64,000 nucleotides of DNA from a virus. Numbering within the stretch: position 1 is the stretch's first letter; each line of letters starts with the position of its first letter. Of the stretch, positions 1-64,000 are shown in pieces. The translations under genes were made by a program, and so were the position numbers. The notes beneath the pieces were generated by a model, which did no database searches, was not told where the DNA came from, and saw nothing but the letters and a program-made list of their open reading frames with translations. Where the stretch lies: IMG/VR virus record IMGVR_UViG_3300010392_000400, positions 1 to 64,000 of that record; one strand, given 5' to 3'.

Positions 1-1055
1 ACCCCATTAACAAGAGCAAGGCGTCTAGCAAGTTTCTGCCCTACCTGCCCCGGAGGCACATTGACGTTAGAAAGGTGCAAGGAATTACCATCTCTGTAAA
101 CGACTCCTACGATTACATTCTGGTACACATCTGCTAAAGGCGTTGGAGATTGAATCCACTGAGGCGTTCCCGCGTTATAGCTCGCATACAAAAAGTTAGC
201 AGCGCCATCAACCACAGAGACAGAGGTCCCAGCGATACTCGCAAACATTATCTGGGCATTGGGGTCATTTGCGTTTCTAACAAAGAACCTAGCAGCAGAA
301 CAGTAGACTAGTCCGGGGCCAACAGAGGACATAGCGCCGCCTGCAATAATACCCGTAGTTCCTGTATCGTTTATATAGCCTTGGAGTCTCTTGTCCCCAG
401 AGTTCAGGGAAGAAACATGCACCCAAGTCGGGTCTATGCTTGTTACATCGCCCCTCAGAGCAGCACTAGTAGCTACGAGTTGTGAAGCTACTGAGGTGTG
501 CTTTGTACGAACAGAAGTAATATCGTCTCTAAGGTCCGTACTCGTGGTTACAAGTTGGGTAGCTACAGAAGTATGCTTCAGCCTAACCGAAGTGATATCG
601 TCCCTAAGAGCTGCACTAGTATTTGCTAATTTAGTAGCTACAGAAGTGTGCTTAGTCCGTATTGAGGTAATATCGTCTCTTAGAGCCGCTGATGTTGCTG
701 CTCTTTCCTGATCAACCCAAGTAGATGTCGCGTAGGGAATTGCAATGTCAGCTACGGAAGTATGCTTAATTCGGATACTCGTTATGTCATCTCTAAGAGC
801 GGCAGAGGTGGCTCCGACGACAGCTTGTGCCGCTGCACTTCCCGCTGCTGAGCCGACAGTCTGAGCTACAGCTGATGCTGCTGCGGCTCCCGCTACGGAA
901 CCCGCTGCGGCTCCAGCGGCACTACCAGCGCTCTCTGCAGAGGCTTTGATAGTGTTCCAGCGAACTCGTTTTACGTTGGCCCCTTGTTTTATAAGGAAGG
1001 AGTTGTTACCTCCGATGGAGCCAGCTACGTTAAATTCGTCCCATTTTTTAGCCAT
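1..1055 (-). CDS. Tail fibre protein with heptad-like repeats (3' end outside window)
   Basis: The frame is open from an ATG at 1055 to the left edge (351 codons), so the C-terminus is missing. The N-terminus (MAKKWDEFNVAGSIGGNN) is followed by an Ala/Gly/Ser-rich stretch. After it come about five copies of a roughly 25-residue unit with the core SAALRDDITSIRTKHTSVA, encoded near 440-830. A beta-rich, globular-looking region follows. A regular repeat of this kind fits a trimeric coiled-coil or fibre shaft. The start lies just after the stop of the 1058 gene. A single related unit (ALREDITSLRAHV) occurs in the partial gene at the right edge. Fibre assignment is an inference from repeat architecture and position after the connector gene. 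Confidence 0.7.
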   Translation of the reverse strand, partial: MAKKWDEFNVAGSIGGNNSFLIKQGANVKRVRWNTIKASAESAGSAAGAAAGSVAGAAAASAVAQTVGSAAGSAAAQAVVGATSAALRDDITSIRIKHTSVADIAIPYATSTWVDQERAATSAALRDDITSIRTKHTSVATKLANTSAALRDDITSVRLKHTSVATQLVTTSTDLRDDITSVRTKHTSVASQLVATSAALRGDVTSIDPTWVHVSSLNSGDKRLQGYINDTGTTGIIAGGAMSSVGPGLVYCSAARFFVRNANDPNAQIMFASIAGTSVSVVDGAANFLYASYNAGTPQWIQSPTPLADVYQNVIVGVVYRDGNSLHLSNVNVPPGQVGQKLARRLALVNG

Positions 1056-1057
1056 GC

Positions 1058-1399
1058 TTAAGTACCTGCAACTCCAGCGGACACATTAGCAAATATGGGG
1101 AGTTCCCCGCCTTGCTGTCCTTCGAACAAGATGACATTGCCATCTTCGTCACCAATGAGAACTTCGTTGAAATTCTTTTCGTCCCTGCCTGGGAGAGCCC
1201 AGCGCAAGGCAATAGATTCACTACGCTTTGAAGGGGGAAAGTTTAGGGGGTGATTGACTACGCTATACTGGCCGTCAGACTCAGCGCGATGCACCAGAAG
1301 TCCTGTCCCAGGCTCACGAACCATCTTCCTAAGAGGGTACTTCTTCCCTGAGCGATCACAAATGAATACAGCATTTTTTCCCTTTGCGTACCTTGTCAT
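1058..1399 (-). CDS. Small late protein, paralogue A of a tandem pair
   Basis: This 113-aa protein shares a clear core with the next upstream gene: a Cys-Asp/Glu-Arg-Ser-Gly motif, REPGTG, LVH, VNHP and IALRW in the same order and at similar spacing. Here the core is followed by an acidic extension and the C-terminus FANVSAGVAGT. I do not recognise the family. Its place between connector and fibre in the late operon suggests a minor virion or tail-assembly part. The single cysteine in the core (ICDRSG) is conserved between the copies. Confidence 0.7.
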   Translation of the reverse strand: MTRYAKGKNAVFICDRSGKKYPLRKMVREPGTGLLVHRAESDGQYSVVNHPLNFPPSKRSESIALRWALPGRDEKNFNEVLIGDEDGNVILFEGQQGGELPIFANVSAGVAGT

Positions 1400-1423
1400 A
1401 ATGGCCTAGCATACCATACGAAA

Positions 1424-1693
1424 TTACCTAGCGCCAACGTCAGCAGAGACCGAAGTATTGACACTCACCGCTGCCTCAGGACGGGACCACCTAAGGGCTA
1501 TAGCCTCTACAATTCGAGCTGGGTGATTCTGTGGGTGATTAACGAGAGAGTTTGACCCGTCGTTTTCGGATACATGAACTAAGTACCCTGTTCCGGGCTC
1601 CCTAGTCATTTCTCTATAGTTGTACTTAAACCCTGATCTTTCACAAATAGCCTTGGACTTACGTCCTCTGGCAAAGACCCTTCGTGCTCCCAT
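1424..1693 (-). CDS. Small late protein, paralogue B of a tandem pair
   Basis: This 89-aa protein is a shorter paralogue of the 1058-1399 product. It shares the ICERSG, REPGTG, LVH, VNHP and IALRW blocks and has a basic N-terminus (MGARRVFARGRKSK). Its start touches the stop of the connector gene at 1693, so the two are probably translationally coupled. Function unknown; late virion or assembly role inferred from context. Confidence 0.7.
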   Translation of the reverse strand: MGARRVFARGRKSKAICERSGFKYNYREMTREPGTGYLVHVSENDGSNSLVNHPQNHPARIVEAIALRWSRPEAAVSVNTSVSADVGAR

Positions 1694-2355
1694 TAGCCAT
1701 ACGCAGGAGAGATGTACCAGTTCACGCGCTCCCTGTCCTCTTCTTGAGCAGCCATAAGGAGCGTGTCAAACTCAGCCTTCAACTGAACACGGTAGTTAGC
1801 ATCAACTCCACGTCGCTCAAAGGACATCTTATAAGCAAGTCCAAAGATGATCGCTGGTACGTACCTGTCGTGAAGGTCTAGGGTTTGATGGAGATTTTCT
1901 ACGATTTGAGGGCGTACAGGTCCTCTGAATTTAAATTTATCGTTTAGGTTAGGAACTGGCCAAAGAGTTACGTTGACGGATGCTTGGGTTTGATCCACCA
2001 TAAACTGTGAGGGCTTTCCCTCTGTTTCCTTTGTGGGAAAGTTAAGGTACTCCAGACGCCCGATACGGCCTAAGGAATAATCCACCGAACTCCGTACGAT
2101 AACGGCTTCGTAGATGTCAACAACAGAAGCCCCTAGGTCGTAGGTAGCTACTGAAGCAGAACACTGTATTGTTTTTTCTTTGATCCGGCTAAGGGGGTGG
2201 TCTTCGTTAGCCAAGGATAGCAGAAGCTCATTGAGCATGTTCACAGCATCTTCGGCGTCTGTTCCTGACATAGGTTGACCCCCAGCGAGCTTATCTGCTC
2301 GTTGAACGAGGTAGTCTACTGTGTAACTCTTAGTGTAAACCCCTGAGGTAGCCAT
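1693..2355 (-). CDS. Head-to-tail connector / tail accessory protein (P22 gp4 or T7 gp11 type)
   Basis: The 220-aa product has the usual pattern of podoviral head-completion proteins: an N-terminal helical segment (YLVQRADKLAGG, then EDAVNMLNELLLSLANE), a central beta region, a WPVPN segment, and a C-terminal stretch on chain packing and helix (IIFGLAYKMSFERRG). Such proteins bind below the portal and build the tail tube or neck. Size and position right after capsid and decoration genes fit. The call is made from pattern, not alignment. Confidence 0.65.
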   Translation of the reverse strand: MATSGVYTKSYTVDYLVQRADKLAGGQPMSGTDAEDAVNMLNELLLSLANEDHPLSRIKEKTIQCSASVATYDLGASVVDIYEAVIVRSSVDYSLGRIGRLEYLNFPTKETEGKPSQFMVDQTQASVNVTLWPVPNLNDKFKFRGPVRPQIVENLHQTLDLHDRYVPAIIFGLAYKMSFERRGVDANYRVQLKAEFDTLLMAAQEEDRERVNWYISPAYG

Positions 2356-2365
2356 CTGTTACCCC

Positions 2366-2671
2366 CTAATACTTAGCTTCTACTAGGTACGCCTTGCCAC
2401 CATTTGTGTTAGCTGCCTTAACAACGCGAACATACGGGTAGTACCCTGTAAGATTCGTTACCGCTGTGCCAGCAGGTATAGGAGCTACGCATACTATCAC
2501 ATCTGTACCACTTGGGGACGTGTGAATAGCGAAGTCTCCTGCTGCCCCAACCACTGAGGAAAATATTGAGATAAGTCCTTCAGAAGCGTACGGGGCATTT
2601 GTCTGGTAAAAAGACCCAGTTACTGCTGCGGATACACCAGTGTCAATGAGTTCTACGTATTTGTTGCTCAT
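2366..2671 (-). CDS. Small structural protein, possible decoration or head-fibre protein
   Basis: This is a 101-aa protein rich in Ala, Val, Ser and Tyr with no charged clusters, typical of small beta-sandwich capsid or tail parts. It starts at ATG 2671, preceded on the minus strand by an AGGAG-like site (ctaggag). It is separated from the capsid gene by a strong terminator. I do not recognise the family. Confidence 0.6.
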   Translation of the reverse strand: MSNKYVELIDTGVSAAVTGSFYQTNAPYASEGLISIFSSVVGAAGDFAIHTSPSGTDVIVCVAPIPAGTAVTNLTGYYPYVRVVKAANTNGGKAYLVEAKY

Positions 2672-2684
2672 GTATTTCTCCTAG

Positions 2685-2720
2685 AAAAACGGGGGGTTCC
2701 TTTGGTTTGAGAACCCCCCG
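2685..2720 (-). terminator. Rho-independent terminator after the capsid gene
   Basis: Read on the minus strand, a perfect 10-bp stem (CGGGGGGTTC with GAACCCCCCG, plus-strand arms 2711-2720 and 2690-2699) with an 11-nt loop is followed directly by TTTTT. It lies downstream of the capsid gene. It probably enriches capsid transcript over downstream tail genes. Confidence 0.9.
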
Positions 2721-2743
2721 AATTTACTTAGTTCCTTTAGAGC

Positions 2744-3679
2744 TTACGCTCCGCTAGAACCATACCATTGACGATGGTCTGACCAACCGAAGCTATAACG
2801 CTCACGCGCCTTAAAGCGACCGTTGCCAGTATCGAAGTCACCTTCGGTAGCTGTACTCAGGGCTTTACGCACGAAGTGTTTAGTTCCGTTTGGACAGTCA
2901 GTACGAATAAACCACGCATCGGTATCAGTGAAACGGTGGTTGATGTGATGGCCCTTCGGGAAGTAGCCTCCACGGTTCAACGCATTCGTGTCGTTTGCAT
3001 TAGACACGTTCTCCGTCCCAGCGACATTCTGTATTGGTGTCGTACTTAGGTCTGAACGCAGGATTTGGAACACAGCGAACTGTAGGTCCGGTGGAATGTG
3101 CAGAGATTGCGGTGTGGCACCAATAAGGATACCACGGTCGTCTTTAAAGAGCGAGATCGCAATAACTGCGTTTTCCAGAGCCGTCTCCGACATATCTGTC
3201 GCCGTTGTGTTGCTCTGATTTCCTGCAGATAGAGTTGTGTGAGAAGCAGAGAACAGGGGTAACCCGTCACCACCTGGGAACGCTGTGTTGAATCCGTTGT
3301 TGAATACAGCAGCAGCTTTCACTTGCTTAGTGTTTGCCATCGCACGGCCAAGGGCCTGAGCGCGAATTTTAGCGAAGGTACCATAGAGATTATCCTCTAG
3401 GGCTTCTTCAGTAATAGCAAATGCCAAAGCAATGGTTTCGTGTGTGTAACGTGACGCCCATGCTTCTTGCATGTCGTCGTATTGCACACCGGCACCTTCG
3501 GTTTTCACCGGAGCGGTACCGAGACCAGTCATAAGAACTTCTTCTTCGAATGATCTGTTCGACTTCTCAGTATCGAAGAGAACTTTATGTTCGCCGTCGA
3601 TTTTCTTGTAGCTTGCACCCAGAACAGCATTAAGTCCAGGAACTAGCTGCTTGGCGATATTACCACGATTAATAGCCAT
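2744..3679 (-). CDS. Major capsid protein (HK97-fold, Mu gpT-like)
   Basis: The 311-aa product resembles major head subunits of the Mu gpT type. It has an early segment on assembly after SNRSFEEEVLMTGLG, an acidic and aromatic mid-region (YTHETIALAFAITEEALEDN), the FNNGFNTAFPGGDGLPLFSASH stretch (shared by many such capsids; first residues only quoted as a landmark), and a C-terminal WSDHRQWYGSSGA. An AAGGAGG site lies about 8 nt before ATG 3679. Upstream are the scaffold and decoration candidates, and a strong terminator follows the gene. All this fits the most highly expressed virion protein. Confidence 0.85.
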   Translation of the reverse strand: MAINRGNIAKQLVPGLNAVLGASYKKIDGEHKVLFDTEKSNRSFEEEVLMTGLGTAPVKTEGAGVQYDDMQEAWASRYTHETIALAFAITEEALEDNLYGTFAKIRAQALGRAMANTKQVKAAAVFNNGFNTAFPGGDGLPLFSASHTTLSAGNQSNTTATDMSETALENAVIAISLFKDDRGILIGATPQSLHIPPDLQFAVFQILRSDLSTTPIQNVAGTENVSNANDTNALNRGGYFPKGHHINHRFTDTDAWFIRTDCPNGTKHFVRKALSTATEGDFDTGNGRFKARERYSFGWSDHRQWYGSSGA

Positions 3680-3694
3680 AGTTTATATGCCTCC

Positions 3695-4300
3695 TTAAGC
3701 GTTGCTAGTCAGATTAGGATTAAAGATCACTTCAACAACAGTGTTGTCAGCGTCAGTATTCCACCCCGGAGCAAGGTAAGGACCTACAACACGGAACATT
3801 GCTGCCCCTGCTGAGATGTTTGTACCTGTTATGTCCAGTTCTGCGAGTGATTGCCCATTTTGAGTTGAGCCTGTTCCTGCAGCAGATACCTTCGCGTAGT
3901 CACCGGCTTGAAGGCCAGCGTCTCCCGAAGATGTCCGTGCTAGGATTAGGAATGTTGCATCTGGGTCATCGACCACAAATGCCAAAGGTTGGTTGTAACC
4001 ACCTTCAATAAGCCCATCTGCAGCACCCATAGAGGTACCAGTTGGGAAGTATGAAGAATGTTTAAGCCCCAGCGCTTGCGTTTGGTATACACAACCAATG
4101 AAAACTCCAGTTGGAGTCCCACCGTTGGGGCACACAGAAACCGTACCACTACCTACACGAACCGGATCACCTTTAAAGATGTTTTCCGCTTGTCCGTTTG
4201 TAATAGGGTACGTGTTGTAACCACCAGAATTGTAGTTCCCGCCACGCTTGCGCAGAGGAGTCAAACCATTCTTCACATAGTTTGATACTGAAACAGTCAT
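3695..4300 (-). CDS. Capsid decoration / stabilisation protein candidate
   Basis: A 201-aa, Gly- and Thr-rich protein without long helices. Blocks such as AENIFKGDPVRVGSG and LQAGDYAKVSAAGTG look like a beta-barrel of the kind found in capsid-accessory proteins encoded next to gpT-like capsids. It lies between the 163-aa gene and the capsid gene, 15 bp before the capsid start. Decoration is inferred from composition and position. Confidence 0.55.
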   Translation of the reverse strand: MTVSVSNYVKNGLTPLRKRGGNYNSGGYNTYPITNGQAENIFKGDPVRVGSGTVSVCPNGGTPTGVFIGCVYQTQALGLKHSSYFPTGTSMGAADGLIEGGYNQPLAFVVDDPDATFLILARTSSGDAGLQAGDYAKVSAAGTGSTQNGQSLAELDITGTNISAGAAMFRVVGPYLAPGWNTDADNTVVEVIFNPNLTSNA

Positions 4301-4334
4301 GTTTTAGTTTCCTCTTTGAGACAAGGCACCATGC

Positions 4335-4826
4335 CTAGTCTTCGTCGTTTTCGGAAATAGCTCCGAATTCAGCGGGTTTACGACCCGTAGTCGCTCTTGA
4401 TTTGGATTCATTGTGGATAGGCATGTTCCGAGAAGAATTCTGTGACAAGTATTGGTCAACTGCATCAACCTGCGAATTGGCCATATCTTCATAGTACTCT
4501 TGTCTGGACTCTGCTATCTCTACGGGAATCTTTGCCAAAACTAGATCGTTGTTGACAATGGCTCCTTCGGTTCGGCCTGTGCCGATTTCAAAGTCATTTT
4601 GGAGGCTTTCCGGAATTTCGTCCTTTTGGACCCACTCCCAGCCTTCTCTTTGCCTTTTGACTAAGTTCTTGGCATCGTCCTTTCCTTGCAGACTCTGCCT
4701 GACCCAGCGTAGTTTGTACCCGTCTTTTTTAAAGTGGTACTGGACCTCTTGTGGAATCTCCAACATGTTCGGTGGAACATACTGCTTTTTCCGTGAGGTT
4801 GTTTTTCTTGTTGAGGCTCTGGCCAT
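4335..4826 (-). CDS. Late hypothetical protein with basic N-terminus
   Basis: A 163-aa protein with a Lys/Arg-rich N-terminus (MARASTRKTTSRKKQYVPP), a Trp-rich middle (LRWVRQSL, EGWEWVQKDE) and an acidic C-terminus. An AAGGAG site precedes the start. It sits between scaffold and decoration genes, so it is probably a minor head protein or assembly factor. I do not recognise the family. Confidence 0.6.
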   Translation of the reverse strand: MARASTRKTTSRKKQYVPPNMLEIPQEVQYHFKKDGYKLRWVRQSLQGKDDAKNLVKRQREGWEWVQKDEIPESLQNDFEIGTGRTEGAIVNNDLVLAKIPVEIAESRQEYYEDMANSQVDAVDQYLSQNSSRNMPIHNESKSRATTGRKPAEFGAISENDED

Positions 4827-4874
4827 TTGTATTTCTCCTTTATTCTACACACGCATTGGTACGCGCGCAATACC

Positions 4875-5864
4875 CTAGGTGATTTCTGTCCACCCAGTGT
4901 CTTCTTGATTTCGAAGTTGAGCCACGTATTCTTGTGGCGTAATTCCAAGATCGTCAATGATTTCCTTATCTTGGGCAGTAAGACGGTACGTCGTTTTACC
5001 CCTTCTTCGCGTAACACCTTGGCGACCCGTTCCACCTACAACAGGCTTTGTACGCTTGCGTGGCGCGGTCTCATCTTCACCTTCTTGGTCTTCGTGCGTA
5101 CTTTGGGTTCCTAAAGCTCCGAATCTAGCGTCGAGACGTTCGTTCAAAGTCTCGTAGTACTCTTCGGATTGTGGGTCTAGCCCTTCTCTCATAAGGACAG
5201 TTCCGAGATGAATAGCCCCCTGTTTTCGAATAGCTTCGTCTTGGTCCTTAGGCATGAAGAACCAGTCGTTGTCCTTAGCCCAATCTTGGGCCGCTTCAGG
5301 AACTTCTTCTTGTATCTGTGGGGCTCGTCTCTGAGGGGCTCTGCGAGCGGGAGGGACATTGGCTTCTTGGTAGTCCATGACTTCCATCCGAAGATTCGCC
5401 TTTGCTATTTCTTCAGAGACTCCAGCAGCTTTCTTGTACTCTCCTTGCTCCATAAGTTGGGCTTGAGATTCCTTTAGGTCTTCTAGACGATCCTTATACA
5501 CTTGCTTTTGGGTAGAGGCATTCGTTCTCGTCTGTTCCCGCATACGTTCCCCAAGGACAAAGTTCTCTTGCTCAGCCCTGTGTAAACGATCTTCCAGAGC
5601 TTTTCGCTCGTTGGCTAGCTTTCTAATTCTTTCTTGAGCTCTGGATTTCCTTGGTTTTTTCTTAGCTTTTTGGCCTTGGCCTTCTTCCTCAGAGTCACCA
5701 TCTTCCTTAGTCTGCTCTTTTTCTTGAGTGCCATCGTCTTCCCCTTCAAATATAATCGTAGGTCCTTCGTCTTTTTCTTCTGGGTTTAAAGAGATTTCTC
5801 CGTCATTCTCAGAGATAGAGTCTAAGTCCAGCTCTCCGTAGTCTTTGTTGTCTTTTCCGCTCAT
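4875..5864 (-). CDS. Scaffolding protein candidate
   Basis: A 329-aa, highly charged protein. Residues 1-70 are very acidic with runs of Glu and Asp. Residues about 70-150 form a predicted long coiled coil rich in Arg, Lys, Glu and Gln. Then come a globular region and a basic segment (RKRTKPVVGG) before the C-terminus. A helical, charged protein encoded just upstream of the capsid in a portal-scaffold-capsid order is the usual signature of an internal scaffold. It overlaps the co-chaperonin gene at 5864. Confidence 0.75.
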   Translation of the reverse strand: MSGKDNKDYGELDLDSISENDGEISLNPEEKDEGPTIIFEGEDDGTQEKEQTKEDGDSEEEGQGQKAKKKPRKSRAQERIRKLANERKALEDRLHRAEQENFVLGERMREQTRTNASTQKQVYKDRLEDLKESQAQLMEQGEYKKAAGVSEEIAKANLRMEVMDYQEANVPPARRAPQRRAPQIQEEVPEAAQDWAKDNDWFFMPKDQDEAIRKQGAIHLGTVLMREGLDPQSEEYYETLNERLDARFGALGTQSTHEDQEGEDETAPRKRTKPVVGGTGRQGVTRRRGKTTYRLTAQDKEIIDDLGITPQEYVAQLRNQEDTGWTEIT

Positions 5865-6331
5865 TACGTGTTCCTGTAGTTAGCCATGCCACCCCGAAGG
5901 TTGTCCATGGGATTGATTACGTCCGGTCCTTCTACTTGGAGTAAAAGTTCGTCGTCATTTAAAAGTATCAAAGTTACGCCTTGGACCCTTATCTTAGTTC
6001 CTGCGTGTTTGGACCAAACGACATAGTCGCCTACTCCTGGGACCACAGAATCGTCCCCAAACTTACCGTAAGGGTTCTTCGACCCTTTATTGATAGCGTC
6101 AAAATCTTTGAACGCCGTAGGGCCTACAGCGAGGATTCTCCCTACATTTGATAAGTACTGAATGTCTTGTTTGGTTTTGTCGGGTACAATGATACTACCG
6201 ACTTTTTCCTCGATTTTGTGGGGACGCACGAGGACATGGTACGTCATTAGTTTTGGTAAAGGACTTGGATCAGGTATCTTGTTGTCTGAAATCCAAGAGG
6301 TATTATTTGGCTCAAAAGCAGATGCTTCCAT
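5864..6331 (-). CDS. GroES-like co-chaperonin
   Basis: The 155-aa product carries the Cpn10 pattern. It has YHVLVRPHKIEE near the N-terminus, GSIIVPDKTK (mobile-loop region), VGRILAVGPTA, a GVGDYVVWSKHAGTKI block and ILLNDDELLLQVEG at the C-terminus. These match the order RPxxxE, GxIVPD, VGxVxAVG, GDxVxYxKxAGT and DDILA seen in GroES and phage relatives. Such proteins replace GroES on host GroEL and help fold the capsid, as T4 gp31 does. I chose ATG 6331, which has a GGAG site 8 nt upstream, over a longer TTG-initiated frame to 6427. Placement between portal and scaffold supports a capsid-folding role. Confidence 0.75.
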   Translation of the reverse strand: MEASAFEPNNTSWISDNKIPDPSPLPKLMTYHVLVRPHKIEEKVGSIIVPDKTKQDIQYLSNVGRILAVGPTAFKDFDAINKGSKNPYGKFGDDSVVPGVGDYVVWSKHAGTKIRVQGVTLILLNDDELLLQVEGPDVINPMDNLRGGMANYRNT

Positions 6332-6377
6332 AGGAACTCCGTGGTATCGCCTAAAGCCCACTAAAGGGCTTCTCGGG

Positions 6378-6617
6378 TCACTCGTCCTCTTTGAACATCC
6401 TTTGTTCTGTTTCAAGAACCAACTCAAGAGCGCGAGCGATTCCGTCCAAGTACCCGATGGCTTGCTCTCGCTCGGCCACCGTAATGTCTGGACGTTTACT
6501 TATAGCTGCGATATTAGCATCTACTAGTTGTTCGCGCAACACCTTGGAGCACTCTGTTAAAACAATGCGTTGGTACTCGTACTCTATTTGACTTCTAATG
6601 GTACTTTCAGTAGACAC
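6378..6617 (-). CDS. Small helical late protein
   Basis: A 79-aa protein, mostly alpha-helical by composition (IRSQIEYEYQRIVLTECSKVL; EQAIGYLDGIARALELVLETEQ). It sits between portal and co-chaperonin. It has no recognisable domain; a head-assembly role is a guess from position. Confidence 0.55.
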   Translation of the reverse strand: MSTESTIRSQIEYEYQRIVLTECSKVLREQLVDANIAAISKRPDITVAEREQAIGYLDGIARALELVLETEQRMFKEDE

Positions 6618-6629
6618 TTAAGGTGGCCT

Positions 6630-9227
6630 TTACTTGGTTCCGTCTCTTCCTACTTTTCGCGCTTGGGCTGCAGCTTTCTTCATCTCTGTCGCAGCTTTTC
6701 TACGATCTCGAATATCTGCACTTAGCTCTTTCTTAGACTCACGGCGGTCTTGTCCTGCCTCCCTGACAAATATGCTTTTTTCACCCGATGCTAACTTAGC
6801 ACTTTCCTTGAGGAGATCAGCAGCAAGTTTCTCTTCGTCTAGGTCGAGTTTACGCTGAGCTTCCCCGGCTTTTGTTTGGTCACGCTCCATGTCGTTGAGG
6901 AGTGCAAGGAGTTTCAATCTGAATTCCCTATCTCCTTCGAGCATTTCACGTTGCTCTTTCATACGATCTGTCTCGGCTTCCATGAGCTCTGCCTTGGCGA
7001 TCATGCCAGCAGGACCACCTTCAGCTTTTTCTTGGGCCATCATTTGGTTAGTCTGAGCAACTTGCTGGGCCGCTTGCGCCAAGAGCATCTCTTGTGTCTT
7101 GGGATCAGTGGCAGCACCTGTGACTTGCACGGTTTGTTGACCTTGCTGACCCTGCTGACCTTGGGCTTGAAGTTGTGCTTGGACCTTCTCCTGGAACGAC
7201 ATGATTTGATGTTCTTGGATATTGGCTTGAAGGGCTGGCATAATTTGAGGGAACATGCCCGAACCCCCTTGTGTTGGGTCTTGCATCCACGCCATTTTGA
7301 ACCCAACGTGCGCTTCGTGTGCCTGCCCCGGAAACGCCTTAATAGGTTGACCTTGTTGTGCTGCAAGGACATCTTCCATAGGACCGAGGGGGGTGGCTAC
7401 CGGAGGGGGCAGAAGGAACTCGTCGATATCGTCTACGCCGAGAGCTAAGTAGAAATCTTTGTAAACCTCACGTTTGTTGTGTATCTCCGGGGCTTGTAGA
7501 GCCGCTTGGAGCTTGCTTTGCGCAAGGGAAATCCTGTGGGCTTGGGACGTAATGTTAGGGTCCGAAGCTGGAATAACGTCCACAGTCCGTGGGTCATAGT
7601 CTCTTCTAAGCACTTCACGGACACCACCAGGAACATCAAAGGGGTACTTCTCGTCGAGGAACTCGAAGTTAAGTCTAGCGAGAATCTTAAGTTCTTTGCC
7701 TTGTGACCTGTGGCATCTCTTGTGGATAGCTGAAAAGAACTTTACAGATGCTTCCAAGAGTGCCATTGTGGTCCCTACGGGGCCATAGTTAGAGCTGTCT
7801 TGGATCACCTGCTCTGTAGAGTCCGCGAACTTTTGGGAGGCCCCCGTGAGGTACTCTAGGAGTTGGTACAACGTAGCCGAAGGTTCTTTGAACGGCAAGG
7901 GCATAAGGGATTTCTGAATGTCTTGGTTCTGTGTGTTAACCTCACGAAACTCACCCATGCCAATGGGTTCGTCCGGGGTGTCCATCTTGACCCCCTTGGC
8001 TTTAAACCCACCTTGAAGGTTAGCGTACTGACCAGCATCTACGAGAGACCGAAGGACTACCGTAAGGGTCTTCTGCATATCCCCGAGAAGGTGAATAAGT
8101 CCAAGTCCGTGGAACCCGAATCCAGGTACGTATTTGTAGTGGGAGAACCACTGGCTCATCTGTGCTTTTGGGTCAGACTCCGACCAGTTACGACGAACGC
8201 TTAGAAGGCTCTGTGACTCAAGGTCTACCGTGAGAACGTAAGGACGGATAAGACCTCCGTCGATCCCTGCAGGAAGAGCCATGTAAACGTGCTGTTCGTA
8301 CAAAGTGTGAATGCGGTTAGAAGGTACCGAGTGCGTAGGGTCATCTCCTATCACAGTGTTCTCGGCGTCTATAACTTGCTGAAGCCCTAGTCCCGTGCCA
8401 CCCTCAGAACTGAAGAACCCTTTTGGTTCCAGGTACACGAGGGCGTTGATATCCTTTTGAAGTTGATTTGGTGTTTTCTCTATGATGTGTGTGTAGCGTT
8501 CCGCCGTCTCTAGGGACTTGGCGTTCTCTGCTACTACGAACTGGTCAACGTGGACAAATTCCGCAACTGGGCGGTCCATCGTTTGGTCCCAGTACATCTT
8601 CTTAAACGCAGAGCCGTACAAAGGAAGGTGAAACCCTAGCTTGTCCATCTCGTCTGCGTACTCTGGCATCTCGTGTGTGACTTGGTAGTTCATGTGCGTC
8701 TGTACACGAGTAGCTTGCTCTGTCTTTTCGTCAGAGCTCTTTCCGATAACTTGTGTCCGTACAGGCCCTTTTGCTGGGAGCATCTCTGCTGTAAATTTAC
8801 TTTGGAACTTAACAGCGGACTCCAGGAGAAGAGGGTGCGTAGCAGTACACATACCATCAGAGTGTTTTCCGAGGTTTGTTACTGCCATGTCTGGGTCCAG
8901 CCCAAGTGATTTGACTCCTTCAGCTAGGGCAAATTTCCACTCTTCTTTTGACTCTTCGTCTGCTTCTAAGTTGTCAATAACCTCTAGGGCTAGTTCGTCA
9001 AGATCACGGTCTTCCTCAAAGTAATATATGAGGTTTTCGTAGTGACCCCCTTCTTGGAACGCATCTGGTTCCATCTCTTCCATGTAGTCCGTGTCGGCAA
9101 GCTCTACTTCGAGACCTCCGTCGGCCATTGGAGTCACACCTTGGTTCATAGGGGTGCCCGGCTGTTGGCTGGGCATTCCTGGGATCATAGGTACTGGGGC
9201 TGTTGGTTGCTGTGGGGGTAGGGCCAC
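6630..9227 (-). CDS. Portal protein (P22 gp1-type)
   Basis: This 865-aa protein has the length and layout of large podoviral portals. It has a Pro/Gln/Met-rich N-terminal tail, an acidic segment, a long mixed core including PLYGSAFKKMYWDQ and a WFSHYKYVPGFGFHGLGLIHLLGD block (landmark: YKYVPGFGFHGLG), and a C-terminal third that is a Gln-rich then highly charged coiled coil. The core block matches the wing-to-stem region of P22-like portals. It would form the 12-mer at the capsid vertex and dock TerL. An MADGG motif near residue 32 resembles the DGG motif of other virion proteins here. Confidence 0.85.
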   Translation of the reverse strand: MALPPQQPTAPVPMIPGMPSQQPGTPMNQGVTPMADGGLEVELADTDYMEEMEPDAFQEGGHYENLIYYFEEDRDLDELALEVIDNLEADEESKEEWKFALAEGVKSLGLDPDMAVTNLGKHSDGMCTATHPLLLESAVKFQSKFTAEMLPAKGPVRTQVIGKSSDEKTEQATRVQTHMNYQVTHEMPEYADEMDKLGFHLPLYGSAFKKMYWDQTMDRPVAEFVHVDQFVVAENAKSLETAERYTHIIEKTPNQLQKDINALVYLEPKGFFSSEGGTGLGLQQVIDAENTVIGDDPTHSVPSNRIHTLYEQHVYMALPAGIDGGLIRPYVLTVDLESQSLLSVRRNWSESDPKAQMSQWFSHYKYVPGFGFHGLGLIHLLGDMQKTLTVVLRSLVDAGQYANLQGGFKAKGVKMDTPDEPIGMGEFREVNTQNQDIQKSLMPLPFKEPSATLYQLLEYLTGASQKFADSTEQVIQDSSNYGPVGTTMALLEASVKFFSAIHKRCHRSQGKELKILARLNFEFLDEKYPFDVPGGVREVLRRDYDPRTVDVIPASDPNITSQAHRISLAQSKLQAALQAPEIHNKREVYKDFYLALGVDDIDEFLLPPPVATPLGPMEDVLAAQQGQPIKAFPGQAHEAHVGFKMAWMQDPTQGGSGMFPQIMPALQANIQEHQIMSFQEKVQAQLQAQGQQGQQGQQTVQVTGAATDPKTQEMLLAQAAQQVAQTNQMMAQEKAEGGPAGMIAKAELMEAETDRMKEQREMLEGDREFRLKLLALLNDMERDQTKAGEAQRKLDLDEEKLAADLLKESAKLASGEKSIFVREAGQDRRESKKELSADIRDRRKAATEMKKAAAQARKVGRDGTK

Positions 9228-9230
9228 GTA

Positions 9231-10907
9231 TTATCCTCTTGGGTTGACCAAGTTCCAGTATGTAACTCGTTTGTTCGGAACTCTGTCATCTTCGTCTTCG
9301 TCATCCTCGGGGTATTCCGAGTGCGAAACGGAGTAAATATCTCTAAGCCAAAGTATAGCTTGCGTAAAGGTGTCTGTCAAGTCGTCGTGCTCTGCATACG
9401 GGAACTGAAGTATCTCTTCGAGGAACTCATCCACAAAAGGTCTCCATTCGATCTCTTCTTCGGTGAGTTTCTTGGCAGGAAGCCAAATACGACCTGCTCT
9501 GCAGAACGGAGTAATGGCGTGGGCGCGAGATACTTTGTCTTTGTCTGGGACGTACTCCACGATTGGGAGGTCCCTGCGACGCATTTCTTGGATAAGGGAC
9601 ATCCCCGACCCTTTCTTCTCTACCAACAAGGTGTCTGGCTCATAGATATCGTTGACTTCCTGGACTTTTTGGCACAGCGTAGGAAAATCCCACCGCCCTT
9701 TTCCAGACTCTAGCAAAATAGCGTTGGATATCATGATTTCTCGTCCGTCCAGGTTTGTCTCTACGCTTTTGAACACCCCCCAAACAGAGTACGCTGAGTA
9801 ATCCGCGCTTTCCCTTGTGCTGAAGGCTGTGTCCACAGACATAATGATGTGATCTGCTAAAGGTGGTTCAGGGTCCAACCAAGGTTTAAACTCGGATTCC
9901 TTGAAAATAGACCCTTCTTCAGGAATAGGACTTTGCATGTACAAAGCTGCCCACTCCGCAGCAGTCAAGGTAGCGTCGTCCTTCTTCGCACTAAGGGCTT
10001 CGTCTGACCACATCTCAGGCCAGAAAGAGTGCCCCTCTGGGAGGTCCAAGAGCTTTGAAGACTCCTTGTCGAGGAACGCTGGGAACGATGTCACTTCCCA
10101 AGGTTGGCTGGATTCTACGTCTGCTTTGAGAAGGTACCCGCTAAGATCATCAATGTGCCACCGTGTGTTGACGATGACTTCAGAGGCTCCACTCAGGAGC
10201 CGTGTTCTCAGGCCCGAGCCGTACCACCTGTTAATCTTTGGCCGTTCTGTGTCACTCTTGGCGGTTTGTTCGTCAAGGGCATCATCACAAATACTTATGT
10301 GAGCCCTACGGCCTGCGATCTTACCACCCACCCCGGTACAGTAGTACATACCCCCTTTGTTTGTCCACCAACGTCCCGCTGCCTTAACGTCAGCACGGAT
10401 GTGGATATTGGGGAAAATCTGAGAGTACTCTGCTGTGCTCATAAGGTCTCTGATTTGCCGACCCATGTTATCTTGTGCAAAGTCTGTAGAGTGGCCTAGG
10501 TGGAGAATGTTCCACTTCGGGTGCCGCCCAAGAACCCAGGTTACAAACATATTGAGAATCTTGGATTTCATAGAACCTGGAGGCATGAAAAGTTGCCACC
10601 GGGCCCCAAACAGAGTTTCTTTGTTTTTGGACTCTTTACGTTTTAGGATGTTTGTACTTTGGGCGGTTCTTTGCTCAATCTTTTGGAGCTTTCGTGCCAT
10701 GTACTGAATGTGCTTTCCGTCGATAAACCCTTCAGGGAGTATCTCTGGAGCCATAAGCTCTACATAAGTGGGAAAGTGGACACGAGCCTTCTCAATAAGG
10801 ACAGATTGGATAAATATGGAAGCCTTCTGCTTCTCTTGGTACGTAAGGGTATCCCAGGAACTCTTAAGTTCCTCAACTACCTCTCGTTTCTTAAGCTCTA
10901 AGTCCAT
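9231..10907 (-). CDS. Terminase large subunit
   Basis: A 558-aa ATPase-nuclease for DNA packaging. The Walker A-like segment is MPPGSMKSK near residue 112. Walker B is ISICDDALDE near 207. The RNase H-like nuclease acidic residues lie in SVDTAF near 356, LVEKKGSG near 430 and EHDDLTD near 507. It is encoded 4 bp upstream of the portal gene and transcribed from a strong candidate promoter at 11087-11115. The Walker A has Met at a position usually occupied by Gly/Ala/Gly-Lys neighbours (PPGxxKS form), a form seen in some marine-phage terminases. Confidence 0.9.
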   Translation of the reverse strand: MDLELKKREVVEELKSSWDTLTYQEKQKASIFIQSVLIEKARVHFPTYVELMAPEILPEGFIDGKHIQYMARKLQKIEQRTAQSTNILKRKESKNKETLFGARWQLFMPPGSMKSKILNMFVTWVLGRHPKWNILHLGHSTDFAQDNMGRQIRDLMSTAEYSQIFPNIHIRADVKAAGRWWTNKGGMYYCTGVGGKIAGRRAHISICDDALDEQTAKSDTERPKINRWYGSGLRTRLLSGASEVIVNTRWHIDDLSGYLLKADVESSQPWEVTSFPAFLDKESSKLLDLPEGHSFWPEMWSDEALSAKKDDATLTAAEWAALYMQSPIPEEGSIFKESEFKPWLDPEPPLADHIIMSVDTAFSTRESADYSAYSVWGVFKSVETNLDGREIMISNAILLESGKGRWDFPTLCQKVQEVNDIYEPDTLLVEKKGSGMSLIQEMRRRDLPIVEYVPDKDKVSRAHAITPFCRAGRIWLPAKKLTEEEIEWRPFVDEFLEEILQFPYAEHDDLTDTFTQAILWLRDIYSVSHSEYPEDDEDEDDRVPNKRVTYWNLVNPRG

Positions 10908-11176
10908 CTATCGTTCTATCCTAGGAATACTTAGTATTCCTTCGTAAGGAATTCCTAAGAACCCCTAGGGGGTCCTTAGTGTTCCTTCGTAGTACCTTCT
11001 AGGGAGGTTAAGGACTTAGATATTCCTTGGAACTCCTTAGGGGGTACCTTAGGAATTCCTAGGAACCCCTCGGGCCTAAGACCCTTAGTATAACCTAGGA
11101 ATTCCTAGGTGTCAACCCCTAGCGTAACTAGGGCGCGATCCTCCCCCTCTTCGAGGGGTAATACACTAGGGAATCT
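10908..11176. other. CCTAGG-rich intergenic region between terminase genes
   Basis: This 269-bp gap has no credible ORF. It is packed with short palindromes and near-palindromes: CCTAGG, GGAATTCC, TTCCTTAGGAA and AACCCCTAGGGGG-like. It contains a promoter (11087-11115) and a 6-bp hairpin CCCCTC-TTC-GAGGGG at 11144-11158 just past the small terminase stop. The same vocabulary recurs at 13045-13250, 15932-16195 and 46221-46334. Confidence 0.7.
11087..11115 (-). promoter_or_regulatory. Strong sigma70-type promoter for the large terminase operon
   Basis: On the minus strand, TTGACA (11110-11115) and TATACT (11087-11092) are separated by exactly 17 bp. The spacer is CCTAGGAATTCCTAGGT, a 16-bp perfect palindrome plus one base. 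The -35 is a full consensus match and the -10 matches 5 of 6. It points at the large terminase and all downstream late genes. Confidence 0.8.
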
Positions 11177-11803
11177 CTAAGCGTCATACTCTCTTGGGTC
11201 ATCCTTGGTACCTTCTCTAAGGCGAGACTTGTTTAACAAAGTCATCATAGCCTTAGTCTCATCGTCTACGTCTACGGTAGCGTCTTTCTCAGCGTCCATG
11301 AACTCCTGAGCCTTTGAGGCTATCTGAGAGTCTACCTTAGCAGTAGTAAATAACCCCATTGATTTACCAAGGAGTTCTGAGGCCTTGTTAGCTTGGGCGA
11401 AGTCCTTGGATTTCATAGCACTCTGGAACACTTCTCTAAGGTTCGATATGACTTCGTTCTTACTCAGGGCAGCAGATTGTATCCTACGGGCCATGCCATA
11501 AGCCAAAGCCTTCTGTACTGCGGGTATCTTCCGAGTATTCCACGCTACTTGGTCCAAGCTCTTCGCAGTAGACCCAGCTACCCTGGCTGCTTCTGCCCAA
11601 GAGTCCGTGGTAAACGAAGCTTCTACAAACCTCCGTTGGAAGACCGTAAGAGCTGTCATAGCAGTCCTAAAGTCCCCTTCTTCGTCCTCTCTCCAGTTCC
11701 CGTACCCGTTAGTAGGTTCTCCGGGGTGCTTTCTACCAGAGGGGGTATTTTCTTCAGATAAATCCTCCATAGGGTCTCTATCTTCGTGTGTGTCTTCGTT
11801 CAT
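11177..11803 (-). CDS. Terminase small subunit candidate
   Basis: A 208-aa protein encoded directly upstream of the large terminase. It has an acidic N-terminus and then a helix-turn-helix-like segment (LTVFQRRFVEASFTTDSWAEAARVAG, landmark FTTDSWAEAARVAGS) typical of the DNA-binding domain of small terminases. A helical middle follows (NEVISNLREVFQSAMKSKDFAQANKASELLGKSMGLF, landmark KASELLGKSMGLF). The segment on re-used pattern 'A..LLGK.MGLF' is common in small terminases. A GGAGA site lies 7-8 nt before ATG 11803. Confidence 0.75.
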   Translation of the reverse strand: MNEDTHEDRDPMEDLSEENTPSGRKHPGEPTNGYGNWREDEEGDFRTAMTALTVFQRRFVEASFTTDSWAEAARVAGSTAKSLDQVAWNTRKIPAVQKALAYGMARRIQSAALSKNEVISNLREVFQSAMKSKDFAQANKASELLGKSMGLFTTAKVDSQIASKAQEFMDAEKDATVDVDDETKAMMTLLNKSRLREGTKDDPREYDA

Positions 11804-12388
11804 CCTTATATCTCCTTTTCTCAGTGTACTAGAGGTTAAAGGTACTTGGGGCCCCTAGAAAAACTGTAAACCTAAATCTGCATGTACTATAACACAGGGC
11901 CTTAGAACGGCACCAGAGGACCCCTATGGGACCCCTATGGGACCCTCTTAGAAAAATCAAAAGTAAAAAAGTTTACAATAGGGACTCCAAGTAAAATAGG
12001 GGTCCCAAAGAAAAATCCCAAGAAAAAATGTAAGGGTTCCTAAGGAAAAAATCAAATGTGAGTGTGGGGTATGTTACTATAAATAAGAAAACAGGGCCCC
12101 TTTTTCCACCCCCCATGCTTGCATAGAGCCCCTAGGTGTCCCCTAGGTAGTGCAAAGGGACCTTGACCCCAAGGAAAGATGACACGGCGTCACCTTTGAG
12201 AGAAGGGGTAGCTGAGGGGTGACACCCCGAGACCTAGGACCATAGTCCCATAAGTGTAGGATTGTATTCCCAGGATATGCCACGATATCACCTTAGTCTT
12301 GCCTTGTTCTTGCCATAGTCTATTCCCATGTTCACTAGGCATGAAGGTCAGATCATCGTGATCGCCCCTAAGTAGAAAGGAATATGAC
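11804..12388. other. Divergent AT-rich region, candidate origin or early promoter zone
   Basis: This 585-bp region separates the minus-strand late genes from the plus-strand early genes and holds no credible ORF. Repeated A-tracts (GAAAAATC, GTAAAAAAG, GAAAAATCCC, GAAAAAATG, GGAAAAAATC) recur at about helical spacing between 11945 and 12060, which predicts bent DNA. A tandem ACCCCTATGGG repeat lies at 11918-11943. TATAAATA occurs at 12078. A copy of CCTTAGTCTTGCCTT lies at 12291-12305 and recurs at 13230-13244. No promoter here is convincing. Confidence 0.5.
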
Positions 12389-12649
12389 ATGTCCATCAAG
12401 TACGCTTATGCTGTGCAAGGGAGTGAAGATGGTCTCTTGGCCGCGTTCACTAGTGCTCCCAAGGCGGTTAAGTTCGCCCGCGAGTACGTGCTCCAGAGCG
12501 GGAGTAACGAGGGCAATGAAGCCCCGCGCCTCACTCAAACACCCTTCCGCTATTGCCACGAATTGTCTATGTGGTTTACAGCTACAGTTACAGTAGAGGG
12601 CTTTGACACTAACGTATCTGCTAAAGTTACTAAGTTACCCCTAGAATAG
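12389..12649 (+). CDS. Small early protein
   Basis: An 86-aa protein from ATG 12389, with AAAGGAA about 8 nt upstream. Composition is ordinary globular (AFTSAPKAVKFAREYVLQSG; CHELSMWFTATVTVEGFDTNV). It is the first gene of the plus-strand region, where host-takeover genes are usual. No recognised domain. Confidence 0.65.
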   Translation: MSIKYAYAVQGSEDGLLAAFTSAPKAVKFAREYVLQSGSNEGNEAPRLTQTPFRYCHELSMWFTATVTVEGFDTNVSAKVTKLPLE

Positions 12650-12663
12650 AAAGGACTAATCCC

Positions 12664-13044
12664 ATGCCAAGTTCTCGCCAAGTACTAAGGAATATCCCTA
12701 GCGTATCCCTTGTTTCGTATGCTGAAGGGAACGCCAAAGTTCAACAGCCTAAGCCCTTAGCTCAAGAGCCTAAGGACACTAAGAAGGCTTTGCCTTCCAA
12801 AGCTGCAAAGTCTGGCTTTGCCCAATGGGTTGAGCAACTCAAAGGCCCTACTAAGAACGGCAAGCCCGTCACCCTTAGCCCCCTTGTGCATAAGGATACC
12901 TTTGCCAAGTATATAGCTTTGGCCAATGACCCAGAGTATTGCCAAGGGTCCAAAGCTCGCGCCAAGTATCAGCAAGAGCCTAGGCTTCTACCTTCCTTCG
13001 ATCCCGAAGGCAAAGCAACGTGTTCCCGTTGGGCAAAGAACTAG
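12664..13044 (+). CDS. Basic small early protein
   Basis: A 126-aa Lys-rich protein with AAAGGACTA upstream of ATG 12664. It has a Pro/Gln/Lys-rich low-complexity N-terminal half and a more ordered C-terminal half (GFAQWVEQLKGPTKNGK; HKDTFAKYIALANDPEYC). It follows the 12389 gene by 14 bp and is followed by twin terminator hairpins, so the pair is probably one transcript. Basic charge suggests nucleic-acid or host-factor binding, but this is a guess. Confidence 0.65.
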   Translation: MPSSRQVLRNIPSVSLVSYAEGNAKVQQPKPLAQEPKDTKKALPSKAAKSGFAQWVEQLKGPTKNGKPVTLSPLVHKDTFAKYIALANDPEYCQGSKARAKYQQEPRLLPSFDPEGKATCSRWAKN

Positions 13045-13055
13045 CATAGACCCTT

Positions 13056-13087
13056 AGAGCCCCCTAGGCCATCCCTAGGGGGCTTTG
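13056..13087 (+). terminator. Terminator hairpin, copy 1 of an exact 32-bp repeat
   Basis: An 11-bp perfect stem (AGCCCCCTAGG with CCTAGGGGGCT) and a 5-nt loop, followed by TTGTCTTAT. The 32 bp are repeated without change 78 bp downstream. It closes the two-gene early unit 12389-13044. Confidence 0.75.
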
Positions 13088-13133
13088 TCTTATCTAAGCC
13101 CCCTAGTACCAGAGACTAGCTAAGGGCCATCAC

Positions 13134-13165
13134 AGAGCCCCCTAGGCCATCCCTAGGGGGCTTTG
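13134..13165 (+). terminator. Terminator hairpin, copy 2 of an exact 32-bp repeat
   Basis: Identical to 13056-13087, followed by TTGCTTTG. Two tandem, identical hairpins suggest a strong transcriptional barrier or RNA 3'-end protection. Confidence 0.7.
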
Positions 13166-13940
13166 CTTTGCCTAGTGTCCTAATGACCCAAGGGTACTTT
13201 AGAGCTATTCCAGGTTTGCCTTAATGATACCTTAGTCTTGCCTTACTTATGCCACAAGTATGTGCTAGGTCCCTTGTGCCTTAGTTCTGACATGGTATTG
13301 CCTTGGAATAGTCTTAATTCATTCCTTGAATAACCTTAGGACCATTACCATTTAGATAGTGTCCCAAGGGGGACAAGTCGAACCCCAAGGGACAGCGGAA
13401 GGCCCGGTTAACCGCTTACAAAATTACCGAGCCAGTACAAGGGTTACTTAGTATGACCGAGCTTTCTTACGGGTTGGCATAAGGCTAGTCTAATGGGAAC
13501 GGCAAGGCTCTGGCTAAGGCGAAAGCTAAGGCTAATATGCTAGTGACTAGGGACACCTAGGCCTTAGGAAACTAAGGCATTTTGGCACTAGGTCCCGAAA
13601 CATGGATGCGGACATAATGTCCTAAGAGGCACCAAGTGTGTGCCTTATGGACAAGGCTCCCCCCTTGTGCTTTGGCCTATCGGCCTAAAGGAATTCCCAA
13701 GGGACCTAATCCCCCCTTGAGTTCCTTTAGAAGGATAAAGTCTCTTAGGTATCTCCTACAGGGACTAGGCTAAGGATGTCCCCTCTAATACCCCTAGAAA
13801 ATAACCATAAAAAGAGCACAAGGCACAACCCTTAGACCTAGTCCCCGTCGGGGATATCTAAGGATATTCCCAAGGCGGCAACAGTTTGACCCACGGAATA
13901 ACCTTTGGGTTGGGCGTTGCCACACCAGGCGGAGGATATT
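13166..13940. other. Long noncoding region dense in hairpins
   Basis: About 775 bp without a credible ORF. Visible structures: GCCTTAG-GAAA-CTAAGGC with a GNRA tetraloop then ATTTT (13561-13578); AGGCAC/GTGCCT (near 13627-13645); and a nested pair with outer CTAAAGGAA/TTCCTTTAG (13685-13693 and 13722-13730) and inner CAAGGG/CCCTTG (13698-13703 and 13714-13719). GCGG...CCGC surrounds GGTTAACC near 13394-13414. The segment 13360-13560 has phase-free codon statistics and stops in all plus frames. It may hold one or more small RNAs or a replication signal. Confidence 0.5.
13561..13583 (+). terminator. GNRA-loop hairpin, probable terminator
   Basis: A perfect 7-bp stem GCCTTAG/CTAAGGC with a GAAA tetraloop, followed by ATTTTGG. 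It lies within noncoding DNA, so it probably ends a noncoding transcript from upstream. Confidence 0.55.
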
Positions 13941-14561
13941 ATGTCTGGAAATGTAGACCTTAACTTTGAGTTCTCGGGAAATCTGACCGATTGTGCCATG
14001 GACGCTGACACTTGGAACGTGTACACGCGGAAACTTGTGAATTCCCATAAGCGTATGCGGGCTTTGCAATACCAAGTGTCTCTCGCGGCGATAGCTCACT
14101 TCTATAACACTGGGGACAAGATTCGTCTTGACCAGATTAGTGAAGTGTTGAGTGATGCCACGGGTGCTGCGTTTCGTGTCTGGGCTTTAGCTGCGCTTGG
14201 GAGCATGGTTTCCTATTCGCGCAAGGAAAGCACGTTCACGGTGGCCAAAGGTTGGGCACAAAACAAGGACGAGTTAAATGCTAGTGTCCTTGAGCAACAT
14301 CCCTTGGACTTTGTAAAGGTGGAACGTGACCCTGAGGAGTATTCCCATGTGAATGTGGAAAATACCCTTAAGTCACTCATCAAGCGTACAAGTGGCGAAG
14401 TAGGCAAGAATTTCTATGTCTCCGATGAGGAGCAGGGGATTCTTGACGCAATTCGTCCAGCCTTGGAAGCTGCTCTCGATACCATTGAGACTACTGTGCA
14501 AACCCTTGCACCCACCGAGGAAGATAATGAGGATACTAGTGTAACCCAAATGGTTGCTTAG
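13941..14561 (+). CDS. Early hypothetical protein
   Basis: A 206-aa acidic protein. ATG 13941 has GGAGG 7 nt upstream and is preferred over an upstream TTG at 13905 that would read through noncoding-looking sequence. A helical N-terminal half includes MRALQYQVSLAAIAHFYNTG and LDQISEVLSDATGAAFRVWALAALG; the C-terminus is very acidic. No recognised domain. A terminator-like hairpin follows, so it may be a single-gene unit. Confidence 0.65.
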   Translation: MSGNVDLNFEFSGNLTDCAMDADTWNVYTRKLVNSHKRMRALQYQVSLAAIAHFYNTGDKIRLDQISEVLSDATGAAFRVWALAALGSMVSYSRKESTFTVAKGWAQNKDELNASVLEQHPLDFVKVERDPEEYSHVNVENTLKSLIKRTSGEVGKNFYVSDEEQGILDAIRPALEAALDTIETTVQTLAPTEEDNEDTSVTQMVA

Positions 14562-14586
14562 TATCTTCCTATGGCCTATGTAACTT

Positions 14587-14621
14587 AACCCAGGGGCACA
14601 CTCTACGTGTGTCCTTGGGTT
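14587..14621 (+). terminator. Long terminator-like hairpin
   Basis: Arms 14587-14601 and 14607-14621 pair over 15 positions, including two G-U pairs, around a 5-nt loop (TCTAC), followed by TATCC. It sits 25 bp after the 13941 gene. Confidence 0.75.
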
Positions 14622-14653
14622 TATCCTATGGATAGCTTTAGGAAGGAATTCCT

Positions 14654-14833
14654 ATGTCTCACCTTATCATCTCAGGTATTGTGACCTTCTGTATCTTCGT
14701 GTACCTGTTGTTTCTCATAGTGGGTTGGATTAGCTTCATGCACATGATGTATACATTTGTTAAGTTCTTGGTAAGAAAGTACCTAGTCATACAAAGGCAC
14801 AAGGAAGGAATTCCTATGTCTGACCTTAAGTAA
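14654..14833 (+). CDS. Small single-pass membrane protein
   Basis: A 59-aa protein with AAGGAATTCCT upstream of ATG 14654. Residues about 4-40 are strongly hydrophobic (LIISGIVTFCIFVYLLFLIV), followed by a basic C-terminal tail (VRKYLVIQRHKEG). One or two closely spaced membrane helices. Probably an inner-membrane early protein; function unknown. Confidence 0.6.
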   Translation: MSHLIISGIVTFCIFVYLLFLIVGWISFMHMMYTFVKFLVRKYLVIQRHKEGIPMSDLK

Positions 14834-14859
14834 GGAATCTCTTGAAGGAGCCTAGTATA

Positions 14860-15045
14860 ATGAAAGGTTTAAAGACAGTCTACGGACACCCTGTGCGTGA
14901 CCTAGAGAACGCAGTAATTGTGTCACACGAAGAAGCTCTTCGACTTTACAAAGTAGCTAAGGAAGGTGACAAAATCCGCGCTAGGTTCAATCTGAAACCT
15001 TGGATAAAAGAAGACTACGTGCCAGAGGAGTTCCGTGATGCCTGA
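14860..15045 (+). CDS. Small early protein
   Basis: A 61-aa protein starting at ATG 14860 with AAGGAG about 9 nt upstream (a TTG at 14842 is less likely). Charged and globular: VIVSHEEALRLYKVAKEGDKI. No recognised family. Confidence 0.55.
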   Translation: MKGLKTVYGHPVRDLENAVIVSHEEALRLYKVAKEGDKIRARFNLKPWIKEDYVPEEFRDA

Positions 15046-15162
15046 AGATCGTAATTAGAACGCCTTGTTCTCTGGCTCACGGACGAACCTAAACCATTGC
15101 GCCTTCCACCCCGCCCAAAAGAACAAAGGACTTAGCTTGACATTGTACCCTTAATATGTTAC

Positions 15163-15292
15163 GGGTATCTAGGTGTGGCACGGTATACAAGACGCAGCAC
15201 AGGCAAAACCAGGATGTAAACCCCTTGGGGATAGGACTGGTTTTGGAGCTCCCGGTGTGTGTGTCCGTGTACCGTGTCACTCCTAGGTATCC
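15163..15292 (+). ncRNA. Long nested stem-loop in the leader of the 15309 gene
   Basis: Arms 15163-15188 and 15267-15292 pair at 25 of 26 positions (five G-U, one U-U mismatch). Inside are a perfect 9-bp stem (CAAAACCAG 15204-15212 with CTGGTTTTG 15237-15245) and an apical CCCCTTGGGG hairpin at 15221-15230. The structure ends two bases before the AAGGAGG ribosome-binding site of the next gene. Compensated G-U pairing in such a long arm is unlikely by chance. It could be an RNase III site, a leader controlling 15309-15931, or a stable small RNA. No coding frame fits the region. Confidence 0.7.
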
Positions 15293-15308
15293 AAGGAGGG
15301 CCTAGAAG

Positions 15309-15506
15309 ATGACCTGTGTTAAGAAGTACTACGATGTGAACGTACCCGATGTCCCTTACCTTGGAGTTGTGGATGTCACAGTGTCCAAGGACGGGTACGA
15401 CAATGAGTTCGAAGTAGAACAAAGTAACCCTGGGTGGAACTCTCTCACCAAGGTGCAACAGGATTATATCCTAACGCACATAGAGGAAGAAGGAACAGGA
15501 GGCTAA
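15309..15506 (+). CDS. Small early protein
   Basis: A 65-aa acidic protein with AAGGAGG 12 nt before ATG 15309. It is the first of three closely spaced small genes, downstream of the 130-nt RNA structure. No recognised domain (VNVPDVPYLGVVDVTVSKDG; KVQQDYILTHIEEEG). Confidence 0.6.
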   Translation: MTCVKKYYDVNVPDVPYLGVVDVTVSKDGYDNEFEVEQSNPGWNSLTKVQQDYILTHIEEEGTGG

Positions 15507-15510
15507 AGGT

Positions 15511-15765
15511 ATGGACGGAATAGATGTAATTGAGCAACACTGTGGAAAAGACACCGTGGATAAGCTCATAGCCGGGGACGACATAGCAGATACCTTAGAA
15601 GGCGACCAAGTCCTCTGGGACAAGTTGTATGAGCTCTACCTCCCTGATATGCCCTACGGCACAGCCAAGGCGCGGGACGGGGACCCTGGTGAGTTTATCA
15701 CAGATCAGCTTGAGTACGAAGTACAAAGAGCACAGGCTCTCAAGGAAAACCAAAGAGGCACTTAG
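15511..15765 (+). CDS. Small acidic early protein
   Basis: An 84-aa acidic protein starting 4 bp after the previous stop, with an AGGAGG site overlapping the end of the previous gene. Helical blocks include VDKLIAGDDIADTLEGDQVL and the C-terminal YEVQRAQALKEN. Function unknown. Confidence 0.6.
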   Translation: MDGIDVIEQHCGKDTVDKLIAGDDIADTLEGDQVLWDKLYELYLPDMPYGTAKARDGDPGEFITDQLEYEVQRAQALKENQRGT

Positions 15766-15766
15766 T

Positions 15767-15931
15767 ATGCCTAAGGACAAACCACCCTCTAAGAGAAAGA
15801 CACGGAGACCTCCAGAAACCCTGAGGGCACGAGGGCACGTTATACGTGTACCGAAGAAAACCAAAGATAAAGTCCCCAGGCGAACAAAGCACAAGACCGC
15901 GCCTTTGGACTTGGAAGATCAGAAGGATTAA
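15767..15931 (+). CDS. Small very basic protein
   Basis: A 54-aa protein, ATG one base after the previous stop. More than a third of residues are Lys or Arg (MPKDKPPSKRKTRRPPETLR and VPKKTKDKVPRRTKHK), with an acidic C-terminus. The charge suggests nucleic-acid binding. The shift from an acidic neighbour to a basic one encoded back to back is typical of interacting small phage proteins, but nothing proves it. Confidence 0.55.
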   Translation: MPKDKPPSKRKTRRPPETLRARGHVIRVPKKTKDKVPRRTKHKTAPLDLEDQKD

Positions 15932-16195
15932 ACACTTCCCTAGTAAACTAAGGAATACCCTAGTAAAATCAATTCCTTAGTAAGGGGTTGACTTTCAGTC
16001 CGAAGTATGGTACTTAAGGTCTTCCTTAGTTAGTACAAAGACGTTCCTAGGAACACCTAGCAGTATCTTAACTGTCCTCCTTTCCTAGGAGTCTAAGTAT
16101 TCCTAGGATAGCTTAGGAACCCTTTCTTAGGGGTTAAGGAACAAAGGGTATTCCTTAGTTCACTTAGCTATCCCTAGTATACCAAGGAGCCTCTA
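15932..16195. promoter_or_regulatory. Intergenic region before the foreign gene block, with a possible promoter
   Basis: This 264-bp gap is rich in TTCCTTAG, CCTAGGAA and TACCCTAGTA-type repeats. TTGACT (15988-15993) is followed after 17 bp by TACTTA (16011-16016): a good -35 and a weak -10. It may drive the 16196-18372 genes. The gap marks the sharp change in codon use at the start of that block. Confidence 0.4.
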
Positions 16196-16381
16196 ATGCA
16201 AAGAAAGACCAAACTTGAGGGCAGTCACAAGCTACCTTCATTAGAAGCTGCTGAGCGTGTCAAAGCTTTCCTCGACGATGCCGATGCAGAGCCAGGTGAC
16301 GCTGCCGCACACTTGACGCAGCTACGCATGGATATGGCAGAGGTTGTCGAAGTCTTGAAGGAGAGGAAAGCAAATGACTAA
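16196..16381 (+). CDS. Small helical protein, first gene of a foreign-looking block
   Basis: A 61-aa, probably all-helical protein with AAGGAG 8 nt before ATG 16196 (EAAERVKAFLDDADAEPGDA; RMDMAEVVEVLKERK). Its GC-rich codon use (GCC, CGC, GGC) differs from the genes before 15931 and after 18560. The stop overlaps the next start. Confidence 0.55.
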   Translation: MQRKTKLEGSHKLPSLEAAERVKAFLDDADAEPGDAAAHLTQLRMDMAEVVEVLKERKAND

Positions 16382-16655
16382 ACCCCTTACAGAAGAAGAG
16401 GTGGACATTTGGCTTTGGAAAATTGCAACGGCGGTCCAGTACGGACATCGCGGGCCACCTCGCACACAGGAAGTCGCACTAGCTGCCCATGACCTAATCC
16501 AATCCCTTAGCGCACGTGTAGAGAGGCTTGAGGGGGCGCTGGAACCGCTTACCGCACTCGCTGAAAAACACATTTATCCGCAGCCTGACAAACCGAATAG
16601 TGATTGGGCGACGGTCAAGGCCGCCCGCGCTGCACTCACAGGAAAGGAAGCGTGA
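16374..16655 (+). CDS. Small helical protein
   Basis: A 93-aa protein overlapping its upstream neighbour by 8 nt. Heptad-like helices (AAHDLIQSLSARVERLEGAL) suggest a coiled coil. Belongs to the translationally coupled block 16196-18372. No recognised function. Confidence 0.6.
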   Translation: MTKPLTEEEVDIWLWKIATAVQYGHRGPPRTQEVALAAHDLIQSLSARVERLEGALEPLTALAEKHIYPQPDKPNSDWATVKAARAALTGKEA

Positions 16656-16909
16656 TGGCTAGATGTTCTGATTGTCGTTTTTGGAGCCAAATGGTCGCTA
16701 TGGCCGTGGACGAGCGCGGTGTTCAAGCCATGTGTCTCGCTGATGGTGGGCCGGAGCAGTCAAAGTATACGACAGCCAGCCAATCGTGCTCGGGCTACAA
16801 GCCACGCACATACGGCGCTGTTGATGACCCGCCGAATTATGGCGAAGAAACCCGCCCTCTGTATATAGAGGCAGAAGGCCCTGACGCATTGAAGGCAACA
16901 ACCACATGA
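16655..16909 (+). CDS. Small Cys-containing protein
   Basis: An 84-aa protein whose ATG overlaps the previous TGA (TGATG). The N-terminal CSDCRFW plus two later cysteines could bind one zinc ion, a pattern seen in many small alphaproteobacterial phage and prophage proteins. A longer frame starting at 16604 would overlap the previous gene heavily and is not preferred. Confidence 0.55.
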   Translation: MARCSDCRFWSQMVAMAVDERGVQAMCLADGGPEQSKYTTASQSCSGYKPRTYGAVDDPPNYGEETRPLYIEAEGPDALKATTT

Positions 16910-17166
16910 CTGATAAAGCAACAGCGCGTCCACTATGCCCACAGAACACGGGAGGGAGAGTGATGGATCAAGAACACAGCTATGATTTGCCATCAGACAA
17001 CGAAGATCGACGGGAGGGGGACATACCCCTCGTTGAAATTAAGATTGAGGGCGGCACCATGCGCGTCACGTTGCATGACAGCAACTCATTCATCATCCTT
17101 GACGAAAGCGAGGCTCGCAAGCTGGCAATGGTTCTGAAAACGCATGTCGGGTGGGACACCCCATGA
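16906..17166 (+). CDS. Small hypothetical protein
   Basis: An 86-aa protein with ATGA overlap to its upstream neighbour. An in-frame ATG at 16963 with GGGAGAG upstream could give a 67-aa product beginning MDQEHSYDLPSD. The C-terminal half looks like a small beta-beta-alpha domain (IKIEGGTMRVTLHD; DESEARKLAMVLKTH). Function unknown. Confidence 0.5.
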   Translation: MTDKATARPLCPQNTGGRVMDQEHSYDLPSDNEDRREGDIPLVEIKIEGGTMRVTLHDSNSFIILDESEARKLAMVLKTHVGWDTP

Positions 17167-18152
17167 CCCAAACCCCAGATACGTCAAAAGAGGCGGTGGA
17201 GCAGCTTTGCCAAGCGGCGCGTGATGCTTCAATAGAGCTAAACGGCGGTGTTGAACACAACCTTTCGATGCTGTGTGACGCGGCAATAGACCTTGAGCAA
17301 CAACTGGCCGCATTGCAGGAGGTGATTATGTCAGGAACAGTATTCGAGAACGGCGGACCATCTTACTACAACGGAAGTATGGAAAAGCTACTCGGTATTG
17401 ATACGCCTACGGATGATAAGTGTGCCGCGTGTGGCGCAACAGAAGATTTGCGCGGATCGCCGTGGCATTCTTCTCCTATCTGTAAACAATGCTTCATTGT
17501 TTGGTACGACTGCATGGATAGCCTTGAAGATGCCCGCGATCCTGCAAAGGTTGGCGCTGAAAGTATGCGGCGCAAAGAAGCGGGTGAATTTCCTTGGAAT
17601 GCCACAACGGATGATGGAGATGGCCCCATGACCAAAGTTCCCAAGCATATCAAAGAGCTTGTCAAAGGAATGCAAGCGCATGGCATAAGGTTGGAAGACC
17701 TTTCTCAATATCAGGCTGACCAAGCAACAGCGCGTGAGCCTGAGATACCTCACCATGGAGGAAGGATGAAGATACGCATGGAAATCGAATTGGACTATGA
17801 CGACGAGCTTATGCACGGTGATGATGAGGAAGCACGGAAATGGTTTTTGTTCGACATTTTGCGGGGAAACCACTTGGTTCTCCTTGATGTGGGGGATTTA
17901 GGGGATGAGGTTGGGCGCGTCCGTGTGACCTCTTTCAAAAAGACAGCCAAAAGCCTGAGAACCGTTTGGAACAGGCTCGAAGCCATTGGCGACCCCGTGG
18001 TGGTGGCTGAGAACATTGGGGAACTGGTGGAGTCACTAGAAGAACTTTATTGGCTGGCCGATGAAACCAATCGGTTGCGTTATGCTCGGCAATATGACGC
18101 GGCTCAAGCCACCCTCGCCAAAATCAAAGGAGCCACTAATGACGCGGGATGA
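17163..18152 (+). CDS. Composite hypothetical protein, probably a fusion of small phage modules
   Basis: A 329-aa frame starting at ATG 17163 (ATGA overlap; the in-frame site at 17151 is upstream of the previous stop and lacks a ribosome-binding site). It reads as three units: an N-terminal helix-rich part (TSKEAVEQLCQAARDASIEL), a Cys-rich middle (CAACGATEDLRG...CKQC, a likely zinc ribbon) and a C-terminal acidic part (MKIRMEIELDYDDELMHGDD) that by itself resembles a stand-alone small protein. Internal ATGs at each boundary and the phrase ADQATAREP, echoing TDKATARP of the previous gene, suggest fusion by recombination. Composition matches the foreign block. Confidence 0.5.
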   Translation: MTQTPDTSKEAVEQLCQAARDASIELNGGVEHNLSMLCDAAIDLEQQLAALQEVIMSGTVFENGGPSYYNGSMEKLLGIDTPTDDKCAACGATEDLRGSPWHSSPICKQCFIVWYDCMDSLEDARDPAKVGAESMRRKEAGEFPWNATTDDGDGPMTKVPKHIKELVKGMQAHGIRLEDLSQYQADQATAREPEIPHHGGRMKIRMEIELDYDDELMHGDDEEARKWFLFDILRGNHLVLLDVGDLGDEVGRVRVTSFKKTAKSLRTVWNRLEAIGDPVVVAENIGELVESLEELYWLADETNRLRYARQYDAAQATLAKIKGATNDAG

Positions 18153-18372
18153 ACTGAGAAAGAGAGTGCTAGGCGCAATCAAGAAAACAGTCGAAGGGCC
18201 TGAACCCACAACCAATAAAGAAGCTGAGAACTTGCTATCCGACGCCGCCATAGTCGCTGTGCTGAATGTGGTCAGCGAGTTGATCCCGGATGATCAGTGG
18301 GTTGGCCCGGGAACGGAGAAGTTTCACGCCCTCCTATCCCAATTCAATCAGACAACAGAGCAAGAGGAATAA
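18139..18372 (+). CDS. Small helical hypothetical protein
   Basis: A 77-aa protein starting at ATG 18139 (AAAGGAG 6 nt upstream), overlapping the previous gene by 14 nt. Helical throughout (RDELRKRVLGAIKKTVEG; AIVAVLNVVSELI). It is the last gene of the GC-rich block. Confidence 0.55.
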   Translation: MTRDELRKRVLGAIKKTVEGPEPTTNKEAENLLSDAAIVAVLNVVSELIPDDQWVGPGTEKFHALLSQFNQTTEQEE

Positions 18373-18380
18373 CGAGTTAT

Positions 18381-18511
18381 GGCGCGGGCTTACATGATGC
18401 GCATGTCGGTGTGAGAAGTCCGTTTAAAACTTAAAGCTCCGAAGTTTGGCTAAGATAGGTGCCAACACCGAGGCCGGAGCCAACGGTAGGTAGTCAATCC
18501 TGCCCCGCGCC
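18381..18511 (+). ncRNA. Candidate branched structured RNA
   Basis: A 131-nt element closed by a perfect 8-bp stem (GGCGCGGG 18381-18388 with CCCGCGCC 18504-18511). Inside, five hairpins follow in order: ACATG/CATGT (18392-18406), AAACTT/AAGTTT (18427-18447), GGTG/CACC (near 18459-18470), GGC/GCC (near 18473-18482) and GGTAGG/CCTGCC (18485-18504, one G-U). The last stem abuts the closing stem, as a T-arm abuts an acceptor stem in tRNA-like folds, and ACC follows. It is not a canonical tRNA: the loop is 8 nt and there is no anticodon arm. It sits at the junction of the foreign block and rIIA. Confidence 0.5.
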
Positions 18512-18559
18512 ACCCAATAAGTACCCTAAGTAACTCAAGAAGGAACATAAGGAGGTCCT

Positions 18560-20989
18560 ATGAAACCCTTGAAGTCTAAGACAGCCAACATGCAGATCGA
18601 AGGCGACGGTCTGCGTAAAACTAAGTTCAAGGTTGGTGTCTCAGAGGCGCAGATTATCAAGTACCTTACTTCGTTGTACTCGGACAAGTACCGAGCAGCG
18701 TTCTCTGAGATAGCGTCTAATGCAATGGACGAAGTGCTCTTTGCCTTCTCTGAGGACAGAGACATCGAACCCTACGAAATCCTGTTACCTACCCAGGATG
18801 ACCCTAACCTTCGCATTCGTGACTATGGACGAGGAATGGAAAGGGAGTTTGCGTTCAACCAAATGACAACCTACGGGTTCTCTACGAAAGACGAGGACAA
18901 CGTAGCCCTAGGGGGCAAAGGGATCGGACTTAAGTCACCCTTGGCCCTAGGACCTTTCTCTGTTGAGACTGTCCACAAAGGCTTACTCACAGTGATAGCC
19001 AATGTCCCCGATGGTGGCGAAGGCAGTCCTGAGGCTATTGAAACCTTTCACGGTCCTACCGATGAACCCGATGGCACTACTGTAGTTATCCCAGCAGGGC
19101 AAAGGGACGTTCCTGAGTTTACTCGTGTGTGCAAGGAGTTCTTGAAGTATATGCCAAAGAAGGTACGTCCCAAGGTATCTGGAGTAGAGGTAGATTACTT
19201 CTGGGATCGCAAAGGGGCTACGGACTTGAGGTCCCATAAGATTCCCATTGTGTACGACAGGGACGCTGAGAGACAATACTACCGTTCTGATGATACTACG
19301 GAGCTTACGTTTATCATAGGGTATCGACCATACACAGTGCGTATGTCCTCCATGCCCCTTGAAGCCCGTAACTCCCACGAGACTATCCTCAAGTTCATAG
19401 ACAATCCCATTTACATCTTTCCCATTGGGTACCTGAGTATCTCGGACAACAGGGAAACCATAGACCTTGACAGAGTGACCATAGAACGTCTTGAAAAGCA
19501 CTTCAAAAACACCGAAGGCAAGCTCATAGGGTACTTTGAGGAAAAGCTCAAGACAACCAAAAGCATAGACGAGGCCCTCGAAGCTGCCCAAGTCCTACGA
19601 GGTGCCCTAGGACGCCAAGACTACGACTGGACAAGCCCAGAAGGGCACACGTTCACTATCACAGATTATGGCAAAGTGAAACTAGAGAAGTACTTCATAG
19701 GCAAGCTTGGTAAAAGTACGTTCTACGAGAAGACCAAAGAGACTAACCCCATTACCAAAGACACCAAGACAGTAGAGACAAAGCGTAAGCTCGCCCAGGA
19801 AATATCGTTCTCAGGCAACTCCGTGGGGTCAAAGAAGTACCAGTACGGGCTATCGTGTTTTACCGAGGAAGATAATGAGGACTACTTTAGACTTTACGAG
19901 TACTGCGAAGACTGGTTAGACGACGACGGTAAGTTTCCGATCCTTTGGTGTGACCGCAGTAAGGCTAAGAACTGGAAAGTACGGGCTAAGTACTTTGTGT
20001 CTGAGGAAGGCAAGGACGCCTTGGACCATTCCTTTGGAGAGGAGTATCCTAGTAGGTATGGTTCTAAGATCATCGTGTACTTCTTTGACCCCACTTGTCT
20101 TACAGAGGCGTTCCCAGACATGTACGAGGTCATAGCGTTGCACGACTTGGTAATTCCCAAGAAGACATCAATTTCCTCTAGTCCCAAGTCCTTCCTTGAG
20201 AAGATCATACTCCACGGAAGCAACTCTTGGTCGGCTAGGTACATAGATGAGGTATCCAAGAACCGTTCCAAGTACCTTTCCTACGAGTACGAAGACTCTT
20301 CGATACCCAAGAACATAGGCAACATCTACTACGTACCTATTGTAGGCTCTGGTTACACAGATTACCCATTCCACAATGATACTTATGGGTACGGTCCAAA
20401 CCGAGGCAGGTACTCACAGGACCATCTAAGGAGTGACATACACAGGATGATAGACGGAGGAGCCCTCAGGGCTAACGATGTCATAGTGTTCCCTAGCCTC
20501 AGTATTCGTCGTACCAAAGCGTGGGCTACCGCTGTTAAATCCAGGGAGGTAAAATCCTTCCTTCACCTGTATCGTAGGTTCTACGCCAGGACGTCTTACG
20601 GACAAGGAAGTTCAAGGCAACACCTTGACACTTCTGATGCTAGAAGGACTAGGCACTCCTTAGATAATTTTCAGAGGACCTTTCGAATCTTACAGGAACC
20701 AAGTCTACTAAAAGAAGCTCAGGAAGAGACTACGAAAGTCGAGAAGTTCCTAGAGGATAACAGAAGTGATAACACAGGCAACAGCTTAGAAGCTAGTACC
20801 TTTTTCCCTGAGTACCTTAGGAAGCACAAGGGTATCAGGTACAAAAAGGTAGAGGCAAAAGGAAATATCGACGGACCCAAAGCGTTCGTACAAAAGTTTT
20901 CCTTGCTCGAAGACCGCCAAGGTCTCCAGAAGTACTACTTGGAGAAGGAAGGTCTTGGGCAGGGGGGTACCACCCCACCGACTAACTAA
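18560..20989 (+). CDS. rIIA: rIIA-like GHKL-ATPase protein
   Basis: An 809-aa protein with the Bergerat ATP-binding fold at the N-terminus: N-box FSEIASNAMDEVL near residue 52, G1 box IRDYGRGMERE near 87, and G2 box GGKGIGLKSPLALG near 118. This order is the signature of T4 rIIA relatives, and it is followed directly by an rIIB homologue, the classic pair. A strong AAGGAGG site precedes ATG 18560. In T4 the pair is membrane-associated and acts in lysis inhibition and resistance to a prophage exclusion system; the role here is inferred. Confidence 0.85.
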   Translation: MKPLKSKTANMQIEGDGLRKTKFKVGVSEAQIIKYLTSLYSDKYRAAFSEIASNAMDEVLFAFSEDRDIEPYEILLPTQDDPNLRIRDYGRGMEREFAFNQMTTYGFSTKDEDNVALGGKGIGLKSPLALGPFSVETVHKGLLTVIANVPDGGEGSPEAIETFHGPTDEPDGTTVVIPAGQRDVPEFTRVCKEFLKYMPKKVRPKVSGVEVDYFWDRKGATDLRSHKIPIVYDRDAERQYYRSDDTTELTFIIGYRPYTVRMSSMPLEARNSHETILKFIDNPIYIFPIGYLSISDNRETIDLDRVTIERLEKHFKNTEGKLIGYFEEKLKTTKSIDEALEAAQVLRGALGRQDYDWTSPEGHTFTITDYGKVKLEKYFIGKLGKSTFYEKTKETNPITKDTKTVETKRKLAQEISFSGNSVGSKKYQYGLSCFTEEDNEDYFRLYEYCEDWLDDDGKFPILWCDRSKAKNWKVRAKYFVSEEGKDALDHSFGEEYPSRYGSKIIVYFFDPTCLTEAFPDMYEVIALHDLVIPKKTSISSSPKSFLEKIILHGSNSWSARYIDEVSKNRSKYLSYEYEDSSIPKNIGNIYYVPIVGSGYTDYPFHNDTYGYGPNRGRYSQDHLRSDIHRMIDGGALRANDVIVFPSLSIRRTKAWATAVKSREVKSFLHLYRRFYARTSYGQGSSRQHLDTSDARRTRHSLDNFQRTFRILQEPSLLKEAQEETTKVEKFLEDNRSDNTGNSLEASTFFPEYLRKHKGIRYKKVEAKGNIDGPKAFVQKFSLLEDRQGLQKYYLEKEGLGQGGTTPPTN

Positions 20990-20999
20990 GGAGGTTCTT

Positions 21000-21953
21000 A
21001 TGAATTACCCAGACGGTGTAGCAGTCATTTTCACAGGTGACGCTGTTACTGTGTCCTATGGGCCCAGTATTAAAACTGTGAAGCGTGGTCAAGAGCAGTA
21101 CACCCCAGTAATGGAGCACTTGCGTTCTTGGGAAAACAAAGGTGTACACTACGGCTACGTAGCCAAGGAAGAGTGGATTGAGAGCTTACTTAATGCCTTC
21201 GAACCCTCTCGTGTCTTGGAATCATACCTAGGCTCTCTAGGAGAAGCATCAAAGATCACATACGAGAATGGCCGAGTGTTCTACGATGGCAAGGAACTCC
21301 ATAACACGGTGACAGAGCGTATCCGCGCCCTAGCCCGTGAAGGACTTACCATTGAGTACCTTTTGACGTTCTTGGACAGCCTGTTCCAGAATCCTTCGTA
21401 CCGCTCAGTAGAGCAACTGTACGGGTTCCTGGAGAAGCACAAGATGCCTATTACCGCAGGTGGGTGCTTCAAAGCGTACAAAGTCATCAAAAGCAATTTC
21501 ACGGATTGCTACACAGGGAATATTGACAACTCTGTGGGACGTACCGTGAAAATGAACCGTAACCGTGTCGAAGACAACCCTGATCTGACATGCTCCGCTG
21601 GGCTCCACGTATGTGCCCACGAGTACGCTATTGGGTTCTTCTACGGAAGTGGTCGTATCTTGGTCGAAGTCGAGATTAACCCTCGTGACGTTGTGTCCAT
21701 TCCAACGGATTACAACAACGCCAAGATGCGTGTATGTCAGTACAAGGTAACTGGGGTTCTTGAGGACCGGACTGATGTCCTTTCCAATCGCATTTACGAT
21801 GGGTACGATGCCCGTGTAGCCTTTGACGAAGACAGCCCGGATTTCGGAGATGAGTACGACGAATCCTGGGTGTGGTCTGAGGACGAGGAAGATTCGTACG
21901 ATCCCTATGATAATTGGGACGACGATGGCACGTACGATGATATTCCTTTTTAA
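21000..21953 (+). CDS. rIIB: rIIB-like protein
   Basis: A 317-aa protein. ATG 21000 has AAGGAGG 7 nt upstream and is preferred over an in-frame site at 20955 inside rIIA. The rIIB pattern is seen in the central LLTFLDSLFQNPSYRSVEQLYGFLEKH segment (landmark NPSYRSVEQLYGFL), the ITAGGCFKAYKVI motif, the CSAGLHVCAHEYA motif and the following I.VEINPRDVVSIP. The C-terminus is a very acidic Asp/Glu/Tyr tail. Adjacent to the rIIA homologue with an 11-bp gap. Confidence 0.85.
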   Translation: MNYPDGVAVIFTGDAVTVSYGPSIKTVKRGQEQYTPVMEHLRSWENKGVHYGYVAKEEWIESLLNAFEPSRVLESYLGSLGEASKITYENGRVFYDGKELHNTVTERIRALAREGLTIEYLLTFLDSLFQNPSYRSVEQLYGFLEKHKMPITAGGCFKAYKVIKSNFTDCYTGNIDNSVGRTVKMNRNRVEDNPDLTCSAGLHVCAHEYAIGFFYGSGRILVEVEINPRDVVSIPTDYNNAKMRVCQYKVTGVLEDRTDVLSNRIYDGYDARVAFDEDSPDFGDEYDESWVWSEDEEDSYDPYDNWDDDGTYDDIPF

Positions 21954-21975
21954 GGAAACCTAGGAGAAGTAGCTT

Positions 21976-22644
21976 ATGGATTACACAGTACACGTTACCC
22001 CTAAGTCTACCAATAAGAAGACTGGGCCAATCCCGGTAACGACAACAGAGAGGTCAACCTGCCCACCTTCCTGTTCTTGGTACGACAAGGGGTGCTACGC
22101 AAAGTATGGTCCTCTTGCCCTTCATTGGAACAAGGTTTCTGACGGTTCCAGAGGGGGTAATTGGGCTAAGTTCATAGAATGGGTCTCAGAGCTCCCTGAG
22201 GGCACTCTGTGGCGACATAACCAAGCTGGGGACCTCCCAGGCACTGAGGAGGCTTTAGACTCTGAGAAGGCCTTAGAGCTCTCCCTAGCGGCTAAAGGGA
22301 CTATGGGGTTCACGTACACCCATAAGGACTACAAGAAGAACTACGATGTTATTCAAAGTATGAACACCAATGGGTTCACTGTGAATACCTCGTGTGACAC
22401 TTTAGATGATGCCGTGGAGTCCTACAGCCTTAACCTTCCTACTACTGTGCTTATTCCAGAGGCGTACGAAGGCCAGTCAAAGTTCAACTATAAGGATGTA
22501 GTGATAACGAGGTGCCCGGCAGAGTACCTTGACAAGACCTGTAAAACGTGTATGTTGTGCGCCCGAAGGTTCAGAGCTTCCGTTGTAGGGTTCACACCGC
22601 ACGGCACAGGAAAGAAACACGTAAAGGAGGCCCTAAATGGCTAA
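21976..22644 (+). CDS. Mycobacteriophage gp88-like protein
   Basis: A 222-aa protein resembling the gp88-type family found in actinobacteriophages and many other phages. It has an N-terminal TTERSTCPPSCSWYDKGCYA cysteine cluster (three Cys in about 12 residues), a WRHNQAGDLPG motif, a GFTYTHKDYK motif and a C-terminal Cys-rich patch (CKTCMLCARRF). The eight or so Cys suggest a metal or iron-sulfur site. Enzymatic role is not established. It follows rIIB by 22 bp with AGGAG upstream. Confidence 0.65.
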   Translation: MDYTVHVTPKSTNKKTGPIPVTTTERSTCPPSCSWYDKGCYAKYGPLALHWNKVSDGSRGGNWAKFIEWVSELPEGTLWRHNQAGDLPGTEEALDSEKALELSLAAKGTMGFTYTHKDYKKNYDVIQSMNTNGFTVNTSCDTLDDAVESYSLNLPTTVLIPEAYEGQSKFNYKDVVITRCPAEYLDKTCKTCMLCARRFRASVVGFTPHGTGKKHVKEALNG

Positions 22645-22861
22645 GTGGCGCTCAATGAAAACTGCCCCAAAGGATGTTCCGATACTTGTTTGGGGATGCG
22701 CAGAAGGGGAATTATCCCAAAAGGAGAGGGAACCAGGAGTACACCATGTAAACAACTTTTTTGGTGGATGGTCTTGCATGGACTGTGATGGGTACTCTGT
22801 TTGGGTAGCTGAACCCCTTTGTTGGACACCGGAACCTAAAGGACTTACAAATGAACGTTAA
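22637..22861 (+). CDS. DUF551-like small protein
   Basis: A 74-aa protein with the short-family pattern WRSMKTAPKDVPILVWG at the N-terminus, a central HHVNNFFGGW, and LCWTPEPKG at the C-terminus. This matches the W-x-M-x-TAPKDG-x-ILVW ... W-x-P-x-P layout of DUF551-type phage and prophage proteins. Function unknown. The start overlaps the previous gene by 8 nt. Confidence 0.65.
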   Translation: MAKWRSMKTAPKDVPILVWGCAEGELSQKEREPGVHHVNNFFGGWSCMDCDGYSVWVAEPLCWTPEPKGLTNER

Positions 22862-23099
22862 AACTAAGATTGTGACGAAGGGCGAAGAACCAAACGTCAC
22901 TTCATTTGAGCCTGGTATCTTCTACCAACACCTAACCTCTAGACGAGTATACTACTGTGCGTTTGGCAAATCTCGTATAAACCCTTACTTACTTAGTATC
23001 CACCCTAGAATTGACGACGAGTACGTAACCACTAAGGACTACCTCCCTTCTTCTTACAAAAAGTTCGAAGGCATCTTAGAGATTACCCAAGAAAAGTAA
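22851..23099 (+). CDS. Small hypothetical protein
   Basis: An 82-aa protein whose ATG lies inside the end of the previous gene (11-nt overlap). Ordinary globular composition (VTSFEPGIFYQHLTSRRVYYC; KKFEGILEITQEK). Unknown function. Confidence 0.55.
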   Translation: MNVKTKIVTKGEEPNVTSFEPGIFYQHLTSRRVYYCAFGKSRINPYLLSIHPRIDDEYVTTKDYLPSSYKKFEGILEITQEK

Positions 23100-23108
23100 G
23101 GACTTAGG

Positions 23109-23555
23109 ATGACTTGTAAATTCATCGTAACCGGAGGCTTTGACCCTCTACACCGAGGACACTTGGAACTCTTTTCCCTAGGGCCTACCATCGTAGGTGT
23201 TAACTCAGATGCGTGGTTGGAGCAAAAGAAAGGCACTTGGTTTCTCCCCTTGGAAGAACGCATGGCCGTTGTAAGCTCCTTAGTTAACGTGGAACGCGCC
23301 GTAGATTTCAATGACGACGATGGACACGCTGGGTGGTTCTTGAAGTGGTGTGCTATGACTTACCCTAAGGACGCATTGTTTTTCCTTAACGGAGGGGACA
23401 GGTTTTCTATGAGAGACCTTCCTAAGGAAGAACAGGATGCTTTGTACCAGTACAACATTACCCCCTTGTTCATAGCAAGTCCAAAGTCTAACTCATCCAG
23501 CAAGATACTAAAGGAATACTTAGAGAGGACGAATAATGGAACAAGAACTAATTGA
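23109..23555 (+). CDS. Cytidylyltransferase-like nucleotidyltransferase
   Basis: A 148-aa protein of the HxGH nucleotidyltransferase fold. The signature GGFDPLHRGHLEL is near residue 8, a VGVNSDAWLEQKKG segment follows, then LPLEERMAVVSSL, and the C-terminal SPKSNSSSKILKEYL replaces the usual ISSTxIR. The layout resembles glycerol-3-phosphate cytidylyltransferase or the nucleotidyltransferase domain of RfaE, which activate sugars or polyols with CTP or ATP. With the cupin gene downstream and the glycosyltransferase island, it may supply an activated sugar. Substrate is unknown. Confidence 0.75.
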   Translation: MTCKFIVTGGFDPLHRGHLELFSLGPTIVGVNSDAWLEQKKGTWFLPLEERMAVVSSLVNVERAVDFNDDDGHAGWFLKWCAMTYPKDALFFLNGGDRFSMRDLPKEEQDALYQYNITPLFIASPKSNSSSKILKEYLERTNNGTRTN

Positions 23556-23883
23556 AATGTTACTAAGGCTTGAGGGCCAAATTAACGGAGCTGCTCCTGT
23601 TGCGTGGGAGGCTATTGTACGGGGTGTTTATGCTAAATCTGTCATAGAGGCATTTGTATGGATGTCTAGTATTCCTATGCTCTTGTACACAGGTTACCGG
23701 GCGTTCACGTATGACCAATGGGAGCATAGTGAGAGAAGTGAAATTATTTTTATGTCTACCCTATTATTTGGGGCACTAGGGCTTCTGTTCTTTGTCTTGG
23801 GATTAGTCTTTGGGTGGTTTACCCTACTAGGGCTTACTGACCCTGAGTCAAGAGCAATACTAGAGTTAGCAGGGATTATGTAG
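23536..23883 (+). CDS. Membrane protein with two or three helices
   Basis: A 115-aa protein starting inside the end of the cytidylyltransferase gene (20-nt overlap). Hydrophobic spans at about residues 39-54 (VWMSSIPMLLYTGY) and 72-98 (IIFMSTLLFGALGLLFFVLG, continuing). Likely inner membrane. No recognised family. Confidence 0.6.
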   Translation: MEQELIEMLLRLEGQINGAAPVAWEAIVRGVYAKSVIEAFVWMSSIPMLLYTGYRAFTYDQWEHSERSEIIFMSTLLFGALGLLFFVLGLVFGWFTLLGLTDPESRAILELAGIM

Positions 23884-23911
23884 GGTGACTGAGAAAACCC
23901 TAAGAAAGCCC

Positions 23912-23953
23912 TGTAACCTAGGTTTTATCTGTGGCTAGGCCACAAGTGTTACA
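23912..23953 (+). promoter_or_regulatory. Two-tier hairpin just upstream of a ribosome-binding site
   Basis: Outer TGTAAC/GTTACA (23912-23917, 23948-23953) encloses a perfect TGTGGC-TAG-GCCACA hairpin (23930-23944). The AGGAG of the next gene starts at 23955. The fold could expose or hide that site, or act as an attenuator after the membrane gene. Confidence 0.5.
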
Positions 23954-23966
23954 CAGGAGTTAAGGC

Positions 23967-24272
23967 ATGATTGAAGCATTTGCATTAGTGTTTTGCTTGG
24001 ACCTCAGTTTTTCTAGCAGCAGTATTCAAGGGTACCGTGCTGGAGCCGCAGTTCATTGTGAATCTGTGTATGGACTGCCCACGCAAGAAGTATGTGAGCA
24101 ATTAGGCTCTGATATGTCAGACAACTATGCTTTGTACTATAACCCTCGTGCTATCGGAGTTGCGAGGAATAGAGGGCAATCAGAGAGAACCGATAGGTAT
24201 AGTGTTCGTAGGGACCGCCTTCAGTACCAATGTGTTCCCAGTAAGGTGTCTTCACCAGAGGAAAGCAAATGA
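23967..24272 (+). CDS. Small hypothetical protein with possible signal segment
   Basis: A 101-aa protein. Residues 2-16 are hydrophobic (IEAFALVFCLDLSFS) and may be a signal or membrane segment; the rest has three Cys (VHCESV, EVCEQL, YQCVPS) that could form disulfides if exported. AGGAG is 8 nt before ATG 23967. The stop overlaps the next start. Unknown family. Confidence 0.5.
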   Translation: MIEAFALVFCLDLSFSSSSIQGYRAGAAVHCESVYGLPTQEVCEQLGSDMSDNYALYYNPRAIGVARNRGQSERTDRYSVRRDRLQYQCVPSKVSSPEESK

Positions 24273-24637
24273 TAAATGATAGGGCCTTTACCTTCCGGGA
24301 ATGGGGGGAGATGCAATTCTTCCAAGGAAATTCCTTAGAAGAGTTTGACTTTGAGTTCCAGCCCAAACTACTCCGGGTAAAGCCTGGACAGTCCCTCAGT
24401 CTTCAGCGCCATGCCAGCAGGGCAGAGTTCTGGGTTTGCCTAAAGGGGGAGGGGTTAGTTGCCTGGGGGTGGCAACGAGATAACCTCCACACAAAGGACC
24501 TCTCTCCGGGAGAGACAACTGAAATTCTTCCAGAGATGTGGCACAAGCTCATCAACGTGTCTTCTACGGAAGGGCTCGTTATCTTTGAACTCCAGTATGG
24601 AACGGAGTGTAACGAAGAAGACATAGAAAGGGTCTAA
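24269..24637 (+). CDS. Cupin related to type II mannose-6-phosphate isomerase
   Basis: A 122-aa single-domain cupin. The metal-binding motif is LRVKPGQSLSLQRHASRAEF, matching the PGxxLSLQxHxxRxEHW signature of the C-terminal isomerase domain of mannose-1-phosphate guanylyltransferase / phosphomannose isomerase. The second cupin motif is LPEMWHKLIN. Family members convert mannose-6-phosphate and fructose-6-phosphate; here the final His of the first motif is Phe (RAEFWV rather than RAEHWV), so activity could be altered. Likely linked to the sugar-nucleotide genes. Confidence 0.7.
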   Translation: MINDRAFTFREWGEMQFFQGNSLEEFDFEFQPKLLRVKPGQSLSLQRHASRAEFWVCLKGEGLVAWGWQRDNLHTKDLSPGETTEILPEMWHKLINVSSTEGLVIFELQYGTECNEEDIERV

Positions 24638-24664
24638 AGGAATTCCCTAGAAGGGTCTTCCTTA

Positions 24665-24747
24665 GGGCGTGTAGCCAGTTCAGGTTTCTACCCTGTTATC
24701 TGTAATCGGAGCTGAAAATGAGGGTTCGAGTCCTTCCACGTCTACCA
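24665..24747 (+). tRNA. Degenerate tRNA-like element with encoded CCA
   Basis: The 3' part is excellent: T-arm GAGGG-TTCGAGT-CCTTC, acceptor strand CACGTCT, discriminator A, then CCA. The 5' strand GGGCGTG pairs with the acceptor strand at all 7 positions (two G-U). The middle does not fold canonically. One solution gives an anticodon loop ATCTGTA (CTG, Gln) with 4 of 5 stem pairs and a 10-nt variable loop; another gives CAGG-TTTCTAC-CCTG (TCT, Arg) but leaves no D-arm. It may be a decayed tRNA, a tRNA with unusual arms, or a tRNA mimic. It lies in the gap 24638-24784. Confidence 0.45.
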
Positions 24748-24784
24748 CCTTGACATCCCCCTAGGGATATGGTAAGGAGTACCT

Positions 24785-24850
24785 ATGAAAGTCTTAGTAC
24801 TATTTTTGTTCATCCTTGTCATCCTAGGAGCCATGAGTCTTGTCTCGTAA
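24785..24850 (+). CDS. Tiny membrane peptide
   Basis: A 21-aa peptide from ATG 24785 (AAGGAG 6-7 nt upstream): MKVLVLFLFILVILGAMSLV, entirely hydrophobic apart from one Lys. Good ribosome-binding site. The next gene starts within its last codons. A plausible tiny holin-like or membrane-stress peptide; unproven. Confidence 0.4.
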   Translation: MKVLVLFLFILVILGAMSLVS

Positions 24851-25091
24851 AATTACCAACGATTCTTTTCGTAGTACCCCTACCCACGTCATTCTGTCCC
24901 TCGCTTTATCTATGGAACGCAGGTACGAATCAGTCCTAGCTAAACGAGGTGTAACACGACAAGTCAACGTCCTCTTCTACCTGTGTTCGGTGCTATGGAA
25001 AGTCATAGAACTCAAAGAGAAACGAAGACTTACGAAGAACAAGGACAAGGAGTTGTACTCGCAGTACCTATTATACATCACGAACCTTTAG
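24840..25091 (+). CDS. Small basic protein with TTG start
   Basis: An 83-aa basic, helical protein. TTG 24840 has AGGAG (24826-24830) at ideal spacing, whereas the first ATG (24912) lacks a site. Segments: MSRKITNDSFRSTPTHVILS, VNVLFYLCSVLWKVIELKEK. Overlaps the tiny membrane peptide. Function unknown. Confidence 0.5.
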   Translation: MSRKITNDSFRSTPTHVILSLALSMERRYESVLAKRGVTRQVNVLFYLCSVLWKVIELKEKRRLTKNKDKELYSQYLLYITNL

Positions 25092-25099
25092 GAGTCCTT

Positions 25100-25234
25100 A
25101 TGGATATCTATGAAATATCTATCTTCGTCTGTTTCCTATTCTTACTCCTAGGGTACGGAGTAGACACTAGGTTTTTCGTCGTACCTATCTTTTTACTACT
25201 GTGGATGGTTGGAACACTACACGGTATCAATTAA
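25100..25234 (+). CDS. Tiny membrane protein
   Basis: A 44-aa protein from ATG 25100 with AGGAG 6-7 nt upstream. Two hydrophobic runs (ISIFVCFLFLLLGYG and FFVVPIFLLLWMVG) give a short hairpin-type membrane protein. Unknown function. Confidence 0.5.
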   Translation: MDIYEISIFVCFLFLLLGYGVDTRFFVVPIFLLLWMVGTLHGIN

Positions 25235-25272
25235 GGAAATACTCAGATACCAAGCTAACTAAAGGAATACCT

Positions 25273-27054
25273 ATGGAAAAATCCTACGGGCGCACCGTAG
25301 AACAGCACCTTCCCTGTTGGGACTGTGATTCTTCGGATGCCGCTGCCATATATCAAGACGCTAAAGACCCCTCTCGGTACTACGGCAAATGTTACAGCAA
25401 CGATTGTACTAAACAATTCACAGAAGAAGAGGCCCTCAAATACGTCGAAGACGTCAAGGGAACCAGGGTATCCGCACCCAAGGTTAATTCCTCTATTGCG
25501 GATGAACTACCTGAGTTCAAGAAACCCCCAGCCCCTATCAGAGGAATCCCTACAGACGTCCTCTCTCGGTACAAAGTAGATTGGTTCAAGAAGGACGACG
25601 GCTCCCTCGTAGCTCACAACTATCGCTACGGTACTAAGACCGACAAGGGGTGGGAGTATACGTGCATCAAGCACAGGTACGCTAACAAGGAGTTCCGTTG
25701 GACCAAGCTAACTCAGGAATCTCCTAGAGAAGCTGGGTTCTTTGGCCAAGGGTGTTCCTTTGAACCTTCGAAGTCTGTGATGATTACCGAGGGTGAGATC
25801 GACGCCATGAGTGCGTACCATCTGCTAGATCATAAGATGCCCGTGGTGTCCTTAAAGAACGGTGCTGGGGACGTAAGGGTTAACGAGTCCCAGAAAGAAT
25901 TCCTGGACAAGTTCGAGTTAATCTACCTGTGCTTTGACATGGACGACAACGGAGAGACGGCTGCTAAGAGATTCTCTCAAGCGTTTCCCCCGTCCAAAAT
26001 ACGTGTAGTCCACTTAGAAGGGGTTAAGGACGCTAACCAAGCCCTCCTTCACGGACGACGTAAGCAGTTCAACATGTCCGTTGCCATGTCCACCTCTGTG
26101 ATCCGAGAAGGGTTCATCCTAGGTAAGGACACGAAGAAGTATCTCTTTGAAGAGCCTGAGAAACTCCACGAGTACCCGTGGAAAGGTCTCAACGACATGT
26201 GCTACGGCATCTCCGATGCTGGGGAACTCATCGTGCTTCTCTCTGGTTCTGGCTCTGGCAAGACGACGATCCTAAAGACACTAGCTCTGCATTACTTCCA
26301 CACTACTCCGTGGACTATCGGCACTATGTTCTTCGAGGAGAACGCCAAGAAGAAAACAATCAGGCTCATGTGTGGTATGCACATAGGAAAGAACCAAGCT
26401 CTGCCTGACATACGGGAAGAGACGACAGACGAAGAAATCGGGGAAGCTTGGGACGCTGTCTTTGACAACGACAGGTGGGTTATCAAGGACAAGTGGGGTT
26501 CCGAGGACACCAGCGCTATCATCGACACCATCAGGTACATGGTAGTGAACTTCGGAGTTAAGCTCATTCTCCTCGACCACCTTAGTATCATCTTTTCAGG
26601 GTCCACAGACGCTAACGAGCGTAAGGCTATTGACAAGCTCATGACGGACCTTAGAACCCTCATAGATGAACTAGAGTTCTCTGTAGTAGCTGTGTGCCAT
26701 CTTACCAAGAAGAACGACGGACTAGGCCACGAAGAAGGAGCCCGAGTAGGTCTTAAAGATGCTCGGGGTGCTGGGTCTATCTACCAACTAGCAGACACAG
26801 TCCTAGGGGCAGAGAGAAACCAGCAAGATGAGAGCAAAGCCCACAGGCTCCTAATTCTCCTCAGGGTTCTGAAGAGCCGTACTTCGGGAGAAACCGGGCC
26901 AGCAACCCGGCTCGGGTGGAACAAGGCCAAGGGGCTCTTAAGGGAAATATCTGAGGACGATTTCAAGACCTTGAACGGAATCCCAGACCCCATAGAACAG
27001 ATTATGTTTGTAGAAGGAGACTACGATGACCAAGGAAATGCTGAAAACGGGTGA
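25273..27054 (+). CDS. Primase-helicase (T7 gp4-type)
   Basis: A 593-aa protein. ATG 25273 has AAAGGAA upstream; the in-frame site at 25201 falls inside the previous gene. Domain order is full-length gp4: zinc-binding domain (Cys15, Cys18, Cys40, Cys45), TOPRIM primase (ITEGEIDAMSA near residue 174; CFDMDDNGETA near 221), linker, then DnaB/RecA helicase with Walker A LLSGSGSGKTTI near 325, Walker B LILLDH near 431, and a conserved VVAVCHLTKK segment. It unwinds DNA 5'-3' and primes lagging-strand synthesis, working with the polymerase encoded downstream. Confidence 0.92.
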   Translation: MEKSYGRTVEQHLPCWDCDSSDAAAIYQDAKDPSRYYGKCYSNDCTKQFTEEEALKYVEDVKGTRVSAPKVNSSIADELPEFKKPPAPIRGIPTDVLSRYKVDWFKKDDGSLVAHNYRYGTKTDKGWEYTCIKHRYANKEFRWTKLTQESPREAGFFGQGCSFEPSKSVMITEGEIDAMSAYHLLDHKMPVVSLKNGAGDVRVNESQKEFLDKFELIYLCFDMDDNGETAAKRFSQAFPPSKIRVVHLEGVKDANQALLHGRRKQFNMSVAMSTSVIREGFILGKDTKKYLFEEPEKLHEYPWKGLNDMCYGISDAGELIVLLSGSGSGKTTILKTLALHYFHTTPWTIGTMFFEENAKKKTIRLMCGMHIGKNQALPDIREETTDEEIGEAWDAVFDNDRWVIKDKWGSEDTSAIIDTIRYMVVNFGVKLILLDHLSIIFSGSTDANERKAIDKLMTDLRTLIDELEFSVVAVCHLTKKNDGLGHEEGARVGLKDARGAGSIYQLADTVLGAERNQQDESKAHRLLILLRVLKSRTSGETGPATRLGWNKAKGLLREISEDDFKTLNGIPDPIEQIMFVEGDYDDQGNAENG

Positions 27055-27313
27055 AGTCTTTGACTGGAGTTTCTACGAAAAGGTTGGAGACCTATGTAAA
27101 GTGCAGTATGATGACGAGGTTCCTTTGCTCCTTTGGGTATCTGAGTCTGACGGTAAGTACTTTCTAATGAGTACCCAACCTTCTATGGGCTGGCCTTGGA
27201 CTCCCGCTGATTATACTAAGAAAAAACCACACCTAATTCGCGTTGCCAGAGAAGACGAAGTATTTAATGCTAAGAACAGAGAAAAAATTCCGTACTGTTG
27301 GAGGTATTCCTAA
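27026..27313 (+). CDS. Small acidic protein between helicase and polymerase
   Basis: A 95-aa protein starting 29 nt inside the helicase gene, ending 2 bp before the polymerase start. Mixed composition with many aromatic residues (SFYEKVGDLCKVQYDDEVPLL; MGWPWTPADYTKKK). Unknown. Translational coupling on both sides makes a replication role possible. Confidence 0.55.
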   Translation: MTKEMLKTGEVFDWSFYEKVGDLCKVQYDDEVPLLLWVSESDGKYFLMSTQPSMGWPWTPADYTKKKPHLIRVAREDEVFNAKNREKIPYCWRYS

Positions 27314-27315
27314 GT

Positions 27316-29181
27316 ATGGCTAAGACAGCAATCGTTGACGTAGAGACCGATGGCCTCGACTACACGAAGATTCACTGTGCTGTTGCCTACGTTATCGAAG
27401 AAGAGAAGTACTTCGTATTTCTTCCTAGGAAGTTTCGCCCTAGTGAGATACCCAAGAGGTTCAAAAAGGATAACATAGAACTCCTATACGTACGAGACAT
27501 CGAAGACTGGGGCTCAGGTGTAAGCCGTTGGATTATGCACAACGGTATAGCCTTTGACCGCAAGGTGTTCAAGAAAGTCCTGGGATTCGAGATACCCTTG
27601 TCCAAGATGTTTGATACCCTAGTGTTTTCTAGGCTTGTTTCTATAGAACGCGCTAGACATTCTGTAGATTCCTACGGCAAACAGTTCAACCTCCTTAAGC
27701 CTGAACATGAACAATGGGATGTCTTTTCGTGGTCTATGCTAGACAGGTGCCTCAGGGACGTAGACATCCAAATGAAAATCTACGGGTACCTAAACTTCAA
27801 ACTCCAAAGAGGCGGAGGAACTTATGAGCCTTTGTGGCTGGAGCAAGCCGCCCAAGAACTCATGCTACGGCAGACAGAGAACGGGTTTTACCTAGACCTA
27901 CCTAAGGCTCAAGCTCTTAGAGACGAACTTGCTACGGAACACACACGGCTTACGAGTACAATCCTTAAGGTATTTCCTCCAAAAGCCAAGAAGCTAGGGG
28001 ACGCAACTCCAAGAAGGAAGAACGACGACACCTGGTACTCAGTAGACCTCCGGTGGGTCCAAGGATTCTGTGACTACTTAGGAGGGTATGAGGACCCAAC
28101 GGAAGTCCTCGGTGGTCCTTACTCCAAAGTCGAGTTTAGGGAGTTTAACCTTAATAGCGCCCCACAGCGCGTAGAACGCCTGCAGGACGTGGGTTGGGAG
28201 CCCATTGAGTTCACCCCAGTAGGGAACCCTAGGTTCACAGAGGAGTCTGTGAGGCTCTCTGGGGACAAACTACCAAAGGAAGTTCAACTCCTTGGAACGT
28301 ATCTTATGGTACAAAGCCGACTAGCCACCGTGGAGTCCTGGCTCAAGCTAAGGGATGCTAACGGGTACGTCCACGGCAAGATCATAACCCTTGGTGCTAG
28401 AACGCACAGGATGTCCCACAATAATCCTAACATGGGAAATATTCCTAAGCCAAAGAAGGACAAGGAAAAGATTCCTATCAAAGGCCTCAAAGGGCGCTAC
28501 GGGTATGAGTGCCGAGAGTGCTGGAGGGTGGACCCCAAGCATAAGGACAATGTTCTCCTTGGGTGCGACGCCTCTGGAATTCAACTTAGGGCCTTGGCCC
28601 ACTACGCTAACAACCCTGAGTACATAAGGGAAGTATGTGAAGGTGATATCCATAGTGTTCACGCAGATATCTTAGGGTGTGACAGAGATACTTCGAAAAC
28701 TTTCATCTATGCGTGGCTTCTAAATGCTGGTCACGCTAAGCTAGGCGCTATCCTTGGTGGTACGAGGAAAGACGGTAAAGACGCCAACAAGAGGTTCATT
28801 GGACGTATGCCGTTCCTAGGGACGGTAAAGAAGACCTTTGAAGACTACGGAGAGACCTCAGACTACAGGGCTCTCGACGGGCGACGCATCTATATTCCCA
28901 GTGCTCACCTTGCTTTGTCCACAGGGCTCCAATCCTTTGAGTCCATAATAATGAAATGGGTGATGCGAGCGTACCACTTGAAGTTTAAGAACGAAGACAT
29001 TACCTTCTGGCAACGGAACATGGTACACGACGAGTTCCAGATAGAAATACCAGAGGAGTACGCAACCTACGCGGGAGAAGCTCTCAAGGAACTCTTCGCT
29101 AAAGCGGGACAGGCCCTTGGGTCTAGGTGCCCTCTGGATGGGGACTACAAGATAGGGAAAGCGTGGAGCGACACACATTGA
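27316..29181 (+). CDS. DNA polymerase, family A (T7 gp5-type)
   Basis: A 621-aa polymerase with 3'-5' exonuclease. ATG 27316 is 11 nt after a GGAGG site. Exo I is IVDVETDGLD (Asp and Glu at about 7 and 9), exo II is MHNGIAFDRKVF, exo III region is CLRDVDIQM (T7 has Tyr before the Asp). Motif A is LGCDASGIQLRALAHY, motif C is MVHDEFQIEIP. Motif B reads RDTSKTFIYAWLLNAG: the Lys and Tyr (T7 K522, Y526) are kept but the following Gly is Ala, and the usual YG four residues later is LN. Shorter than T7 gp5 (704 aa), mainly in the thumb and thioredoxin-binding region. Confidence 0.92.
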   Translation: MAKTAIVDVETDGLDYTKIHCAVAYVIEEEKYFVFLPRKFRPSEIPKRFKKDNIELLYVRDIEDWGSGVSRWIMHNGIAFDRKVFKKVLGFEIPLSKMFDTLVFSRLVSIERARHSVDSYGKQFNLLKPEHEQWDVFSWSMLDRCLRDVDIQMKIYGYLNFKLQRGGGTYEPLWLEQAAQELMLRQTENGFYLDLPKAQALRDELATEHTRLTSTILKVFPPKAKKLGDATPRRKNDDTWYSVDLRWVQGFCDYLGGYEDPTEVLGGPYSKVEFREFNLNSAPQRVERLQDVGWEPIEFTPVGNPRFTEESVRLSGDKLPKEVQLLGTYLMVQSRLATVESWLKLRDANGYVHGKIITLGARTHRMSHNNPNMGNIPKPKKDKEKIPIKGLKGRYGYECRECWRVDPKHKDNVLLGCDASGIQLRALAHYANNPEYIREVCEGDIHSVHADILGCDRDTSKTFIYAWLLNAGHAKLGAILGGTRKDGKDANKRFIGRMPFLGTVKKTFEDYGETSDYRALDGRRIYIPSAHLALSTGLQSFESIIMKWVMRAYHLKFKNEDITFWQRNMVHDEFQIEIPEEYATYAGEALKELFAKAGQALGSRCPLDGDYKIGKAWSDTH

Positions 29182-29211
29182 CCTAGGCAAACCTTGGGTT
29201 TTCCTTGTAAC

Positions 29212-29240
29212 TTGCCCCTAAGGACCTAGGGCGGTACAAT
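29212..29240 (+). promoter_or_regulatory. Possible sigma70 promoter upstream of 29272
   Basis: TTGCCC (29212-29217) and TACAAT (29235-29240) are 17 bp apart, with CCTAGG inside the spacer. Three of six -35 bases and five of six -10 bases match consensus. It would drive the acidic 108-aa gene and the single-strand-binding protein. Confidence 0.5.
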
Positions 29241-29271
29241 ACCTCTAGGGGTGGTTGGAGGCCCCTAGCCT

Positions 29272-29598
29272 ATGCTTAAGGTGAAGATACAAAACGGAGG
29301 GTACATCGTGGAAGGACTTTCTCAAGAGCACGTCAATGCACTTAGTTACGCACTAGAGACTGCTTCAGAAACAGGTGATTTCTACGACGGTACAATGCAC
29401 TTTGAACTAGAGAAGTTCTTCGGAGACCTTTACTCCGGGGAAGTTACCGAGGAGGAGGAGGAGGGGGACGAACTGTACTCTAACCTCTTGACAACTACTT
29501 CAGTACGTGCTATGGATGAACAAGATGTCGTCATTGATTTCACAGAGGCCTTTGAAAAAGACAGAGCCGCTCACTGGGAAACTGAGGACGACTACTAA
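29272..29598 (+). CDS. Very acidic small protein
   Basis: A 108-aa protein with a run of Glu (TEEEEEGDEL) and many Asp and Glu. Upstream TTGGAGG fits a ribosome-binding site. The negative charge would suit a DNA mimic or a regulator of a basic protein; there is no direct evidence. Lies between polymerase and SSB. Confidence 0.55.
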   Translation: MLKVKIQNGGYIVEGLSQEHVNALSYALETASETGDFYDGTMHFELEKFFGDLYSGEVTEEEEEGDELYSNLLTTTSVRAMDEQDVVIDFTEAFEKDRAAHWETEDDY

Positions 29599-29727
29599 GA
29601 CCCAAGTATAACCTTGGGCAAACTTAAGGGAACTGTCCCTTCAAAAGGTAAAGGAGAGCCCAGTTATACGATGAGTTCTCGGGTATACACCGAGTTCCCG
29701 TTTAAACACTGAGCACTCCTTCAACCA

Positions 29728-29747
29728 GACCTAGATACACCTAGGTC
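29728..29747 (+). promoter_or_regulatory. Leader hairpin before the SSB gene
   Basis: GACCTAG-ATACAC-CTAGGTC is a perfect 7-bp stem ending 8 nt before the AAAAGGAG of the SSB gene. A second one, CTCGG-GTATACA-CCGAG, lies near 29674-29692. The gap 29599-29761 otherwise has no ORF. SSB genes are often autoregulated at the mRNA leader. Confidence 0.5.
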
Positions 29748-29761
29748 AAACCAAAAGGAGT

Positions 29762-30256
29762 ATGACATTGTCTGATACACAATGGAATCAATCCCGTGGC
29801 GTTGCGTACTTCGCCAAACTTAACTACGAAAACCCCGATAAAGGTTACGAGGGTAATCGTCCGAATCTTCAGCTGTGCTTTGTTCCTGATGACCCCAAGG
29901 AATTTACCAAAGAGGGTCTGGAGCTCAAAGATGCTACTGAGAAGATTCCTGAGAAACACGTAAAGATTACCACGAAGTTTGTGGAGCGTCCTCTACGTGT
30001 CGTAGATGCCAAAGGCAATAGCCTTCCACACACTTTCATAGTAGGAAATGGGTCCGTTGTAAATGTACAGTGGTCGCCTAACGACTATGGCCGTGGTGTC
30101 AGTGCTATGCTTAACGGAGTTCAGATCATCGAACTTGTTGAGTTTGAGCCTGATGACAGTGCTTCGTTTTCCGAGGCGGAAGGTTTTGAGTACAACCCCG
30201 CTAGCGACGCCTCCTCTGCTAGCGATGAAAGTGCCAGAGCCAACGACGGCCTCTAG
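29762..30256 (+). CDS. Single-stranded DNA-binding protein (gp2.5-like)
   Basis: A 164-aa protein resembling T7 gp2.5: an N-terminal AYFAKLNYENPDKGYEG strand-loop segment, then LRVVDAKGNSLPHTFIVGNGSVVNVQW and VSAMLNGVQIIELVEFEPDD, which parallel the KGKKMEDVPIIGGGSKLKV and VMLVELATF blocks of gp2.5. The tail is acidic and Ser/Ala-rich but ends in ARANDGL, without the terminal Phe that gp2.5 uses to contact polymerase. Location between polymerase and nuclease genes supports the call. Confidence 0.6.
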   Translation: MTLSDTQWNQSRGVAYFAKLNYENPDKGYEGNRPNLQLCFVPDDPKEFTKEGLELKDATEKIPEKHVKITTKFVERPLRVVDAKGNSLPHTFIVGNGSVVNVQWSPNDYGRGVSAMLNGVQIIELVEFEPDDSASFSEAEGFEYNPASDASSASDESARANDGL

Positions 30257-30548
30257 CACTTCTCCTTGGGGGGCCACGCGCCCTGGCCCCCCAAGGCTTA
30301 CAAAGGAACATACTATAGAACGTATTATAGAAATCACAGTAGCAGTAGTAGTCGCCTTAGGTCTAGGAATCTTTGTCCTTACGCCCTTGGCGATGCTTCT
30401 AGGTGGTGTATCAGCCATGTTTTCCCTCGGACTCCTTATGGGGTTCGACGGCTTGTTTGGCTTTACCAATTTCCAAGTGGGGGCACTCCTTGGGTTCATA
30501 GCGTCGATCTTAGGCACGAATAACCTGAGAGACACGGTGATAGAATAG
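30225..30548 (+). CDS. Small membrane protein, start uncertain
   Basis: The frame is open from ATG 30225 to TAG 30548 (107 aa). The C-terminal 75 residues have two strong membrane spans (IIEITVAVVVALGLGIFVL and FQVGALLGFIASILG). The 5' part overlaps the SSB end and the 13-bp hairpin, so translation probably begins after the hairpin, perhaps at a non-standard codon near 30315 where AAAGGAA is well placed. Unknown function. Confidence 0.45.
   Translation: MKVPEPTTASSTSPWGATRPGPPRLTKEHTIERIIEITVAVVVALGLGIFVLTPLAMLLGGVSAMFSLGLLMGFDGLFGFTNFQVGALLGFIASILGTNNLRDTVIE
30264..30296 (+). terminator. Perfect 13-bp hairpin after the SSB gene
   Basis: CCTTGGGGGGCCA (30264-30276) and TGGCCCCCCAAGG (30284-30296) are exact reverse complements with a 7-nt loop, starting 8 nt after the SSB stop. 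No T-run follows, so it may protect the SSB mRNA 3' end or pause polymerase rather than terminate. Confidence 0.75.
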
Positions 30549-30560
30549 AAAGGACGTAAC

Positions 30561-30689
30561 ATGGAAAAAGTTACTGAATTCTTTGGTAAAATAAAGAACG
30601 GCTGGAACGGTCTACATCTTTTTATCAAGTGTGGCATCGTAGCCGTAGCACTTCTCATTGCGTTCCAAGCAATAGTCAACTTGTTCTAA
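30561..30689 (+). CDS. Tiny membrane protein
   Basis: A 42-aa protein from ATG 30561 with AAAGGA 8 nt upstream. An amphipathic N-terminal half (VTEFFGKIKNGWNGLHLFIK) is followed by one membrane helix (CGIVAVALLIAFQAIVNLF). Function unknown. Confidence 0.5.
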   Translation: MEKVTEFFGKIKNGWNGLHLFIKCGIVAVALLIAFQAIVNLF

Positions 30690-30699
30690 GGAGTACTAA

Positions 30700-31563
30700 G
30701 TGACCCTTAAGAAAAACTTGGGAACTCTTCTCCCTGATATCCACAGGATATTTGAAGGACCCCACGAAGTTAGCGAAGAAAACCTTGACCTCTTGGCCGA
30801 GAACGTCAAGGAAACAATACGTAGAGCCGTGCAGGAAGCCGGTGTCCCACGCGACTCTACGCTGAGAATGTCCGTACTGGGCACTCCCAACCGCAAACTG
30901 TGGTACTCCATGAAATATCCCAAGGAAGCCGAAGAGTCTTTGGCTGCACAGCAGCACATTAACTTTTGCTATGGGCATATCATAGAAGAGTTCCTCCTTT
31001 TCTTAGTCCGCGAGGCAGGACACGAGGTTGCTAACGAACAAAAGGAAGTCGAAGTCAACGGTGTCGTAGGGCACATTGACTGCGAAATTGACGGAGTCCC
31101 CGTAGATGTCAAGAGTGCGTCTGAGTGGGGTTTCAAGAAATTCAAAGATGGCAACCTACTCCGAGGGGACGATCCTTATGGGTACGTACACCAGATATCC
31201 GGGTACACAAATGCCCTTGGGAAGAACGAAGGCGCGTTCGTTGTAATGAACAAGAACCGAGGGGAGCTATGCGTCTTGGAGGTTCCTTCGTTCTTTATCG
31301 AAGACACGCCCAAGCGTATCGACGAAATCCGAGACGTCCTAGACAAAGAAGAAGTTCCTCCACGGTGTTACGACGACCAACCCTTTGGGAAAGCTGGTAA
31401 CCGAGAGCTAGTTATGTCGTGTGTGTTCTGCCCCTTCAAGTTCAAGTGTTGGCCTGAGACAAGGGTCTTCAGGTACTCAGATAAAGACAGGTTCCTCACC
31501 ACGGTGGTGTCGAAGCCTAAGGTAGACGAAGTTACTCAAGGGTACAAGGACGAGCTAACATGA
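30700..31563 (+). CDS. PD-(D/E)XK exonuclease (Cas4/RecB-like fold)
   Basis: A 287-aa protein starting at GTG 30700 with AAGGAG 8 nt upstream. The nuclease core has GHIDCEIDGVPVDVKSAS (Asp, then Asp-x-Lys) followed by YVHQISGYTNALG, the Q-x-x-x-Y motif of RecB-type nucleases. A C-terminal cluster (CVFCPFKFKCW, with an upstream PPRCYD) gives four Cys that could hold an iron-sulfur cluster as in Cas4 and AddB. It likely replaces T7 gp6 as the 5'-3' exonuclease for recombination and host-DNA breakdown. Confidence 0.8.
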   Translation: MTLKKNLGTLLPDIHRIFEGPHEVSEENLDLLAENVKETIRRAVQEAGVPRDSTLRMSVLGTPNRKLWYSMKYPKEAEESLAAQQHINFCYGHIIEEFLLFLVREAGHEVANEQKEVEVNGVVGHIDCEIDGVPVDVKSASEWGFKKFKDGNLLRGDDPYGYVHQISGYTNALGKNEGAFVVMNKNRGELCVLEVPSFFIEDTPKRIDEIRDVLDKEEVPPRCYDDQPFGKAGNRELVMSCVFCPFKFKCWPETRVFRYSDKDRFLTTVVSKPKVDEVTQGYKDELT

Positions 31564-31778
31564 TGGACTCACAAAGGCTAAGCAAGGTCTTAGACCAATT
31601 AAGCAAGGCTGGAAATGGTATGGGTACAAGAAACCCTGATGATTACACGTTTATGTTGACAGTTGGTGAGGCAATCGCCCTACGGGACTATATCTCTAGG
31701 CTTAAGGACAAGGAACGTATCTTAGACAGTCAAGGGAGTTCCGAGGCGGATTGGTTCTTTAATGAAATTCCAAAGTAA
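31560..31778 (+). CDS. Small hypothetical protein
   Basis: A 72-aa protein overlapping the nuclease stop (ACATGATG). Helical composition. Its last codons (encoding NEIPK and the TAA) lie inside the first copy of the 32-bp repeat, which is the duplicated start of the endonuclease gene. So in the ancestral order this gene ended inside the endonuclease start. Confidence 0.55.
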   Translation: MMDSQRLSKVLDQLSKAGNGMGTRNPDDYTFMLTVGEAIALRDYISRLKDKERILDSQGSSEADWFFNEIPK

Positions 31779-31793
31779 ATTTGAAGAAGTTAC
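31762..31793 (+). repeat. Direct repeat, upstream copy of the endonuclease gene 5' end
   Basis: Exact 32-bp match to 32136-32167, the first 32 bases of the endonuclease gene. Here it encodes the start MKFQSKFEEV and then diverges (ending at a TGA after 19 codons), giving a truncated pseudocopy whose stop overlaps the next start at 31818. It also carries the stop of the 31560 gene. Confidence 0.9.
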
Positions 31794-31817
31794 CGATGGG
31801 TACAAGGATACTATGAA

Positions 31818-32117
31818 ATGAAATGGAAAGATCGAAGAGTTATTTGTAGAGAGCATCTGTTTAAAGAAGGTGTCCCAGCGCCCTTCGCACTGTTACCTTA
31901 TAGAATAGGAGATACATGGTATTGGCTTTGTACTCCTAACTATAGGCGTTACGCATATACCACAGATAGTGATGGTGGCTGGGATGCTAACCTGTATAAA
32001 CACAATGAAACAGGGAAATCTTCCTATGGAGCACATTTTCCCAGTAACTTAGCTATACCTCTACTACTTCTAAGTACGGTCGTTGTTGTAATAGGAGGCT
32101 TATCTTTAGGTGGGTAA
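31818..32117 (+). CDS. Membrane protein encoded by an inserted gene
   Basis: A 99-aa protein with a soluble Trp/Tyr-rich N-terminal part (IGDTWYWLCTPNYRRYAY) and a C-terminal membrane helix (AIPLLLLSTVVVVIGG). It is the only gene between the two copies of the 32-bp repeat. A/T-richer third positions than its neighbours. The ATG overlaps the stop of the truncated endonuclease copy (ATGAAATGAAATGG). Unknown function. Confidence 0.6.
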   Translation: MKWKDRRVICREHLFKEGVPAPFALLPYRIGDTWYWLCTPNYRRYAYTTDSDGGWDANLYKHNETGKSSYGAHFPSNLAIPLLLLSTVVVVIGGLSLGG

Positions 32118-32135
32118 AATGCAACGTAATTTTCT

Positions 32136-32167
32136 ATGAAATTCCAAAGTAAATTTGAAGAAGTTAC
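32136..32167 (+). repeat. Direct repeat, functional copy (endonuclease start)
   Basis: Second copy of the 32-bp repeat; here it is the real 5' end of the endonuclease gene. Confidence 0.9.
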
Positions 32168-32534
32168 TTACGCAGTTCTCAAAGCCTTCAAAGGCATACT
32201 CGTAGGGTACGAAACAGAGAAATTGTACTATGCAATTCCAGCTAGGAAAGCTCAGTACACTCCTGACTTTATCCTAGAGAATAAAGCAAAGACCAAGAAG
32301 GTTTACATAGAGACTAAGGGGTACATGCGTCCTACGGACAGAGTTAAAATGCTACGGGTTAAGCGCAGTCATCCCGACTTGGATATCCGTATGATCTTCC
32401 AACGTGACAACAAGATTAAGGGAACTAAGATGAACTACTCAGATTGGGCAGTTCGTCACGGGTTTCCCTACGCCATCGGAGAAAAGGACGAGGTGATCAA
32501 GATTTGGGCTAAGGAACTACGAAAGGAAAGCTAA
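32136..32534 (+). CDS. Endonuclease I, Holliday-junction resolvase (T7 gp3-like)
   Basis: A 132-aa nuclease with the T7 gp3 active-site layout: Glu8/Glu9 (FEEV), Asp44 (YTPDFIL), Glu59 and Lys61 (YIETKGYM), followed by the RVKRSHPDLDIRMIFQR block that matches the HPELDIRIVF block of gp3. It resolves branched DNA and helps degrade host DNA. The first 32 bp are an exact direct repeat of 31762-31793. Overlaps the next gene by 1 nt. Confidence 0.88.
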   Translation: MKFQSKFEEVTYAVLKAFKGILVGYETEKLYYAIPARKAQYTPDFILENKAKTKKVYIETKGYMRPTDRVKMLRVKRSHPDLDIRMIFQRDNKIKGTKMNYSDWAVRHGFPYAIGEKDEVIKIWAKELRKES

Positions 32535-32806
32535 TGAGCGGTGGTACTACAGAAGAATACGTAAAAGACTTCTTGAGCTCCTTGGTCAACAACGCCATGT
32601 GGGTTGACGTAGACGGAGAGATTACCTTTGATGTATCTGAGGATACTTGCGGCATGGTCATGTCCTTAGCGTCAGACTTTGTCTTTGGAAATCCTGAGGA
32701 TCGGTTCGAAGAGATGGAGCCCATGGAGGATAACAAGTCTGTGTCCACTTCGCCCTTCGATGATGACGAGGAAGACGAAGACACTCATGAGAGTGATTTC
32801 TATTAA
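32534..32806 (+). CDS. Small acidic protein
   Basis: A 90-aa strongly acidic protein (ending DDDEEDEDTHESDFY). ATG overlaps the stop of endonuclease I. Possibly a DNA-mimic or regulator, like other acidic products here; no direct evidence. Confidence 0.6.
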   Translation: MSGGTTEEYVKDFLSSLVNNAMWVDVDGEITFDVSEDTCGMVMSLASDFVFGNPEDRFEEMEPMEDNKSVSTSPFDDDEEDEDTHESDFY

Positions 32807-33155
32807 AGACCAAGAGTTCTCTCTTGGTGAAATTGAGTATATCGTAGCCCACCGGGGCTTATTCCAAAGAGCCCCTATCCCTGATTACGGAAGTGCCCTA
32901 GACGAACCTTACCTGTGGAGAGCGGTGTTAGACAGGGCTCTCCTTGACTACATCAAAGGTCCAAAGGAAGTTGGAAGGGACTTTGCTAGAGTTTCAACGT
33001 GGTTGAACTATAAAGACCTAGACGAAGAAGGAGACGCTACGGGAGACTTTGGAGCTGTGTGTGCGTACGCCATAGTTGACGAGGACACAGTACGTACAAT
33101 GTTTAACAAGTGTAGATACGAGGAGATACAAGGTGATGGCAAAGGACTACATTAA
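32787..33155 (+). CDS. Hypothetical protein
   Basis: A 122-aa protein starting at ATG 32787, 20 nt inside the acidic gene (an upstream in-frame start would lengthen the overlap to over 100 nt). Blocks: GEIEYIVAHRGLFQRAPIPD; LWRAVLDRALLDYIKG; GAVCAYAIVDED. No recognised family. Confidence 0.6.
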   Translation: MRVISIKDQEFSLGEIEYIVAHRGLFQRAPIPDYGSALDEPYLWRAVLDRALLDYIKGPKEVGRDFARVSTWLNYKDLDEEGDATGDFGAVCAYAIVDEDTVRTMFNKCRYEEIQGDGKGLH

Positions 33156-33357
33156 CAACAAAGGAGCTTCTAGGAAGCTCGCAGAACTCATTAACACGTA
33201 CTGGAAGAAGAACGGAAAACCCTGGGTCCGCGCCTACGTAGAAGCTGAGGAGCACCCTACGGCAGACGGTGTGTACAATGAAATCTATGTTATTCGTAGT
33301 AACCTGGGGTTCAAGTGGAACAAGGGTGGCCAGTACTACTCGGCAACCAAGCTGTGA
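33136..33357 (+). CDS. Small hypothetical protein
   Basis: A 73-aa protein; ATG 33136 follows AGGAG at 33121 and is preferred over an in-frame site at 33076. A compact, aromatic, basic protein (LAELINTYWKKNGKPWVRAY; NLGFKWNKGGQYY). Overlaps its neighbours on both sides. Confidence 0.55.
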   Translation: MAKDYINNKGASRKLAELINTYWKKNGKPWVRAYVEAEEHPTADGVYNEIYVIRSNLGFKWNKGGQYYSATKL

Positions 33358-33452
33358 CCCTGTTTACTCTGGGGTTTCTCCTTGGGAGCGCCTTAACGCT
33401 TGTAGCTGAGTTTCTTTACATCAGGCACTTAGTCTATAAATCTAGGTATTAG
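33354..33452 (+). CDS. Tiny membrane peptide, GTG start
   Basis: A 32-aa peptide, GTG overlapping the previous TGA (GTGA). LFTLGFLLGSALTLVAEFLY is one membrane helix, followed by a basic tail (IRHLVYKSRY). Probably translated by coupling. Confidence 0.4.
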   Translation: MTLFTLGFLLGSALTLVAEFLYIRHLVYKSRY

Positions 33453-33453
33453 A

Positions 33454-33759
33454 ATGGGACGCTGTGTAAAAAGAAGAGTTTTAGCGGTAGCTTTCGTTGA
33501 TGGAGAAGTACTCATAGGAGAGAACGGGGTCGAAAATGAACAAGAGGTTTGCCCCCGTAAAGACATGAAAACTGGGGAGGGGTGGGAACTTTGTAAGTCT
33601 GTTTGTGCTCAAAGCGGCCACGCAGAAATAGACCTAATTAAAAAAGCTGATGGTAACTTAAAGGGGGCTAACGTCGTTATTTTTAATCACTATTGGGTGT
33701 GTGACTCTTGTAGGAAAGCCTTAGAAGAAGCTAATGTAGGTGAGGTTATCTTTGGGTAA
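33454..33759 (+). CDS. Deoxycytidylate/cytidine deaminase-like protein
   Basis: A 101-aa compact deaminase fold. The zinc site is His56-Ala-Glu58 (SGHAEIDLI) with Cys83 and Cys86 (WVCDSCRKAL), the HAE...CxxC signature of the dCMP/cytidine deaminase family. Extra cysteines (33, 47, 51) may bind a second metal. It probably feeds dUMP/dTMP synthesis and stands 157 bp upstream of the ribonucleotide reductase. Confidence 0.75.
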   Translation: MGRCVKRRVLAVAFVDGEVLIGENGVENEQEVCPRKDMKTGEGWELCKSVCAQSGHAEIDLIKKADGNLKGANVVIFNHYWVCDSCRKALEEANVGEVIFG

Positions 33760-33834
33760 AGACCTTCGCCTCCCTTGTGATTGCCATAGGTATTACCCTA
33801 GTAGTACGAAAAGCCCTTAATTACTAAGGCGTCC

Positions 33835-33863
33835 TTGACTTCCCCAGATCACTATGATATAGT
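33835..33863 (+). promoter_or_regulatory. Strong sigma70 promoter for the ribonucleotide reductase gene
   Basis: TTGACT (33835-33840), 17-bp spacer, TATAGT (33858-33863); each hexamer matches consensus at 5 of 6 positions. The transcript would start about 45 bp before the reductase ATG at 33917. The gap 33760-33916 has no credible ORF. Confidence 0.8.
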
Positions 33864-33916
33864 CAAAGTCTTTTGTGCCTTAGCAGGTACTAACCTCCCT
33901 AAGAGAACAGGCAACC

Positions 33917-35857
33917 ATGTCCTTGAACCCCTTTGAAAAACTTTCCAACCCAACTTATAGTGCATTCATAGCGCTAAGCCGCTACGCCCGTTGGCTCCCC
34001 GAGGAAAACCGAAGGGAGACTTGGGAAGAAACTGTAGATCGCTACTTCACGTTCATGGACGGACACCTGAAGAAGAAGCACAAGTACGCCCTTCCTAAGG
34101 GCCTTAGGAAAGAACTTCGTGACGCTGTGTACAACTTAGAAGTTATGCCCAGTATGAGAGCCCTGATGACCGCTGGCCCTGCCCTAGAACGATGTAACGT
34201 GGCAGGGTTCAACTGTTCCTACCTTCCTATAGATCACCCTCGCGCCTTTGACGAGCTTTTGTACATCCTTATGTGTGGTACAGGGGTAGGGTTCTCTGTG
34301 GAAAAGGAGAACGTCCACAAACTTCCCGAAGTAGATGAAAACCTCGAACCTTGTGACACGACGATAATCGTAGAGGACTCCAAGGAAGGGTGGGCTAAGG
34401 GCACTAGACAGCTTATCTCCCTTTTGTACGCAGGTCAAATTCCTGGATGGGACACAAGCCAACTAAGGAAGGCTGGGGCTCGCCTCGTTACCTTTGGTGG
34501 ACGCTCCTCTGGTCCAGAGCCCCTAGAGGACCTCTTCCAGTTCGTCGTAGACATCTTCATAGCAGCCCAAGGAAGACAGCTAACGTCCTTGGAGTGCCAC
34601 GACATAGCCTGTAAGATCGGAGATGTCGTAGTCGTAGGAGGTGTACGCAGAAGTGCCTTGATATCCCTTAGTGATATCGAAGACATACGGATGAGGGAGT
34701 CTAAGACAGGGCAATGGTACGATACTCATGGGTGGCGTAAGCTGGCCAACAACTCAGCGGTGTACTCCCGAACCCCAGATATGCAACTGTTCTTCGAAGA
34801 GTGGCACTCCCTGTTTAAGTCCAAGTCTGGGGAGCGGGGTATTTTCAACAGGCAAGCCGCGTACAACGTCATGCCTGAGAGACGCCTAAGGAAGGTTGAG
34901 CTAAAGAACTCCGTATCTTGGATTCCCTTTGGGTGCAACCCGTGTTCTGAGATCATCCTTAGACCTTATCAATTCTGTAACCTCACTGAGATCGTAGCCC
35001 GTGCTTGGGATACAGAGGAAACTTTAGACCGCAAGGTATTCCTTGCTACAGTCCTAGGGACTCTCCAAGCAACTCTTACGGACTTCAAGTACCTTAGGAA
35101 GATTTGGCAGAAGAACACGGAGGAAGAGCGACTCCTCGGGGTATCTATCACCGGGATCATGGACAGCCATATCTTAGCTGGTCGAGGGTATGAAGAAGGG
35201 CTTGAGTTGTTCAAAGAACACGCCGTAGCTACAAACAAGGAATTCTCGAAGAAGATCGGCATCCCCCAGAGCGCCGCGATTACTTGTGTCAAACCCTCAG
35301 GGACCGTGTCCCAGCTTGTGGATAGCGCCTCTGGCATTCACCCGAGACACTCAGAGTTCTATATCCGTAGGGTCCGTCAAGACACGAAGGACCCCCTTAC
35401 TCAGTTCATGATAGCCCAAGGGTTTCCTAGTGAACCTGATGTCACAGACAGGGCAAATACCACAGTGTTTTCCTTCCCCATGGCCGCGCCTAAGGGGGCC
35501 TTGACACGCGATGATATATCTGCTATAGACCAACTAGAATACTGGAAAGCCTACCAAGAACACTGGTGTGAGCATAAGCCTTCTTGTACTGTGTACATCC
35601 AGGAAGACGAGTGGCTCAAGGTAGGAGACTGGGTCCACAGTCATTTTGACATGATGTCTGGTGTGTCCTTCTTTCCCTTCGTGGACCACGTATATCAGCA
35701 AGCCCCTTACGAGGAAATTACTGAGGACGACTACGAAGAGCTAGTAAAGGAAATGCCCAAGGATGTCGATTGGACAAGGCTGCAAGAGTACGAAAAGGAA
35801 GATACAACAGTGGGTTCCCAAGAGCTTGCCTGTCAAGGGGGAGTCTGCGAAATCTAA
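33917..35857 (+). CDS. Adenosylcobalamin-dependent ribonucleotide reductase (class II, monomeric type)
   Basis: A 646-aa reductase; RTPR of Lactobacillus is 739 aa. The active-site loop is GCNPCSEIIL near residue 341 (NPCGEI in most), with a following QFCNLTEIV Cys and an N-terminal redox Cys in NVAGFNCSY near residue 99. The C-terminus ELACQGGVCEI gives the shuttle cysteine pair (Cys639, Cys644) used for re-reduction by thioredoxin. It reduces ribonucleotides to deoxyribonucleotides with coenzyme B12 from the host. No small subunit is encoded nearby, as expected for class II. Confidence 0.88.
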   Translation: MSLNPFEKLSNPTYSAFIALSRYARWLPEENRRETWEETVDRYFTFMDGHLKKKHKYALPKGLRKELRDAVYNLEVMPSMRALMTAGPALERCNVAGFNCSYLPIDHPRAFDELLYILMCGTGVGFSVEKENVHKLPEVDENLEPCDTTIIVEDSKEGWAKGTRQLISLLYAGQIPGWDTSQLRKAGARLVTFGGRSSGPEPLEDLFQFVVDIFIAAQGRQLTSLECHDIACKIGDVVVVGGVRRSALISLSDIEDIRMRESKTGQWYDTHGWRKLANNSAVYSRTPDMQLFFEEWHSLFKSKSGERGIFNRQAAYNVMPERRLRKVELKNSVSWIPFGCNPCSEIILRPYQFCNLTEIVARAWDTEETLDRKVFLATVLGTLQATLTDFKYLRKIWQKNTEEERLLGVSITGIMDSHILAGRGYEEGLELFKEHAVATNKEFSKKIGIPQSAAITCVKPSGTVSQLVDSASGIHPRHSEFYIRRVRQDTKDPLTQFMIAQGFPSEPDVTDRANTTVFSFPMAAPKGALTRDDISAIDQLEYWKAYQEHWCEHKPSCTVYIQEDEWLKVGDWVHSHFDMMSGVSFFPFVDHVYQQAPYEEITEDDYEELVKEMPKDVDWTRLQEYEKEDTTVGSQELACQGGVCEI

Positions 35858-35867
35858 AGGAGACTTC

Positions 35868-36101
35868 GTGACCAAGAAAAATGTAAGAGCCACTAAGTTC
35901 TATTCTCAGGCGTGTAGCGTAGTGGCTACTACAACTAAGTACATACGGTTCTTAAACAAGGAACCTAACCAGTTAGACCTAGTAAAATCCATAGGAACTT
36001 TAGTAGACCTAGAAAACTCTGTAGAAGCTTTCCTAGGGACTATCCGCGAAACAAAGGAGAACTTAACAGCTAAGTTTTCCCTTGCCCCACCAGAGGAGTA
36101 G
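35868..36101 (+). CDS. Small helical protein, GTG start
   Basis: A 77-aa protein. GTG 35868 has AAAGGAGA 8 nt upstream and is preferred over an in-frame site inside the reductase gene. Helical (FYSQACSVVATTTKYIRFLN; LENSVEAFLGTIRETKENL). Unknown. Confidence 0.55.
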   Translation: MTKKNVRATKFYSQACSVVATTTKYIRFLNKEPNQLDLVKSIGTLVDLENSVEAFLGTIRETKENLTAKFSLAPPEE

Positions 36102-36104
36102 CCA

Positions 36105-36539
36105 ATGCCTAAAAGACCAAGCGTGGTCGTCTCAAGGGAAGACGCAAAGATCATCCGAGAAAATCAATTAGAGTACGACCACACCCCATTAGAAGATACG
36201 TATGCTACTGAGGATGCTCCTCAGTTAGACCTTGACTTAGACAATGGAATCCCTCTGGTTAACGTAGCCCACCCAAGTATTTTCCCAGTAAGTGCACTTG
36301 AGACAGCTGAGATTGAAATTCCTTTGGGTGCTTTAGACGAACAAGTGGGTGGGGATCACTACAAAGATTGCAAGATTCAACCTTTAGAGTACGCCTACGC
36401 TAACGACCTGAATGTCTGTGAACACGCTATTGTCAAGTACATTACTAGGCACCGTAAGAAAGGCCAAGTCCAAGACCTTGAAAAGGTCATTCACTATGCT
36501 CGGCTAGAAGCCAAGCTCACCTATGGAGAAGATATCTAA
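36105..36539 (+). CDS. DUF3310-domain protein
   Basis: A 144-aa protein. Residues about 80-140 carry the DUF3310 pattern: QVGGDHYKDCKIQPLEYAYAN, CEHAIVKYITRHRKKGQ, DLEKVIHYARLE. This small helical domain is widespread in phages of Gram-negative and Gram-positive hosts and is often near nucleotide-metabolism genes. The N-terminal 75 residues are an unusual acidic extension. Biochemical role not established. Confidence 0.8.
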   Translation: MPKRPSVVVSREDAKIIRENQLEYDHTPLEDTYATEDAPQLDLDLDNGIPLVNVAHPSIFPVSALETAEIEIPLGALDEQVGGDHYKDCKIQPLEYAYANDLNVCEHAIVKYITRHRKKGQVQDLEKVIHYARLEAKLTYGEDI

Positions 36540-36841
36540 TGTCCACAAAAGAACCAAGAGTTCGCCTTAACCAACCTGAGCAAGAACTGTACGAAGCAGA
36601 CCTCGAAAAAGCGTTCATCCAATTTAACAATATCCGTGTAGGACGTTGGGAAATCAAAGAACACGACGAATTCGACAGAGTCTTTGCACGTATCATGAAC
36701 AAGTCACCCTACGACCTCACAGGTCCTTTAACCTTTACTAACTGTGTGACCGGTGATGTTTTTATTATTTCCCCTAGTATGTCAATGTGTGTTGCTGCGG
36801 GATTCGATAAGGACACAGTAGGCACTGGACTTGACCACTAA
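36539..36841 (+). CDS. Small hypothetical protein
   Basis: A 100-aa protein overlapping the DUF3310 gene by 1 nt and the next gene by 11 nt. N-terminal helix (QELYEADLEKAFIQFNNI) and beta-rich C-terminal half (GPLTFTNCVTGDVFIISPS). Unknown. Confidence 0.55.
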   Translation: MSTKEPRVRLNQPEQELYEADLEKAFIQFNNIRVGRWEIKEHDEFDRVFARIMNKSPYDLTGPLTFTNCVTGDVFIISPSMSMCVAAGFDKDTVGTGLDH

Positions 36842-37655
36842 TGAGCATCTCCACGCCTTCCTTGGATACGACGAAAAGCAAGACCTCGCGTGGGAAGTCT
36901 GCGCAGAATCCATCCGTCAAAGCGCTTCAAGGCCTGTATCCATTCACAAGTTGGACCATAGAATGCTACGGGACCTTGGATTGTTCGACCGGGAGTGGGT
37001 CGTCGAAGGAAAAACCGGAAGGTACAAAGACACCGGAGACGGAAAGCCAGCCAGTACTCAGTTTTCGCACAGCAGGTTCTTGGTTCCTGCACTGGTAAAG
37101 CACCTTGGCATTAACCAAGCGCACAACGCTTTGTTTGTTGACTCAGACTTCGTGTTTCTTGATGACCCCTATGAGTTGCTCTGGGAGTGTGGTCTTACCG
37201 AAGGCAATCATACACAGTTCCCCGTACACGTAGTCAAGCATGAGTACAACCCGGACAAGGGTCTTAAGATGGACGGACAAGTCCAAGTACCCTATGCCAT
37301 GAAACTCTGGAGTTCCTTGATGGTCTTTAACCTGAGGGACCCAAGAATCTACGACCTCACAGCGAACAAGGTTAATACTATGACTGGTAGGGACCTCCAC
37401 CAGTTCCAGTGGCTTAACCCTAAGAAAGACCCTCTCTGGAACAGTGATAATTTCTTAGGTAGAATCTCGGAACGGTGGAACTTTATCCCAGACCACTCAG
37501 AACCTAGAGTACCTGAGAAGGACATAGGGGCCGTACACTGGACAGAAGGCATTCCTTCTATTCCTGGGTACTCAAATTGTAAGTACGCAGATATGTGGAA
37601 TGACGTGTGTCGCAAAGTGTACCGCACCAAACTAAAGATGGATTTTTATGAATAA
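36831..37655 (+). CDS. Glycosyltransferase (GT-A fold, GT8-like)
   Basis: A 274-aa protein with a TTG start (36831); the conserved N-terminus HAFLGYDEKQDLAWEVCAES starts within a few codons, so an internal ATG (36963) would remove it. The DxD metal site is NALFVDSDFVFL near residue 104. SSLMVFNLRDPRI and a HW motif near the C-terminus (VHWTEGIPS) also fit. Its stop overlaps the start of a truncated copy of the 37929 gene. Confidence 0.75.
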   Translation: MTTNEHLHAFLGYDEKQDLAWEVCAESIRQSASRPVSIHKLDHRMLRDLGLFDREWVVEGKTGRYKDTGDGKPASTQFSHSRFLVPALVKHLGINQAHNALFVDSDFVFLDDPYELLWECGLTEGNHTQFPVHVVKHEYNPDKGLKMDGQVQVPYAMKLWSSLMVFNLRDPRIYDLTANKVNTMTGRDLHQFQWLNPKKDPLWNSDNFLGRISERWNFIPDHSEPRVPEKDIGAVHWTEGIPSIPGYSNCKYADMWNDVCRKVYRTKLKMDFYE

Positions 37656-37692
37656 GTATCACGTAGTAACATCGTTCTCAGATAAGCTTTGA
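37648..37692 (+). pseudogene. Truncated duplicate of the 5' end of the 37929 glycosyltransferase gene
   Basis: ATG 37648 begins MNKYHVVTSFSDKL and ends at TGA 37690-37692. The 45 bp 37654-37698 match 37935-37979 with two differences; one difference is the premature stop (TGA against TGG). The next 45 bp (37693-37737) hold no gene. This is the left-hand scar of a gene insertion. Confidence 0.85.
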
Positions 37693-37737
37693 AAAAGTGG
37701 TGTACGAAAGACTAGCAAAGGAATAGTAAGAAATACT

Positions 37738-37932
37738 ATGGAATATGACTACGAAGTAACAGCTGGACAGATGATTGTCTGGTGCATTATTTTCCTTCCC
37801 ATCTTCTTTGTGATGGCCCCTGTTTTTTTCCTTTGGTGCTTAGCCCTTTTAGGCATTACCTTTGCGGGTTTTCTCCTAATTGCCACCCTTGGCGCTAAGA
37901 TAGACAAGATTCTGGAAAGGAACTCTAAGTGA
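37738..37932 (+). CDS. Membrane protein encoded by an inserted gene
   Basis: A 64-aa protein lying between the truncated and complete copies of the glycosyltransferase 5' end. Two closely packed hydrophobic spans (MIVWCIIFLPIFFVMAPVFF; WCLALLGITFAGFLLIATLG). A charged C-terminus (KIDKILERNSK) overlaps the next GTG start. Unknown function. Confidence 0.6.
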   Translation: MEYDYEVTAGQMIVWCIIFLPIFFVMAPVFFLWCLALLGITFAGFLLIATLGAKIDKILERNSK

Positions 37933-38804
37933 CCAAGTACCACGTAGTAACATCGTTCTCAGATAAGCTTTGGAAAAGTTACGCTCAACATACTGTCCCT
38001 AGTGTCTACGCTAACCTCCCCGAGGGGGTTGGCCTCACAGTGTGGTACAACGGGGACTATGATCCCAAGTGGAAAGAAGCTCTGCCTGAGGCGGAGTTCA
38101 AAGACCTTAACGCTGTGGCAGACTACCAGTACTACCGCCAGAAGTACAAGGGAGTCCAAGCTCCCGAAGGAGTCGAAGAAGGACACAAGTTTCGCTTCGA
38201 CCACCTTCCCTTCTGGAACAAGGTGTGCGCTCTGTACAAAGAAGCTATGGATTTGTTTGTACACGGTGCAGACTATGAATATCTTGTGTGGATCGACGCT
38301 GACGTTCTTTCCCAAAAGAAAATTCGAATTAAAGACTTCGACCGTTGGACTAACGATGCTGACGTAGCCACCTTGGTACGAGGAAAGCCTTGGAATACTT
38401 GGGACACTGGATTCTTAGCTATTCGTTGGAATGCGCTTAAACTTGTTGAAGAGGTCTTTGACCTGTACATGAGTGGACGTATCTTTGACCACAACGAGTG
38501 GCACGATGCGTACTTGTTCACAGTGATGTACAAGAGATACAAGGAAGACCTTAGGCTCAAAGACCTTAACATGATGTCCTCCTCTGCTCACCCCTTTGAC
38601 TCTTCGATCCTTCCTCCGTATCTCATGCACCTTAAGGGCCCTAGGAAGAAGACCTTGGAAATTCTAGACCCCCGCTCTCTCAACGGGGTGTTTACTTCGC
38701 TCTACACAGGGGTCATAAACGAGAGGAAAGAGACCGTAGGAACCCTAAAGGAAAACGGAGACATTGTTCACCCCAATGGGGGCATAAGGAGTATCTATGA
38801 GTAA
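37929..38804 (+). CDS. Glycosyltransferase-like protein
   Basis: A 291-aa protein with GTG start overlapping the previous TGA (AAGTGACC). The region around YLVWIDADVL (Asp-Ala-Asp near residue 123) is a GT-A DxD motif, followed by WNTWDTGFLAIRW and DHNEWHDAYLF. Similar proteins without assigned substrate are found in marine phage genomes. The duplicated start shows it once overlapped the upstream glycosyltransferase. Confidence 0.7.
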   Translation: MTKYHVVTSFSDKLWKSYAQHTVPSVYANLPEGVGLTVWYNGDYDPKWKEALPEAEFKDLNAVADYQYYRQKYKGVQAPEGVEEGHKFRFDHLPFWNKVCALYKEAMDLFVHGADYEYLVWIDADVLSQKKIRIKDFDRWTNDADVATLVRGKPWNTWDTGFLAIRWNALKLVEEVFDLYMSGRIFDHNEWHDAYLFTVMYKRYKEDLRLKDLNMMSSSAHPFDSSILPPYLMHLKGPRKKTLEILDPRSLNGVFTSLYTGVINERKETVGTLKENGDIVHPNGGIRSIYE

Positions 38805-39348
38805 ATCAAAACTTATCTCAGACGAGTACGTAGCTTTGAACAAAAATCTTCACGCAGATAACCCTCTGTACGGGTCGAAGTCCTGGAAGCAGCTTGAGAA
38901 CGTAGTCCACTCTCTTGACCTTAAAGCAGGAGATACCCTGTTGGACTACGGATGTGGCAAGGCGTCCCTCCAAAGGGAACTTGCCAAGAGAAGTATTAAC
39001 GTAGTTAGCTACGATCCTGCTATTTCTGCGTATGCTAAGCACCCCTCAGAGTACAAAGAGTATCCCTTTGAGTACGTAGTATGTATGGATGTTCTGGAGC
39101 ACGTAGAACCTGACATGCTCCCCCACGTACTCGACGATATCCAAAAGAGCTTCACAAAGAAGGCGTTTATCCTTATCTCCACGGAACCTTCGAATAAGAC
39201 CCTTAAGGACGGAAGGAACGCCCATTTGATTATTCAGGCCCGTAATTTCTGGATGGACAGGCTGGCAGACCGAGGGTTCAACGTAGAGAAGTTAGTAGAC
39301 AATCGCAAGGGCTGGGTAGGTGTCCTTTGCGCCAAGGAGTCGAGCTAG
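38797..39348 (+). CDS. Class I SAM-dependent methyltransferase
   Basis: A 183-aa Rossmann methyltransferase. Motif I is TLLDYGCGKASLQREL, motif II region VVSYDPA, and motif IV VVCMDVLEHVEPDML, as in small-molecule or glycan methyltransferases (UbiG/Methyltransf_23 type). Overlaps its upstream neighbour by 8 nt. Probably acts on a sugar or glycan made by the adjacent transferases. Confidence 0.78.
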   Translation: MSKSKLISDEYVALNKNLHADNPLYGSKSWKQLENVVHSLDLKAGDTLLDYGCGKASLQRELAKRSINVVSYDPAISAYAKHPSEYKEYPFEYVVCMDVLEHVEPDMLPHVLDDIQKSFTKKAFILISTEPSNKTLKDGRNAHLIIQARNFWMDRLADRGFNVEKLVDNRKGWVGVLCAKESS

Positions 39349-39349
39349 C

Positions 39350-40033
39350 ATGGGATTTAAAGTAGCTACAACAGCAGAGGTATACGAAGAACTCCATAGC
39401 AACGGAGCTAGTGCCAGTAGTTCAGTAGATAGGATCAAGGCTATAACTGGGGAGTTAAAAAATGCTTTGGAAAGTGGTGCTGAAGGTGACGTATATGAAT
39501 TTGGAGTATACAAAGGCTCTACTTCGTTGGTCTTAGCAGTATCACTAGCACACCCTGGTATAAATAAGAAATTGTACTTGTACGATACTTTTGAAGGTAT
39601 GCCAAAGGGTGACCCTGAAGTAGATACTAAGATTAAAATTTCCAGAGGGCCTTTACCTGAAGGAGCTTTAGCCTTTTCTGAAGAAAACCTTATAAGTTTC
39701 GTAGAAGAAAAAACTGCAAAGCTAACTGGAAAACCCCCTGCCTTTACCACAATAAAAGGTGACATAAGGGAAACGTACAAAGGGTGTTCTCCAATAGCTT
39801 TCGCTGTTATGGACGTAGATTACTACGACACTACAAAGTTTCTCTATGATACTATGGCACCCAATCTTTCCGTAGGTGGCGTTGTATACGTAGACGATTA
39901 CTTCAATTGGGAGGGAGCTAGGAAGGCTACTGATGAATTCTTAGACAAAAACACAGAATTCGAAGGGTACCTTGTTCGTCCTAAGTGGTTCTTTATTCGG
40001 AGAAAATTGAAGGGAAATTCTAATGGGGTTTAA
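39350..40033 (+). CDS. TylF/MycF-type O-methyltransferase, inserted gene
   Basis: A 227-aa protein beginning MGFKVATTAEVYEEL. Motifs VYEFGVYKGSTSLVLAVSL, LYDTFEGMP and AVMDVDYYDTTKFLYD with a downstream VVYVDDY match TylF/macrocin O-methyltransferases. ATG 39350 lies 1 bp after the previous stop. The first 15 bp (ATGGGATTTAAAGTA) are repeated, with one change, at the start of the next gene (40023). Codon use is more A/T-rich than both neighbours. Confidence 0.78.
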   Translation: MGFKVATTAEVYEELHSNGASASSSVDRIKAITGELKNALESGAEGDVYEFGVYKGSTSLVLAVSLAHPGINKKLYLYDTFEGMPKGDPEVDTKIKISRGPLPEGALAFSEENLISFVEEKTAKLTGKPPAFTTIKGDIRETYKGCSPIAFAVMDVDYYDTTKFLYDTMAPNLSVGGVVYVDDYFNWEGARKATDEFLDKNTEFEGYLVRPKWFFIRRKLKGNSNGV

Positions 40034-40601
40034 AGTATCCCAAGAACAAGAGGAGATCGAAGCCCTCCTAAAAGAGGTCGGAGAGATTTCTTCGTACTTG
40101 GAAATTGGTTCGTACGCTGGGGAATCCCTTCTGTACGTTTACAAGTACCTTAAGGAAGGCTCCACTGTGGTCTTGGTAGACTTGCCTGTGAACCAAAAGG
40201 CTAGGGACCACCTCATGAAAGTCATAGAGACCCTAGGTAAAGCTGGGATCACAGTTCACCTTATCTCAGGGGACTCCCAAGACCCCTTTATTATAGAGAA
40301 GGCCAGAGAGTTTGCTCCTAGTGGGTTCTACGACTTAACTTTTATCGACGGTAACCACGACTTTGATTACGTTGTGAAAGACCTTCACGCCTACGGCCCT
40401 ATGTCCAAACGTATTGCTATGCACGACATTGACCCTAGGGCTATCAAAGCTAACAAAGCTAAACACGGATACGAGAAACCGAGTGCCGCCCACGTATGGC
40501 AAGTTCTTAAGATGTCTGGAGAGACACAAGAGTTTATTAAACAGGGATCATCCAAACCTAGAGGTCTGGGATTACTAAGAGGAACAAGTATAAGTGCCTA
40601 A
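40023..40601 (+). CDS. Class I SAM-dependent methyltransferase
   Basis: A 192-aa protein with ITSYLEIGSYAGESLLY-type motif I (sequence EISSYLEIGSYAGESLLYV, landmark LEIGSYAGES) and FIDGNHDFDYVVKDL near residue 105, the pattern of cephalosporin-hydroxylase/CmcI-like methyltransferases. Starts MGFKVSQEQ, sharing its first five residues with the inserted TylF-type gene. Overlaps it by 11 nt. Confidence 0.72.
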   Translation: MGFKVSQEQEEIEALLKEVGEISSYLEIGSYAGESLLYVYKYLKEGSTVVLVDLPVNQKARDHLMKVIETLGKAGITVHLISGDSQDPFIIEKAREFAPSGFYDLTFIDGNHDFDYVVKDLHAYGPMSKRIAMHDIDPRAIKANKAKHGYEKPSAAHVWQVLKMSGETQEFIKQGSSKPRGLGLLRGTSISA

Positions 40602-41418
40602 AACACCTGAAATAGAACTAGAGGAAATGCTGGAGAGGTTCAAAGCGGACCACGAAGCTAAAGGACTAGCCCTCTCTACAGAGACGAAATACTCTGGGGG
40701 CAAGGTATCTGAGAGTAACCCTCTGCGTATTGTAACGTGGTTTTGGAACGACCCAGAAGCTAAGAACCTAGCGTTCTTTGAGTGGACCCCAGACCACGTC
40801 CATAAACTTGCCGCAGGGTTCAAACGGCACCTTAAGATTCCTCACGAGTTCTGTGTTGTGACAGACAGAGGGTCTGAGCTAGACGCTAGTAAGGTCCGTA
40901 TCATCCCTATGTGGGACGACCTGAGAAACTGGAAGAGGTGTTACACACGACTCAAAGCCTTCTCCCCGGAGATGTACAACACCATAGGTCCACGGTTTGT
41001 CTCGGTAGACCTAGACACCCTGATCGTAGGGGACATCACTTCGATCTTTGATCGCCCTGAACCCTTCGTAGGGTACCGGGATTCCAAGAACCCTCTGTGT
41101 TACTCAGGGGCTTTGTGGATGAAGGACTACGAGGCAGAGAACCAAGTCTGGGAGACCATACGCCTCGTACGTGCCTTGGACCTTGGGGAAGCTCGGTACG
41201 TAGGGTCTGACCAGTGCTGGATTACTACGGCCATTGGCCCTAAGTTGCGCCCACGGTGGTCGAGGGAGGACGGTATCTACGACTTTTGGAATATCGAAGG
41301 GTTGCCTAAGCTCCCTGAGAATTCCAAGATCATCTTTTTTAACGGTATGACCAGGGATATGTCTATGAAGAAATTCCAAGACACTTGTCCTTGGATCGAA
41401 GAACACTGGAAGGAGTAA
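40594..41418 (+). CDS. Glycosyltransferase (GT8-like)
   Basis: A 274-aa protein, GTG start overlapping the previous gene by 8 nt. FVSVDLDTLIVGDITSIFDRP near residue 140 is the DxD-type metal site; SGALWMKDYEAENQVWE and GSDQCWIT blocks fit sugar-nucleotide transferases. It has a 40-residue helical N-terminal extension. Substrate unknown. Confidence 0.72.
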   Translation: MPKTPEIELEEMLERFKADHEAKGLALSTETKYSGGKVSESNPLRIVTWFWNDPEAKNLAFFEWTPDHVHKLAAGFKRHLKIPHEFCVVTDRGSELDASKVRIIPMWDDLRNWKRCYTRLKAFSPEMYNTIGPRFVSVDLDTLIVGDITSIFDRPEPFVGYRDSKNPLCYSGALWMKDYEAENQVWETIRLVRALDLGEARYVGSDQCWITTAIGPKLRPRWSREDGIYDFWNIEGLPKLPENSKIIFFNGMTRDMSMKKFQDTCPWIEEHWKE

Positions 41419-41421
41419 CTT

Positions 41422-41637
41422 ATGGGTAGCATCGAATGGGATTGTGCTGGTAAGACAGCTTTGTTTTTTGGAGGGATACTTCTTTGGCCGATTGGGCTTG
41501 GCTACGGAATAGCCACAGAAAACAGGGCTTTGCTATTACTTCTCATAGCTTCCCTTATACTAGGAGGTATAGGAGTACTCGCTGTGAACTTTTATCGAAT
41601 TTGTGCCAGAGAAAAGAGGATTAAAAACCATGACTAA
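41422..41637 (+). CDS. Small two-helix membrane protein
   Basis: A 71-aa protein with AAGGAG upstream of ATG 41422. Spans at about 12-30 (ALFFGGILLWPIGLGYGIA) and 36-56 (ALLLLLIASLILGGIGVLA), and a basic C-terminal tail. Stop overlaps the next ATG region by 8 nt. Unknown. Confidence 0.6.
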   Translation: MGSIEWDCAGKTALFFGGILLWPIGLGYGIATENRALLLLLIASLILGGIGVLAVNFYRICAREKRIKNHD

Positions 41638-41947
41638 CGAAGTAACCAATACCCAAGGTATCTGGATTGAAACAGTATGTGTCCCTCTGCCTTCCGCCGT
41701 AGTTGGAGGATTTGACCCGAAGGGCCTTTGGGTTATCACGAAGAAGAACGAAGAACCCCCTATGCCTTTAATGGGTTCTGCCCCAGATGTTCTCCATTAT
41801 GATATCTCAGGTCAGTGGCTCCCGTTCAGTGAGAACACTTTGTTCTTTGAAACACCGGAGCAAGCTGAGAGATGTGCTAAGAAAATCTTGGCCTTTACCA
41901 AGGAAACACGCTCTGTTGAAGAGACTAACGTAACGGAGTTGAATTAG
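41630..41947 (+). CDS. Hypothetical protein
   Basis: A 105-aa protein starting at ATG 41630 (AGAGGA upstream), 8 nt inside the previous gene. No recognised domain (GIWIETVCVPLPSAVVGG; ENTLFFETPEQAERCAKKIL). The next gene starts on its stop. Confidence 0.55.
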   Translation: MTNEVTNTQGIWIETVCVPLPSAVVGGFDPKGLWVITKKNEEPPMPLMGSAPDVLHYDISGQWLPFSENTLFFETPEQAERCAKKILAFTKETRSVEETNVTELN

Positions 41948-42861
41948 TGGCAGCTAAGCACGTCAAAGTAAAGCCTGTAGACTGTGAGCCCGATGAAGTC
42001 ATAGCACGGAATATAATCCATAATTGCCAGATGATAAAGAACTGGCTTGGCCCGTGTAAGACCCACGACATGCAAGCGTGGTTGTTCTCTGCTGGCCCTT
42101 CCTTAGACTTCGCTACAAAGGAGATGTTTCCAAAGAAGTACTTTGATGGGCTTCCTCGGGACTCCTATCGTATCTTCTGTATCAAACACGCTCTCCCAGC
42201 CCTCAAAGAAGCTGGGGTTATCCCGGACTTCTGTGTGGCCCTTGACCCTCGGGAGATCAAAGGGACCTCTACACACGGGAAACCCCGTGAGGAGCTCTAC
42301 GCTGCTGCCCCTAAAGAAACAACGATGCTCATAGCATCCATGACACACCCTAGCGTTACCAAGTACCTCCTAGATCGTGGGTACAAAGTTGTAGGGTGGC
42401 ACGCCGCCTCAGGAGCTTTGAACTCCTTGTTAGAACAAGGTATCATGAAACAGTGTATCCAACTGGACGGGGGGACTTCTTCTGCTATGCGAACACTGTC
42501 CATTGCCCACCACCTAGGGTTCCGAGAAGCCAACCTTGTAGGCTTTGATTGTTCCTTGGAGGGAGAACCTAAAGAGAACGAGTTACAGCCTTCAGACAAA
42601 CCTGGAGGCCCTGAGAGGTACAAGTACTTCGAGGTCAAGAACCCCAAGGACAAAAGGGATCAGTTTGAGTTCTGGGCCTCTGGAGAGCTAGTAGCCCAAG
42701 CCCAAGATATCGAAGCTGCTTTGGCCAATGCCAAGTTAGCAGACCTAGAGCTAAGGTTCTACGGACTGGACCCAGAGAACAGCTACGGTGGTAACGTAGT
42801 AGAGCACACTAAGAATTTGACTAAGTTCCCTTTATACGAAGAAAGGTTCCCAAATGTTTGA
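41947..42861 (+). CDS. DUF115 / MptE-like protein
   Basis: A 304-aa protein, GTG start in TAGTGG overlap. It has the DUF115 pattern: AWLFSAGPSLDFA (the G-x-GPSL nucleotide-binding loop), CVALDPREI, TMLIASMTHPSVTKYL, DGGTSSAMRTLSIAHHLGF and ANLVGFDCSL. The family includes flagellin-glycan transferase-type proteins and archaeal 6-hydroxymethylpterin diphosphokinase. Within a glycan island a role in sugar transfer is the simpler reading. Confidence 0.75.
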   Translation: MAAKHVKVKPVDCEPDEVIARNIIHNCQMIKNWLGPCKTHDMQAWLFSAGPSLDFATKEMFPKKYFDGLPRDSYRIFCIKHALPALKEAGVIPDFCVALDPREIKGTSTHGKPREELYAAAPKETTMLIASMTHPSVTKYLLDRGYKVVGWHAASGALNSLLEQGIMKQCIQLDGGTSSAMRTLSIAHHLGFREANLVGFDCSLEGEPKENELQPSDKPGGPERYKYFEVKNPKDKRDQFEFWASGELVAQAQDIEAALANAKLADLELRFYGLDPENSYGGNVVEHTKNLTKFPLYEERFPNV

Positions 42862-43084
42862 ATCTCGAAGAAGATTCGGGGACGCCCCCTACAGACCAAA
42901 AAACTTCGGAGACGAAGAGTCCCCAAGAAACTTTAACATCTTAGCTTCCATAGGGGGAACCCTCGTATCAATCGGAGGGCACATGGTATCTTCTAGTAGA
43001 ACTGTGACAAGCCTTGCCCTTAGTAACTTAGGTATTGGTACCGCCCCAGAGAAACGTGAAGGAGAGTACGTTGAGTACGACTAA
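42854..43084 (+). CDS. Small basic hypothetical protein
   Basis: A 76-aa protein with an Arg-rich N-terminus (FESRRRFGDAPYRPKNFG) and a Ser/Gly/Thr-rich hydrophobic middle (ILASIGGTLVSIGG). Overlaps both neighbours. Unknown. Confidence 0.5.
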   Translation: MFESRRRFGDAPYRPKNFGDEESPRNFNILASIGGTLVSIGGHMVSSSRTVTSLALSNLGIGTAPEKREGEYVEYD

Positions 43085-43874
43085 AACTGGACTCGTCATT
43101 GGAGATGCCCACGCTACGCCCTCGATTTCCAATAGGAGATTTGATTGGCTTGGTAACGCTATCCTCGAAGAAAAGCCTGACTTCATCATCAACATAGGAG
43201 ACTTTGAAGACTTTGAGTCCCTTTGTTCTTACGACAGAGGTACCAAGTCCTTCGAAGGCAGACGCCTTAAAGAAGACTACGAGTGTGCTAACGATGCGGG
43301 AAGACGCGCCTTCGGACCCATAGATCGCTATAACAAGCGAAGGGTTTCCAATAAGAAACGTAAGTACACCCCTGACCTCTACCACCTTGGGGGTAACCAT
43401 GCTGAAGCACGTATCAAAAAGATGCTTCAGAACCACCCAGAGTACGAAGGCATCTTCGGGGTCGAAGACGGGGAAATCAACCTGTCCTACATGAAAAGGG
43501 CTGGGGGGCAATACGTACCGTTCCTGGAAACCCTTACGTACGAGGGTATTCAGTTCTCCCACTACTTCTACAAGACTATGCAAAGCTACTCCCCGCCTTC
43601 CGTAGTAGCCATGCTCAACATCACTCGTAGTAGTGCTGTCATGGGGCACAACCACTTAAGGGGCTTCGAGGAGGTTGTCCAACCTAATGGCCAGAGAGCC
43701 TGTGGAGCCTTTGCTGGGTGCTTCTTAGACCACGAGCTCAAATGTGATAACTTCAATTACGCAGGTCCCCAGAAGAAATGGTGGTCTGGGCTCCTTTGGC
43801 TCCACGATGTACAGGACGGGTACTTCGATCCCCAGTTTATGAAGATGAGCAAGGTAAAGGAGTTGTATTCCTAG
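43071..43874 (+). CDS. Calcineurin-like metallophosphoesterase
   Basis: A 267-aa protein. TTG 43071 with GGAGAG upstream gives MSTTKTGLVIGDAHA; a longer frame to 43035 overlaps the previous gene more. Metal-binding motifs appear in order: GDAHA (D-x-H), IINIGDFED (GD), HLGGNHAEARI (GNH) and VMGHNHLRGFE (GHxH). Members hydrolyse phosphodiesters or monoesters such as cyclic nucleotides, UDP-sugars or RNA ends. Substrate unknown; could act on a signalling nucleotide or in the sugar pathway. Confidence 0.82.
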   Translation: MSTTKTGLVIGDAHATPSISNRRFDWLGNAILEEKPDFIINIGDFEDFESLCSYDRGTKSFEGRRLKEDYECANDAGRRAFGPIDRYNKRRVSNKKRKYTPDLYHLGGNHAEARIKKMLQNHPEYEGIFGVEDGEINLSYMKRAGGQYVPFLETLTYEGIQFSHYFYKTMQSYSPPSVVAMLNITRSSAVMGHNHLRGFEEVVQPNGQRACGAFAGCFLDHELKCDNFNYAGPQKKWWSGLLWLHDVQDGYFDPQFMKMSKVKELYS

Positions 43875-43891
43875 GGTTCCTAGGGTATACT
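43863..43891 (+). promoter_or_regulatory. CCTAGG-spacer sigma70-type promoter
   Basis: TTGTAT (43863-43868), 17-bp spacer TCCTAGGGTTCCTAGGG, TATACT (43886-43891). The -10 matches 5 of 6, the -35 4 of 6. The spacer has two CCTAGG boxes as in the terminase promoter at 11087-11115. It precedes the lysis-region genes 43918-46041. Confidence 0.6.
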
Positions 43892-43917
43892 TGGGAGCAT
43901 GGAGGCCCTAAGATAGT

Positions 43918-44772
43918 ATGTCAGTAGTTAAACGAAGACGACCAAAGAAAAACAGACGTAAACAAGAATCCCACAGTGACCGTATGGCTGACTGGGAAAG
44001 GCGTAGTGAGCCTCGGCGTATCCAAGAAGCCCTTGTAGCAGGTAGTATCTACGGCTCTGTCACACCCTCTAACGGTGTACGCTTAGACGAAAACGTAGGT
44101 GATACTGAGTACAACAAAGGTGTCATAGATGAGATACGCAGGCTTAGAACCGAGCGTTCCGAGAGAGCAAGACGAAGAGGACGAAGTTACCAAGAAGGTG
44201 GCCCAGTCTCTAACGCAGATCGTTACCACGCCCGTAAAACAAGGGCTGGCGAGGCCCCTGATAGTCCAATGACAGACAGAGACCTTGTCATGCTCCTTCG
44301 TAGAGAGGCTAGTCGCAATCCAGAGAGTCCTCGTCCTAGTGTTCCTAGACACCAACGTAGAATGGCGCAGGAAGAGCGAAGCCCTATCCCCATCATACCC
44401 AATTCCTCAGGTACTGGAAGGTCTACTTCGTACCCCAACCCAAGACAACCTACTAGAACCCCCGTTGAGCCTCGCCCATCCCCCACCCCTAGGGGACACT
44501 TTAGACCGCGTGTCAGGGACCACGCAGACTCAGTATCACAACAGATGCGCCGTAACCTCAGGTCCTTTGACAGGGACCACTTGGCAGACAGCGCCCAGGA
44601 ATGGCTAAGTCGCCCAGACCTGAGTGACGCAGAACGCAGGTACTATGAAGACCTTCTGCGTAGAACTCGCCCCCTCCCTAAGACGTACCCCAACGGGAAC
44701 ACGGGTGGCGGAGGTGGCTATAAGAACGGTGGTCGCGTTAGAAAGCTCATGAGAGAGCGGAAAGGACACTAA
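43918..44772 (+). CDS. Arg-rich protein with DGG-type motifs
   Basis: A 284-aa, very basic, disordered-looking protein (KRRRPKKNRRKQ at the N-terminus; long Pro/Arg/Ser middle). It has two copies of the (Y)xxGGxV motif (SYQEGGPVSN near residue 91 and GYKNGGRVRK near the end) otherwise seen in minus-strand virion proteins. A segment SRPDLSDAERRYYEDLLRR is a probable helix. Function unknown; the motif links it to the virion. Confidence 0.6.
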   Translation: MSVVKRRRPKKNRRKQESHSDRMADWERRSEPRRIQEALVAGSIYGSVTPSNGVRLDENVGDTEYNKGVIDEIRRLRTERSERARRRGRSYQEGGPVSNADRYHARKTRAGEAPDSPMTDRDLVMLLRREASRNPESPRPSVPRHQRRMAQEERSPIPIIPNSSGTGRSTSYPNPRQPTRTPVEPRPSPTPRGHFRPRVRDHADSVSQQMRRNLRSFDRDHLADSAQEWLSRPDLSDAERRYYEDLLRRTRPLPKTYPNGNTGGGGGYKNGGRVRKLMRERKGH

Positions 44773-44780
44773 GAAGGCCT

Positions 44781-44933
44781 ATGTCGTACGTAGAAGAAAT
44801 CAATGAGTGGCTTAGGGACTCTATCCGACAAGATGCTATTGATGCTGGGGTTGACTCTGAAGCATACCTTTGGATTGTCGAAGCCCTTGCTGAGAAAATA
44901 AGGGAACAGTGGAAGAGACCCTCGGATGCCTGA
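44781..44933 (+). CDS. Small helical protein
   Basis: A 50-aa acidic helical protein (YVEEINEWLRDSIRQDAIDA; YLWIVEALAEKIREQW). ATG 44781 follows AAGAAGG. Overlaps the endolysin start by 8 nt. Confidence 0.5.
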   Translation: MSYVEEINEWLRDSIRQDAIDAGVDSEAYLWIVEALAEKIREQWKRPSDA

Positions 44934-45522
44934 TAACTTTTGTAAACCTTTAGAAACAAGGGAAAGTGCTGTGAAATACCCGTATGAGTGGGCTCCGTTT
45001 ATCGAAGCTCTCAAGGAAGTAGAGAACGCAGGGAAAACTGGGTACGATACTCACACTAAAACGTGGATGCCCCATCAGTCCCCCGAAGGTGGTCTACCTA
45101 CCCTAGGGTACGGACACAAGTTGAAACAGAGAGATATAGATAATGGAGATTTGGTCATTACTGGAGCTCGCTATCCCATCTGGGGTTTGCCTGATGATAT
45201 TGTTACTACTCTTCTCATTGAAGATGTAAAGAAGTCCTACGCTACTGCTATGGGGGAATGGAACGTACTAAGTGTCTCCCCAAGTACTCTTTTAGACCTG
45301 AAGTATCGCTCCGTTCTAGCTGCCATCGTATTTAACGCAGGAACCCTTCGGAACTCCAAGGGAACCTTGGGGTGGCCCAAGCTATTCGAAGCTATCAAAA
45401 AGCAAGATGATGCCGAGGTCCGAGAGCAGATGCTTACCTCGTACACCATGCCCAACGGAATCAAGGTCAAGTTAACGAAACGCAGGGATATCCTTGCGGA
45501 TGCCATAGGACTCAAAGAATGA
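44926..45522 (+). CDS. Endolysin, lysozyme-like
   Basis: A 198-aa protein. EVENAGKTGYDTHTK followed by EGGLPTLGYGHKL resembles the E...G...Y-D...P-T-x-GYGH core of phage lysozymes (GH24-type muramidases), with the Glu of ALKEVENAG or PEGG as catalytic candidate. No signal peptide is visible, so export through the holin encoded at 46335 on the other strand is expected. The C-terminus has LTKRRDILADAIG, common to such lysozymes. Confidence 0.7.
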   Translation: MPDNFCKPLETRESAVKYPYEWAPFIEALKEVENAGKTGYDTHTKTWMPHQSPEGGLPTLGYGHKLKQRDIDNGDLVITGARYPIWGLPDDIVTTLLIEDVKKSYATAMGEWNVLSVSPSTLLDLKYRSVLAAIVFNAGTLRNSKGTLGWPKLFEAIKKQDDAEVREQMLTSYTMPNGIKVKLTKRRDILADAIGLKE

Positions 45523-45878
45523 GGGTCCTAGTGTGCGGTGGAAGGGACTTCTCTAATCGGAGGGGTCTCTTCGAAGTCTTGGACAAGCAACATCGCTTCA
45601 AGGAAATTACAGAGATTGTCGAAGGAGACGCCCGAGGGGCTGACCGTATGGCAGGGGAGTGGGCAAAAGAAAACGGAGTTAAGCTCACAGCGGTACCCGC
45701 TAAGTGGGACATCCACGGCAAGAAAGCGGGATTCCTACGGAACGTAGAGATGGCTGATCTTAACCCCGACCTTTGCTTAGCCTTTGAGGGCGGTGTAGGG
45801 ACTGAGATGATGCTTCGTATTTGTTCAGAGAGAGGCATCAAACACGTACACCTTAGAAAGGAAACTAGCGATGCTTAA
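45519..45878 (+). CDS. DUF2493 (YspA-like, SLOG-fold) nucleotide-binding protein
   Basis: A 119-aa protein with the family signature: MRVLVCGGRDFSNR at the N-terminus, VEGDARGADRMAGEWAKENG in the middle, and a KAGFLRNVEMADLNPDLCLAFEGGVGTEMM block (landmark AGFLRNVEMADLNPDL). The fold binds nucleotides and is related to proteins proposed to handle small signalling nucleotides. In a phage it may blunt or sense host signalling, but substrate is unproven. Overlaps the endolysin gene by 4 nt. Confidence 0.85.
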   Translation: MRVLVCGGRDFSNRRGLFEVLDKQHRFKEITEIVEGDARGADRMAGEWAKENGVKLTAVPAKWDIHGKKAGFLRNVEMADLNPDLCLAFEGGVGTEMMLRICSERGIKHVHLRKETSDA

Positions 45879-46041
45879 CAAATACAGTATAACGAAGAAC
45901 GGAAAACACTTCGAAGGCCCTCACAAAAGTGCTGAGAAAACGAAGAAACACCTCGAAAGACTCAAAAAAGAGTCCCCTAAGGACTCTTGGGATATCCAAG
46001 TTCTCGTAGACAGAGGTAGTGGAATCAAGGATTCTTCCTAG
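45871..46041 (+). CDS. Small basic protein
   Basis: A 56-aa Lys-rich protein starting inside the end of the DUF2493 gene (8-nt overlap). Looks like a small beta-alpha-beta unit (YSITKNGKHFEGPHKSAEKT, then WDIQVLVDRG). Unknown. Confidence 0.5.
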   Translation: MLNKYSITKNGKHFEGPHKSAEKTKKHLERLKKESPKDSWDIQVLVDRGSGIKDSS

Positions 46042-46130
46042 TCATTCTGGGTATGTGGAGAAAGCATAGGTTCCCTGTTGCAATGCAGCATTCTCGGTGT
46101 TACATTGAGCTTAGAAAGGAACCAAACCCC

Positions 46131-46220
46131 ATGTTTTACCGAGTTTTCGACGTACTGTGTACAGCAACCCTGTTGTTCTACACATCCTTTGTAGTGTACT
46201 ACCTAGTAAATACCCTCTAA
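46131..46220 (+). CDS. Tiny membrane peptide
   Basis: A 29-aa peptide from ATG 46131 with AAAGGAACC upstream: FDVLCTATLLFYTSFVVYYL is one membrane helix. Last gene of the plus-strand block. An in-frame ATG at 46083 lacks a ribosome-binding site. Confidence 0.4.
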   Translation: MFYRVFDVLCTATLLFYTSFVVYYLVNTL

Positions 46221-46334
46221 AAGAGAATACCCTCTGGGAGGCTCTCAGACGCCTCAGGAGAGCCGAAAGGACCCCTAGGCTCTAAGTGACCCTAAAGGTC
46301 CCTAAGGGCCTCCTCTGTACCCCCTAGGGGCTAC
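46221..46334. terminator. Convergent terminator region
   Basis: The plus-strand and minus-strand transcription units meet here. A GGCTCTC/GAGAGCC hairpin (46240-46264, 11-nt loop) and several CCTAGG or CCTAAGG palindromes (ACCCCTAGGC, CCCCCTAGGGGC) could end transcription from both sides. No ORF. Confidence 0.55.
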
Positions 46335-46808
46335 TTAGGAACGATCCCCCGTAACAGTGTTGATAACTGTGTCATCTTGCCTCTGGGAGAACACAGCTTC
46401 TGCGATCTTCTCCCCGGAACGGCCCATGACGTACCCGCCTAGCCCAACAGTGACAAGGGTAAAGAACGCTTGCTCTATCTGAGGGTCTGCCGCTGGCACC
46501 AAGATTTCCAAGGGAATCCCCGCCCCAAAGAGCGTAGAGAACCCCGCTATTAGAGGGGCTACGAACCACCTCCACATGATAACCGATAGGAACGAGAGCA
46601 TGGTTATAGGACGCCAGGACCTTGTGATCCAAGATTGGCTCTTTGCTTCCGTCGTAACGACCTCTGCTTGGGCGCGGACAAGAGCAGCTTCGTGCTCCAG
46701 TACGGTGGCCCGTAGAGCGTTCCTTAGTTCGTCTCTTTTGTTTTGGTCTGGGATAACACGTTCAATAACTGTGTCAGCCAAACCTAAGATTGTACCTAGT
46801 AATGCCAT
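46335..46808 (-). CDS. Holin, three-transmembrane type
   Basis: A 157-aa protein with the pattern of the 3TM phage holin family: N-terminal LGTILGLADTVIERVIPDQNKRDELRN, then a helix with many Glu/Arg and Ala (LVRAQAEVVTTEAKSQSW), the RSWRPITMLSF motif, and membrane segments at about 63-85 and 105-130. It would permeabilise the inner membrane to release the endolysin (44926). Last gene of the late operon. Confidence 0.75.
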   Translation of the reverse strand: MALLGTILGLADTVIERVIPDQNKRDELRNALRATVLEHEAALVRAQAEVVTTEAKSQSWITRSWRPITMLSFLSVIMWRWFVAPLIAGFSTLFGAGIPLEILVPAADPQIEQAFFTLVTVGLGGYVMGRSGEKIAEAVFSQRQDDTVINTVTGDRS

Positions 46809-46820
46809 AATGCTTTCTCC

Positions 46821-47810
46821 TTAGTCTCTACTATAGCCCTTTAGCCAGTCTCGCGCAGCTTCCTCTAGCATCCACTGTCTTAGTCTGTCATCTGATCGGA
46901 ACTCGTCGTAGTACTCCGGAGGTGGTACCCAGCTTTCTTCTTCGTAAAACCTAGGGTTCTCATCAGCCCAGCTCCTAGACTCTGAATCTCCTCTGCGGTA
47001 GAATTCTTCCACAAACTCGGGGTCTTCTCCCCTTAAGTCAGCTTGGTCTCCTGAGATGTTATAGATAGCAGCGTGACCAGGAGAGTCTATCTTAAACCAG
47101 TAAGGTATTTCATTGTAGTCGTAGCCCTCAGCAAGTTCTCCACTTCCAAAGTCATTTCCTCTGTACTCGTTAGGTGGGATGATCCTGTCACCAGTCCGCT
47201 CCCCCCGTATGTCCTCAGCTCTCCTAGTTAACCCCTCGTGTCCTCTGTGTCTATTCTCGTGGGCAAGGACATCGTTAAGGCTTCCAGAGCCCCAAGCTTC
47301 TCTGTCTAACCTGTGAGAATTCTCTGGGTCCCAGTACTCAGTGTTAACGCCGATACCGTGAGGAGGAACCCCCCACGGGTTAGTCCCAATGTCTCGGGCA
47401 TTATAGATACCGCGTAGGTCTCTACCCGGAGAAGTATCTTGGAATAGGGTAAAATCTTCCATAGGTTTCTCGTGGAGGAGGTACCCCATTAAACCTAAGG
47501 GGTCCCTTTCGTCTAGGCGATTCTGACTTTCGAAGGAGTCTGCCACCCGAGGGTCCATCATAGGACGGTCCCTACCGGGGTCATCTCTTAGACCTTGTTC
47601 CAAAGAACGGCGGTAGTCCATCTCCCTTAGGGCTTCTCCGTAAGGGTCACTTTCAAATTCACCTTGGACAATACGATAGGCTTCTTCTCTACCTACTTGG
47701 TCTCGTAGGGTTTGAAATCTACGCTGGACCTCTGGGTCACTCCAGTAGTCTAACTCCTCCTCAGAGAGAGTGCTTCCGTACATCCATTCTGTTTCACTAG
47801 GTGATGGCAT
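46821..47810 (-). CDS. Late protein with HExxH zinc-protease-like motif
   Basis: A 329-aa, very acidic and Arg-rich protein. ATG 47810 has GGAGGG 8 nt upstream and follows the previous gene closely. The motif VLAHENRHRGHEG (His-Glu-x-x-His) near residue 180 is a metallopeptidase signature, with further acidic and His residues downstream. The family is unfamiliar. In a virion-gene cluster it could process virion proteins or the cell wall, or the motif could be chance. Confidence 0.5.
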   Translation of the reverse strand: MPSPSETEWMYGSTLSEEELDYWSDPEVQRRFQTLRDQVGREEAYRIVQGEFESDPYGEALREMDYRRSLEQGLRDDPGRDRPMMDPRVADSFESQNRLDERDPLGLMGYLLHEKPMEDFTLFQDTSPGRDLRGIYNARDIGTNPWGVPPHGIGVNTEYWDPENSHRLDREAWGSGSLNDVLAHENRHRGHEGLTRRAEDIRGERTGDRIIPPNEYRGNDFGSGELAEGYDYNEIPYWFKIDSPGHAAIYNISGDQADLRGEDPEFVEEFYRRGDSESRSWADENPRFYEEESWVPPPEYYDEFRSDDRLRQWMLEEAARDWLKGYSRD

Positions 47811-47814
47811 ACGA

Positions 47815-48126
47815 TTACCCTCCGCTACCCCCAAAGAGCTTGAACCAGGCTGTGAGAGCACTCCAGATAGCGAGGATACCCCCGCCTAACCAGAAGATTC
47901 CCTTCAAGGCTCCTTTTCCCCAGGTCATTTCCTTTGTTAGCTCCTTAGCCAACTTTTGGTTTTCTTCGATCATCTTTTCGTGTTTATCAAGACGGGCTTC
48001 AAAGTGTTTTGCTTGCATACGCGACTCTGTACGGTGCTCCCTAATCTCTATGAGGAGTTTTATCTCCATAGGAAGGTCTTCAACTGTCCCGAGTAAAAGG
48101 TCTTTATCGTCGTTGTTATCTATCAT
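47815..48126 (-). CDS. Coiled-coil membrane protein, possible holin-like or spanin-related
   Basis: A 103-aa protein: long coiled coil (IKLLIEIREHRTESRMQAKH; LDKHEKMIEENQKLAKEL) then one membrane span near residues 77-95 (GIFWLGGGILAIWSALTAWF), like XhlA-type hemolysin/holin accessory proteins. Overlaps the giant gene by 4 nt. Lysis role is a context inference. Confidence 0.55.
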   Translation of the reverse strand: MIDNNDDKDLLLGTVEDLPMEIKLLIEIREHRTESRMQAKHFEARLDKHEKMIEENQKLAKELTKEMTWGKGALKGIFWLGGGILAIWSALTAWFKLFGGSGG

Positions 48127-51100
48127 TCGTCTTCCAATTGAAATTCATTTTCACCCCAACGCGACCCTTCAGGGGCATCAAATTCGGGTTGTCTCGTGCC
48201 AGGACGTTCACCTTCTGTAAAGGCACCTGGATCAACTCTTTGTGTAATTTCCCTCGCCACTTGGCGTCGGATGCTTGTCATCAGTCTCGGAGGTGGCACA
48301 GTGTTATGGGCTGCCATAGACACGTAGAAGTCAAATATTCTGTCGTTGAACGCGTCAGTAAGCTCCGCAGTCCTTTCCACATTCCCTGCTTCTTGGCTGT
48401 AGTGGATATTTACCCCGATTTCCGTTAGGTCACGATAGAGAGCCCTTCGTGCAGGTACGATGTACTGTTCTTCCAGTGAGCGCCACGTATACGAATTCAG
48501 GTTTCTCTCGGACACAGACAGAGGCTGGATGCCAAGGGCACGTAGAGCAACCTCGTCAAACCGGATTTCCTCCGGTCCTACATATTGTACACCACGAGTG
48601 GTTTCTACGCCAGAAGAGGCCCAATCCAAGGAACGGAAGATGTTCTGTGCTGCTACGGGGGCTAGCCTGTCAAAGCGCCCTGCCCCTGTGTCCGCCAAGA
48701 GACGTCCCGGAATACCTGTGATCCGTTGCTGAGCGTAAGAGGAGTCTGGGTTGGCCATAAAGGAAACCGCGTTCTCAAAGGGAAGCGGGATACCAATACG
48801 ACGACTCATGTCCATGTTCATAGATGCCAGAGACCCGTTAGTCAGGATACGCGCTACCTCAGGCTCTAGTCCAAGCTCTTGTGTAAGGTACCAATTCAGT
48901 CTTTCGTCAGCGTTGACAATTCTTCGTTTGTCTTTAGGCACCAAGTATTGCATGATGAACTCAAAGAGCTCTTTGTAAGTCTCAGCCCCAGGGAATCCGT
49001 TGATCCCGGCGAACACGAAGAACATAGTCATTGCCAAAGCAAACGTCTGCTTACCTTGAACCCCAGTGTGGAAAGCGGAGTTACCCAGGAATTCCAGGAC
49101 AGTAAGAGGATAGGTCATGAATGGGAATATGATAGACCCAGCCCACCCTCTTTGGATAGCGCCACGGCCTGTCTTGTCGTAGACCCCGTGTGTGTCTTGT
49201 ACCATTTGTACTGCGATGGGACCTAGAACCCTAAGGTCTGATGCATCGGTGATCTTTCTGTTCTCTAAGATAGTCCCAATGAGAGCGTTATCTTTGTTGG
49301 ACGTCAGGTAGCTGTTGATCGCATCTGTGTTCACAGTACCGTCGTTACTCACCATGAGATCAAGGTACGACAGGAACGCAGACAGACGAGTGTACCGTTC
49401 CGCCATGTGAAGGGGGAACCCGGCAAACATAAGGGTCTTGTCCTTGAACCTACCAAGGGCACTCTGGACCTTTCCTTGGTACTGGTCGTGGACACTTTGG
49501 AGCCGCCCACGGGTAAAGGACTCTTCCATAATGGACTGCTGAAGGTGTACCATGTTGTTCTGGGTAACACCCATAATCGTTTCTACCTTCTCCTTAGGGA
49601 AGTGCTTACGAAGGGTTTTTCTCAGGCTTGCTTCAGAATACCTGAGTTCAATCGTACGTCCTTTAATATCAGTGTTGTTTCTTCCAGCTTCTACTTCCGC
49701 TGTATGTATAATCTCTGCTGCTGCTGCACTCATCTTAGCCATAGTCTTAGCGTTACCTAGTACGCTTGTGCGGAACGAAGAGAGACTAGGGTACACAACG
49801 GTTGGGATTGTGAATAAGTTAAGGAACGCTGTAGACAACTGGAAACCTAGAGCGTAGAAGAAGTTCAACTGACGCATCAGGCTTAGGTCATTCGCAGGTT
49901 CTGTCATGTACTCCCATTGTTTCTTAAGGAACGCACGTTGTTCCTCTGGGAAGTGTTCGTTAATAGTATCCGTAGATAAATCTCTTGTAGTGTTATTCAG
50001 AATATCTCCGTACCTTTTGAACACGTCGGCGTACCTGTCATTAGCAAGAACCCACGGTGCGTTGGACAAGTACTCACCTAAGACTGATACGTAATCTTGG
50101 CTATACCCACCGATATTCGTAGTCATACGAACGTACGACATAAGAGACCCTTTGCGGCCCTCTGCAGACATTCTCTGGGACCTACGTGATCTAAGGTCCT
50201 TGATAACTTTTTGCATGTCTTTGGAGGACAAATCAGTAGCCCGTAGTACGTGCCCCATATCTTCGATGGTAGCTTCGAACCCAAGTTCTGTTAGCTCGCC
50301 TCGTTTGATACTGGACCTATCTACAGGAGTAGTCTCTTCGTACTGTACGATGTTCAAGTCAGGGTAGTGAGCTTGGTAAAGCTGTACCATATCCTTCTGC
50401 ACTCGGGCGCGGGCAGCAGCAAGGCCTTCAACTGAAGGTTTGTTCTTCTTGTTCACAGGTATCTCTACGACCATCTTAAGGTACTTGTCCCCACGAGGTC
50501 CTGCGTCAGGGTTCAGGACACGTATTCCTTTGGAGTTCTTGAAGTAGAAAGCTTGGAACATAGTGTTCGGAGAACTTCTAAGGTGAGGGAAGTAAGGACG
50601 TGACGGGTCCAGGAGAACTTCGGAGAATTCCAACGTGTTCGCGTAGACTTCTGCTCGGTCAACATTTTCTTGCAGCTTTGCCTTGGCAGGTGATTCCACT
50701 GTCATAGCACTTAGTTCTTCCGTAGCGTTCTCAATCCACTGGTAGACTTCCTTAGAGGTTGTTTCTACGTCGCCTAGGGTTCTACCATCTACGGAGATTC
50801 CTAGATCACTAATAGACTCCTGAGTCATCACCTTGTACATCAAAGGCACTTTCTTAAGGGTCTTAGTCAGGTTATCCACCGCCGCTGTTTCTTCAGGTGT
50901 TAGGGCAAAGGTACGTAGCTCTCCTGAGCTTGGGTCCCAAGCCTTGTAAAGGAGTCTGTTGTCATCCGTACGGTTCTCCAAGGATTGTCCCGTAGCGTTC
51001 ATGATGTCTAGTCTGTGGAGTGCTCTCTCCGTTTGTTTCACTTTCTCGGGGTTGTTAAAAGGCACCGCGTCAGCGAAGTCCGTTTGGAACTCCAACATGA

Positions 51101-54100
51101 TTTTTTCAATGAGAGTGTTCCTAGAACGTACAGCGTCAACTAAGGTGGCTAGGGCAGGAAAGTCCTTAGCTTGTCTTTGAAGTGTTCTCCAGGACTTCTG
51201 AGATTTGAACATCGCGTCAAAGTTATTGGAACCTTGGAGAGCGACGGTGTTAGGATTAGCGGACATCTGATCTGACGCTATAAGGTCTACGACACCTCTG
51301 CCTTCTTTGTTCATACCCTCTGTAGTATTTCTACGTACTTCACGTCTGATGCTGCTTTGGTAGTACTTATGCGAGGCCTCTTCAATACCTCTACGCACTT
51401 CGTAACTGTCCCAAGTGTTCCCAAGGAGATTCTTTAGGTCACCGTTAGCGGCTCTGCTCATGGATGTCTGGGCTCTCATGAAATTAGGATAGAAAGCCTC
51501 ACGTACTGCGTGAATGATAACTTTCTTAGTCATGTACTGGGAGAAGGCTTCTGATGTAATGACTTCTGAGAATTTGTTCTTGCCAAGGTCACGGACAAGG
51601 GAGCTTTGGACGTTGGCGTCCAGGTCCATCAAAGAGTTCTTGATAGTCTTTGGGTTGATGTCGTACATCTTAGCGAGCTCTTGAGGCGACCAGAAGTCCA
51701 TCTCACGAAGAACGTGAAACAAAGCAGTACCATCGTTTACACTAAGGTTGTCCATGTTGTTCATGGCGTACGTAAGGGTAGTGACACGAGCTCTAGCATC
51801 TAGCGAAGTTTCAAACGCACGGATGTCTCTTTCCAAGTTATCTCGAAACTTCTTTAGACCTGGTCCTGCGAACGCTTGGTTTACAAGGGCGCTTGTGTTC
51901 CCCCTATAGTTGGAGAAGGACGGAGCGATCTTAGCTTGCTGGAAGTTTGTCCAAGTGATGTCACTGAGACGGACGTCTTGGGCATCTACGCTATACAGGT
52001 TTGTATCAGGTGTAGCAAAGGCTTCTCCTATGCTGTCCAAGAGTTTCCCAGCTTTGATTTCATCGAGGACACTGTCTAGTTCTTTGTACGCCTTGTCCAT
52101 TTCCTTGAGCTTAGCTCTAGGGACACGTCGCATTATTTCGCTAGGTACTCTCCAAGCAGATGAATTAAGGAGTGTTCTAGGGTCTACTCCAGATTCCTCT
52201 GCTTTCTTCACAAAATTGTCGTAGGCGCTTTGGGCTTTCCCTTTGATGTTGCCTAGGGAACTGGGGTGTATAGTAGGAGCGCCTTCTGGTTGAGCTTTTA
52301 GGGCATCTTCAATCTGAGCCAACACAGGGTTCTCCCGAGAGAGTATCTCACGGCTTTGGTCCTTACGAATCTGGTCCATGACAGTAGAGTACCTTTGTTG
52401 GTCTTGGTCCATCATAGCGTTAGCTTGTTTAGACAGACCACCTACGGCACTCTCAATATTCGTAGTGTCCATGTCTGTACGGTCTGGAGTCTTCTGTGTG
52501 TACCTTAGGTAGTTTGCTAATTCGTTGGAGACCCTCGGTGTCATCAAAGATAGTTGCTCTACCGAGAAGGGTCTAAAGGACACAGTCTGATCTGGATTGC
52601 CAGGGTCTCTCTGTGTGGCTTCGAACTCGCTAAGGAATTTTCTGTCTTGGTTGACTTGTTCGTTCCCTGTGTTGAAGACCTCACTAAGGGACATACCTCG
52701 GAAGTTATTCGCCCCGTATCCTGTGAGTTTCATGGTTCCCGCCGCCATAGCAATCTCTGCCAAGTTAATAGCTTCTTGGTCAGGAAGGGCAGCAATAGAT
52801 TCTTCTGTCATAGCCCCTACTCCAACTTCGGGAGGAGTTACAGCAGTAAGAATTTCTGTTACCATATTCCCTGTCGTTCTAAGGTAAGCTCTGGCATCCT
52901 GAGGTGTCTGGAATACGTGACCTCTGATACGATTACGCTCTCTCGTAAAAGCTTCGTTCTTAGCGTTGTCAAGGACACTTGTTACTTCTCTGGTTGACAG
53001 GGGAAGGAACGTAGGTGTGTCGTCATAAAGGTCGTCTACAGAGACAACGTCGTTCTCTACGGCTTCTGTGGCTCTACTTTGGATGGCTCTAGAGGTAAGA
53101 GCAGGGTTAACATAGTGGTTTACCCCGGAGATACCACTACCTAGAGGACCTTCCATAAGGGCTCCACCAAGGGCGCTCCACGCGTACTCCTCAAGGGCGT
53201 CAGGACCTAGGACTTCAACTCCGGGAGCCGCAAGGCGTTCAAAGCCAGCTTGGAGTGTTTCCTCTGTAGCCCCGGTGCCAGCGCCTATGAAGAACTCCCT
53301 AGTCACTGTGGACAGAAGGCCTCTACGAGCTTCTTGGCTCATAGTTGTTTGCGCAGCTTCCCCAGTCATACGACTAGCAAGGTTTCTGAGGACAGGGTTA
53401 AGAAGACGAATGGGTACGATGGCTTGACTAAGACCTTCTACCGCCGCAGCGGGTAGAGCGAGGCCCATAGTTTGTACTGCGTTGTAATCTGGGTCTTCTC
53501 CGTCTTGGGTTGTTTCCTCGTAGTTGCGGTTCATCATCTCAGACAGAATGAAGGGATACGAAGCTACTGTTGCTGTGGCTCCACCAGCGACCAAAGCTGC
53601 TGCGCCTTCCGCAGGAGCGGCGGCTCCAACAGCAGCCCCAGCAGCTAAGATAGGAAAGGACCGTCCAAAGGTCTCCCTAAACCACAGAGTGAAGTCACCC
53701 CAGTTCTGTAGAAAGGACTCGTCGTCAAAGACATCCCGTAGGTCTGTCCACTCCCCACGCTCTTCCCTGCGTCTGTTGATTTCGTCGATAAGGTGAATAC
53801 GATCTTCGTGCGTAGCATCATCTTGACCACCTAGAGGCCCCCAGTTTGTATCAAAGGCATCACCTAGTTGTACACCGAGACGAGGAATATCATCTTGTAT
53901 CCCTGAGATAAGACCACCAAAGAATCCAGGCTTCTTATCCCCTTCTTCCCAAGGGTGCCAAGGGTTAGGTCCTTGTGCACCTAGGATAGCTGCTCTGTGA
54001 CGTTCCGTGCGTGTTTCCGCAGGACCTTCGTGCTCTGTGATTACATCGGGGAGAAAATCCCCTGCTAGGACTGGTTCTTCTGTTCCTTGGGCTTGCGACG

Positions 54101-54179
54101 CAGGTAGGTACTGGTTGGTCTCAGGATCATAGACCAAACCCATGGTTTCGGCATAAATTGCGTCGTACTCTTTGGGCAT
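48123..54179 (-). CDS. Giant 2018-aa virion / DNA-ejection protein
   Basis: Residues 1-110 are acidic and low-complexity with a KKPGFFGGLISGIQ helix. An Ala-rich membrane-like patch (FPILAAGAAVGAAAPAEGAA) lies near residue 175. A long helical body follows. The C-terminal 500 residues include IIFPFMTYPLTVLEFLGNS and a further hydrophobic stretch (FALAMTMFFVFAGING), resembling the end of giant ejection proteins of marine podoviruses (PLxRFG-type) and T7 gp16-like internal proteins. These cross the cell envelope and carry DNA in. No RNA polymerase motifs are visible. Confidence 0.75.
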   Translation of the reverse strand: MPKEYDAIYAETMGLVYDPETNQYLPASQAQGTEEPVLAGDFLPDVITEHEGPAETRTERHRAAILGAQGPNPWHPWEEGDKKPGFFGGLISGIQDDIPRLGVQLGDAFDTNWGPLGGQDDATHEDRIHLIDEINRRREERGEWTDLRDVFDDESFLQNWGDFTLWFRETFGRSFPILAAGAAVGAAAPAEGAAALVAGGATATVASYPFILSEMMNRNYEETTQDGEDPDYNAVQTMGLALPAAAVEGLSQAIVPIRLLNPVLRNLASRMTGEAAQTTMSQEARRGLLSTVTREFFIGAGTGATEETLQAGFERLAAPGVEVLGPDALEEYAWSALGGALMEGPLGSGISGVNHYVNPALTSRAIQSRATEAVENDVVSVDDLYDDTPTFLPLSTREVTSVLDNAKNEAFTRERNRIRGHVFQTPQDARAYLRTTGNMVTEILTAVTPPEVGVGAMTEESIAALPDQEAINLAEIAMAAGTMKLTGYGANNFRGMSLSEVFNTGNEQVNQDRKFLSEFEATQRDPGNPDQTVSFRPFSVEQLSLMTPRVSNELANYLRYTQKTPDRTDMDTTNIESAVGGLSKQANAMMDQDQQRYSTVMDQIRKDQSREILSRENPVLAQIEDALKAQPEGAPTIHPSSLGNIKGKAQSAYDNFVKKAEESGVDPRTLLNSSAWRVPSEIMRRVPRAKLKEMDKAYKELDSVLDEIKAGKLLDSIGEAFATPDTNLYSVDAQDVRLSDITWTNFQQAKIAPSFSNYRGNTSALVNQAFAGPGLKKFRDNLERDIRAFETSLDARARVTTLTYAMNNMDNLSVNDGTALFHVLREMDFWSPQELAKMYDINPKTIKNSLMDLDANVQSSLVRDLGKNKFSEVITSEAFSQYMTKKVIIHAVREAFYPNFMRAQTSMSRAANGDLKNLLGNTWDSYEVRRGIEEASHKYYQSSIRREVRRNTTEGMNKEGRGVVDLIASDQMSANPNTVALQGSNNFDAMFKSQKSWRTLQRQAKDFPALATLVDAVRSRNTLIEKIMLEFQTDFADAVPFNNPEKVKQTERALHRLDIMNATGQSLENRTDDNRLLYKAWDPSSGELRTFALTPEETAAVDNLTKTLKKVPLMYKVMTQESISDLGISVDGRTLGDVETTSKEVYQWIENATEELSAMTVESPAKAKLQENVDRAEVYANTLEFSEVLLDPSRPYFPHLRSSPNTMFQAFYFKNSKGIRVLNPDAGPRGDKYLKMVVEIPVNKKNKPSVEGLAAARARVQKDMVQLYQAHYPDLNIVQYEETTPVDRSSIKRGELTELGFEATIEDMGHVLRATDLSSKDMQKVIKDLRSRRSQRMSAEGRKGSLMSYVRMTTNIGGYSQDYVSVLGEYLSNAPWVLANDRYADVFKRYGDILNNTTRDLSTDTINEHFPEEQRAFLKKQWEYMTEPANDLSLMRQLNFFYALGFQLSTAFLNLFTIPTVVYPSLSSFRTSVLGNAKTMAKMSAAAAEIIHTAEVEAGRNNTDIKGRTIELRYSEASLRKTLRKHFPKEKVETIMGVTQNNMVHLQQSIMEESFTRGRLQSVHDQYQGKVQSALGRFKDKTLMFAGFPLHMAERYTRLSAFLSYLDLMVSNDGTVNTDAINSYLTSNKDNALIGTILENRKITDASDLRVLGPIAVQMVQDTHGVYDKTGRGAIQRGWAGSIIFPFMTYPLTVLEFLGNSAFHTGVQGKQTFALAMTMFFVFAGINGFPGAETYKELFEFIMQYLVPKDKRRIVNADERLNWYLTQELGLEPEVARILTNGSLASMNMDMSRRIGIPLPFENAVSFMANPDSSYAQQRITGIPGRLLADTGAGRFDRLAPVAAQNIFRSLDWASSGVETTRGVQYVGPEEIRFDEVALRALGIQPLSVSERNLNSYTWRSLEEQYIVPARRALYRDLTEIGVNIHYSQEAGNVERTAELTDAFNDRIFDFYVSMAAHNTVPPPRLMTSIRRQVAREITQRVDPGAFTEGERPGTRQPEFDAPEGSRWGENEFQLEDE

Positions 54180-54181
54180 TA

Positions 54182-57100
54182 CTATTGTAGTCCATTTCTA
54201 TTTTCGAGTTCCCTCTGGATGTTCGCGGCAAGCTGCTCAGGAGGGATTCCTTCAGAGTACACCTCTCTAGGTATACCTGCTGCATCTAGGTACTGCAAGA
54301 GGGTTCCTATACGGGCGTTCTCTGGAATACTCGGGTCATTTAAGAGAGCGGAGACAAAGTCGTGGGCCCTCGTTGGGCTGCTTAGAACTTCGTTAAACAT
54401 AGAGTCTCTCTGAGAACGTCTCTGAGCTACCTCTGCCATAGCCTCTTCTCTTTGGGCTCTTTCGTGTTGAGCCCTTGCTATCTCCAGAGCTTCCCTTCGC
54501 ATATCGTTGTCTTGCTTTCGTCGCTGAGCTTGCATAATAGACTGCTGTTCTTGAGCTTGCTGTTCCTGTGCCCTTGCTTGTTCTTGTGAAATATGGTTTA
54601 TGGCTGGCCCTGCACCTTCTGTGGCCATAAGGAGTCCACCTTGAACTAGGTCCCAACGAATTCTGTCTAACCAAGAAGGTTCTTTTTTAGAGTTTCCTTG
54701 GGGCTTCCTTAGCATTTCTTCTGCCATTTCCTCTAACGGGGACCCTCCTGCTTCTACGGGTTCTGGGTCCTCGTACGAAGGCCACTGGGGTCTTTGCACG
54801 GGCCTCGCCATAGGACCCTGGTAAGGTCCTGGCTCTTGGCCCCCTGTTAAGTACGATGGGAGATTCCTAGGAGGTTCTCCGTATGTTGCTAAAGGATTTT
54901 CTGAAGCTCTCCCCATGTCCATTGGGACATTAGTAGGAACTCCGTACATACCTGTGTTAACCCCAAGCATGTTATTAATTCTGTCCATAGGGTTCAACTG
55001 GTCTAGGACTCTTAGACCACCATCGGCAAAGCCTTGGACCTCTCCCCCGTCCTTGAAGCTCGAAGACCCACCTTGGCCTTCTTGTTTCCAAAAGTCGAAG
55101 GGACTTCCACCGCCTTGTCCAGCAAGGAAGTCTTCCCCGAAGTTTACGTTCATGCCTTGCCATCCGAAGTTCTGACCCATGCCTCCTTGTTGCTGTTGTT
55201 GCCCACCTTGTCCACGTTGTGGTCCAACAGGTTCCATTGGGTGGCTAATCTGAGGGACATCTGCTGATACAATAGGGGCCGCAGGTTTAAATGTACCACT
55301 TTGTAAAAGGCTCATAAGACCACCTTGGGGAATACCCATAGGGGGTGCCATGCCTTCCATAGCACTCATGGGATTCTGTTGGAGGCCCATTGGAGAACCT
55401 CCAGTGGGGTTAAAGCCCGGTGCGTTCCAACCTGCTTCAGCAATTCCGTAGTTCACGTTCCCAGCATCCCTTATTTGGGGTTGGAAGGACCCTTCTCTCA
55501 TTTGTCTTTGGTAGACACCGGGTGGTGTTATTTGTTGCCCACTGTGTCCGTACCCTGTGTACCCTGTGCTTCCTGCACGGAGGACTTGGCCACCATCAGC
55601 AAATCTTAGTCTAGCTTCCCTATTTTCCTGAGTGTTATAGTAACCTTCGTAGTCAGGGTCTGTTCCAAAGTATCGTCCAAGGTCTTCTTCATTCCTTTGG
55701 CGAAGAAGGGTGTTAAGAGGTGTTGGGTCTTCTTGGTTATTTACGATGCTTATAATTGAATCAGCTAAGTACTCATCTTCCTCGGTATAAGGAAAATTTT
55801 CTTTGTAATACTCTGCTACTCTTTCTGAAATCCTTAGTGTATCTTCTTCACTAACTCCTCTTTCTCTTAAAACTCTTGCAAACTCCCCTGCTGCAGGGCT
55901 TACCCCTCTGACAATATCATAGTTGTACATATCACCTAAGGTATTTCGATAAGGCGTTTCATGACTTCCGTAGTAGTCATCCCTATTGCTTTCTGGTGAA
56001 ATCCCTTCTCTTTGGAGGATGCGAGACACAGCATAATTTAGGCTTTCTAGGTTTCGATAAAGGGAGTTTTCCTCTATTTGTTCTCGTTCCGAAAAGAAGA
56101 ATGGGTTGGAGGTTGAAGGGTCTCCGCCATCAGGGCCTCTATCATGTGGGAGTAGGCCTAGGGATTCAATGAGGGCTTGGGTGTCTCTAGCTCCTCTATC
56201 GTGTAGGTCATACCTAAGGAGCTTACCACCTTCGCCATCGTCAGGGTACCTTCCTGTACCAATAAGCCGCTCCAATTGAACCTTTCTAAGGTCTGTAGGA
56301 TTTCTAAAGTAATCGTTCATGAGGGGATACGCAAAATCCATTAAACCCCCTTGTTCCTGGACAGTATCGAAAGCCTCTTCCCAGGTTTCTTCATTATTAA
56401 AGGCCTCTGGGATTAGACCCCCTGAAAAGGTATAAGCCGGGTCAACTCTTTGGGGTACTCCACCTTTGTATTCGTCTGATACTAGACGACCAGAAACCCT
56501 TCCTCCATCTTGGTACGCTGGGTACCCTGTGCTTCCTGCACGGAGGACTTGGCCACCATCAGCAAACCTAGGTTGACCTTCAGAGTTTCTACGTGTATCT
56601 GAGATACGTCTTCCTAAGTGAACCGAGTTCTCTCCTGCGTATAAGTCTTCTATAATTTGGTCTGTGATCCCTCGGATTTGGGACTCACTTACGTCTTGGG
56701 CTCTTAGGGCGTCTGCGAAAGCACTAGAGTAAACGTCTCTGTCCCTTAATACATCTTCTGCAAAGATTTGACCAAGGTTGTCTCCGCCTTGGAGTCTAGA
56801 GTTGTCTAAGACAAGTCCTGCAGCAAAGGACAAGTAGTCCCTATCGTCTGTCCTTTGAAAATCTCTTAGAAGACCCCTGTTTTCCTCTGCACGTACCATG
56901 GCATCAAAAGGAGGGATTAGGGTAACAAAGTTATCTGCCATATCATCCCAGTCTTCCACTTCCCTTTGGGCGTATCTTCTTCTGCGGTCTCTCCCACGCT
57001 CACCTGCGTCCATGTATTCTTGGAGAATACGGTCTCTACCTGGATCAGACTCAGGGTATTCTTGCTGACCCCTTCGGTAGTTCACAGGGCCACCGTCTTG

Positions 57101-58951
57101 GTACGCCGGGTAATTATGCCCGAAGCGGTCACTTAGATTTCCTGTGTTACGGCCTTGGCTGGCCACTGAAGGGCGTTGAGATTGCCTCCGGCTTTGCCTC
57201 CACTCCTGCCCACCAAGTCCTGGTAGTCTTCGTCCTGGTCTGTCTCTCCTACTAGAGTCTCCACCTAGGGGTGTCCCAGCAAAGGCTGGTAGCGTAGGTG
57301 CTGAGGCATTATACCCATTTGGTCCGTAGACTTCTGGGTAGTGCTCCTCAGCGTACGGTGACATACCGTAGAGTTGGTTAATGAAAGGATTGTAAGCCAC
57401 GGTTCCTGAAGGAGTTCCGTGTGACATAGACCCTTGTGGCATTCCGAATGGTGCTTCGCTACTCTGGCCAAGAAGACCTGCTAAAGGACTTCCTTCAGGT
57501 GTACCTGGAGTTCCGTTGCCCATTTGGTTCATCATGGCCATCATTTCTAAGGTACTTCTGTAGTCTGACCCAAGTCGATCATAGGCTCTACTGTCGGTAG
57601 GATTTGGAGAACCCCAAGAGTCTAAAGCAGCTTGGTCTCTTTCGTTGAACAGGATGCCGCCTTGTTCGTCTAGGTCGTAATGAATTTGGTCTCTTCCGTG
57701 GGGGTTTCTCTTGTTGTTGAAGGATACGTACCCACCATCTTGGTACTCGTCCTCGGGTCTACGTTGTGCGTAGGTAACACCGGGGGGAGGTGCTCCGTAC
57801 ATTCCTGGACGGTAGCCTTCTATAAGTTTCCAAAAAGGGGTGTCGTACCCTACGTCTGGGAAGCTCACGATGCGTTCCAACCACGAAGGGTTCTCGTGTC
57901 CACGTTCTTCACGGACGATCTCTCCACCGTCTGCGTAGCCTCCAATGAGACCTCCGTCTTTGACCATAGGAGCAAACTGACCCGGTGGCATAGCAGCGTT
58001 AGTTGCCCCGCCACTCAACATGTTTCCAAACCCTAGCGCCGCCATGGGGTTTCCACCCATGAGGCCAGCAACACCCATAGCACCACCTAGGACTTGCTCA
58101 AAGAGACCCGGTCCTGGTTGTGTAGTTGTCGTTGTACCTTGGGATGTTCCAGAGGTATGTTGAGGGGAGGACTGCCAAGGGTACCCGTAGGCAATGTTTG
58201 AGTAGAACTGAGCTGTATCAAAAGGATACTGAACACCTCTTCCGAACTCCCCTACTCCAAAGTCCAAAGCGCCTTGAGCTTGTCCTTGGTACTGTTGCCC
58301 AATGTTTAAGAGGTTCTGAGCGTTGGCTACCTGTTGAGAGCGTAGGGCCTCACTAGTCCCCATACCAGTTCCAATGGCAGACGCGTTAGCACCTTGACCC
58401 CTGTACCAGTTGTCGAGGGCACTGTTGTAGGCGTCTTGTTGACCCCCGTAAGAAAGCTCCATGGCATTTCGGAGGTGGCCACGTTGAAGTTCACCTTCTT
58501 GCACCCCGTGGCGACTTCCTCCAAACGACCCCGCTAGCGCTTGGTTGCCATAGAGTTGTTGACGCATTACGTCGTATTGCTCTTGGAGATTTTCCATACC
58601 GATGTCCGTAACATTCTGTGTGTACGGGTTCATCCGACCTTGGATTTCTTGAGAAGTAGGGGGACGACCTGCTTGGTCTAGGAGAGCTAGGGTGTTCCCT
58701 GTCACCGCTTCGTTAATGGGGTACGCAGCGTCAGAGACCCCTCGGATACGTTGGTGTCCCTCAAGAGAGTCTGGTGCAAACGAAGCAACAGGCACCCCTG
58801 GGTAGGCTTGGAAGGACTGATCAGCAGCACTCCCTGCCATGCCCAAAGCTCTTGTCCAAGCGTTCTGTGCTTCCTGTGGAACTTGGTACTCGCTCCACTG
58901 GTCAAAGCTCTGGTTAGTGTTATGTGTACTTGTTTGTGAGCCTTTGCCCAT
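54182..58951 (-). CDS. Giant 1589-aa virion protein with repeated DGG motifs
   Basis: The N-terminal 350 residues (YTQNVTDIGMENLQEQYDVM and GNQALAGSFGGSRHGVQEGE) match a family of phage ejection or internal proteins common in marine podoviruses. A disordered, Gly/Pro/Gln-rich body follows, with (Y/F)xDGGxV motifs near residues 337, 405, 620, 802, 816, 1120, 1301 and 1308. Two related helical modules lie at about 720-770 and 1030-1070 and resemble a module in the 58961 product. Between about 817 and 1120 is an A/T-rich segment flanked by an exact 45-bp DNA repeat. The last 150 residues are a Gln/Arg-rich coiled coil. Confidence 0.7.
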   Translation of the reverse strand: MGKGSQTSTHNTNQSFDQWSEYQVPQEAQNAWTRALGMAGSAADQSFQAYPGVPVASFAPDSLEGHQRIRGVSDAAYPINEAVTGNTLALLDQAGRPPTSQEIQGRMNPYTQNVTDIGMENLQEQYDVMRQQLYGNQALAGSFGGSRHGVQEGELQRGHLRNAMELSYGGQQDAYNSALDNWYRGQGANASAIGTGMGTSEALRSQQVANAQNLLNIGQQYQGQAQGALDFGVGEFGRGVQYPFDTAQFYSNIAYGYPWQSSPQHTSGTSQGTTTTTQPGPGLFEQVLGGAMGVAGLMGGNPMAALGFGNMLSGGATNAAMPPGQFAPMVKDGGLIGGYADGGEIVREERGHENPSWLERIVSFPDVGYDTPFWKLIEGYRPGMYGAPPPGVTYAQRRPEDEYQDGGYVSFNNKRNPHGRDQIHYDLDEQGGILFNERDQAALDSWGSPNPTDSRAYDRLGSDYRSTLEMMAMMNQMGNGTPGTPEGSPLAGLLGQSSEAPFGMPQGSMSHGTPSGTVAYNPFINQLYGMSPYAEEHYPEVYGPNGYNASAPTLPAFAGTPLGGDSSRRDRPGRRLPGLGGQEWRQSRRQSQRPSVASQGRNTGNLSDRFGHNYPAYQDGGPVNYRRGQQEYPESDPGRDRILQEYMDAGERGRDRRRRYAQREVEDWDDMADNFVTLIPPFDAMVRAEENRGLLRDFQRTDDRDYLSFAAGLVLDNSRLQGGDNLGQIFAEDVLRDRDVYSSAFADALRAQDVSESQIRGITDQIIEDLYAGENSVHLGRRISDTRRNSEGQPRFADGGQVLRAGSTGYPAYQDGGRVSGRLVSDEYKGGVPQRVDPAYTFSGGLIPEAFNNEETWEEAFDTVQEQGGLMDFAYPLMNDYFRNPTDLRKVQLERLIGTGRYPDDGEGGKLLRYDLHDRGARDTQALIESLGLLPHDRGPDGGDPSTSNPFFFSEREQIEENSLYRNLESLNYAVSRILQREGISPESNRDDYYGSHETPYRNTLGDMYNYDIVRGVSPAAGEFARVLRERGVSEEDTLRISERVAEYYKENFPYTEEDEYLADSIISIVNNQEDPTPLNTLLRQRNEEDLGRYFGTDPDYEGYYNTQENREARLRFADGGQVLRAGSTGYTGYGHSGQQITPPGVYQRQMREGSFQPQIRDAGNVNYGIAEAGWNAPGFNPTGGSPMGLQQNPMSAMEGMAPPMGIPQGGLMSLLQSGTFKPAAPIVSADVPQISHPMEPVGPQRGQGGQQQQQGGMGQNFGWQGMNVNFGEDFLAGQGGGSPFDFWKQEGQGGSSSFKDGGEVQGFADGGLRVLDQLNPMDRINNMLGVNTGMYGVPTNVPMDMGRASENPLATYGEPPRNLPSYLTGGQEPGPYQGPMARPVQRPQWPSYEDPEPVEAGGSPLEEMAEEMLRKPQGNSKKEPSWLDRIRWDLVQGGLLMATEGAGPAINHISQEQARAQEQQAQEQQSIMQAQRRKQDNDMRREALEIARAQHERAQREEAMAEVAQRRSQRDSMFNEVLSSPTRAHDFVSALLNDPSIPENARIGTLLQYLDAAGIPREVYSEGIPPEQLAANIQRELENRNGLQ
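55559..55603. repeat. Exact 45-bp direct repeat, copy 1
   Basis: Identical to 56522-56566. It encodes (on the minus strand) FADGGQVLRAGSTGY. The spacing of 963 bp is a multiple of three, so recombination between copies would remove or add 321 residues in frame. Confidence 0.9.
56522..56566. repeat. Exact 45-bp direct repeat, copy 2
   Basis: Second copy; the following residues are PAYQDGGRV, whereas after copy 1 they are TGYGHSGQQ. Confidence 0.9.
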
Positions 58952-58960
58952 GTTTTTTCC

Positions 58961-59845
58961 TTATTTACCTGTACCTACACGGCCATACGTAGTCTCAGCA
59001 GCAGCATTAATCGTCTGGTCAATTTCTAAGTCAGATAGCCCTTGGCTTCTAAGGTATGCGGCGAATCTACCGTTAAAGGCATTTCCTTCCTGTACGTCTT
59101 GGGCAAGCATCCTTGCTAGTCTGTCGGTGTCATTCCCATAAGAATCTCCATAGGTATTAAGGATATCTTTGTATATTCCAACATCGTACCCACTACGCCC
59201 CTGTGGAGAAACCCCCCCGCCGTCTTGGTACTTCTTGGCTAACGCGGATAACAGCCTGTTTTTCACGGGACCTCCATTCTTGTATTGCCCTGGCGTATAA
59301 TCGTCAAATTCAGAAACCCCGTAGTCTGGGGTACCTAGTTTTGCTGCTGCCCAAGAAGCGGCATCAAGTCGGGCGTTGAAATTATGAGATTCACCTGCCC
59401 TATAGTCTCTTGTTTGATGTCCAATGGCGTAAGGGAACTCTCCTTGCTCCCAATCACTTGCTGTACCCCTGTGGTAATCTCTAACGAATGCCTGAGCAAT
59501 AGCCTCTATTTCCCCTTCGTCTGGAGGGGAGCGCACTCCTTCGTAGTCGTCAACATTTCTTTCGTATACTTCTCTTATCACAGGTAGAATTTCTCGGAAC
59601 AGGCTATGTTCTTTTTGTCCCCAGTCATCTTCAACGTAGCCATTCCTATGAGAATACCTTTCCCCGTACCTTGGTAAAGACCCACCTTCAAAAAGGTTCA
59701 TTTCCTCTAGGGCAAAACGTGCCTCGTCGCTTCCAACGAAACGGCCCTTATCGTCGAAGACATCAGGGTATCCTGAGATAGCCGCCCTACTTCGTGGACC
59801 TAAGTCTCCGATAGTTCCTCCGTCTTGGTATTTTCTTCGTTGCAT
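58961..59845 (-). CDS. Virion-associated protein with DGG motifs and helical module
   Basis: A 294-aa protein with RRKYQDGGTIGD at the start, GQYKNGGPVKN and KKYQDGGGVSPQG near residues 187 and 207. A C-terminal module LARMLAQDVQEGNAFNGRFA...LRSQGLSDLEIDQTINAAAE has the same pattern as segments of the 1589-aa protein. It precedes that gene in the operon by 10 bp. Likely a partner or paralogous fragment of it. Confidence 0.6.
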   Translation of the reverse strand: MQRRKYQDGGTIGDLGPRSRAAISGYPDVFDDKGRFVGSDEARFALEEMNLFEGGSLPRYGERYSHRNGYVEDDWGQKEHSLFREILPVIREVYERNVDDYEGVRSPPDEGEIEAIAQAFVRDYHRGTASDWEQGEFPYAIGHQTRDYRAGESHNFNARLDAASWAAAKLGTPDYGVSEFDDYTPGQYKNGGPVKNRLLSALAKKYQDGGGVSPQGRSGYDVGIYKDILNTYGDSYGNDTDRLARMLAQDVQEGNAFNGRFAAYLRSQGLSDLEIDQTINAAAETTYGRVGTGK

Positions 59846-59848
59846 TTC

Positions 59849-60367
59849 TTATCCTTTGTGTATCAACACGCTCCCTAGCTTGTCGAAGCCTTTCCTCTTA
59901 AAGTATTTCTCTAGCACCTCTACTTGGTCAGTGTACTGGAACGTTGATCCGACTAGGGGGAACCCCGACATCTTCGCAAAGTCAATAGCAATTTCCATGA
60001 GACGGTTAGCTAGATTGTAGCTTCGATATAACGGATTCACATAGAACACGAGGTTTACGAGCATCCGATCTTTGCTCCACCAAACTCCTTCGAGTCGGAG
60101 AGCCATAATCCCTGTTAGTATATCACGCCCCTTCTTGTCTGTAAAGGAGGTAACCCATACAATCCCCTCCTCATTTGGACCAAGGAGGTTCCAGAAAGTT
60201 GTCTTCACGGCTTCAGCGTCCTTTGGAAGGAACCCGTGAAGGTTGTTTTGTACGTCGAGGTCATCTCCTACGAGAAAGTTAACAATACTCTCTATGTCTA
60301 AGATGGTTGCTCTACGGAGCGCGTGGCGGTCTTTGGGCTCTTTGGCCACCTTGGCGTTTTGGGGCAT
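59849..60367 (-). CDS. GNAT-fold acetyltransferase-like protein
   Basis: A 172-aa protein with GNAT layout: RRATILDIESIVNFLV, a beta segment VWVTSFTDKKG, and the acetyl-CoA pocket VNPLYRSYNLANRLMEIAIDFAK (V-x-P-x-x-R-x-x-x-x-A motif A form) followed by FKRKGFDKLGSVLIHKG. Often found among podoviral structural genes, where it may modify a virion protein or the host surface. Overlaps the previous gene by 56 nt. Confidence 0.72.
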   Translation of the reverse strand: MPQNAKVAKEPKDRHALRRATILDIESIVNFLVGDDLDVQNNLHGFLPKDAEAVKTTFWNLLGPNEEGIVWVTSFTDKKGRDILTGIMALRLEGVWWSKDRMLVNLVFYVNPLYRSYNLANRLMEIAIDFAKMSGFPLVGSTFQYTDQVEVLEKYFKRKGFDKLGSVLIHKG

Positions 60368-60623
60368 TCTTCTGCTTTCCTAAGACCGCTTGGAAATCCA
60401 CAGGCTTAGCCTTGTTTCCCTTGTAGTTCTGGCGGATACCATCCACCAAGCGGTTAAGCGCCTCAGCCCCTGCTTTCGTATTTCCGTCGCCTATCATGGC
60501 CACTACGTCAGCAGGGATTACATACTCCCCCTCAGAAACCTTGGCAATAATGTCGTCGTCACGCCCCTTGTTCGGGGTGCTCATGACAGAGCTTGCCAGC
60601 ATATCCATTAAATTGTCAGCCAT
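60312..60623 (-). CDS. Small late protein with EGEYVIPADVV domain
   Basis: A 103-aa protein: RDDDIIAKVSEGEYVIPADVVAMIGDGN then TKAGAEALNRLVDGIRQ. The block 'D-x-I-x-A-x-L/V-S/T-x-GEY/FVIP-A-D-V-V' is a widespread short domain in phage virion proteins, where it commonly follows a DGG motif. The C-terminus is basic and disordered. GAGGGG is upstream of ATG 60623. Confidence 0.6.
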   Translation of the reverse strand: MADNLMDMLASSVMSTPNKGRDDDIIAKVSEGEYVIPADVVAMIGDGNTKAGAEALNRLVDGIRQNYKGNKAKPVDFQAVLGKQKNAPKRQGGQRAQRPPRAP

Positions 60624-60775
60624 AAGTAACCCCTCGCTAATGTTCTTTCAATATCTTCGATAGCTTCTAGGATATCATAGGGTATTTCCCAGTTTTTCCC
60701 AAAATCTCCTTCGTCTGCCAAGGAGTACTTTGAGATATCGTCGATATAATCTTCCATGTTCTTGTATCCTATCAT
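60608..60775 (-). CDS. Small late protein
   Basis: A 55-aa acidic protein (MEDYIDDISKYSLADEGDFG; YDILEAIEDIERTLARG), stop overlapping the 60312-gene start by 16 nt. A start at 60757 (second Met) is also possible. Unknown. Confidence 0.5.
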   Translation of the reverse strand: MIGYKNMEDYIDDISKYSLADEGDFGKNWEIPYDILEAIEDIERTLARGYLWLTI

Positions 60776-60791
60776 ACGTACCACCAGAGCG

Positions 60792-61298
60792 CTAGTTAGC
60801 TTGTAACGTGCTCAACTGAGCCCATCTAGGTTCATTTGTTACTTGGACTAAGGAAATTGTGTCATACTGTGTAAGGACTTTGTCTGTTCCAGAGTCTAGC
60901 TCTTGCTCCGCGTTATTCTCCACGGTAACCGAATTTGCACCGTCTAGGTTTACGACTATGACCATAGTCCACACGTACGCGTTGTCTAGCCCTTGGATTA
61001 CTACATCACCCCCTAGACTATCCGCCCAGATAAGAACTGGTGCTCCTAGGGACAACTGGGAGTACTTGAGGTCTACCCGGATATTCCCGGATTTCCCGTT
61101 GAGGTTCACTGCCTCCCGATGGGGATTACCATCTGCCGTAGCAGGGCGACGAGCCTCTGCGTACACTCGCTCTAGGCTTCTTTCGAGGTCCTTTAGGAAG
61201 GCTTCGAGGTACCTGGATTGGTTGTCGTCAAAGAGCTTAGGGGGCACTGTGGGGAGCTTAGCCGTAAACTCTTTTCTGTCGATCTTCTCAAAGGCCAC
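60792..61298 (-). CDS. Hypothetical late protein
   Basis: A 168-aa protein: helical N-terminal third (YLEAFLKDLERSLERVYAEA) then a beta-rich part (VDLKYSQLSLGAPVLIWADS; MVIVVNLDGANSVTVEN). It starts 2 bp before the 61301 gene stop. Looks like a small tail or head-fibre part. Family not recognised. Confidence 0.55.
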   Translation of the reverse strand: MAFEKIDRKEFTAKLPTVPPKLFDDNQSRYLEAFLKDLERSLERVYAEARRPATADGNPHREAVNLNGKSGNIRVDLKYSQLSLGAPVLIWADSLGGDVVIQGLDNAYVWTMVIVVNLDGANSVTVENNAEQELDSGTDKVLTQYDTISLVQVTNEPRWAQLSTLQAN

Positions 61299-61300
61299 AT

Positions 61301-61540
61301 CTACTCCTCTACATCTTTGCTAGCTATAGCGTCTTCGATATCCTCGGTAATAGGCTTTACGTAGACACAGTCTTCTGCTACTACGTCTACTCCGATACGA
61401 CACTTGATAAGGACTAGGTCCCTTTGAAGCTCGCTCCAAGCCACCGCCCCAGATACTGCTACCCCGAACCCGCTAATAAGAATCCCAACAATCCAGATAG
61501 GAAGCATTTTCTTAAAGTGATCTTCTATATATTGCCACAT
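61301..61540 (-). CDS. Small membrane protein
   Basis: A 79-aa protein with one membrane span (MLPIWIVGILISGFGVAVSG) and an acidic C-terminus with two Cys (IKCRIGVDVVAEDCVYVK) that could form a disulfide. Start touches the tail-hub stop at 61540. Confidence 0.6.
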   Translation of the reverse strand: MWQYIEDHFKKMLPIWIVGILISGFGVAVSGAVAWSELQRDLVLIKCRIGVDVVAEDCVYVKPITEDIEDAIASKDVEE

Positions 61541-63360
61541 TAGCGCTCTCCATCGGGTTGTAACCTGACCCTCATATCCCCAATACGGAACTCCGCATTA
61601 GCCACGGTACACTGAACAAGGACGTTCATCTGGCGACCTCTAAGTCGTACTGATTTCTTCCCTGTTGTCTCCGTGATGACTAGAGGACCCTTAGTAAACA
61701 TCTCAGCTTCTTGTGGGTACTTCTTAGCGTCAAGGAATACTTTAACGGGGGCTGTTTGACGGAAGTCTGGGACGAACTGGTCCACAAACAACATCTTGTC
61801 GCCGTTAGCCCCTTCTTCGTTTAGCTGGACTTCTCCAGAGCGTATGAAGGCACCCATGACATTGACCCCATCGTTATACCCTGTTTCGTGCTCTAGGTAA
61901 GCGTGGGATACGGAGACTGCTTCTGTAGCAATCGGGGTATCGAAAAGGTCTGACCCGTCCCACGTAGTCCGTACCATATTTCCGTCATAAAAGGTATCTT
62001 CAGAGTAATTGTACACAACGTACCTAGAGTTCTCTATGTTATCCCCAGCGGGGTAGAACCACCACAGTTCACCAAAGTCTGAGTTAACCCCACAGAAAAC
62101 CTTTTCCTTTTGGTTCAAGTTTAATCGGTACGGATGATTCTGGGAGAACAAGGCTTCGTCTAAAGAACTTGCTAGCCTGCGTACCGTTCCGTCGTACACA
62201 TAGAGTGATCCTGCAGCCATCCAGTATAGGAGGCCGTTGACCTCACACCCAGCGTTCATGCCTACCATGCCACAGTTACCACCTAGTCTATCAAATGAGT
62301 AGTAGTTAGGAGGACCTTCGTAGTTCATAGCGTAAGAGCCTTCATCTGTGAAGATAACGTGTTGTTTCTTTGAGTCCATAGCTCCGACGATCTTAGAACC
62401 TACAGGAATACGGTAGTCTCCAGAGCCATTTGTTACGGCTGCTGTCCACTCTGTGTAATCTTCTGTATCTGACCAACGAATAAGCATAGGGTCATAGTTC
62501 CCCCCTGCTACACAAGTGCCACAAAGGACGACTTGGCGGGAAGGGTTGCTAAGGAACATGAAACTGTTCTCAGTAGGAGCGTTGTTGACTACGGAGGCTC
62601 TACCTCCAGCAGATGTTTCTCTGTAGTACAAAGCGCCTTGTCTTTGACACGCTATGAGGTCTTCTCCCCAGTTAGCGAGGGACCATTGGCGAAGATCAGT
62701 GGCTACACCACCAGACCCAGCGAGACCGTAGAAACCATCTGAGTAAGAATCTGAGCCCCACCCAAAGAGGGCTCCGTTAGACTTTAGACCTGCTGTGATA
62801 AGAAATTGAAACGAAGTAGACACAGCACTTTCAGAAGAATAACTCGAAACTGCTTCCTCCCGAAGGGATATGTCAAAGTGATCTGTGCCAGCAGACACAA
62901 CACGGTACAGACCAACTGAGGCTGAGTGATTTCCGTCTGTAAGGTACGTAGAGGTGCCAACGTGAACTAGATCGTTTGTTTGGGCTCCGTGCCCCGTAAG
63001 AGATACATTAGCTACCCTAGATGATGCTGTTCCTGAGAAAGCGGAGGCTGCTACGACAGAGGCCCGAAGAGGTGTAATATCTGCGAAGGCCCCACCTTCC
63101 TCGACCCAAAGGGAATTATGTGTTCCCAAGGCTACGAGTTTAGAGCCGTCTAGTGTGCTCCACGAGTGTACTGCTCGGGCAACTCCCCAATAGAAAGAGC
63201 CGTCGGTTGTCTTCTCAGACCATCCACCGATCTTCTCAGCGTTACCGTGAGAGAACCGCATCTTGTCTGCAGAGACCCATGACCCTTCGGCTTGGTACTC
63301 TGTGACATTCCTGTTGATGCCGGGTTGGATGCGGAGTTTAGTGAGGGCTCCTTCGCTCAT
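61540..63360 (-). CDS. Tail hub / head-closure protein (P22 gp10 or T7 gp12-like)
   Basis: A 606-aa beta-rich protein. The N-terminus LTKLRIQPGINRNVTEYQAEG then GGWSEKTTDGSFYWG matches tail-hub proteins; later KQHVIFTDEGSYAMNYEG and VNGLLYWMAAGSLYVYDG repeat as beta-propeller-like blades. It forms the nozzle below the connector. Position next to fibre and connector genes fits. Start ATG 63360 is 8 bp after the previous gene. Confidence 0.72.
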   Translation of the reverse strand: MSEGALTKLRIQPGINRNVTEYQAEGSWVSADKMRFSHGNAEKIGGWSEKTTDGSFYWGVARAVHSWSTLDGSKLVALGTHNSLWVEEGGAFADITPLRASVVAASAFSGTASSRVANVSLTGHGAQTNDLVHVGTSTYLTDGNHSASVGLYRVVSAGTDHFDISLREEAVSSYSSESAVSTSFQFLITAGLKSNGALFGWGSDSYSDGFYGLAGSGGVATDLRQWSLANWGEDLIACQRQGALYYRETSAGGRASVVNNAPTENSFMFLSNPSRQVVLCGTCVAGGNYDPMLIRWSDTEDYTEWTAAVTNGSGDYRIPVGSKIVGAMDSKKQHVIFTDEGSYAMNYEGPPNYYSFDRLGGNCGMVGMNAGCEVNGLLYWMAAGSLYVYDGTVRRLASSLDEALFSQNHPYRLNLNQKEKVFCGVNSDFGELWWFYPAGDNIENSRYVVYNYSEDTFYDGNMVRTTWDGSDLFDTPIATEAVSVSHAYLEHETGYNDGVNVMGAFIRSGEVQLNEEGANGDKMLFVDQFVPDFRQTAPVKVFLDAKKYPQEAEMFTKGPLVITETTGKKSVRLRGRQMNVLVQCTVANAEFRIGDMRVRLQPDGER

Positions 63361-63368
63361 GGGGCCTC

Positions 63369-64000
63369 CTACTCAGTAGCGCCTTGGAAGAAGTACCAAG
63401 CGTGGCTGTCGCTACCCTCCTGTTTGATTACTTGGACAGCAGCACCAGCCCCATAGTTATTAAGACCTGTGTGTGCAGAAGTGTTCACGATGGAGGCAGA
63501 TACCCCCGCGCCTGAGACGACCACCGCAGCGGTACCTAAACGAACCATAGTGATAGTCCAGCCCAGAGGCATGTTCACAGGGAGTACTTGATTAATAGAT
63601 GTACTGTTTGTGTAAACAAAGGTACGGCCTGAGTCAGAAGAGGTAAACGTGTGTGGACCTGAAGAAGTTTTGACAGAGGCTTTGTACCCCTTAATTGTGT
63701 TTCCTTGGAAGTTATTACCTTGGTCGAGCCTTGCTACCGAGTTAGCCAGTTCCACGTCAATCTTAGATACGTGAGCCCGTAGTGACGTAATATCCTCTCG
63801 GAGGGCAGAGGACACACTTCCAACGTCCCAGCTCCTAGCTGCTTCGTACGCTCGGTTACCATCTGAGATTACTGCTCCTACGAAGTCCGAAGGAATCTTA
63901 AGAGTGTTACCTCCACCCCCTGGGGTCATCTTCACCGAAGCTGTATTAGTAAACTTGTTTCGTACAAAGTATAGCTGAGGTGACGTAGGAAGGTTCAGGT
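63369..64000 (-). CDS. Tail fibre-like protein (5' end outside window)
   Basis: The frame is open to the right edge; 21 further codons (including LPTSPQLYFVRNKFTNTASV) precede a GTG at 63935, so that GTG is not the true start. A helical repeat-like unit ALREDITSLRAHVSKIDVELA resembles the repeats of the left-edge fibre. The remainder is beta-rich with TSSGPHTFTSSDSGRTF. Probably the C-terminal part of a fibre or fibre-adaptor protein. Confidence 0.65.
   Translation of the reverse strand, partial: LNLPTSPQLYFVRNKFTNTASVKMTPGGGGNTLKIPSDFVGAVISDGNRAYEAARSWDVGSVSSALREDITSLRAHVSKIDVELANSVARLDQGNNFQGNTIKGYKASVKTSSGPHTFTSSDSGRTFVYTNSTSINQVLPVNMPLGWTITMVRLGTAAVVVSGAGVSASIVNTSAHTGLNNYGAGAAVQVIKQEGSDSHAWYFFQGATE

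Follow-up and report, generated by a model that had tools for sequence, protein, structure and literature searches.

A duplicated endonuclease I start in a metagenomic phage as a probable scar of out-of-register exchange between gene junctions

How can a small gene come to lie between two overlapping genes with neither of them broken? This question is raised by a junction in the window (the whole stretch of DNA analysed, 64,000 nucleotides), where a gene for endonuclease I is preceded by a duplicate of its own start (Table 1). Positions 31762-31793 and 32136-32167 are identical at 32/32 bases, the first mismatch falling at base 33 (C versus T). Only these two copies were found in the 69,628-bp record, on both strands and with up to 3 mismatches allowed, and a reversed-pattern control searched in the same way across the whole record gave no matches. 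We estimate the chance of an exact 32-mer repeat in 64 kb to be of the order of 1e-10, and such a repeat is thus not expected. The duplication had been described in an earlier note on this DNA and is confirmed here, as are two further observations of that note: the stop of the 31560 gene (TAA, 31776-31778) is encoded within the upstream copy, where it overlaps the copy's ATG by 17 nt, and a single membrane-protein gene lies between the copies, its 99-residue product having one strong, C-terminal hydrophobic stretch. We conclude, with moderate confidence, that the junction is a recombination scar left by an out-of-register exchange between the gene junctions of two related phages.

Table 1 Features of the exonuclease/endonuclease I junction and of the second site, in window coordinates
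Feature	Position	Strand	Basis
Cas4-domain (PD-(D/E)XK) exonuclease gene	30700..31563	+	PHROG 1990 2e-39; alignment
72-aa gene without relatives (31560 gene)	31560..31778	+	ORF list; relative searches
Upstream duplicate of the endonuclease I start (32 bp)	31762..31793	+	sequence identity
Putative scar ORF, in frame, 19 codons, MKFQSKFEEVTDGYKDTMK*	31762..31821	+	endonuclease start fused to exonuclease-like tail
Exonuclease-tail-like segment, EVTDGYKDTMK*	31786..31821	+	sequence comparison, shuffles
99-aa cargo (membrane-protein) gene, no relatives	31818..32117	+	ORF list; relative searches
Six-codon ORF, MQRNFL*	32119..32139	+	ORF list
Endonuclease I gene, opening with the downstream copy (32136-32167, 32 bp)	32136..32534	+	profiles, alignment
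GT1, upstream glycosyltransferase-like gene, stop inside start copy	36831..37655	+	relatives
Upstream copy of GT2 start (ATGAATAAGTATCAC...), now a 14-codon ORF	37648..37698	+	repeat search
64-aa hydrophobic cargo gene, no relatives	37738..37932	+	ORF list, relative searches
GT2, downstream gene; 37935-37979 is the downstream copy core	37929..38804	+	repeat search, relatives

The two genes that frame the junction could be identified from profiles. The 30700 gene is assigned to the Cas4-domain exonucleases by its match to PHROG 1990 (2e-39), and a Pfam search returned no match for it. Its product has the C terminus KVDEVTQGYKDELT, of which the tail is EVTQGYKDELT; the gene's stop and the ATG that follows overlap as ATGA. 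The 32136 gene matches both Pfam Phage_endo_I (T7 gp3 type; 2e-23, 82.9 bits against a cut-off of 29.1) and PHROG 945 (7e-32), and the conserved P-D and E-x-K catalytic-type residues P43, D44, E59 and K61 are invariant in the endonuclease I alignment. Exonuclease and endonuclease I are kinds of gene that serve recombination in T7-like phages. Downstream of the membrane gene, the stop of the six-codon ORF overlaps the endonuclease I ATG (ATGA), an arrangement that could act as a coupling relay.

From the ATG of the upstream copy, the reading frame stays open past the repeat and into EVTDGYKDTMK*. In sequence, this segment resembles the tail of the upstream exonuclease, and it looks like a second exonuclease tail that would derive from a related phage. 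It overlaps the repeat over GAAGTTAC, which is common to the endonuclease start and the exonuclease tail (extended form GA.GAAGTTAC) and would be the point of crossover. Beyond the repeat, with the register fixed by the shared GAAGTTAC, the exonuclease tail is matched at 18/28 nucleotides, including a run of 11 (GGGTACAAGGA). About 7 of the 64,000 window positions match the tail equally well, and the probability at the predicted register is about 1e-4. A free local search in the exonuclease tail, using the nucleotides without the shared bases, gave p ~0.007, and 0/5000 shuffles reached the tail-match score when the shared GAAGTTAC was included. At the protein level the agreement is modest: the residues beyond the repeat alone gave p 0.015 against the window exonuclease tail, about 2% of random 7-mers scored equally against a profile of the relatives' exonuclease tails, and comparison with the individual relatives' tails gave no significant match; all of these figures bear on a hypothesis that was formed after the sequence had been seen. 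Aligned relatives show the C-terminal pattern of the exonuclease family to be P-x-V-x-E-[VI]-T with a short tail of variable sequence behind it. A degenerate DNA search of viral contigs for EVTxGYKD exonuclease tails returned 19 matches, none of them exonuclease-encoding. The stop of the tail-like segment overlaps the membrane-gene ATG by ATGA, just as the true exonuclease stop overlaps the start of the 31560 gene.

These features bear on a plain insertion, in which the membrane gene would have entered the overlap of the 31560 and endonuclease I genes from an unrelated source, the first 32 bp of endonuclease I being duplicated by staggered ends or replication slippage and the exonuclease-like tail being coincidental. 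Such a history is unlikely in our view: the left edge of the insert matches the exonuclease tail in register and in frame in this first case, and the ATGA overlap at the tail-like segment is typical of a gene end. It would nevertheless agree with the presence, at two sites in the window, of a duplicated start flanking an insert, and with a second site (below) at which the tail of the upstream gene is undetectable. The insertion proposed in the earlier note thus holds for the duplication and for the ancestral tightness of the junction, whereas as a mechanism it is incomplete, and its premise that insertion requires the shared bases to be copied finds no support in an insert that starts with an exonuclease-tail-like segment. 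Since the insert begins with an apparent second exonuclease tail, the start duplicate is better read as a by-product of an out-of-register crossover, retained because both neighbours stay intact.

No close relative of the phage was found: near-identical DNA was absent from 50,697 phage records, the best exonuclease match is 46% identical, the best endonuclease I matches are in the forties, and its ribonucleotide reductase reaches at most 63%. A genome-contig scan using endonuclease I gave two distant matches, and searches with the 31560 gene, the membrane gene and the second-site cargo gene found no relatives. The junction itself could be followed in 97 loci that hold both genes in order. In 59 of them the two genes abut or overlap, a tight class that includes Roseobacter phage SIO1 and Sinorhizobium phage phiM6; the spacing is 155 bp or more in 38, and no locus has a spacing of 31-120 bp. 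With tight loci, loci with inserts and none intermediate, the junction is tight as a rule and is a site of repeated gene gain. The comparison supports the view, already taken in the earlier note, that the ancestral junction was tight. That note had also predicted relatives in which a 31560-type gene ends inside endonuclease I; none was found, the 31560 gene having no detectable relative, and the junctions found in other phages are cargo-free or hold other cargo only. The 38 insert-bearing relatives contain no copy of the endonuclease start. Two weak tail matches among them, in AT-rich sequence, were disregarded.

In the exchange that we favour, two related phages would have held different small genes between exonuclease and endonuclease I. 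In phage A the exonuclease gene would have been followed by the 31560 gene and then by endonuclease I, the start of the latter enclosing the 31560 stop. In phage B the membrane gene would have stood in the place of the 31560 gene, its start overlapped by the exonuclease stop (ATGA). In a cell infected by both, the start of A's endonuclease I (...GAAGAAGTTAC) and the exonuclease tail of B (...GAAGTTAC...GGGTACAAGGA) would pair out of register over a homology of about 8-11 bp, and strand exchange or template switching would join the first 32 bp of endonuclease I from A to the exonuclease tail from B. Phage B would contribute this tail, the membrane gene and the endonuclease upstream region, and the exchange would either close at endonuclease I or run on through it. 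The product would contain the exonuclease, 31560, membrane and endonuclease I genes intact, with the 32-bp duplicate and the exonuclease-tail duplicate as leftovers. The leftover 19-codon ORF has stop/start overlaps at both ends, so that translational coupling across the junction could persist. A single exchange offset by one gene accounts for the overlaps and the frame as well as for the repeat and the tail-like segment, and the start of the downstream gene is indeed found duplicated to the left of the cargo (32/32).

Several points count against a crossover. Neither parent type, A or B, was found; the agreement of the tail-like segment is modest at the protein level; the 38 relatives with inserts have no copy of the endonuclease start; and no GT1 tail is detectable at the second site. 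In addition, the endonuclease starts are identical, yet the putative exonuclease tails differ at 36% of sites. This disparity (0/32 versus 10/28 differences) suggests that the exchange closed near the endonuclease start, or else local mosaicism; with early closure, both endonuclease starts would come from one parent and the exonuclease tails from two. The exact identity of the starts, from which the earlier note argued for a recent event, is a weak guide to age, as 0/32 differences bound divergence only to below about 9% and the tails have diverged visibly. Because the product is symmetrical, it does not tell the order in which the two cargo genes arrived, and because no cargo-gene relative was found, parents, direction and age stay unproven.

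The same disparity weighs against a tandem duplication within one lineage, in which the segment from exonuclease tail to endonuclease start was duplicated and the 31560 gene later took the place of the first cargo copy. This would place the same pieces in the same order in one genome (exonuclease tail, cargo, endonuclease start, exonuclease tail, cargo, endonuclease). However, the two exonuclease tails would then be expected to match as closely as the endonuclease starts do, whereas the values are 18/28 and 32/32; the 31560 and membrane genes are unrelated, and an extra replacement step is needed. We regard this history as very unlikely. The chance that the junction is an assembly artefact, two metagenome strains having been joined through the 32-bp repeat, also appears slight. 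The record is a metagenomic virus contig, for which strain mixtures are common, but the presumed parents share 8-11 bp at the upstream join, too little for an assembler, all reading frames are intact, and 6 kb away there is a second case, whose copies are imperfect. Finally, both copies precede or form gene starts, as would a regulatory element in front of the two genes, be it a promoter, an operator or an RNA structure. This explanation is barely credible for a repeat that has two copies only in the record, that consists of coding sequence from the endonuclease I start codon onwards with the upstream region excluded, and for which an Rfam search gave no match to RNA families.

Following the suggestion of the earlier note, an all-against-all repeat search was run on the window and returned eight direct repeats at the score used. 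One further pair, 37654-37698 and 37935-37979 (43/45 bases identical), has the same anatomy. GT1 ends within the upstream copy (TATGAATAA) and a relative (L030) has TATGAGTAA, so the upstream copy keeps the ancestral-type overlap; the first codons of the two copies differ (ATGAATAAG versus GTGACCAAG) and lie outside the shared core. The 17 relatives that have both genes all lack an insert, with GT1 abutting GT2 (-8 to +5 bases). That the duplication brackets inserted DNA, as the earlier note had it, is supported at both sites. Of the independent evidence that tight gene pairs take up inserts with duplication of a start, the second site is the strongest. A GT1-tail remnant at the left edge of the second-site insert was sought and not supported, which leaves the first case to carry the full mechanism.

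A broader reading would have small membrane-protein genes repeatedly entering overlapping pairs by a dedicated start-copying route that keeps overlap and coupling, with copied starts marking entry points genome-wide in this phage group; we consider it highly doubtful. A generality scan of 1.13 Mb of loci yielded one look-alike, in a distant relative (L096), where a 26-bp gene start (MTN[FI]TNEQ) is duplicated at 5440-5465 and 5900-5925 around two small genes and the stop of the upstream gene falls inside the first copy. The other rows of the scan were judged to be low-complexity, intragenic or repeated-domain matches.

The window contains other repeats. A palindromic motif resembling AAGGAATTCCTA matches at 38 places when up to 2 mismatches are allowed, where 6.8 would be expected; it occurs at 10946-11107, 14643-14816, 25262-25273 and elsewhere, in several instances just before an ATG, and may be an element for regulation or ribosome binding. 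Another small hydrophobic ORF, the third (14654-14833, 59 residues), is flanked by 27-bp repeats (14640-14666 and 14802-14828, 96% identical) that include a start codon, the downstream copy reading MSDLK*. This arrangement may be a third case or merely the recurring AAGGAATTCCTA motif. Two tandem 78-bp units at 13056-13211 share a 32-bp hairpin-like sequence, AGAGCCCCCTAGGCCATCCCTAGGGGGCTTTG, and are probably a duplicated terminator. A 69-bp repeat at 55550-55618 and 56513-56581 is 88% identical, its copies 963 bp apart.

Several known routes of gene gain resemble the junction in part. Morons are small ORFan gains at phage gene junctions; the insert is likewise a small gene without relatives between conserved genes, and differs in that its entry scar is visible. 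Amplification of T4 gene 17, attributed to work by Wu and Black in 1995, was reportedly a tandem event within one genome, linked to gp16. It shares with the present case an out-of-register exchange at short similar sequences in neighbouring genes, with the DNA between them duplicated, whereas two different cargo genes are combined here. A sequence-specific recombination box that amplifies T4 gene 17 is cited in PMC3012670. The T4-type PeSL promoter/stem-loop cassettes (Arbiol 2010, Comeau 2014, as described in PMC4503421) also place a short repeat at gene junctions and shuffle genes between phages. They are promoter-terminator motifs, however, in which an early promoter and a stem-loop form the repeated intergenic unit, whereas the repeat here begins at a start codon, is the coding sequence of the next gene and occurs only twice, and we therefore rejected this identity. 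Homeologous exchange by phage recombinases is documented in lambda, whose Red system recombines diverged DNA (PMC2327257). As in phage mosaicism by homeologous or illegitimate recombination of related but diverged phages, new joints lie at short or imperfect homology, often near gene ends; unlike lambda-type mosaicism, the exchange here would be offset by one gene, and both cargo genes and the duplicated gene start are kept. Our literature search turned up no relevant paper on genes that enter overlapping phage genes with duplication of a start.

The junction is thus an unusually well-preserved instance of ordinary phage mosaicism, and neither a new system nor a new mechanism. Phages constantly gain small genes, and the scars of their entry are usually lost. 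The scar described here illustrates how an overlapping gene pair can take in a gene with neither partner broken, and how two alternative cargo genes can stack at one junction, which makes it an instructive case for phage evolution. Since the junction is bimodal in relatives (no insert, or at least 155 bp), gene gain at this point could be followed in phage populations.

Follow-up and report, generated by a model that had tools for sequence, protein, structure and literature searches.

The closest described counterpart of the locus analysed here is gene 68 of Island3, one of the Cluster I mycobacteriophages. There an extra gene of 85 residues is flanked by a partial duplication, 50-60 bp long, of a neighbour, and the published account (Pope et al. 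2011, PMC3029335) allows either gain of the gene, in an exchange with a partner that is not known, or its loss by recombination between the copies. Gene 68 is a small orphan gene, like the one described below, and a near-identical phage without it exists. In phage mosaicism generally, exchange at or near the edges of genes keeps the neighbours working, and most of the joints are traceless. Morons are small extra genes which relatives do not have, with a promoter and terminator of their own. In T4-type phages, promoter-stem-loop cassettes (PeSL) reportedly form short repeats bordering small genes that can be exchanged; those repeats are promoter-terminator units, whereas the repeats considered here are gene starts.

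In a 64 kb stretch of viral DNA (the window; 64,000 nt of a virus record of 69,628 bases) a gene for a small membrane protein of 64 aa, mem64, stands between two glycosyltransferase genes, GT1 and GT2, and is preceded by a broken copy of the GT2 start. We consider it likely that this copy is a scar, the recombination trace of a small membrane-protein gene gained at the GT1-GT2 junction (case 2). Both an extra gene that is absent from the same junction of relatives and a duplication of about 50 bp of a flanking gene are found here, and the Island3 precedent makes the window a variant of known phage mosaicism. In Island3, genes 67 and 68 share their 3′ ends, whereas in the window the downstream gene has its 5′ end repeated; the window differs also in a repeat length bounded below by a stop/start overlap and in a second scar (case 1) that is a chimera of two genes. 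A near-identical phage differing only by the insert, absent among the relatives found, is a feature of the published example and not of the mechanism. The neighbours are kept working as in other mosaics, but here the overlap leaves a readable trace. Like a moron, mem64 is a small extra gene that relatives lack; a scan for the sigma-70 consensus showed no promoter-like site between the GT1 stop (37655) and the mem64 start (37738), and expression of mem64 probably relies on the operon.

All components of case 2 lie on the plus strand. GT1 (36831..37655, an open reading frame of 274 aa) has tblastn relatives in CcrColossus and Mosig, two phages in which the annotation reads nucleotide-diphospho-sugar transferase or putative glycosyltransferase. 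Its stop codon TAA (37653-37655) falls inside the scar (37648..37698, 51 nt), the reading frame of which comprises 14 codons and ends at TGA 37690-37692, 45 nt before mem64. The scar is followed by a tail of 39 nt (37699..37737), which serves as the mem64 leader and carries AAAGGA upstream of mem64, and then by mem64 itself (37738..37932), whose best 19-residue hydropathy mean of 2.66 marks a strong hydrophobic stretch. The mem64 TGA overlaps the GTG start of intact GT2 (37929..38804, 291 aa) by 4 nt, so GT2 is likely still translated via coupling.

GT2 had no match in Pfam or PHROGs or in genome contigs, and solved structures were found by sequence for neither GT1 nor GT2. Its AlphaFold model (pLDDT 84.8) was matched by Foldseek in the PDB to glycogenin (best E 5e-9) and alpha-1,3-galactosyltransferase, with TM about 0.4-0.5 for glycogenin. 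The DxD motif marks GT-A enzymes, and D123-A124-D125 is invariant in a 14-row alignment of GT2. Judged by its predicted fold together with this motif, GT2 is a GT-A glycosyltransferase. Pfam, PHROGs, PADLOC and the fetched loci gave no recognised relatives of mem64 or of mem99, the corresponding gene of case 1. Among the fetched loci mem64 was matched only in the window, and viral contigs held no relatives; in phages, at E up to 10, the best values (E 3 for mem64, E 4 for mem99) are not meaningful. The leaders of the two genes gave a weak gapped match. For either protein, action at the membrane of the host, for instance in superinfection exclusion, is no more than a guess. No DNA relatives of the region were found in phages. 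The phage terminase is nearest to that of Pelagibacter phage HTVC023P and similar phages (35-40% identity). Adjoining rIIA- and rIIB-like genes occupy 18560-21953, and this same phage has endonuclease I, a pol I-type DNA polymerase and a gp2.5-like protein.

The preliminary description of this DNA, made from the sequence alone, had noticed a copy of the GT2 start at 37648 with the GT1 stop inside it and a 64-aa membrane-protein gene between the copies, and all of this is borne out. The direct repeat 37649-37698/37930-37979 is identical at 46 of 50 nt, and its length can be given as 45-51 nt. The two changes in 45 bp described earlier are correct for the encoded residues (2 of 15 codons, N2/T2 and stop15/W15) and not for the bases, of which five differ, at positions 1, 5, 6, 12 and 45. 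These are A/G in the start codon (scar/GT2), two bases of codon 2 (AAT/ACC), TAT/TAC, and TGA/TGG at codon 15, which indeed creates the stop. All of them except the TGA lie within the first 12 nt. The TGA may be a mutation or may be part of the joined DNA. The present role of the scar is only to supply the GT1 stop and a 14-codon reading frame, and merging of the two copies of the GT2 start would yield an in-frame GT2 again.

The second locus, case 1, has the same architecture, as the preliminary description had proposed: the copied start of the downstream gene encloses the upstream gene's stop, and a gene with a hydrophobic stretch separates the copies. Here, again on the plus strand, a Cas4-type nuclease gene (30700..31563, phrog_1990 2e-39) is followed by p72 (31560..31778, 72 aa), whose stop at 31776-31778 falls within the first half of the scar (31762..31793). 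This half is the exact first 32 nt of endonuclease I (32136-32167, 32/32 nt). The second half (31794..31821) resembles a diverged nuclease 3′ end (..VTDGYKDTMK and stop) and runs up to mem99 (31818..32117, 99 aa, with a C-terminal hydrophobic stretch), beyond which intact endonuclease I of the T7 gp3 type follows (32136..32534; PF05367 2.3e-23, phrog_945 7.2e-32). In both cases the copies begin at the start codon.

Where does the second half of the case 1 scar come from? The word GAAGTTAC (31786-31793), common to the two sources, is continued by CGATGGGTACAAGGATACTATGAAATGA beyond the 32-nt copy, and the in-frame translation EEVTDGYKDTMK, closed by a stop, compares with EVTQGYKDELT and stop at the end of the window's own nuclease. 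Counted on the sequence, 18 of 28 nt agree with 31536-31563 after the shared word, with the stops in register. The nuclease C-terminus ranked first among the 247 open reading frames of at least 60 aa in the window (score 37, next 25). Among 1664 unique C-termini of all fetched loci the window nuclease (46) and the nuclease of G003 (38; ending VTAGYKDKIKG and stop) came first, and ranks 3-4 were tied at 29, one of the two being the G002 nuclease. Since nuclease C-termini match this tail best, the case 1 scar is a chimera of an endonuclease I start and a diverged nuclease end. A donor should then have the order nuclease, cargo, endonuclease I; such a donor-like order is found in G008, where small genes, two of them with hydrophobic stretches, lie between the nuclease and endonuclease I. 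The 32 nt are identical and yet the nuclease tail is diverged, which implies either mosaic parents or an exchange that went back to recipient DNA at the conserved start; one exchange with a single, uniformly diverged donor does not predict this pattern. By analogy, the 3′ end of a donor GT1 was considered as the source of the case 2 tail, and this was not supported: the GT1 C-terminus ranked only 86th of 247 window reading frames for the tail frame EKVVYERLAKE-stop and 61st of 247 for LKKWCTKD-stop. No C-terminus stood out above background for 37699-37737 among the 1664 either, and so a full chimera can be demonstrated in case 1 alone.

Repeats were scored over the whole 64 kb window without gaps (match +1, mismatch -2) at distances of 40-1500 bases. 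The case 2 and case 1 repeats scored 39 and 32, only eight repeats reached at least 18, and the top score in 60 block shuffles was 19; the two repeats thus far exceed chance. Other repeats of the window deserve mention. A repeat of 26/27 nt (14640-14666/14802-14828) spans the start of a hydrophobic gene of 59 aa together with its ribosome-binding site; the intact copy comes first, and the copy at 14802 is a five-codon remnant (MSDLK and stop) at the end of that gene, possibly a third scar. Within a minus-strand gene of 1589 aa, 55550-55603 and 56513-56566 form a direct repeat of 52/54 nt, 963 bases apart. An exact GC-rich, hairpin-like unit of 32 nt (13056-13087/13134-13165, 78 bases apart) is terminator-like. 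A repeat survey of the relatives, used only as a pointer to L041, L083 and the window repeats and not for counts, drew attention to a tandem array with an 84-base period in L083 (1100-2259).

Comparison of the junction in related phages had been suggested as a check, and for this comparison GT1/GT2 neighbours were gathered from IMG/VR. The set of 84 contigs comprised 80 of 92 confirmed relatives plus L022, L023, L024 and L122. Both the GT1 stop and a GT2 match were present in 74, which were taken as scorable; among the other ten, GT1 was cut in two and a GT2 match was absent in eight, one of these at the locus end. In 66 of the 74 the junction is empty: the two genes overlap, or directly follow one another with no more than 30 nt in between. 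The remaining eight hold another small gene in 210-222 nt: a family of about 74 aa in six contigs (L068-L071, L075, L100) and a 75-aa gene in two (L038/L039, that is, L002/L003). Many contigs are near-identical, so that the 66 and the 8 are not independent events. None of the 74 has the scar, and a long copy of the GT2 start was found in 0 of the 8 occupied junctions (best 15-17 of 30 nt, compared with 26/30 in the window and 30/30 in case 1). As a rule, then, the junction is empty and the two genes abut or overlap; three different genes occupy it in three phage groups, and the long scar is peculiar to the window. With most junctions empty, eight filled by other genes and no scar among them, the insertion reading of the preliminary description is supported. 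GT1 and GT2 of the relatives are 60-63% identical to those of the window, and loss cannot be the sole story when the empty form is the commonest across such diverged phages. The six-contig occupant matches phrog_1811, of unknown function. Its homologues (36-44% identical) lie kilobases upstream of GT1 in L081, L092 and other contigs whose junction is empty, and this gene therefore seems to have been moved or copied.

The nearest relative with an empty junction is L016. Its GT1 stop TAA is situated within the GT2 start (ATGACTAAG; junction sequence GGCTTCTATGACTAAGTACCACG), and the two genes overlap there by 8 nt, ATGACTAA. This arrangement is the state that would be expected before the insertion in the window. 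L003, with GT1 86.5% and GT2 80.8% identical to those of L016, carries its occupant flanked on both sides by the 8-nt overlap word of L016. Elsewhere in L016 (1578-2645) about 356 codons are inserted in frame into a ribonucleotide reductase homologue, at its conserved NPCSE site; free of stop codons and ending in HN ahead of S, the insert is intein-like, and the counterpart in the window (33917-35857) is without it.

A tandem duplication of the GT2 region within one genome, followed by loss or replacement of most of the first copy, with mem64 coming from elsewhere or arising in place, would leave the same repeat as a gain by recombination. It would agree with the distribution of differences at nt 13-44, where the scar differs from GT2 at no position and from L016 at two. 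We nevertheless regard such a history as unlikely. It leaves unexplained both the chimeric scar of case 1 and the fact that this junction is cleanly occupied by different genes in relatives, and mem64 gave no match to GT2 in the search.

Still less probable is that the GT2-start copy functions as a translated relay or attenuator of mem64, possibly with readthrough of the TGA. The scar is probably translated, because its start overlaps the GT1 stop, and apart from TGA 37690 its frame is open into mem64; an in-frame continuation of this kind is, however, expected one time in three by accident. The RNA fold is no better than that of shuffles (z 0.23), and no Rfam match was found in 30000-42000. 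As evidence against insertion, the preliminary description had named translation of the truncated copy and its conservation as a leader peptide in many phages lacking the insert. In phages without the insert the GT2-start "copy" is the whole GT2 gene, and among the eight occupied contigs none preserves a truncated one. Insertion of a small mobile element with target-site duplication, although direct repeats flank a cargo gene at two loci, is largely refuted and highly improbable: the repeat lengths vary (32 nt, 45-51 nt, and 8 nt in L003), the two cargo genes match neither each other nor any entry in Pfam, PHROGs or PADLOC, the case 1 insert begins with the end of a nuclease gene, and the constant-length duplication and shared ends of transposable elements, MPMEs or homing endonucleases are lacking, as is any match to a mobility gene.

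The preferred reading, gain of a gene by recombination, finds parallels at another junction of the relatives. The window's genes 40023 and 40594 overlap, and their homologues in L016 are two bases apart; between those of L003 lies a remnant, MTEEIDYIEDKENL and stop (9037-9081). Its 3′ part agrees at 23 of 25 nt with the terminal part of a gene of 60 aa that is intact in L004 (..LIDYIDDKEH and stop), and the best match in 200 shuffles of L004 was 18 nt. In L004 and L005 two successive gene starts, ATGRCCGAAGGAACGAAGATGA, lie 184 nt apart. These remnants support the view that the gene-gain process recurs in relatives, and together with the case 1 chimera they bear out the repeated process proposed in the preliminary description. 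Its suggestion to date the event by the divergence of the copies is unsafe, since the two copies need not share a parent and GT2 is unusually conserved at its 5′ end: among codons capable of synonymous change, 10 of 13 of the first are identical between GT2 and L016, against 76 of 161 over the whole gene (hypergeometric P 0.025).

How could such a scar have formed? The ancestor would have had the 8-nt overlap seen in L016, with the GT1 stop within the GT2 start. In the recombinant, the recipient GT2, cut after about 45 nt, would have been joined to donor DNA bringing mem64 and an intact GT2 start. In case 1 the endonuclease I start would have been fused at GAAGTTAC to the diverged nuclease 3′ end that preceded the cargo in the donor. 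Off-register strand annealing at short homology, between phages in co-infection, may account for these joints, and the likely agents are all encoded in the window: endonuclease I, the Cas4-type nuclease and a gp2.5-like ssDNA-binding and annealing protein (29762..30256, plus strand, phrog_112 1.7e-10). The searched records, from which ones very near the window may be missing, yielded no donor phage. Exchanges would survive only when they preserve the GT1 end and a functional GT2, and so the overlapped part of the GT2 start must occur twice. An insertion that spares both genes must, because of the stop/start overlap, duplicate at least the overlapped bases. The minimum is 8 nt at the GT1-GT2 junction and 17 nt at the junction of p72 and endonuclease I; the observed repeats of 45-51 and 32 nt exceed these minima. 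The anatomy of L003, with exactly 8 nt common to both sides, is consistent with the minimum.

Additions of small genes by phages into packed overlapping operons, without harm to the neighbours, are usually untraceable. The pair of scars in this genome, of which one can be read as a chimera, and the empty or otherwise occupied junctions of relatives together form a concrete signature of gene gain that can be searched for. We propose tentatively, as an idea that may well prove wrong, that in compact overlapping phage operons small genes are cassettes exchangeable at fixed junctions and that the overlap itself sets the scar. Literature searches found no published rule tying gene overlap to duplicated starts, which is not proof of absence. 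If the proposal is true, such fossils would tell the recipient copy from the donor copy, the repeat would permit exact excision restoring the coupled gene pair, and duplicated starts could be used to spot gene gain from single genomes.

Follow-up and report, generated by a model that had tools for sequence, protein, structure and literature searches.

A seven-residue Gly-Gly peptide at the joints of exchangeable segments in an ejection-type phage protein and other predicted virion-carried proteins

Introduction

Phages are already known to have mosaic ejection proteins and polyvalent proteins, and to shuffle fragments among their proteins. Domain exchange among the ejection (E) proteins has been recognised (PMC8954989), with no short joint motif in the passages searched of that review, and in SU10 five ejection proteins leave the head (PMC9509320). 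Polyvalent proteins are long multidomain chains encoded among virion genes and thought to be injected; the paper on them (PMC5512222) mentions neither DGG nor a linker. Recent segment exchange between unlike proteins, especially virion proteins, has also been described (PMC10684548), where we found no common joint peptide. In the literature searched, whose scope most subscription papers lie outside, we found no joint peptide shared across unrelated phage proteins. The statement of an earlier note that DGG motifs are known as common in marine phage virion proteins was likewise unsupported in that literature.

The window analysed here is a stretch of 64,000 nucleotides (positions 1 to 64,000 of virus record IMGVR_UViG_3300010392_000400, which has 69,628 bases). 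It encodes a 1589-aa protein that resembles the ejection proteins of P22/SU10-like short-tailed phages in its N-terminal match to phrog_4287 and in the stabilization/nozzle-type gene nearby. Most of its 115 homologs are stand-alone proteins of about 300 aa without the motif, whereas the window protein adds about 1300 residues of motif-jointed cassettes. As in polyvalent proteins, several distinct mosaic segments lie in one chain in a head-gene context; in contrast to them, the named effector domains (MPTase, ART, PBECR and others) are absent from the window array proteins by Pfam. An ART-PolyVal domain occurs in two other multi-motif open reading frames (ORFs) found with the bait described below.

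Results

The head genes of the window comprise an SU10-type portal, an SU10 adaptor, a GroES-like gene, a Mu-gpT/Phage_capsid_4 capsid and the terminase genes. At the other end, P0008, a small protein and the 294-, 1589-, 2018- and 346-aa proteins are encoded on one strand. Homologs of P0008 in relatives are annotated as stabilization or constituent protein, with about 25-33% identity to the named-phage homologs, and the CRP-902 homolog of the small protein carries the annotation GNAT acetyltransferase. The 294-, 346- and 2018-aa proteins had no homolog among annotated phages, and the queried proteins had no match in PDB by sequence. The coordinates of the motif-bearing genes are collected in Table 1.

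Table 1. Features of the motif-bearing genes in the window (positions in the window; residue numbers refer to the protein concerned).
Feature	Coordinates	Strand	Remarks
1589-aa protein: ejection domain followed by a C-terminal array of motif-jointed segments	54182..58951	-	
DNA-ejection-protein domain, aa 1-270 of the 1589-aa protein	58142..58951	-	phrog_4287 match
Motif YADGGEI, aa 339	57917..57937	-	
Motif YQDGGYV, aa 403	57725..57745	-	separate gene starts here in both relatives (MNNRRTYKGYQDGG)
Backbone segment aa 410-616	57104..57724	-	common to both relatives, z about 51
Motif YQDGGPV, aa 617	57083..57103	-	
Cassette aa 624-795	56567..57082	-	unmatched in both relatives; GC3 0.40
Motif FADGGQV, aa 796	56546..56566	-	
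Motif YQDGGRV, aa 813	56495..56515	-	
Direct repeat copy 1 over motif	56513..56581	-	69 nt, 88% identical, spacing 963 nt = 321 codons
Cassette aa 820-1116	55604..56494	-	unmatched in both relatives; GC3 0.35
Direct repeat copy 2	55550..55618	-	over motif FADGGQV (aa 1117; 55583-55603)
Backbone segment aa 1124-1298	55058..55582	-	common to window and G001
Double motif FKDGGEVQGFADGG, aa 1299 and 1308	55010..55057	-	same place in both relatives
294-aa protein	58961..59845	-	motif 59810-59830, cassette aa 13-187, YKNGGPV 59264-59284, YQDGGGV 59210-59230, cassette aa 213-294
284-aa basic protein	43918..44772	+	YQEGGPV 44188-44208; near-C-terminal YKNGGRV 44719-44739

The 'DNA ejection protein' family phrog_4287 matched window positions 58052-58948 in a six-frame family search (E 1.4e-6). 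The match was also obtained in the relative G001 (E 9.3e-6) and in other related phages, and in none of 14 cellular control genomes. The full 1589-aa protein matched nothing in Pfam and fell below the cut-off in a direct PHROGs scan at 1e-3. Searched whole against the viral contigs, with records very near the window possibly excluded, it returned no relative. An iterated HMM search of viral contigs and named phages with its roughly 270 N-terminal residues gave the family of 115 homologous ORFs, whose stand-alone members match phrog_4287 with E values of 7e-9 and 2e-10; some fused members, such as those of L216 and L258, carry the motif. In both the window and G001 the domain has P0008 or a homolog of it in its vicinity, and the DSL-LC04 homolog of the domain lies near a 'DNA transfer protein'. 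The motif array therefore forms a C-terminal extension of an ejection-type protein. Pfam recognised no domain in the cassettes or array proteins of the window, and the direct PHROGs scan matched the latter to no profile, tape measure profiles included.

The number of motif copies was compared with that expected by chance. In the 1589-aa protein, [YF]xDGG occurs eight times (aa 339, 403, 617, 796, 813, 1117, 1299 and 1308) against a shuffle mean of 0.11, and the strict form [YF]xDGGxV six times, where 2000 residue shuffles gave 0.01 on average. The roughly eight (Y/F)xDGGxV copies of the earlier note are therefore real in the shorter form, and six of them in full. The three copies claimed for the 294-aa protein, YQDGGTI (aa 6), YKNGGPV (188) and YQDGGGV (206), hold in the broad form (3 vs. 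0.007 expected). For the 284-aa product at 43918, the claim of two copies stands for the looser variants YQEGGPV (aa 91) and YKNGGRV (268; broad form 2 vs. 0.003 expected) and fails for the strict form, which is absent. This product has no family match in Pfam or PHROGs. Its gene lies on the strand opposite the array genes, which counts against our preferred explanation. The 2018-aa protein has no copy. The general form of the motif can be written [Y/F/M]-x-[polar]-G-G-x-[V/I].

The MADGG at the N-terminus of the portal protein, proposed as a related form, was ruled out. The relatives read LPDGGFEVEL, LPDGAFEVEL or LPDGGMDVEI there, an acidic portal-specific element, LPDG(G/A)xxVE, with V at another distance and the aromatic residue not conserved.

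The window was compared with two relatives, G001 (IMGVR_UViG_3300006467_000329) and L018 (IMGVR_UViG_3300027790_000053). The shared backbone of the 1589-aa protein consists of residues 1-310, 410-616 and 1124-1298, the last being matched in G001 by segment comparison. What lies between these stretches is, in the two relatives, dissimilar, relocated or carried by a gene of its own, and backbone and joints are kept. The two cassettes without a counterpart have the GC3 values given in Table 1, against 0.42-0.48 for the backbone. In addition, the 294-aa protein of the window has its first cassette upstream of the ejection domain; this cassette is related (z 11.9) to one within the L018 ejection-type protein, where it lies downstream of that domain. 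G001 and L018 share a 47-bp island coding NYREGGxVMxRNYQD, and the DNA flanking it on either side is unlike; they also share a 318-bp block that is 97.5% identical in DNA amid 72-84% sequence. The motif thus marks the borders of otherwise unlike segments, as the earlier note had stated, and these differ among relatives while the motifs stay. Not every breakpoint is a motif: the 318-bp block has both its start and its end some 20 to 27 codons away from the closest one. The genes that G001 and L018 have in the position of the 2018-aa protein of the ejection region (48123-54179, minus strand) are not similar to it.

In both relatives the counterpart of the 1589-aa protein is split into two same-frame genes, the second starting with the sequence given in Table 1 for the window motif at aa 403. 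Such fusion and splitting at a motif would also be expected if the array were a polyprotein cut at GG into its cassettes, at head maturation or after injection, and zincin-like peptidases have been suggested to process polyvalent proteins (PMC5512222). The window encodes an HExxH-like stretch, HENRHRGHE, in the 346-aa product (46821-47861, minus strand), a possible metallopeptidase candidate as judged from this stretch, and a Peptidase_C93-like (BTLCP) gene is present in both close relatives (G001:C1:23538-23726; L427). Against cleavage, the 346-aa product matches nothing in Pfam, PHROGs, PDB (by sequence) or annotated phages, and the sole HExxH in G001 lies in a 142-aa ORF that shares DNA with the array gene but is read in a different frame. 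The window record is without Peptidase_C93, and no single peptidase is common to the window, G001 and L018; a universal zincin processing enzyme is unsupported. We consider cleavage quite unlikely. The processing tag of the earlier note thus found no support: an HExxH-like gene lies near the window array, but none that is plausible was seen in G001, which has another candidate peptidase.

Gain and loss of cassettes could be followed at base level in a second phage group. A bait scan of viral contigs with YQDGGxV, its Tyr and Gln codons fixed, led to a second family of arrays, which lie between the terminase and a phrog_156 portal (the window portal is phrog_1216) and start with an unrelated module. 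This module, DTVPxMLTPGEFVI, weakly matches the tape measure-type C-terminal modules phrog_35029 and phrog_37649; unlike a tape measure protein, the array is encoded by a short gene of its own that lies immediately upstream of the portal. By eye, a small gene beside the terminase resembles an M15 peptidase. Contig L139 carries a 297-bp (99-codon) cassette that L184 lacks, the two being 99.6% identical over the 476 bp before it and 98.4% over the 680 bp after it. Both ends of the cassette lie inside a 17-bp repeat coding GYQDGG. In four more cassette indels (L152/L302, L298/L296, L300/L302 and L305/L302), neither end is more than about 1 aa from a motif, and motifs make up about 5% of protein length in this set; the count left out pairs too divergent to align unambiguously. 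The earlier note's reading of the motif as 'cassette joints that let segments be shuffled' therefore holds at base resolution in one genome pair and by segment comparison in the window's group.

Direct repeats of 69, 117 and 51 nt cover motifs in the three phages of the window's group, at spacings of 963, 375 and 354 nt, respectively, which correspond to 321, 125 and 118 whole codons. L018 has further repeats in proline/glutamine-rich stretches. In L013 (9243-11051), copies of a 117-nt direct repeat, 95% identical (10224-10340 and 10599-10715), flank a single cassette, likely a recent duplication. The 51-117 nt repeats and the identical 17 bp at the L139/L184 junction raise the question of whether the motif is a by-product of a site-specific recombination signal in the DNA. 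Codon choice for Gly, Asp, Tyr and Val varies across 30 motif copies, however, which leaves no DNA sequence conserved, and each repeat is confined to its own genome, as ordinary homologous recombination would give. We therefore reject a signal at DNA level in view of this codon diversity, and we give this origin of the motif almost no credence. The retention of residues while codons vary indicates selection on the peptide, and the peptide itself must do something.

We also determined how the motif is distributed beyond the window. Among the matches listed, a second motif was present in 17 of 55 non-redundant viral YQDGGxV ORFs and in 0 of 28 cellular ones (Fisher p = 4e-4). Per 1000 aa, again among the matches listed, the viral motif ORFs had 0.94 extra motifs and the remaining ORFs of their contigs had 0.10. 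Because the single-motif bait ORFs include tail fibres and others in which the peptide may be chance, our argument rests on the multi-motif ORFs, whose neighbours mostly match terminase, portal, capsid and endolysin families. In seven named phages, with late and early gene regions assigned by hand, 18 motifs fell in 61 kaa of late genes and one in 24 kaa of early genes, a difference that is just significant (p = 0.036). A 1271-aa protein of L194 (2723-6538, plus strand) has six copies and no family match, and adjoins a large HExxH-containing ORF. In Caulobacter phage GB2A (L008 22060-23814, minus strand), the last residues of a tape-measure-annotated protein are exactly YMDGGRV. Pelagibacter phage HTVC027P and phage DSL-LC04 are further cultured relatives whose ejection-region genes carry the motif.

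With the bait form removed, the positions that stood out, counted from the first G, were Y/M/F at -3, A/Q at -2 and V/I at +3; two separate sets each showed a roughly 4- to 5-fold enrichment of both Y/F/M at -3 and V/I at +3. This bears on the main rival to docking, a purely passive hinge that binds nothing and gathers breakpoints at domain boundaries. Gly-Gly is a common hinge and linkers are natural places of domain exchange. AlphaFold gave a mean pLDDT of 45 for the 294-aa protein (2 sequences) and 35 for the L302-type array (13 sequences), very low at the motif regions, and the motif was not placeable in either. A hinge, however, needs no aromatic residue or Met exactly three positions before and no V/I exactly three after, and no second copy is present in the cellular proteins that have the peptide (0 of 28 among the matches listed). 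We therefore judge a hinge alone unlikely.

Discussion

Our results show that the motif forms the joints of segments that are gained or lost in frame and exchanged among relatives, and that it is enriched in viral proteins. On balance, we favour the explanation that it is a cassette joint in virion-carried proteins and probably also a docking tag. In this reading the motif is the regular joint in an array of cassettes borne by proteins that are predicted to travel inside the virion. The array extends a DNA ejection protein in the 1589-aa product and has further cassettes on the 294-aa product. Because the motif bounds the segments, one can replace, follow or leave another with the frame intact, and recombination between motif-coding repeats may add, remove or swap them.

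Docking is the most likely role of the peptide. As a short docking element, it would keep each cassette tethered within the head or the apparatus for ejection; the cassettes would then exit with the DNA and may act in the host. The fixed aromatic residue and V/I would contact a shared virion surface, giving each cassette its own anchor. That the array sits packaged in the head and is co-injected is suggested by its family and by work on ejection proteins (PMC9509320, PMC8954989). The sorting or docking tag raised in the earlier note fits the conserved register, the clustering in viral proteins and the head-gene context. More speculatively, the peptide could be a general loading tag, sufficient alone, with which unrelated tailed phages load and inject exchangeable passenger domains, although we think this rather unlikely.

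If our explanation is right, this seven-residue signature would offer a way to find phage-delivered cassettes among otherwise unannotatable proteins. It would also account for how such proteins are rebuilt without loss of frame, and it would make head loading, together with its signal, directly testable.
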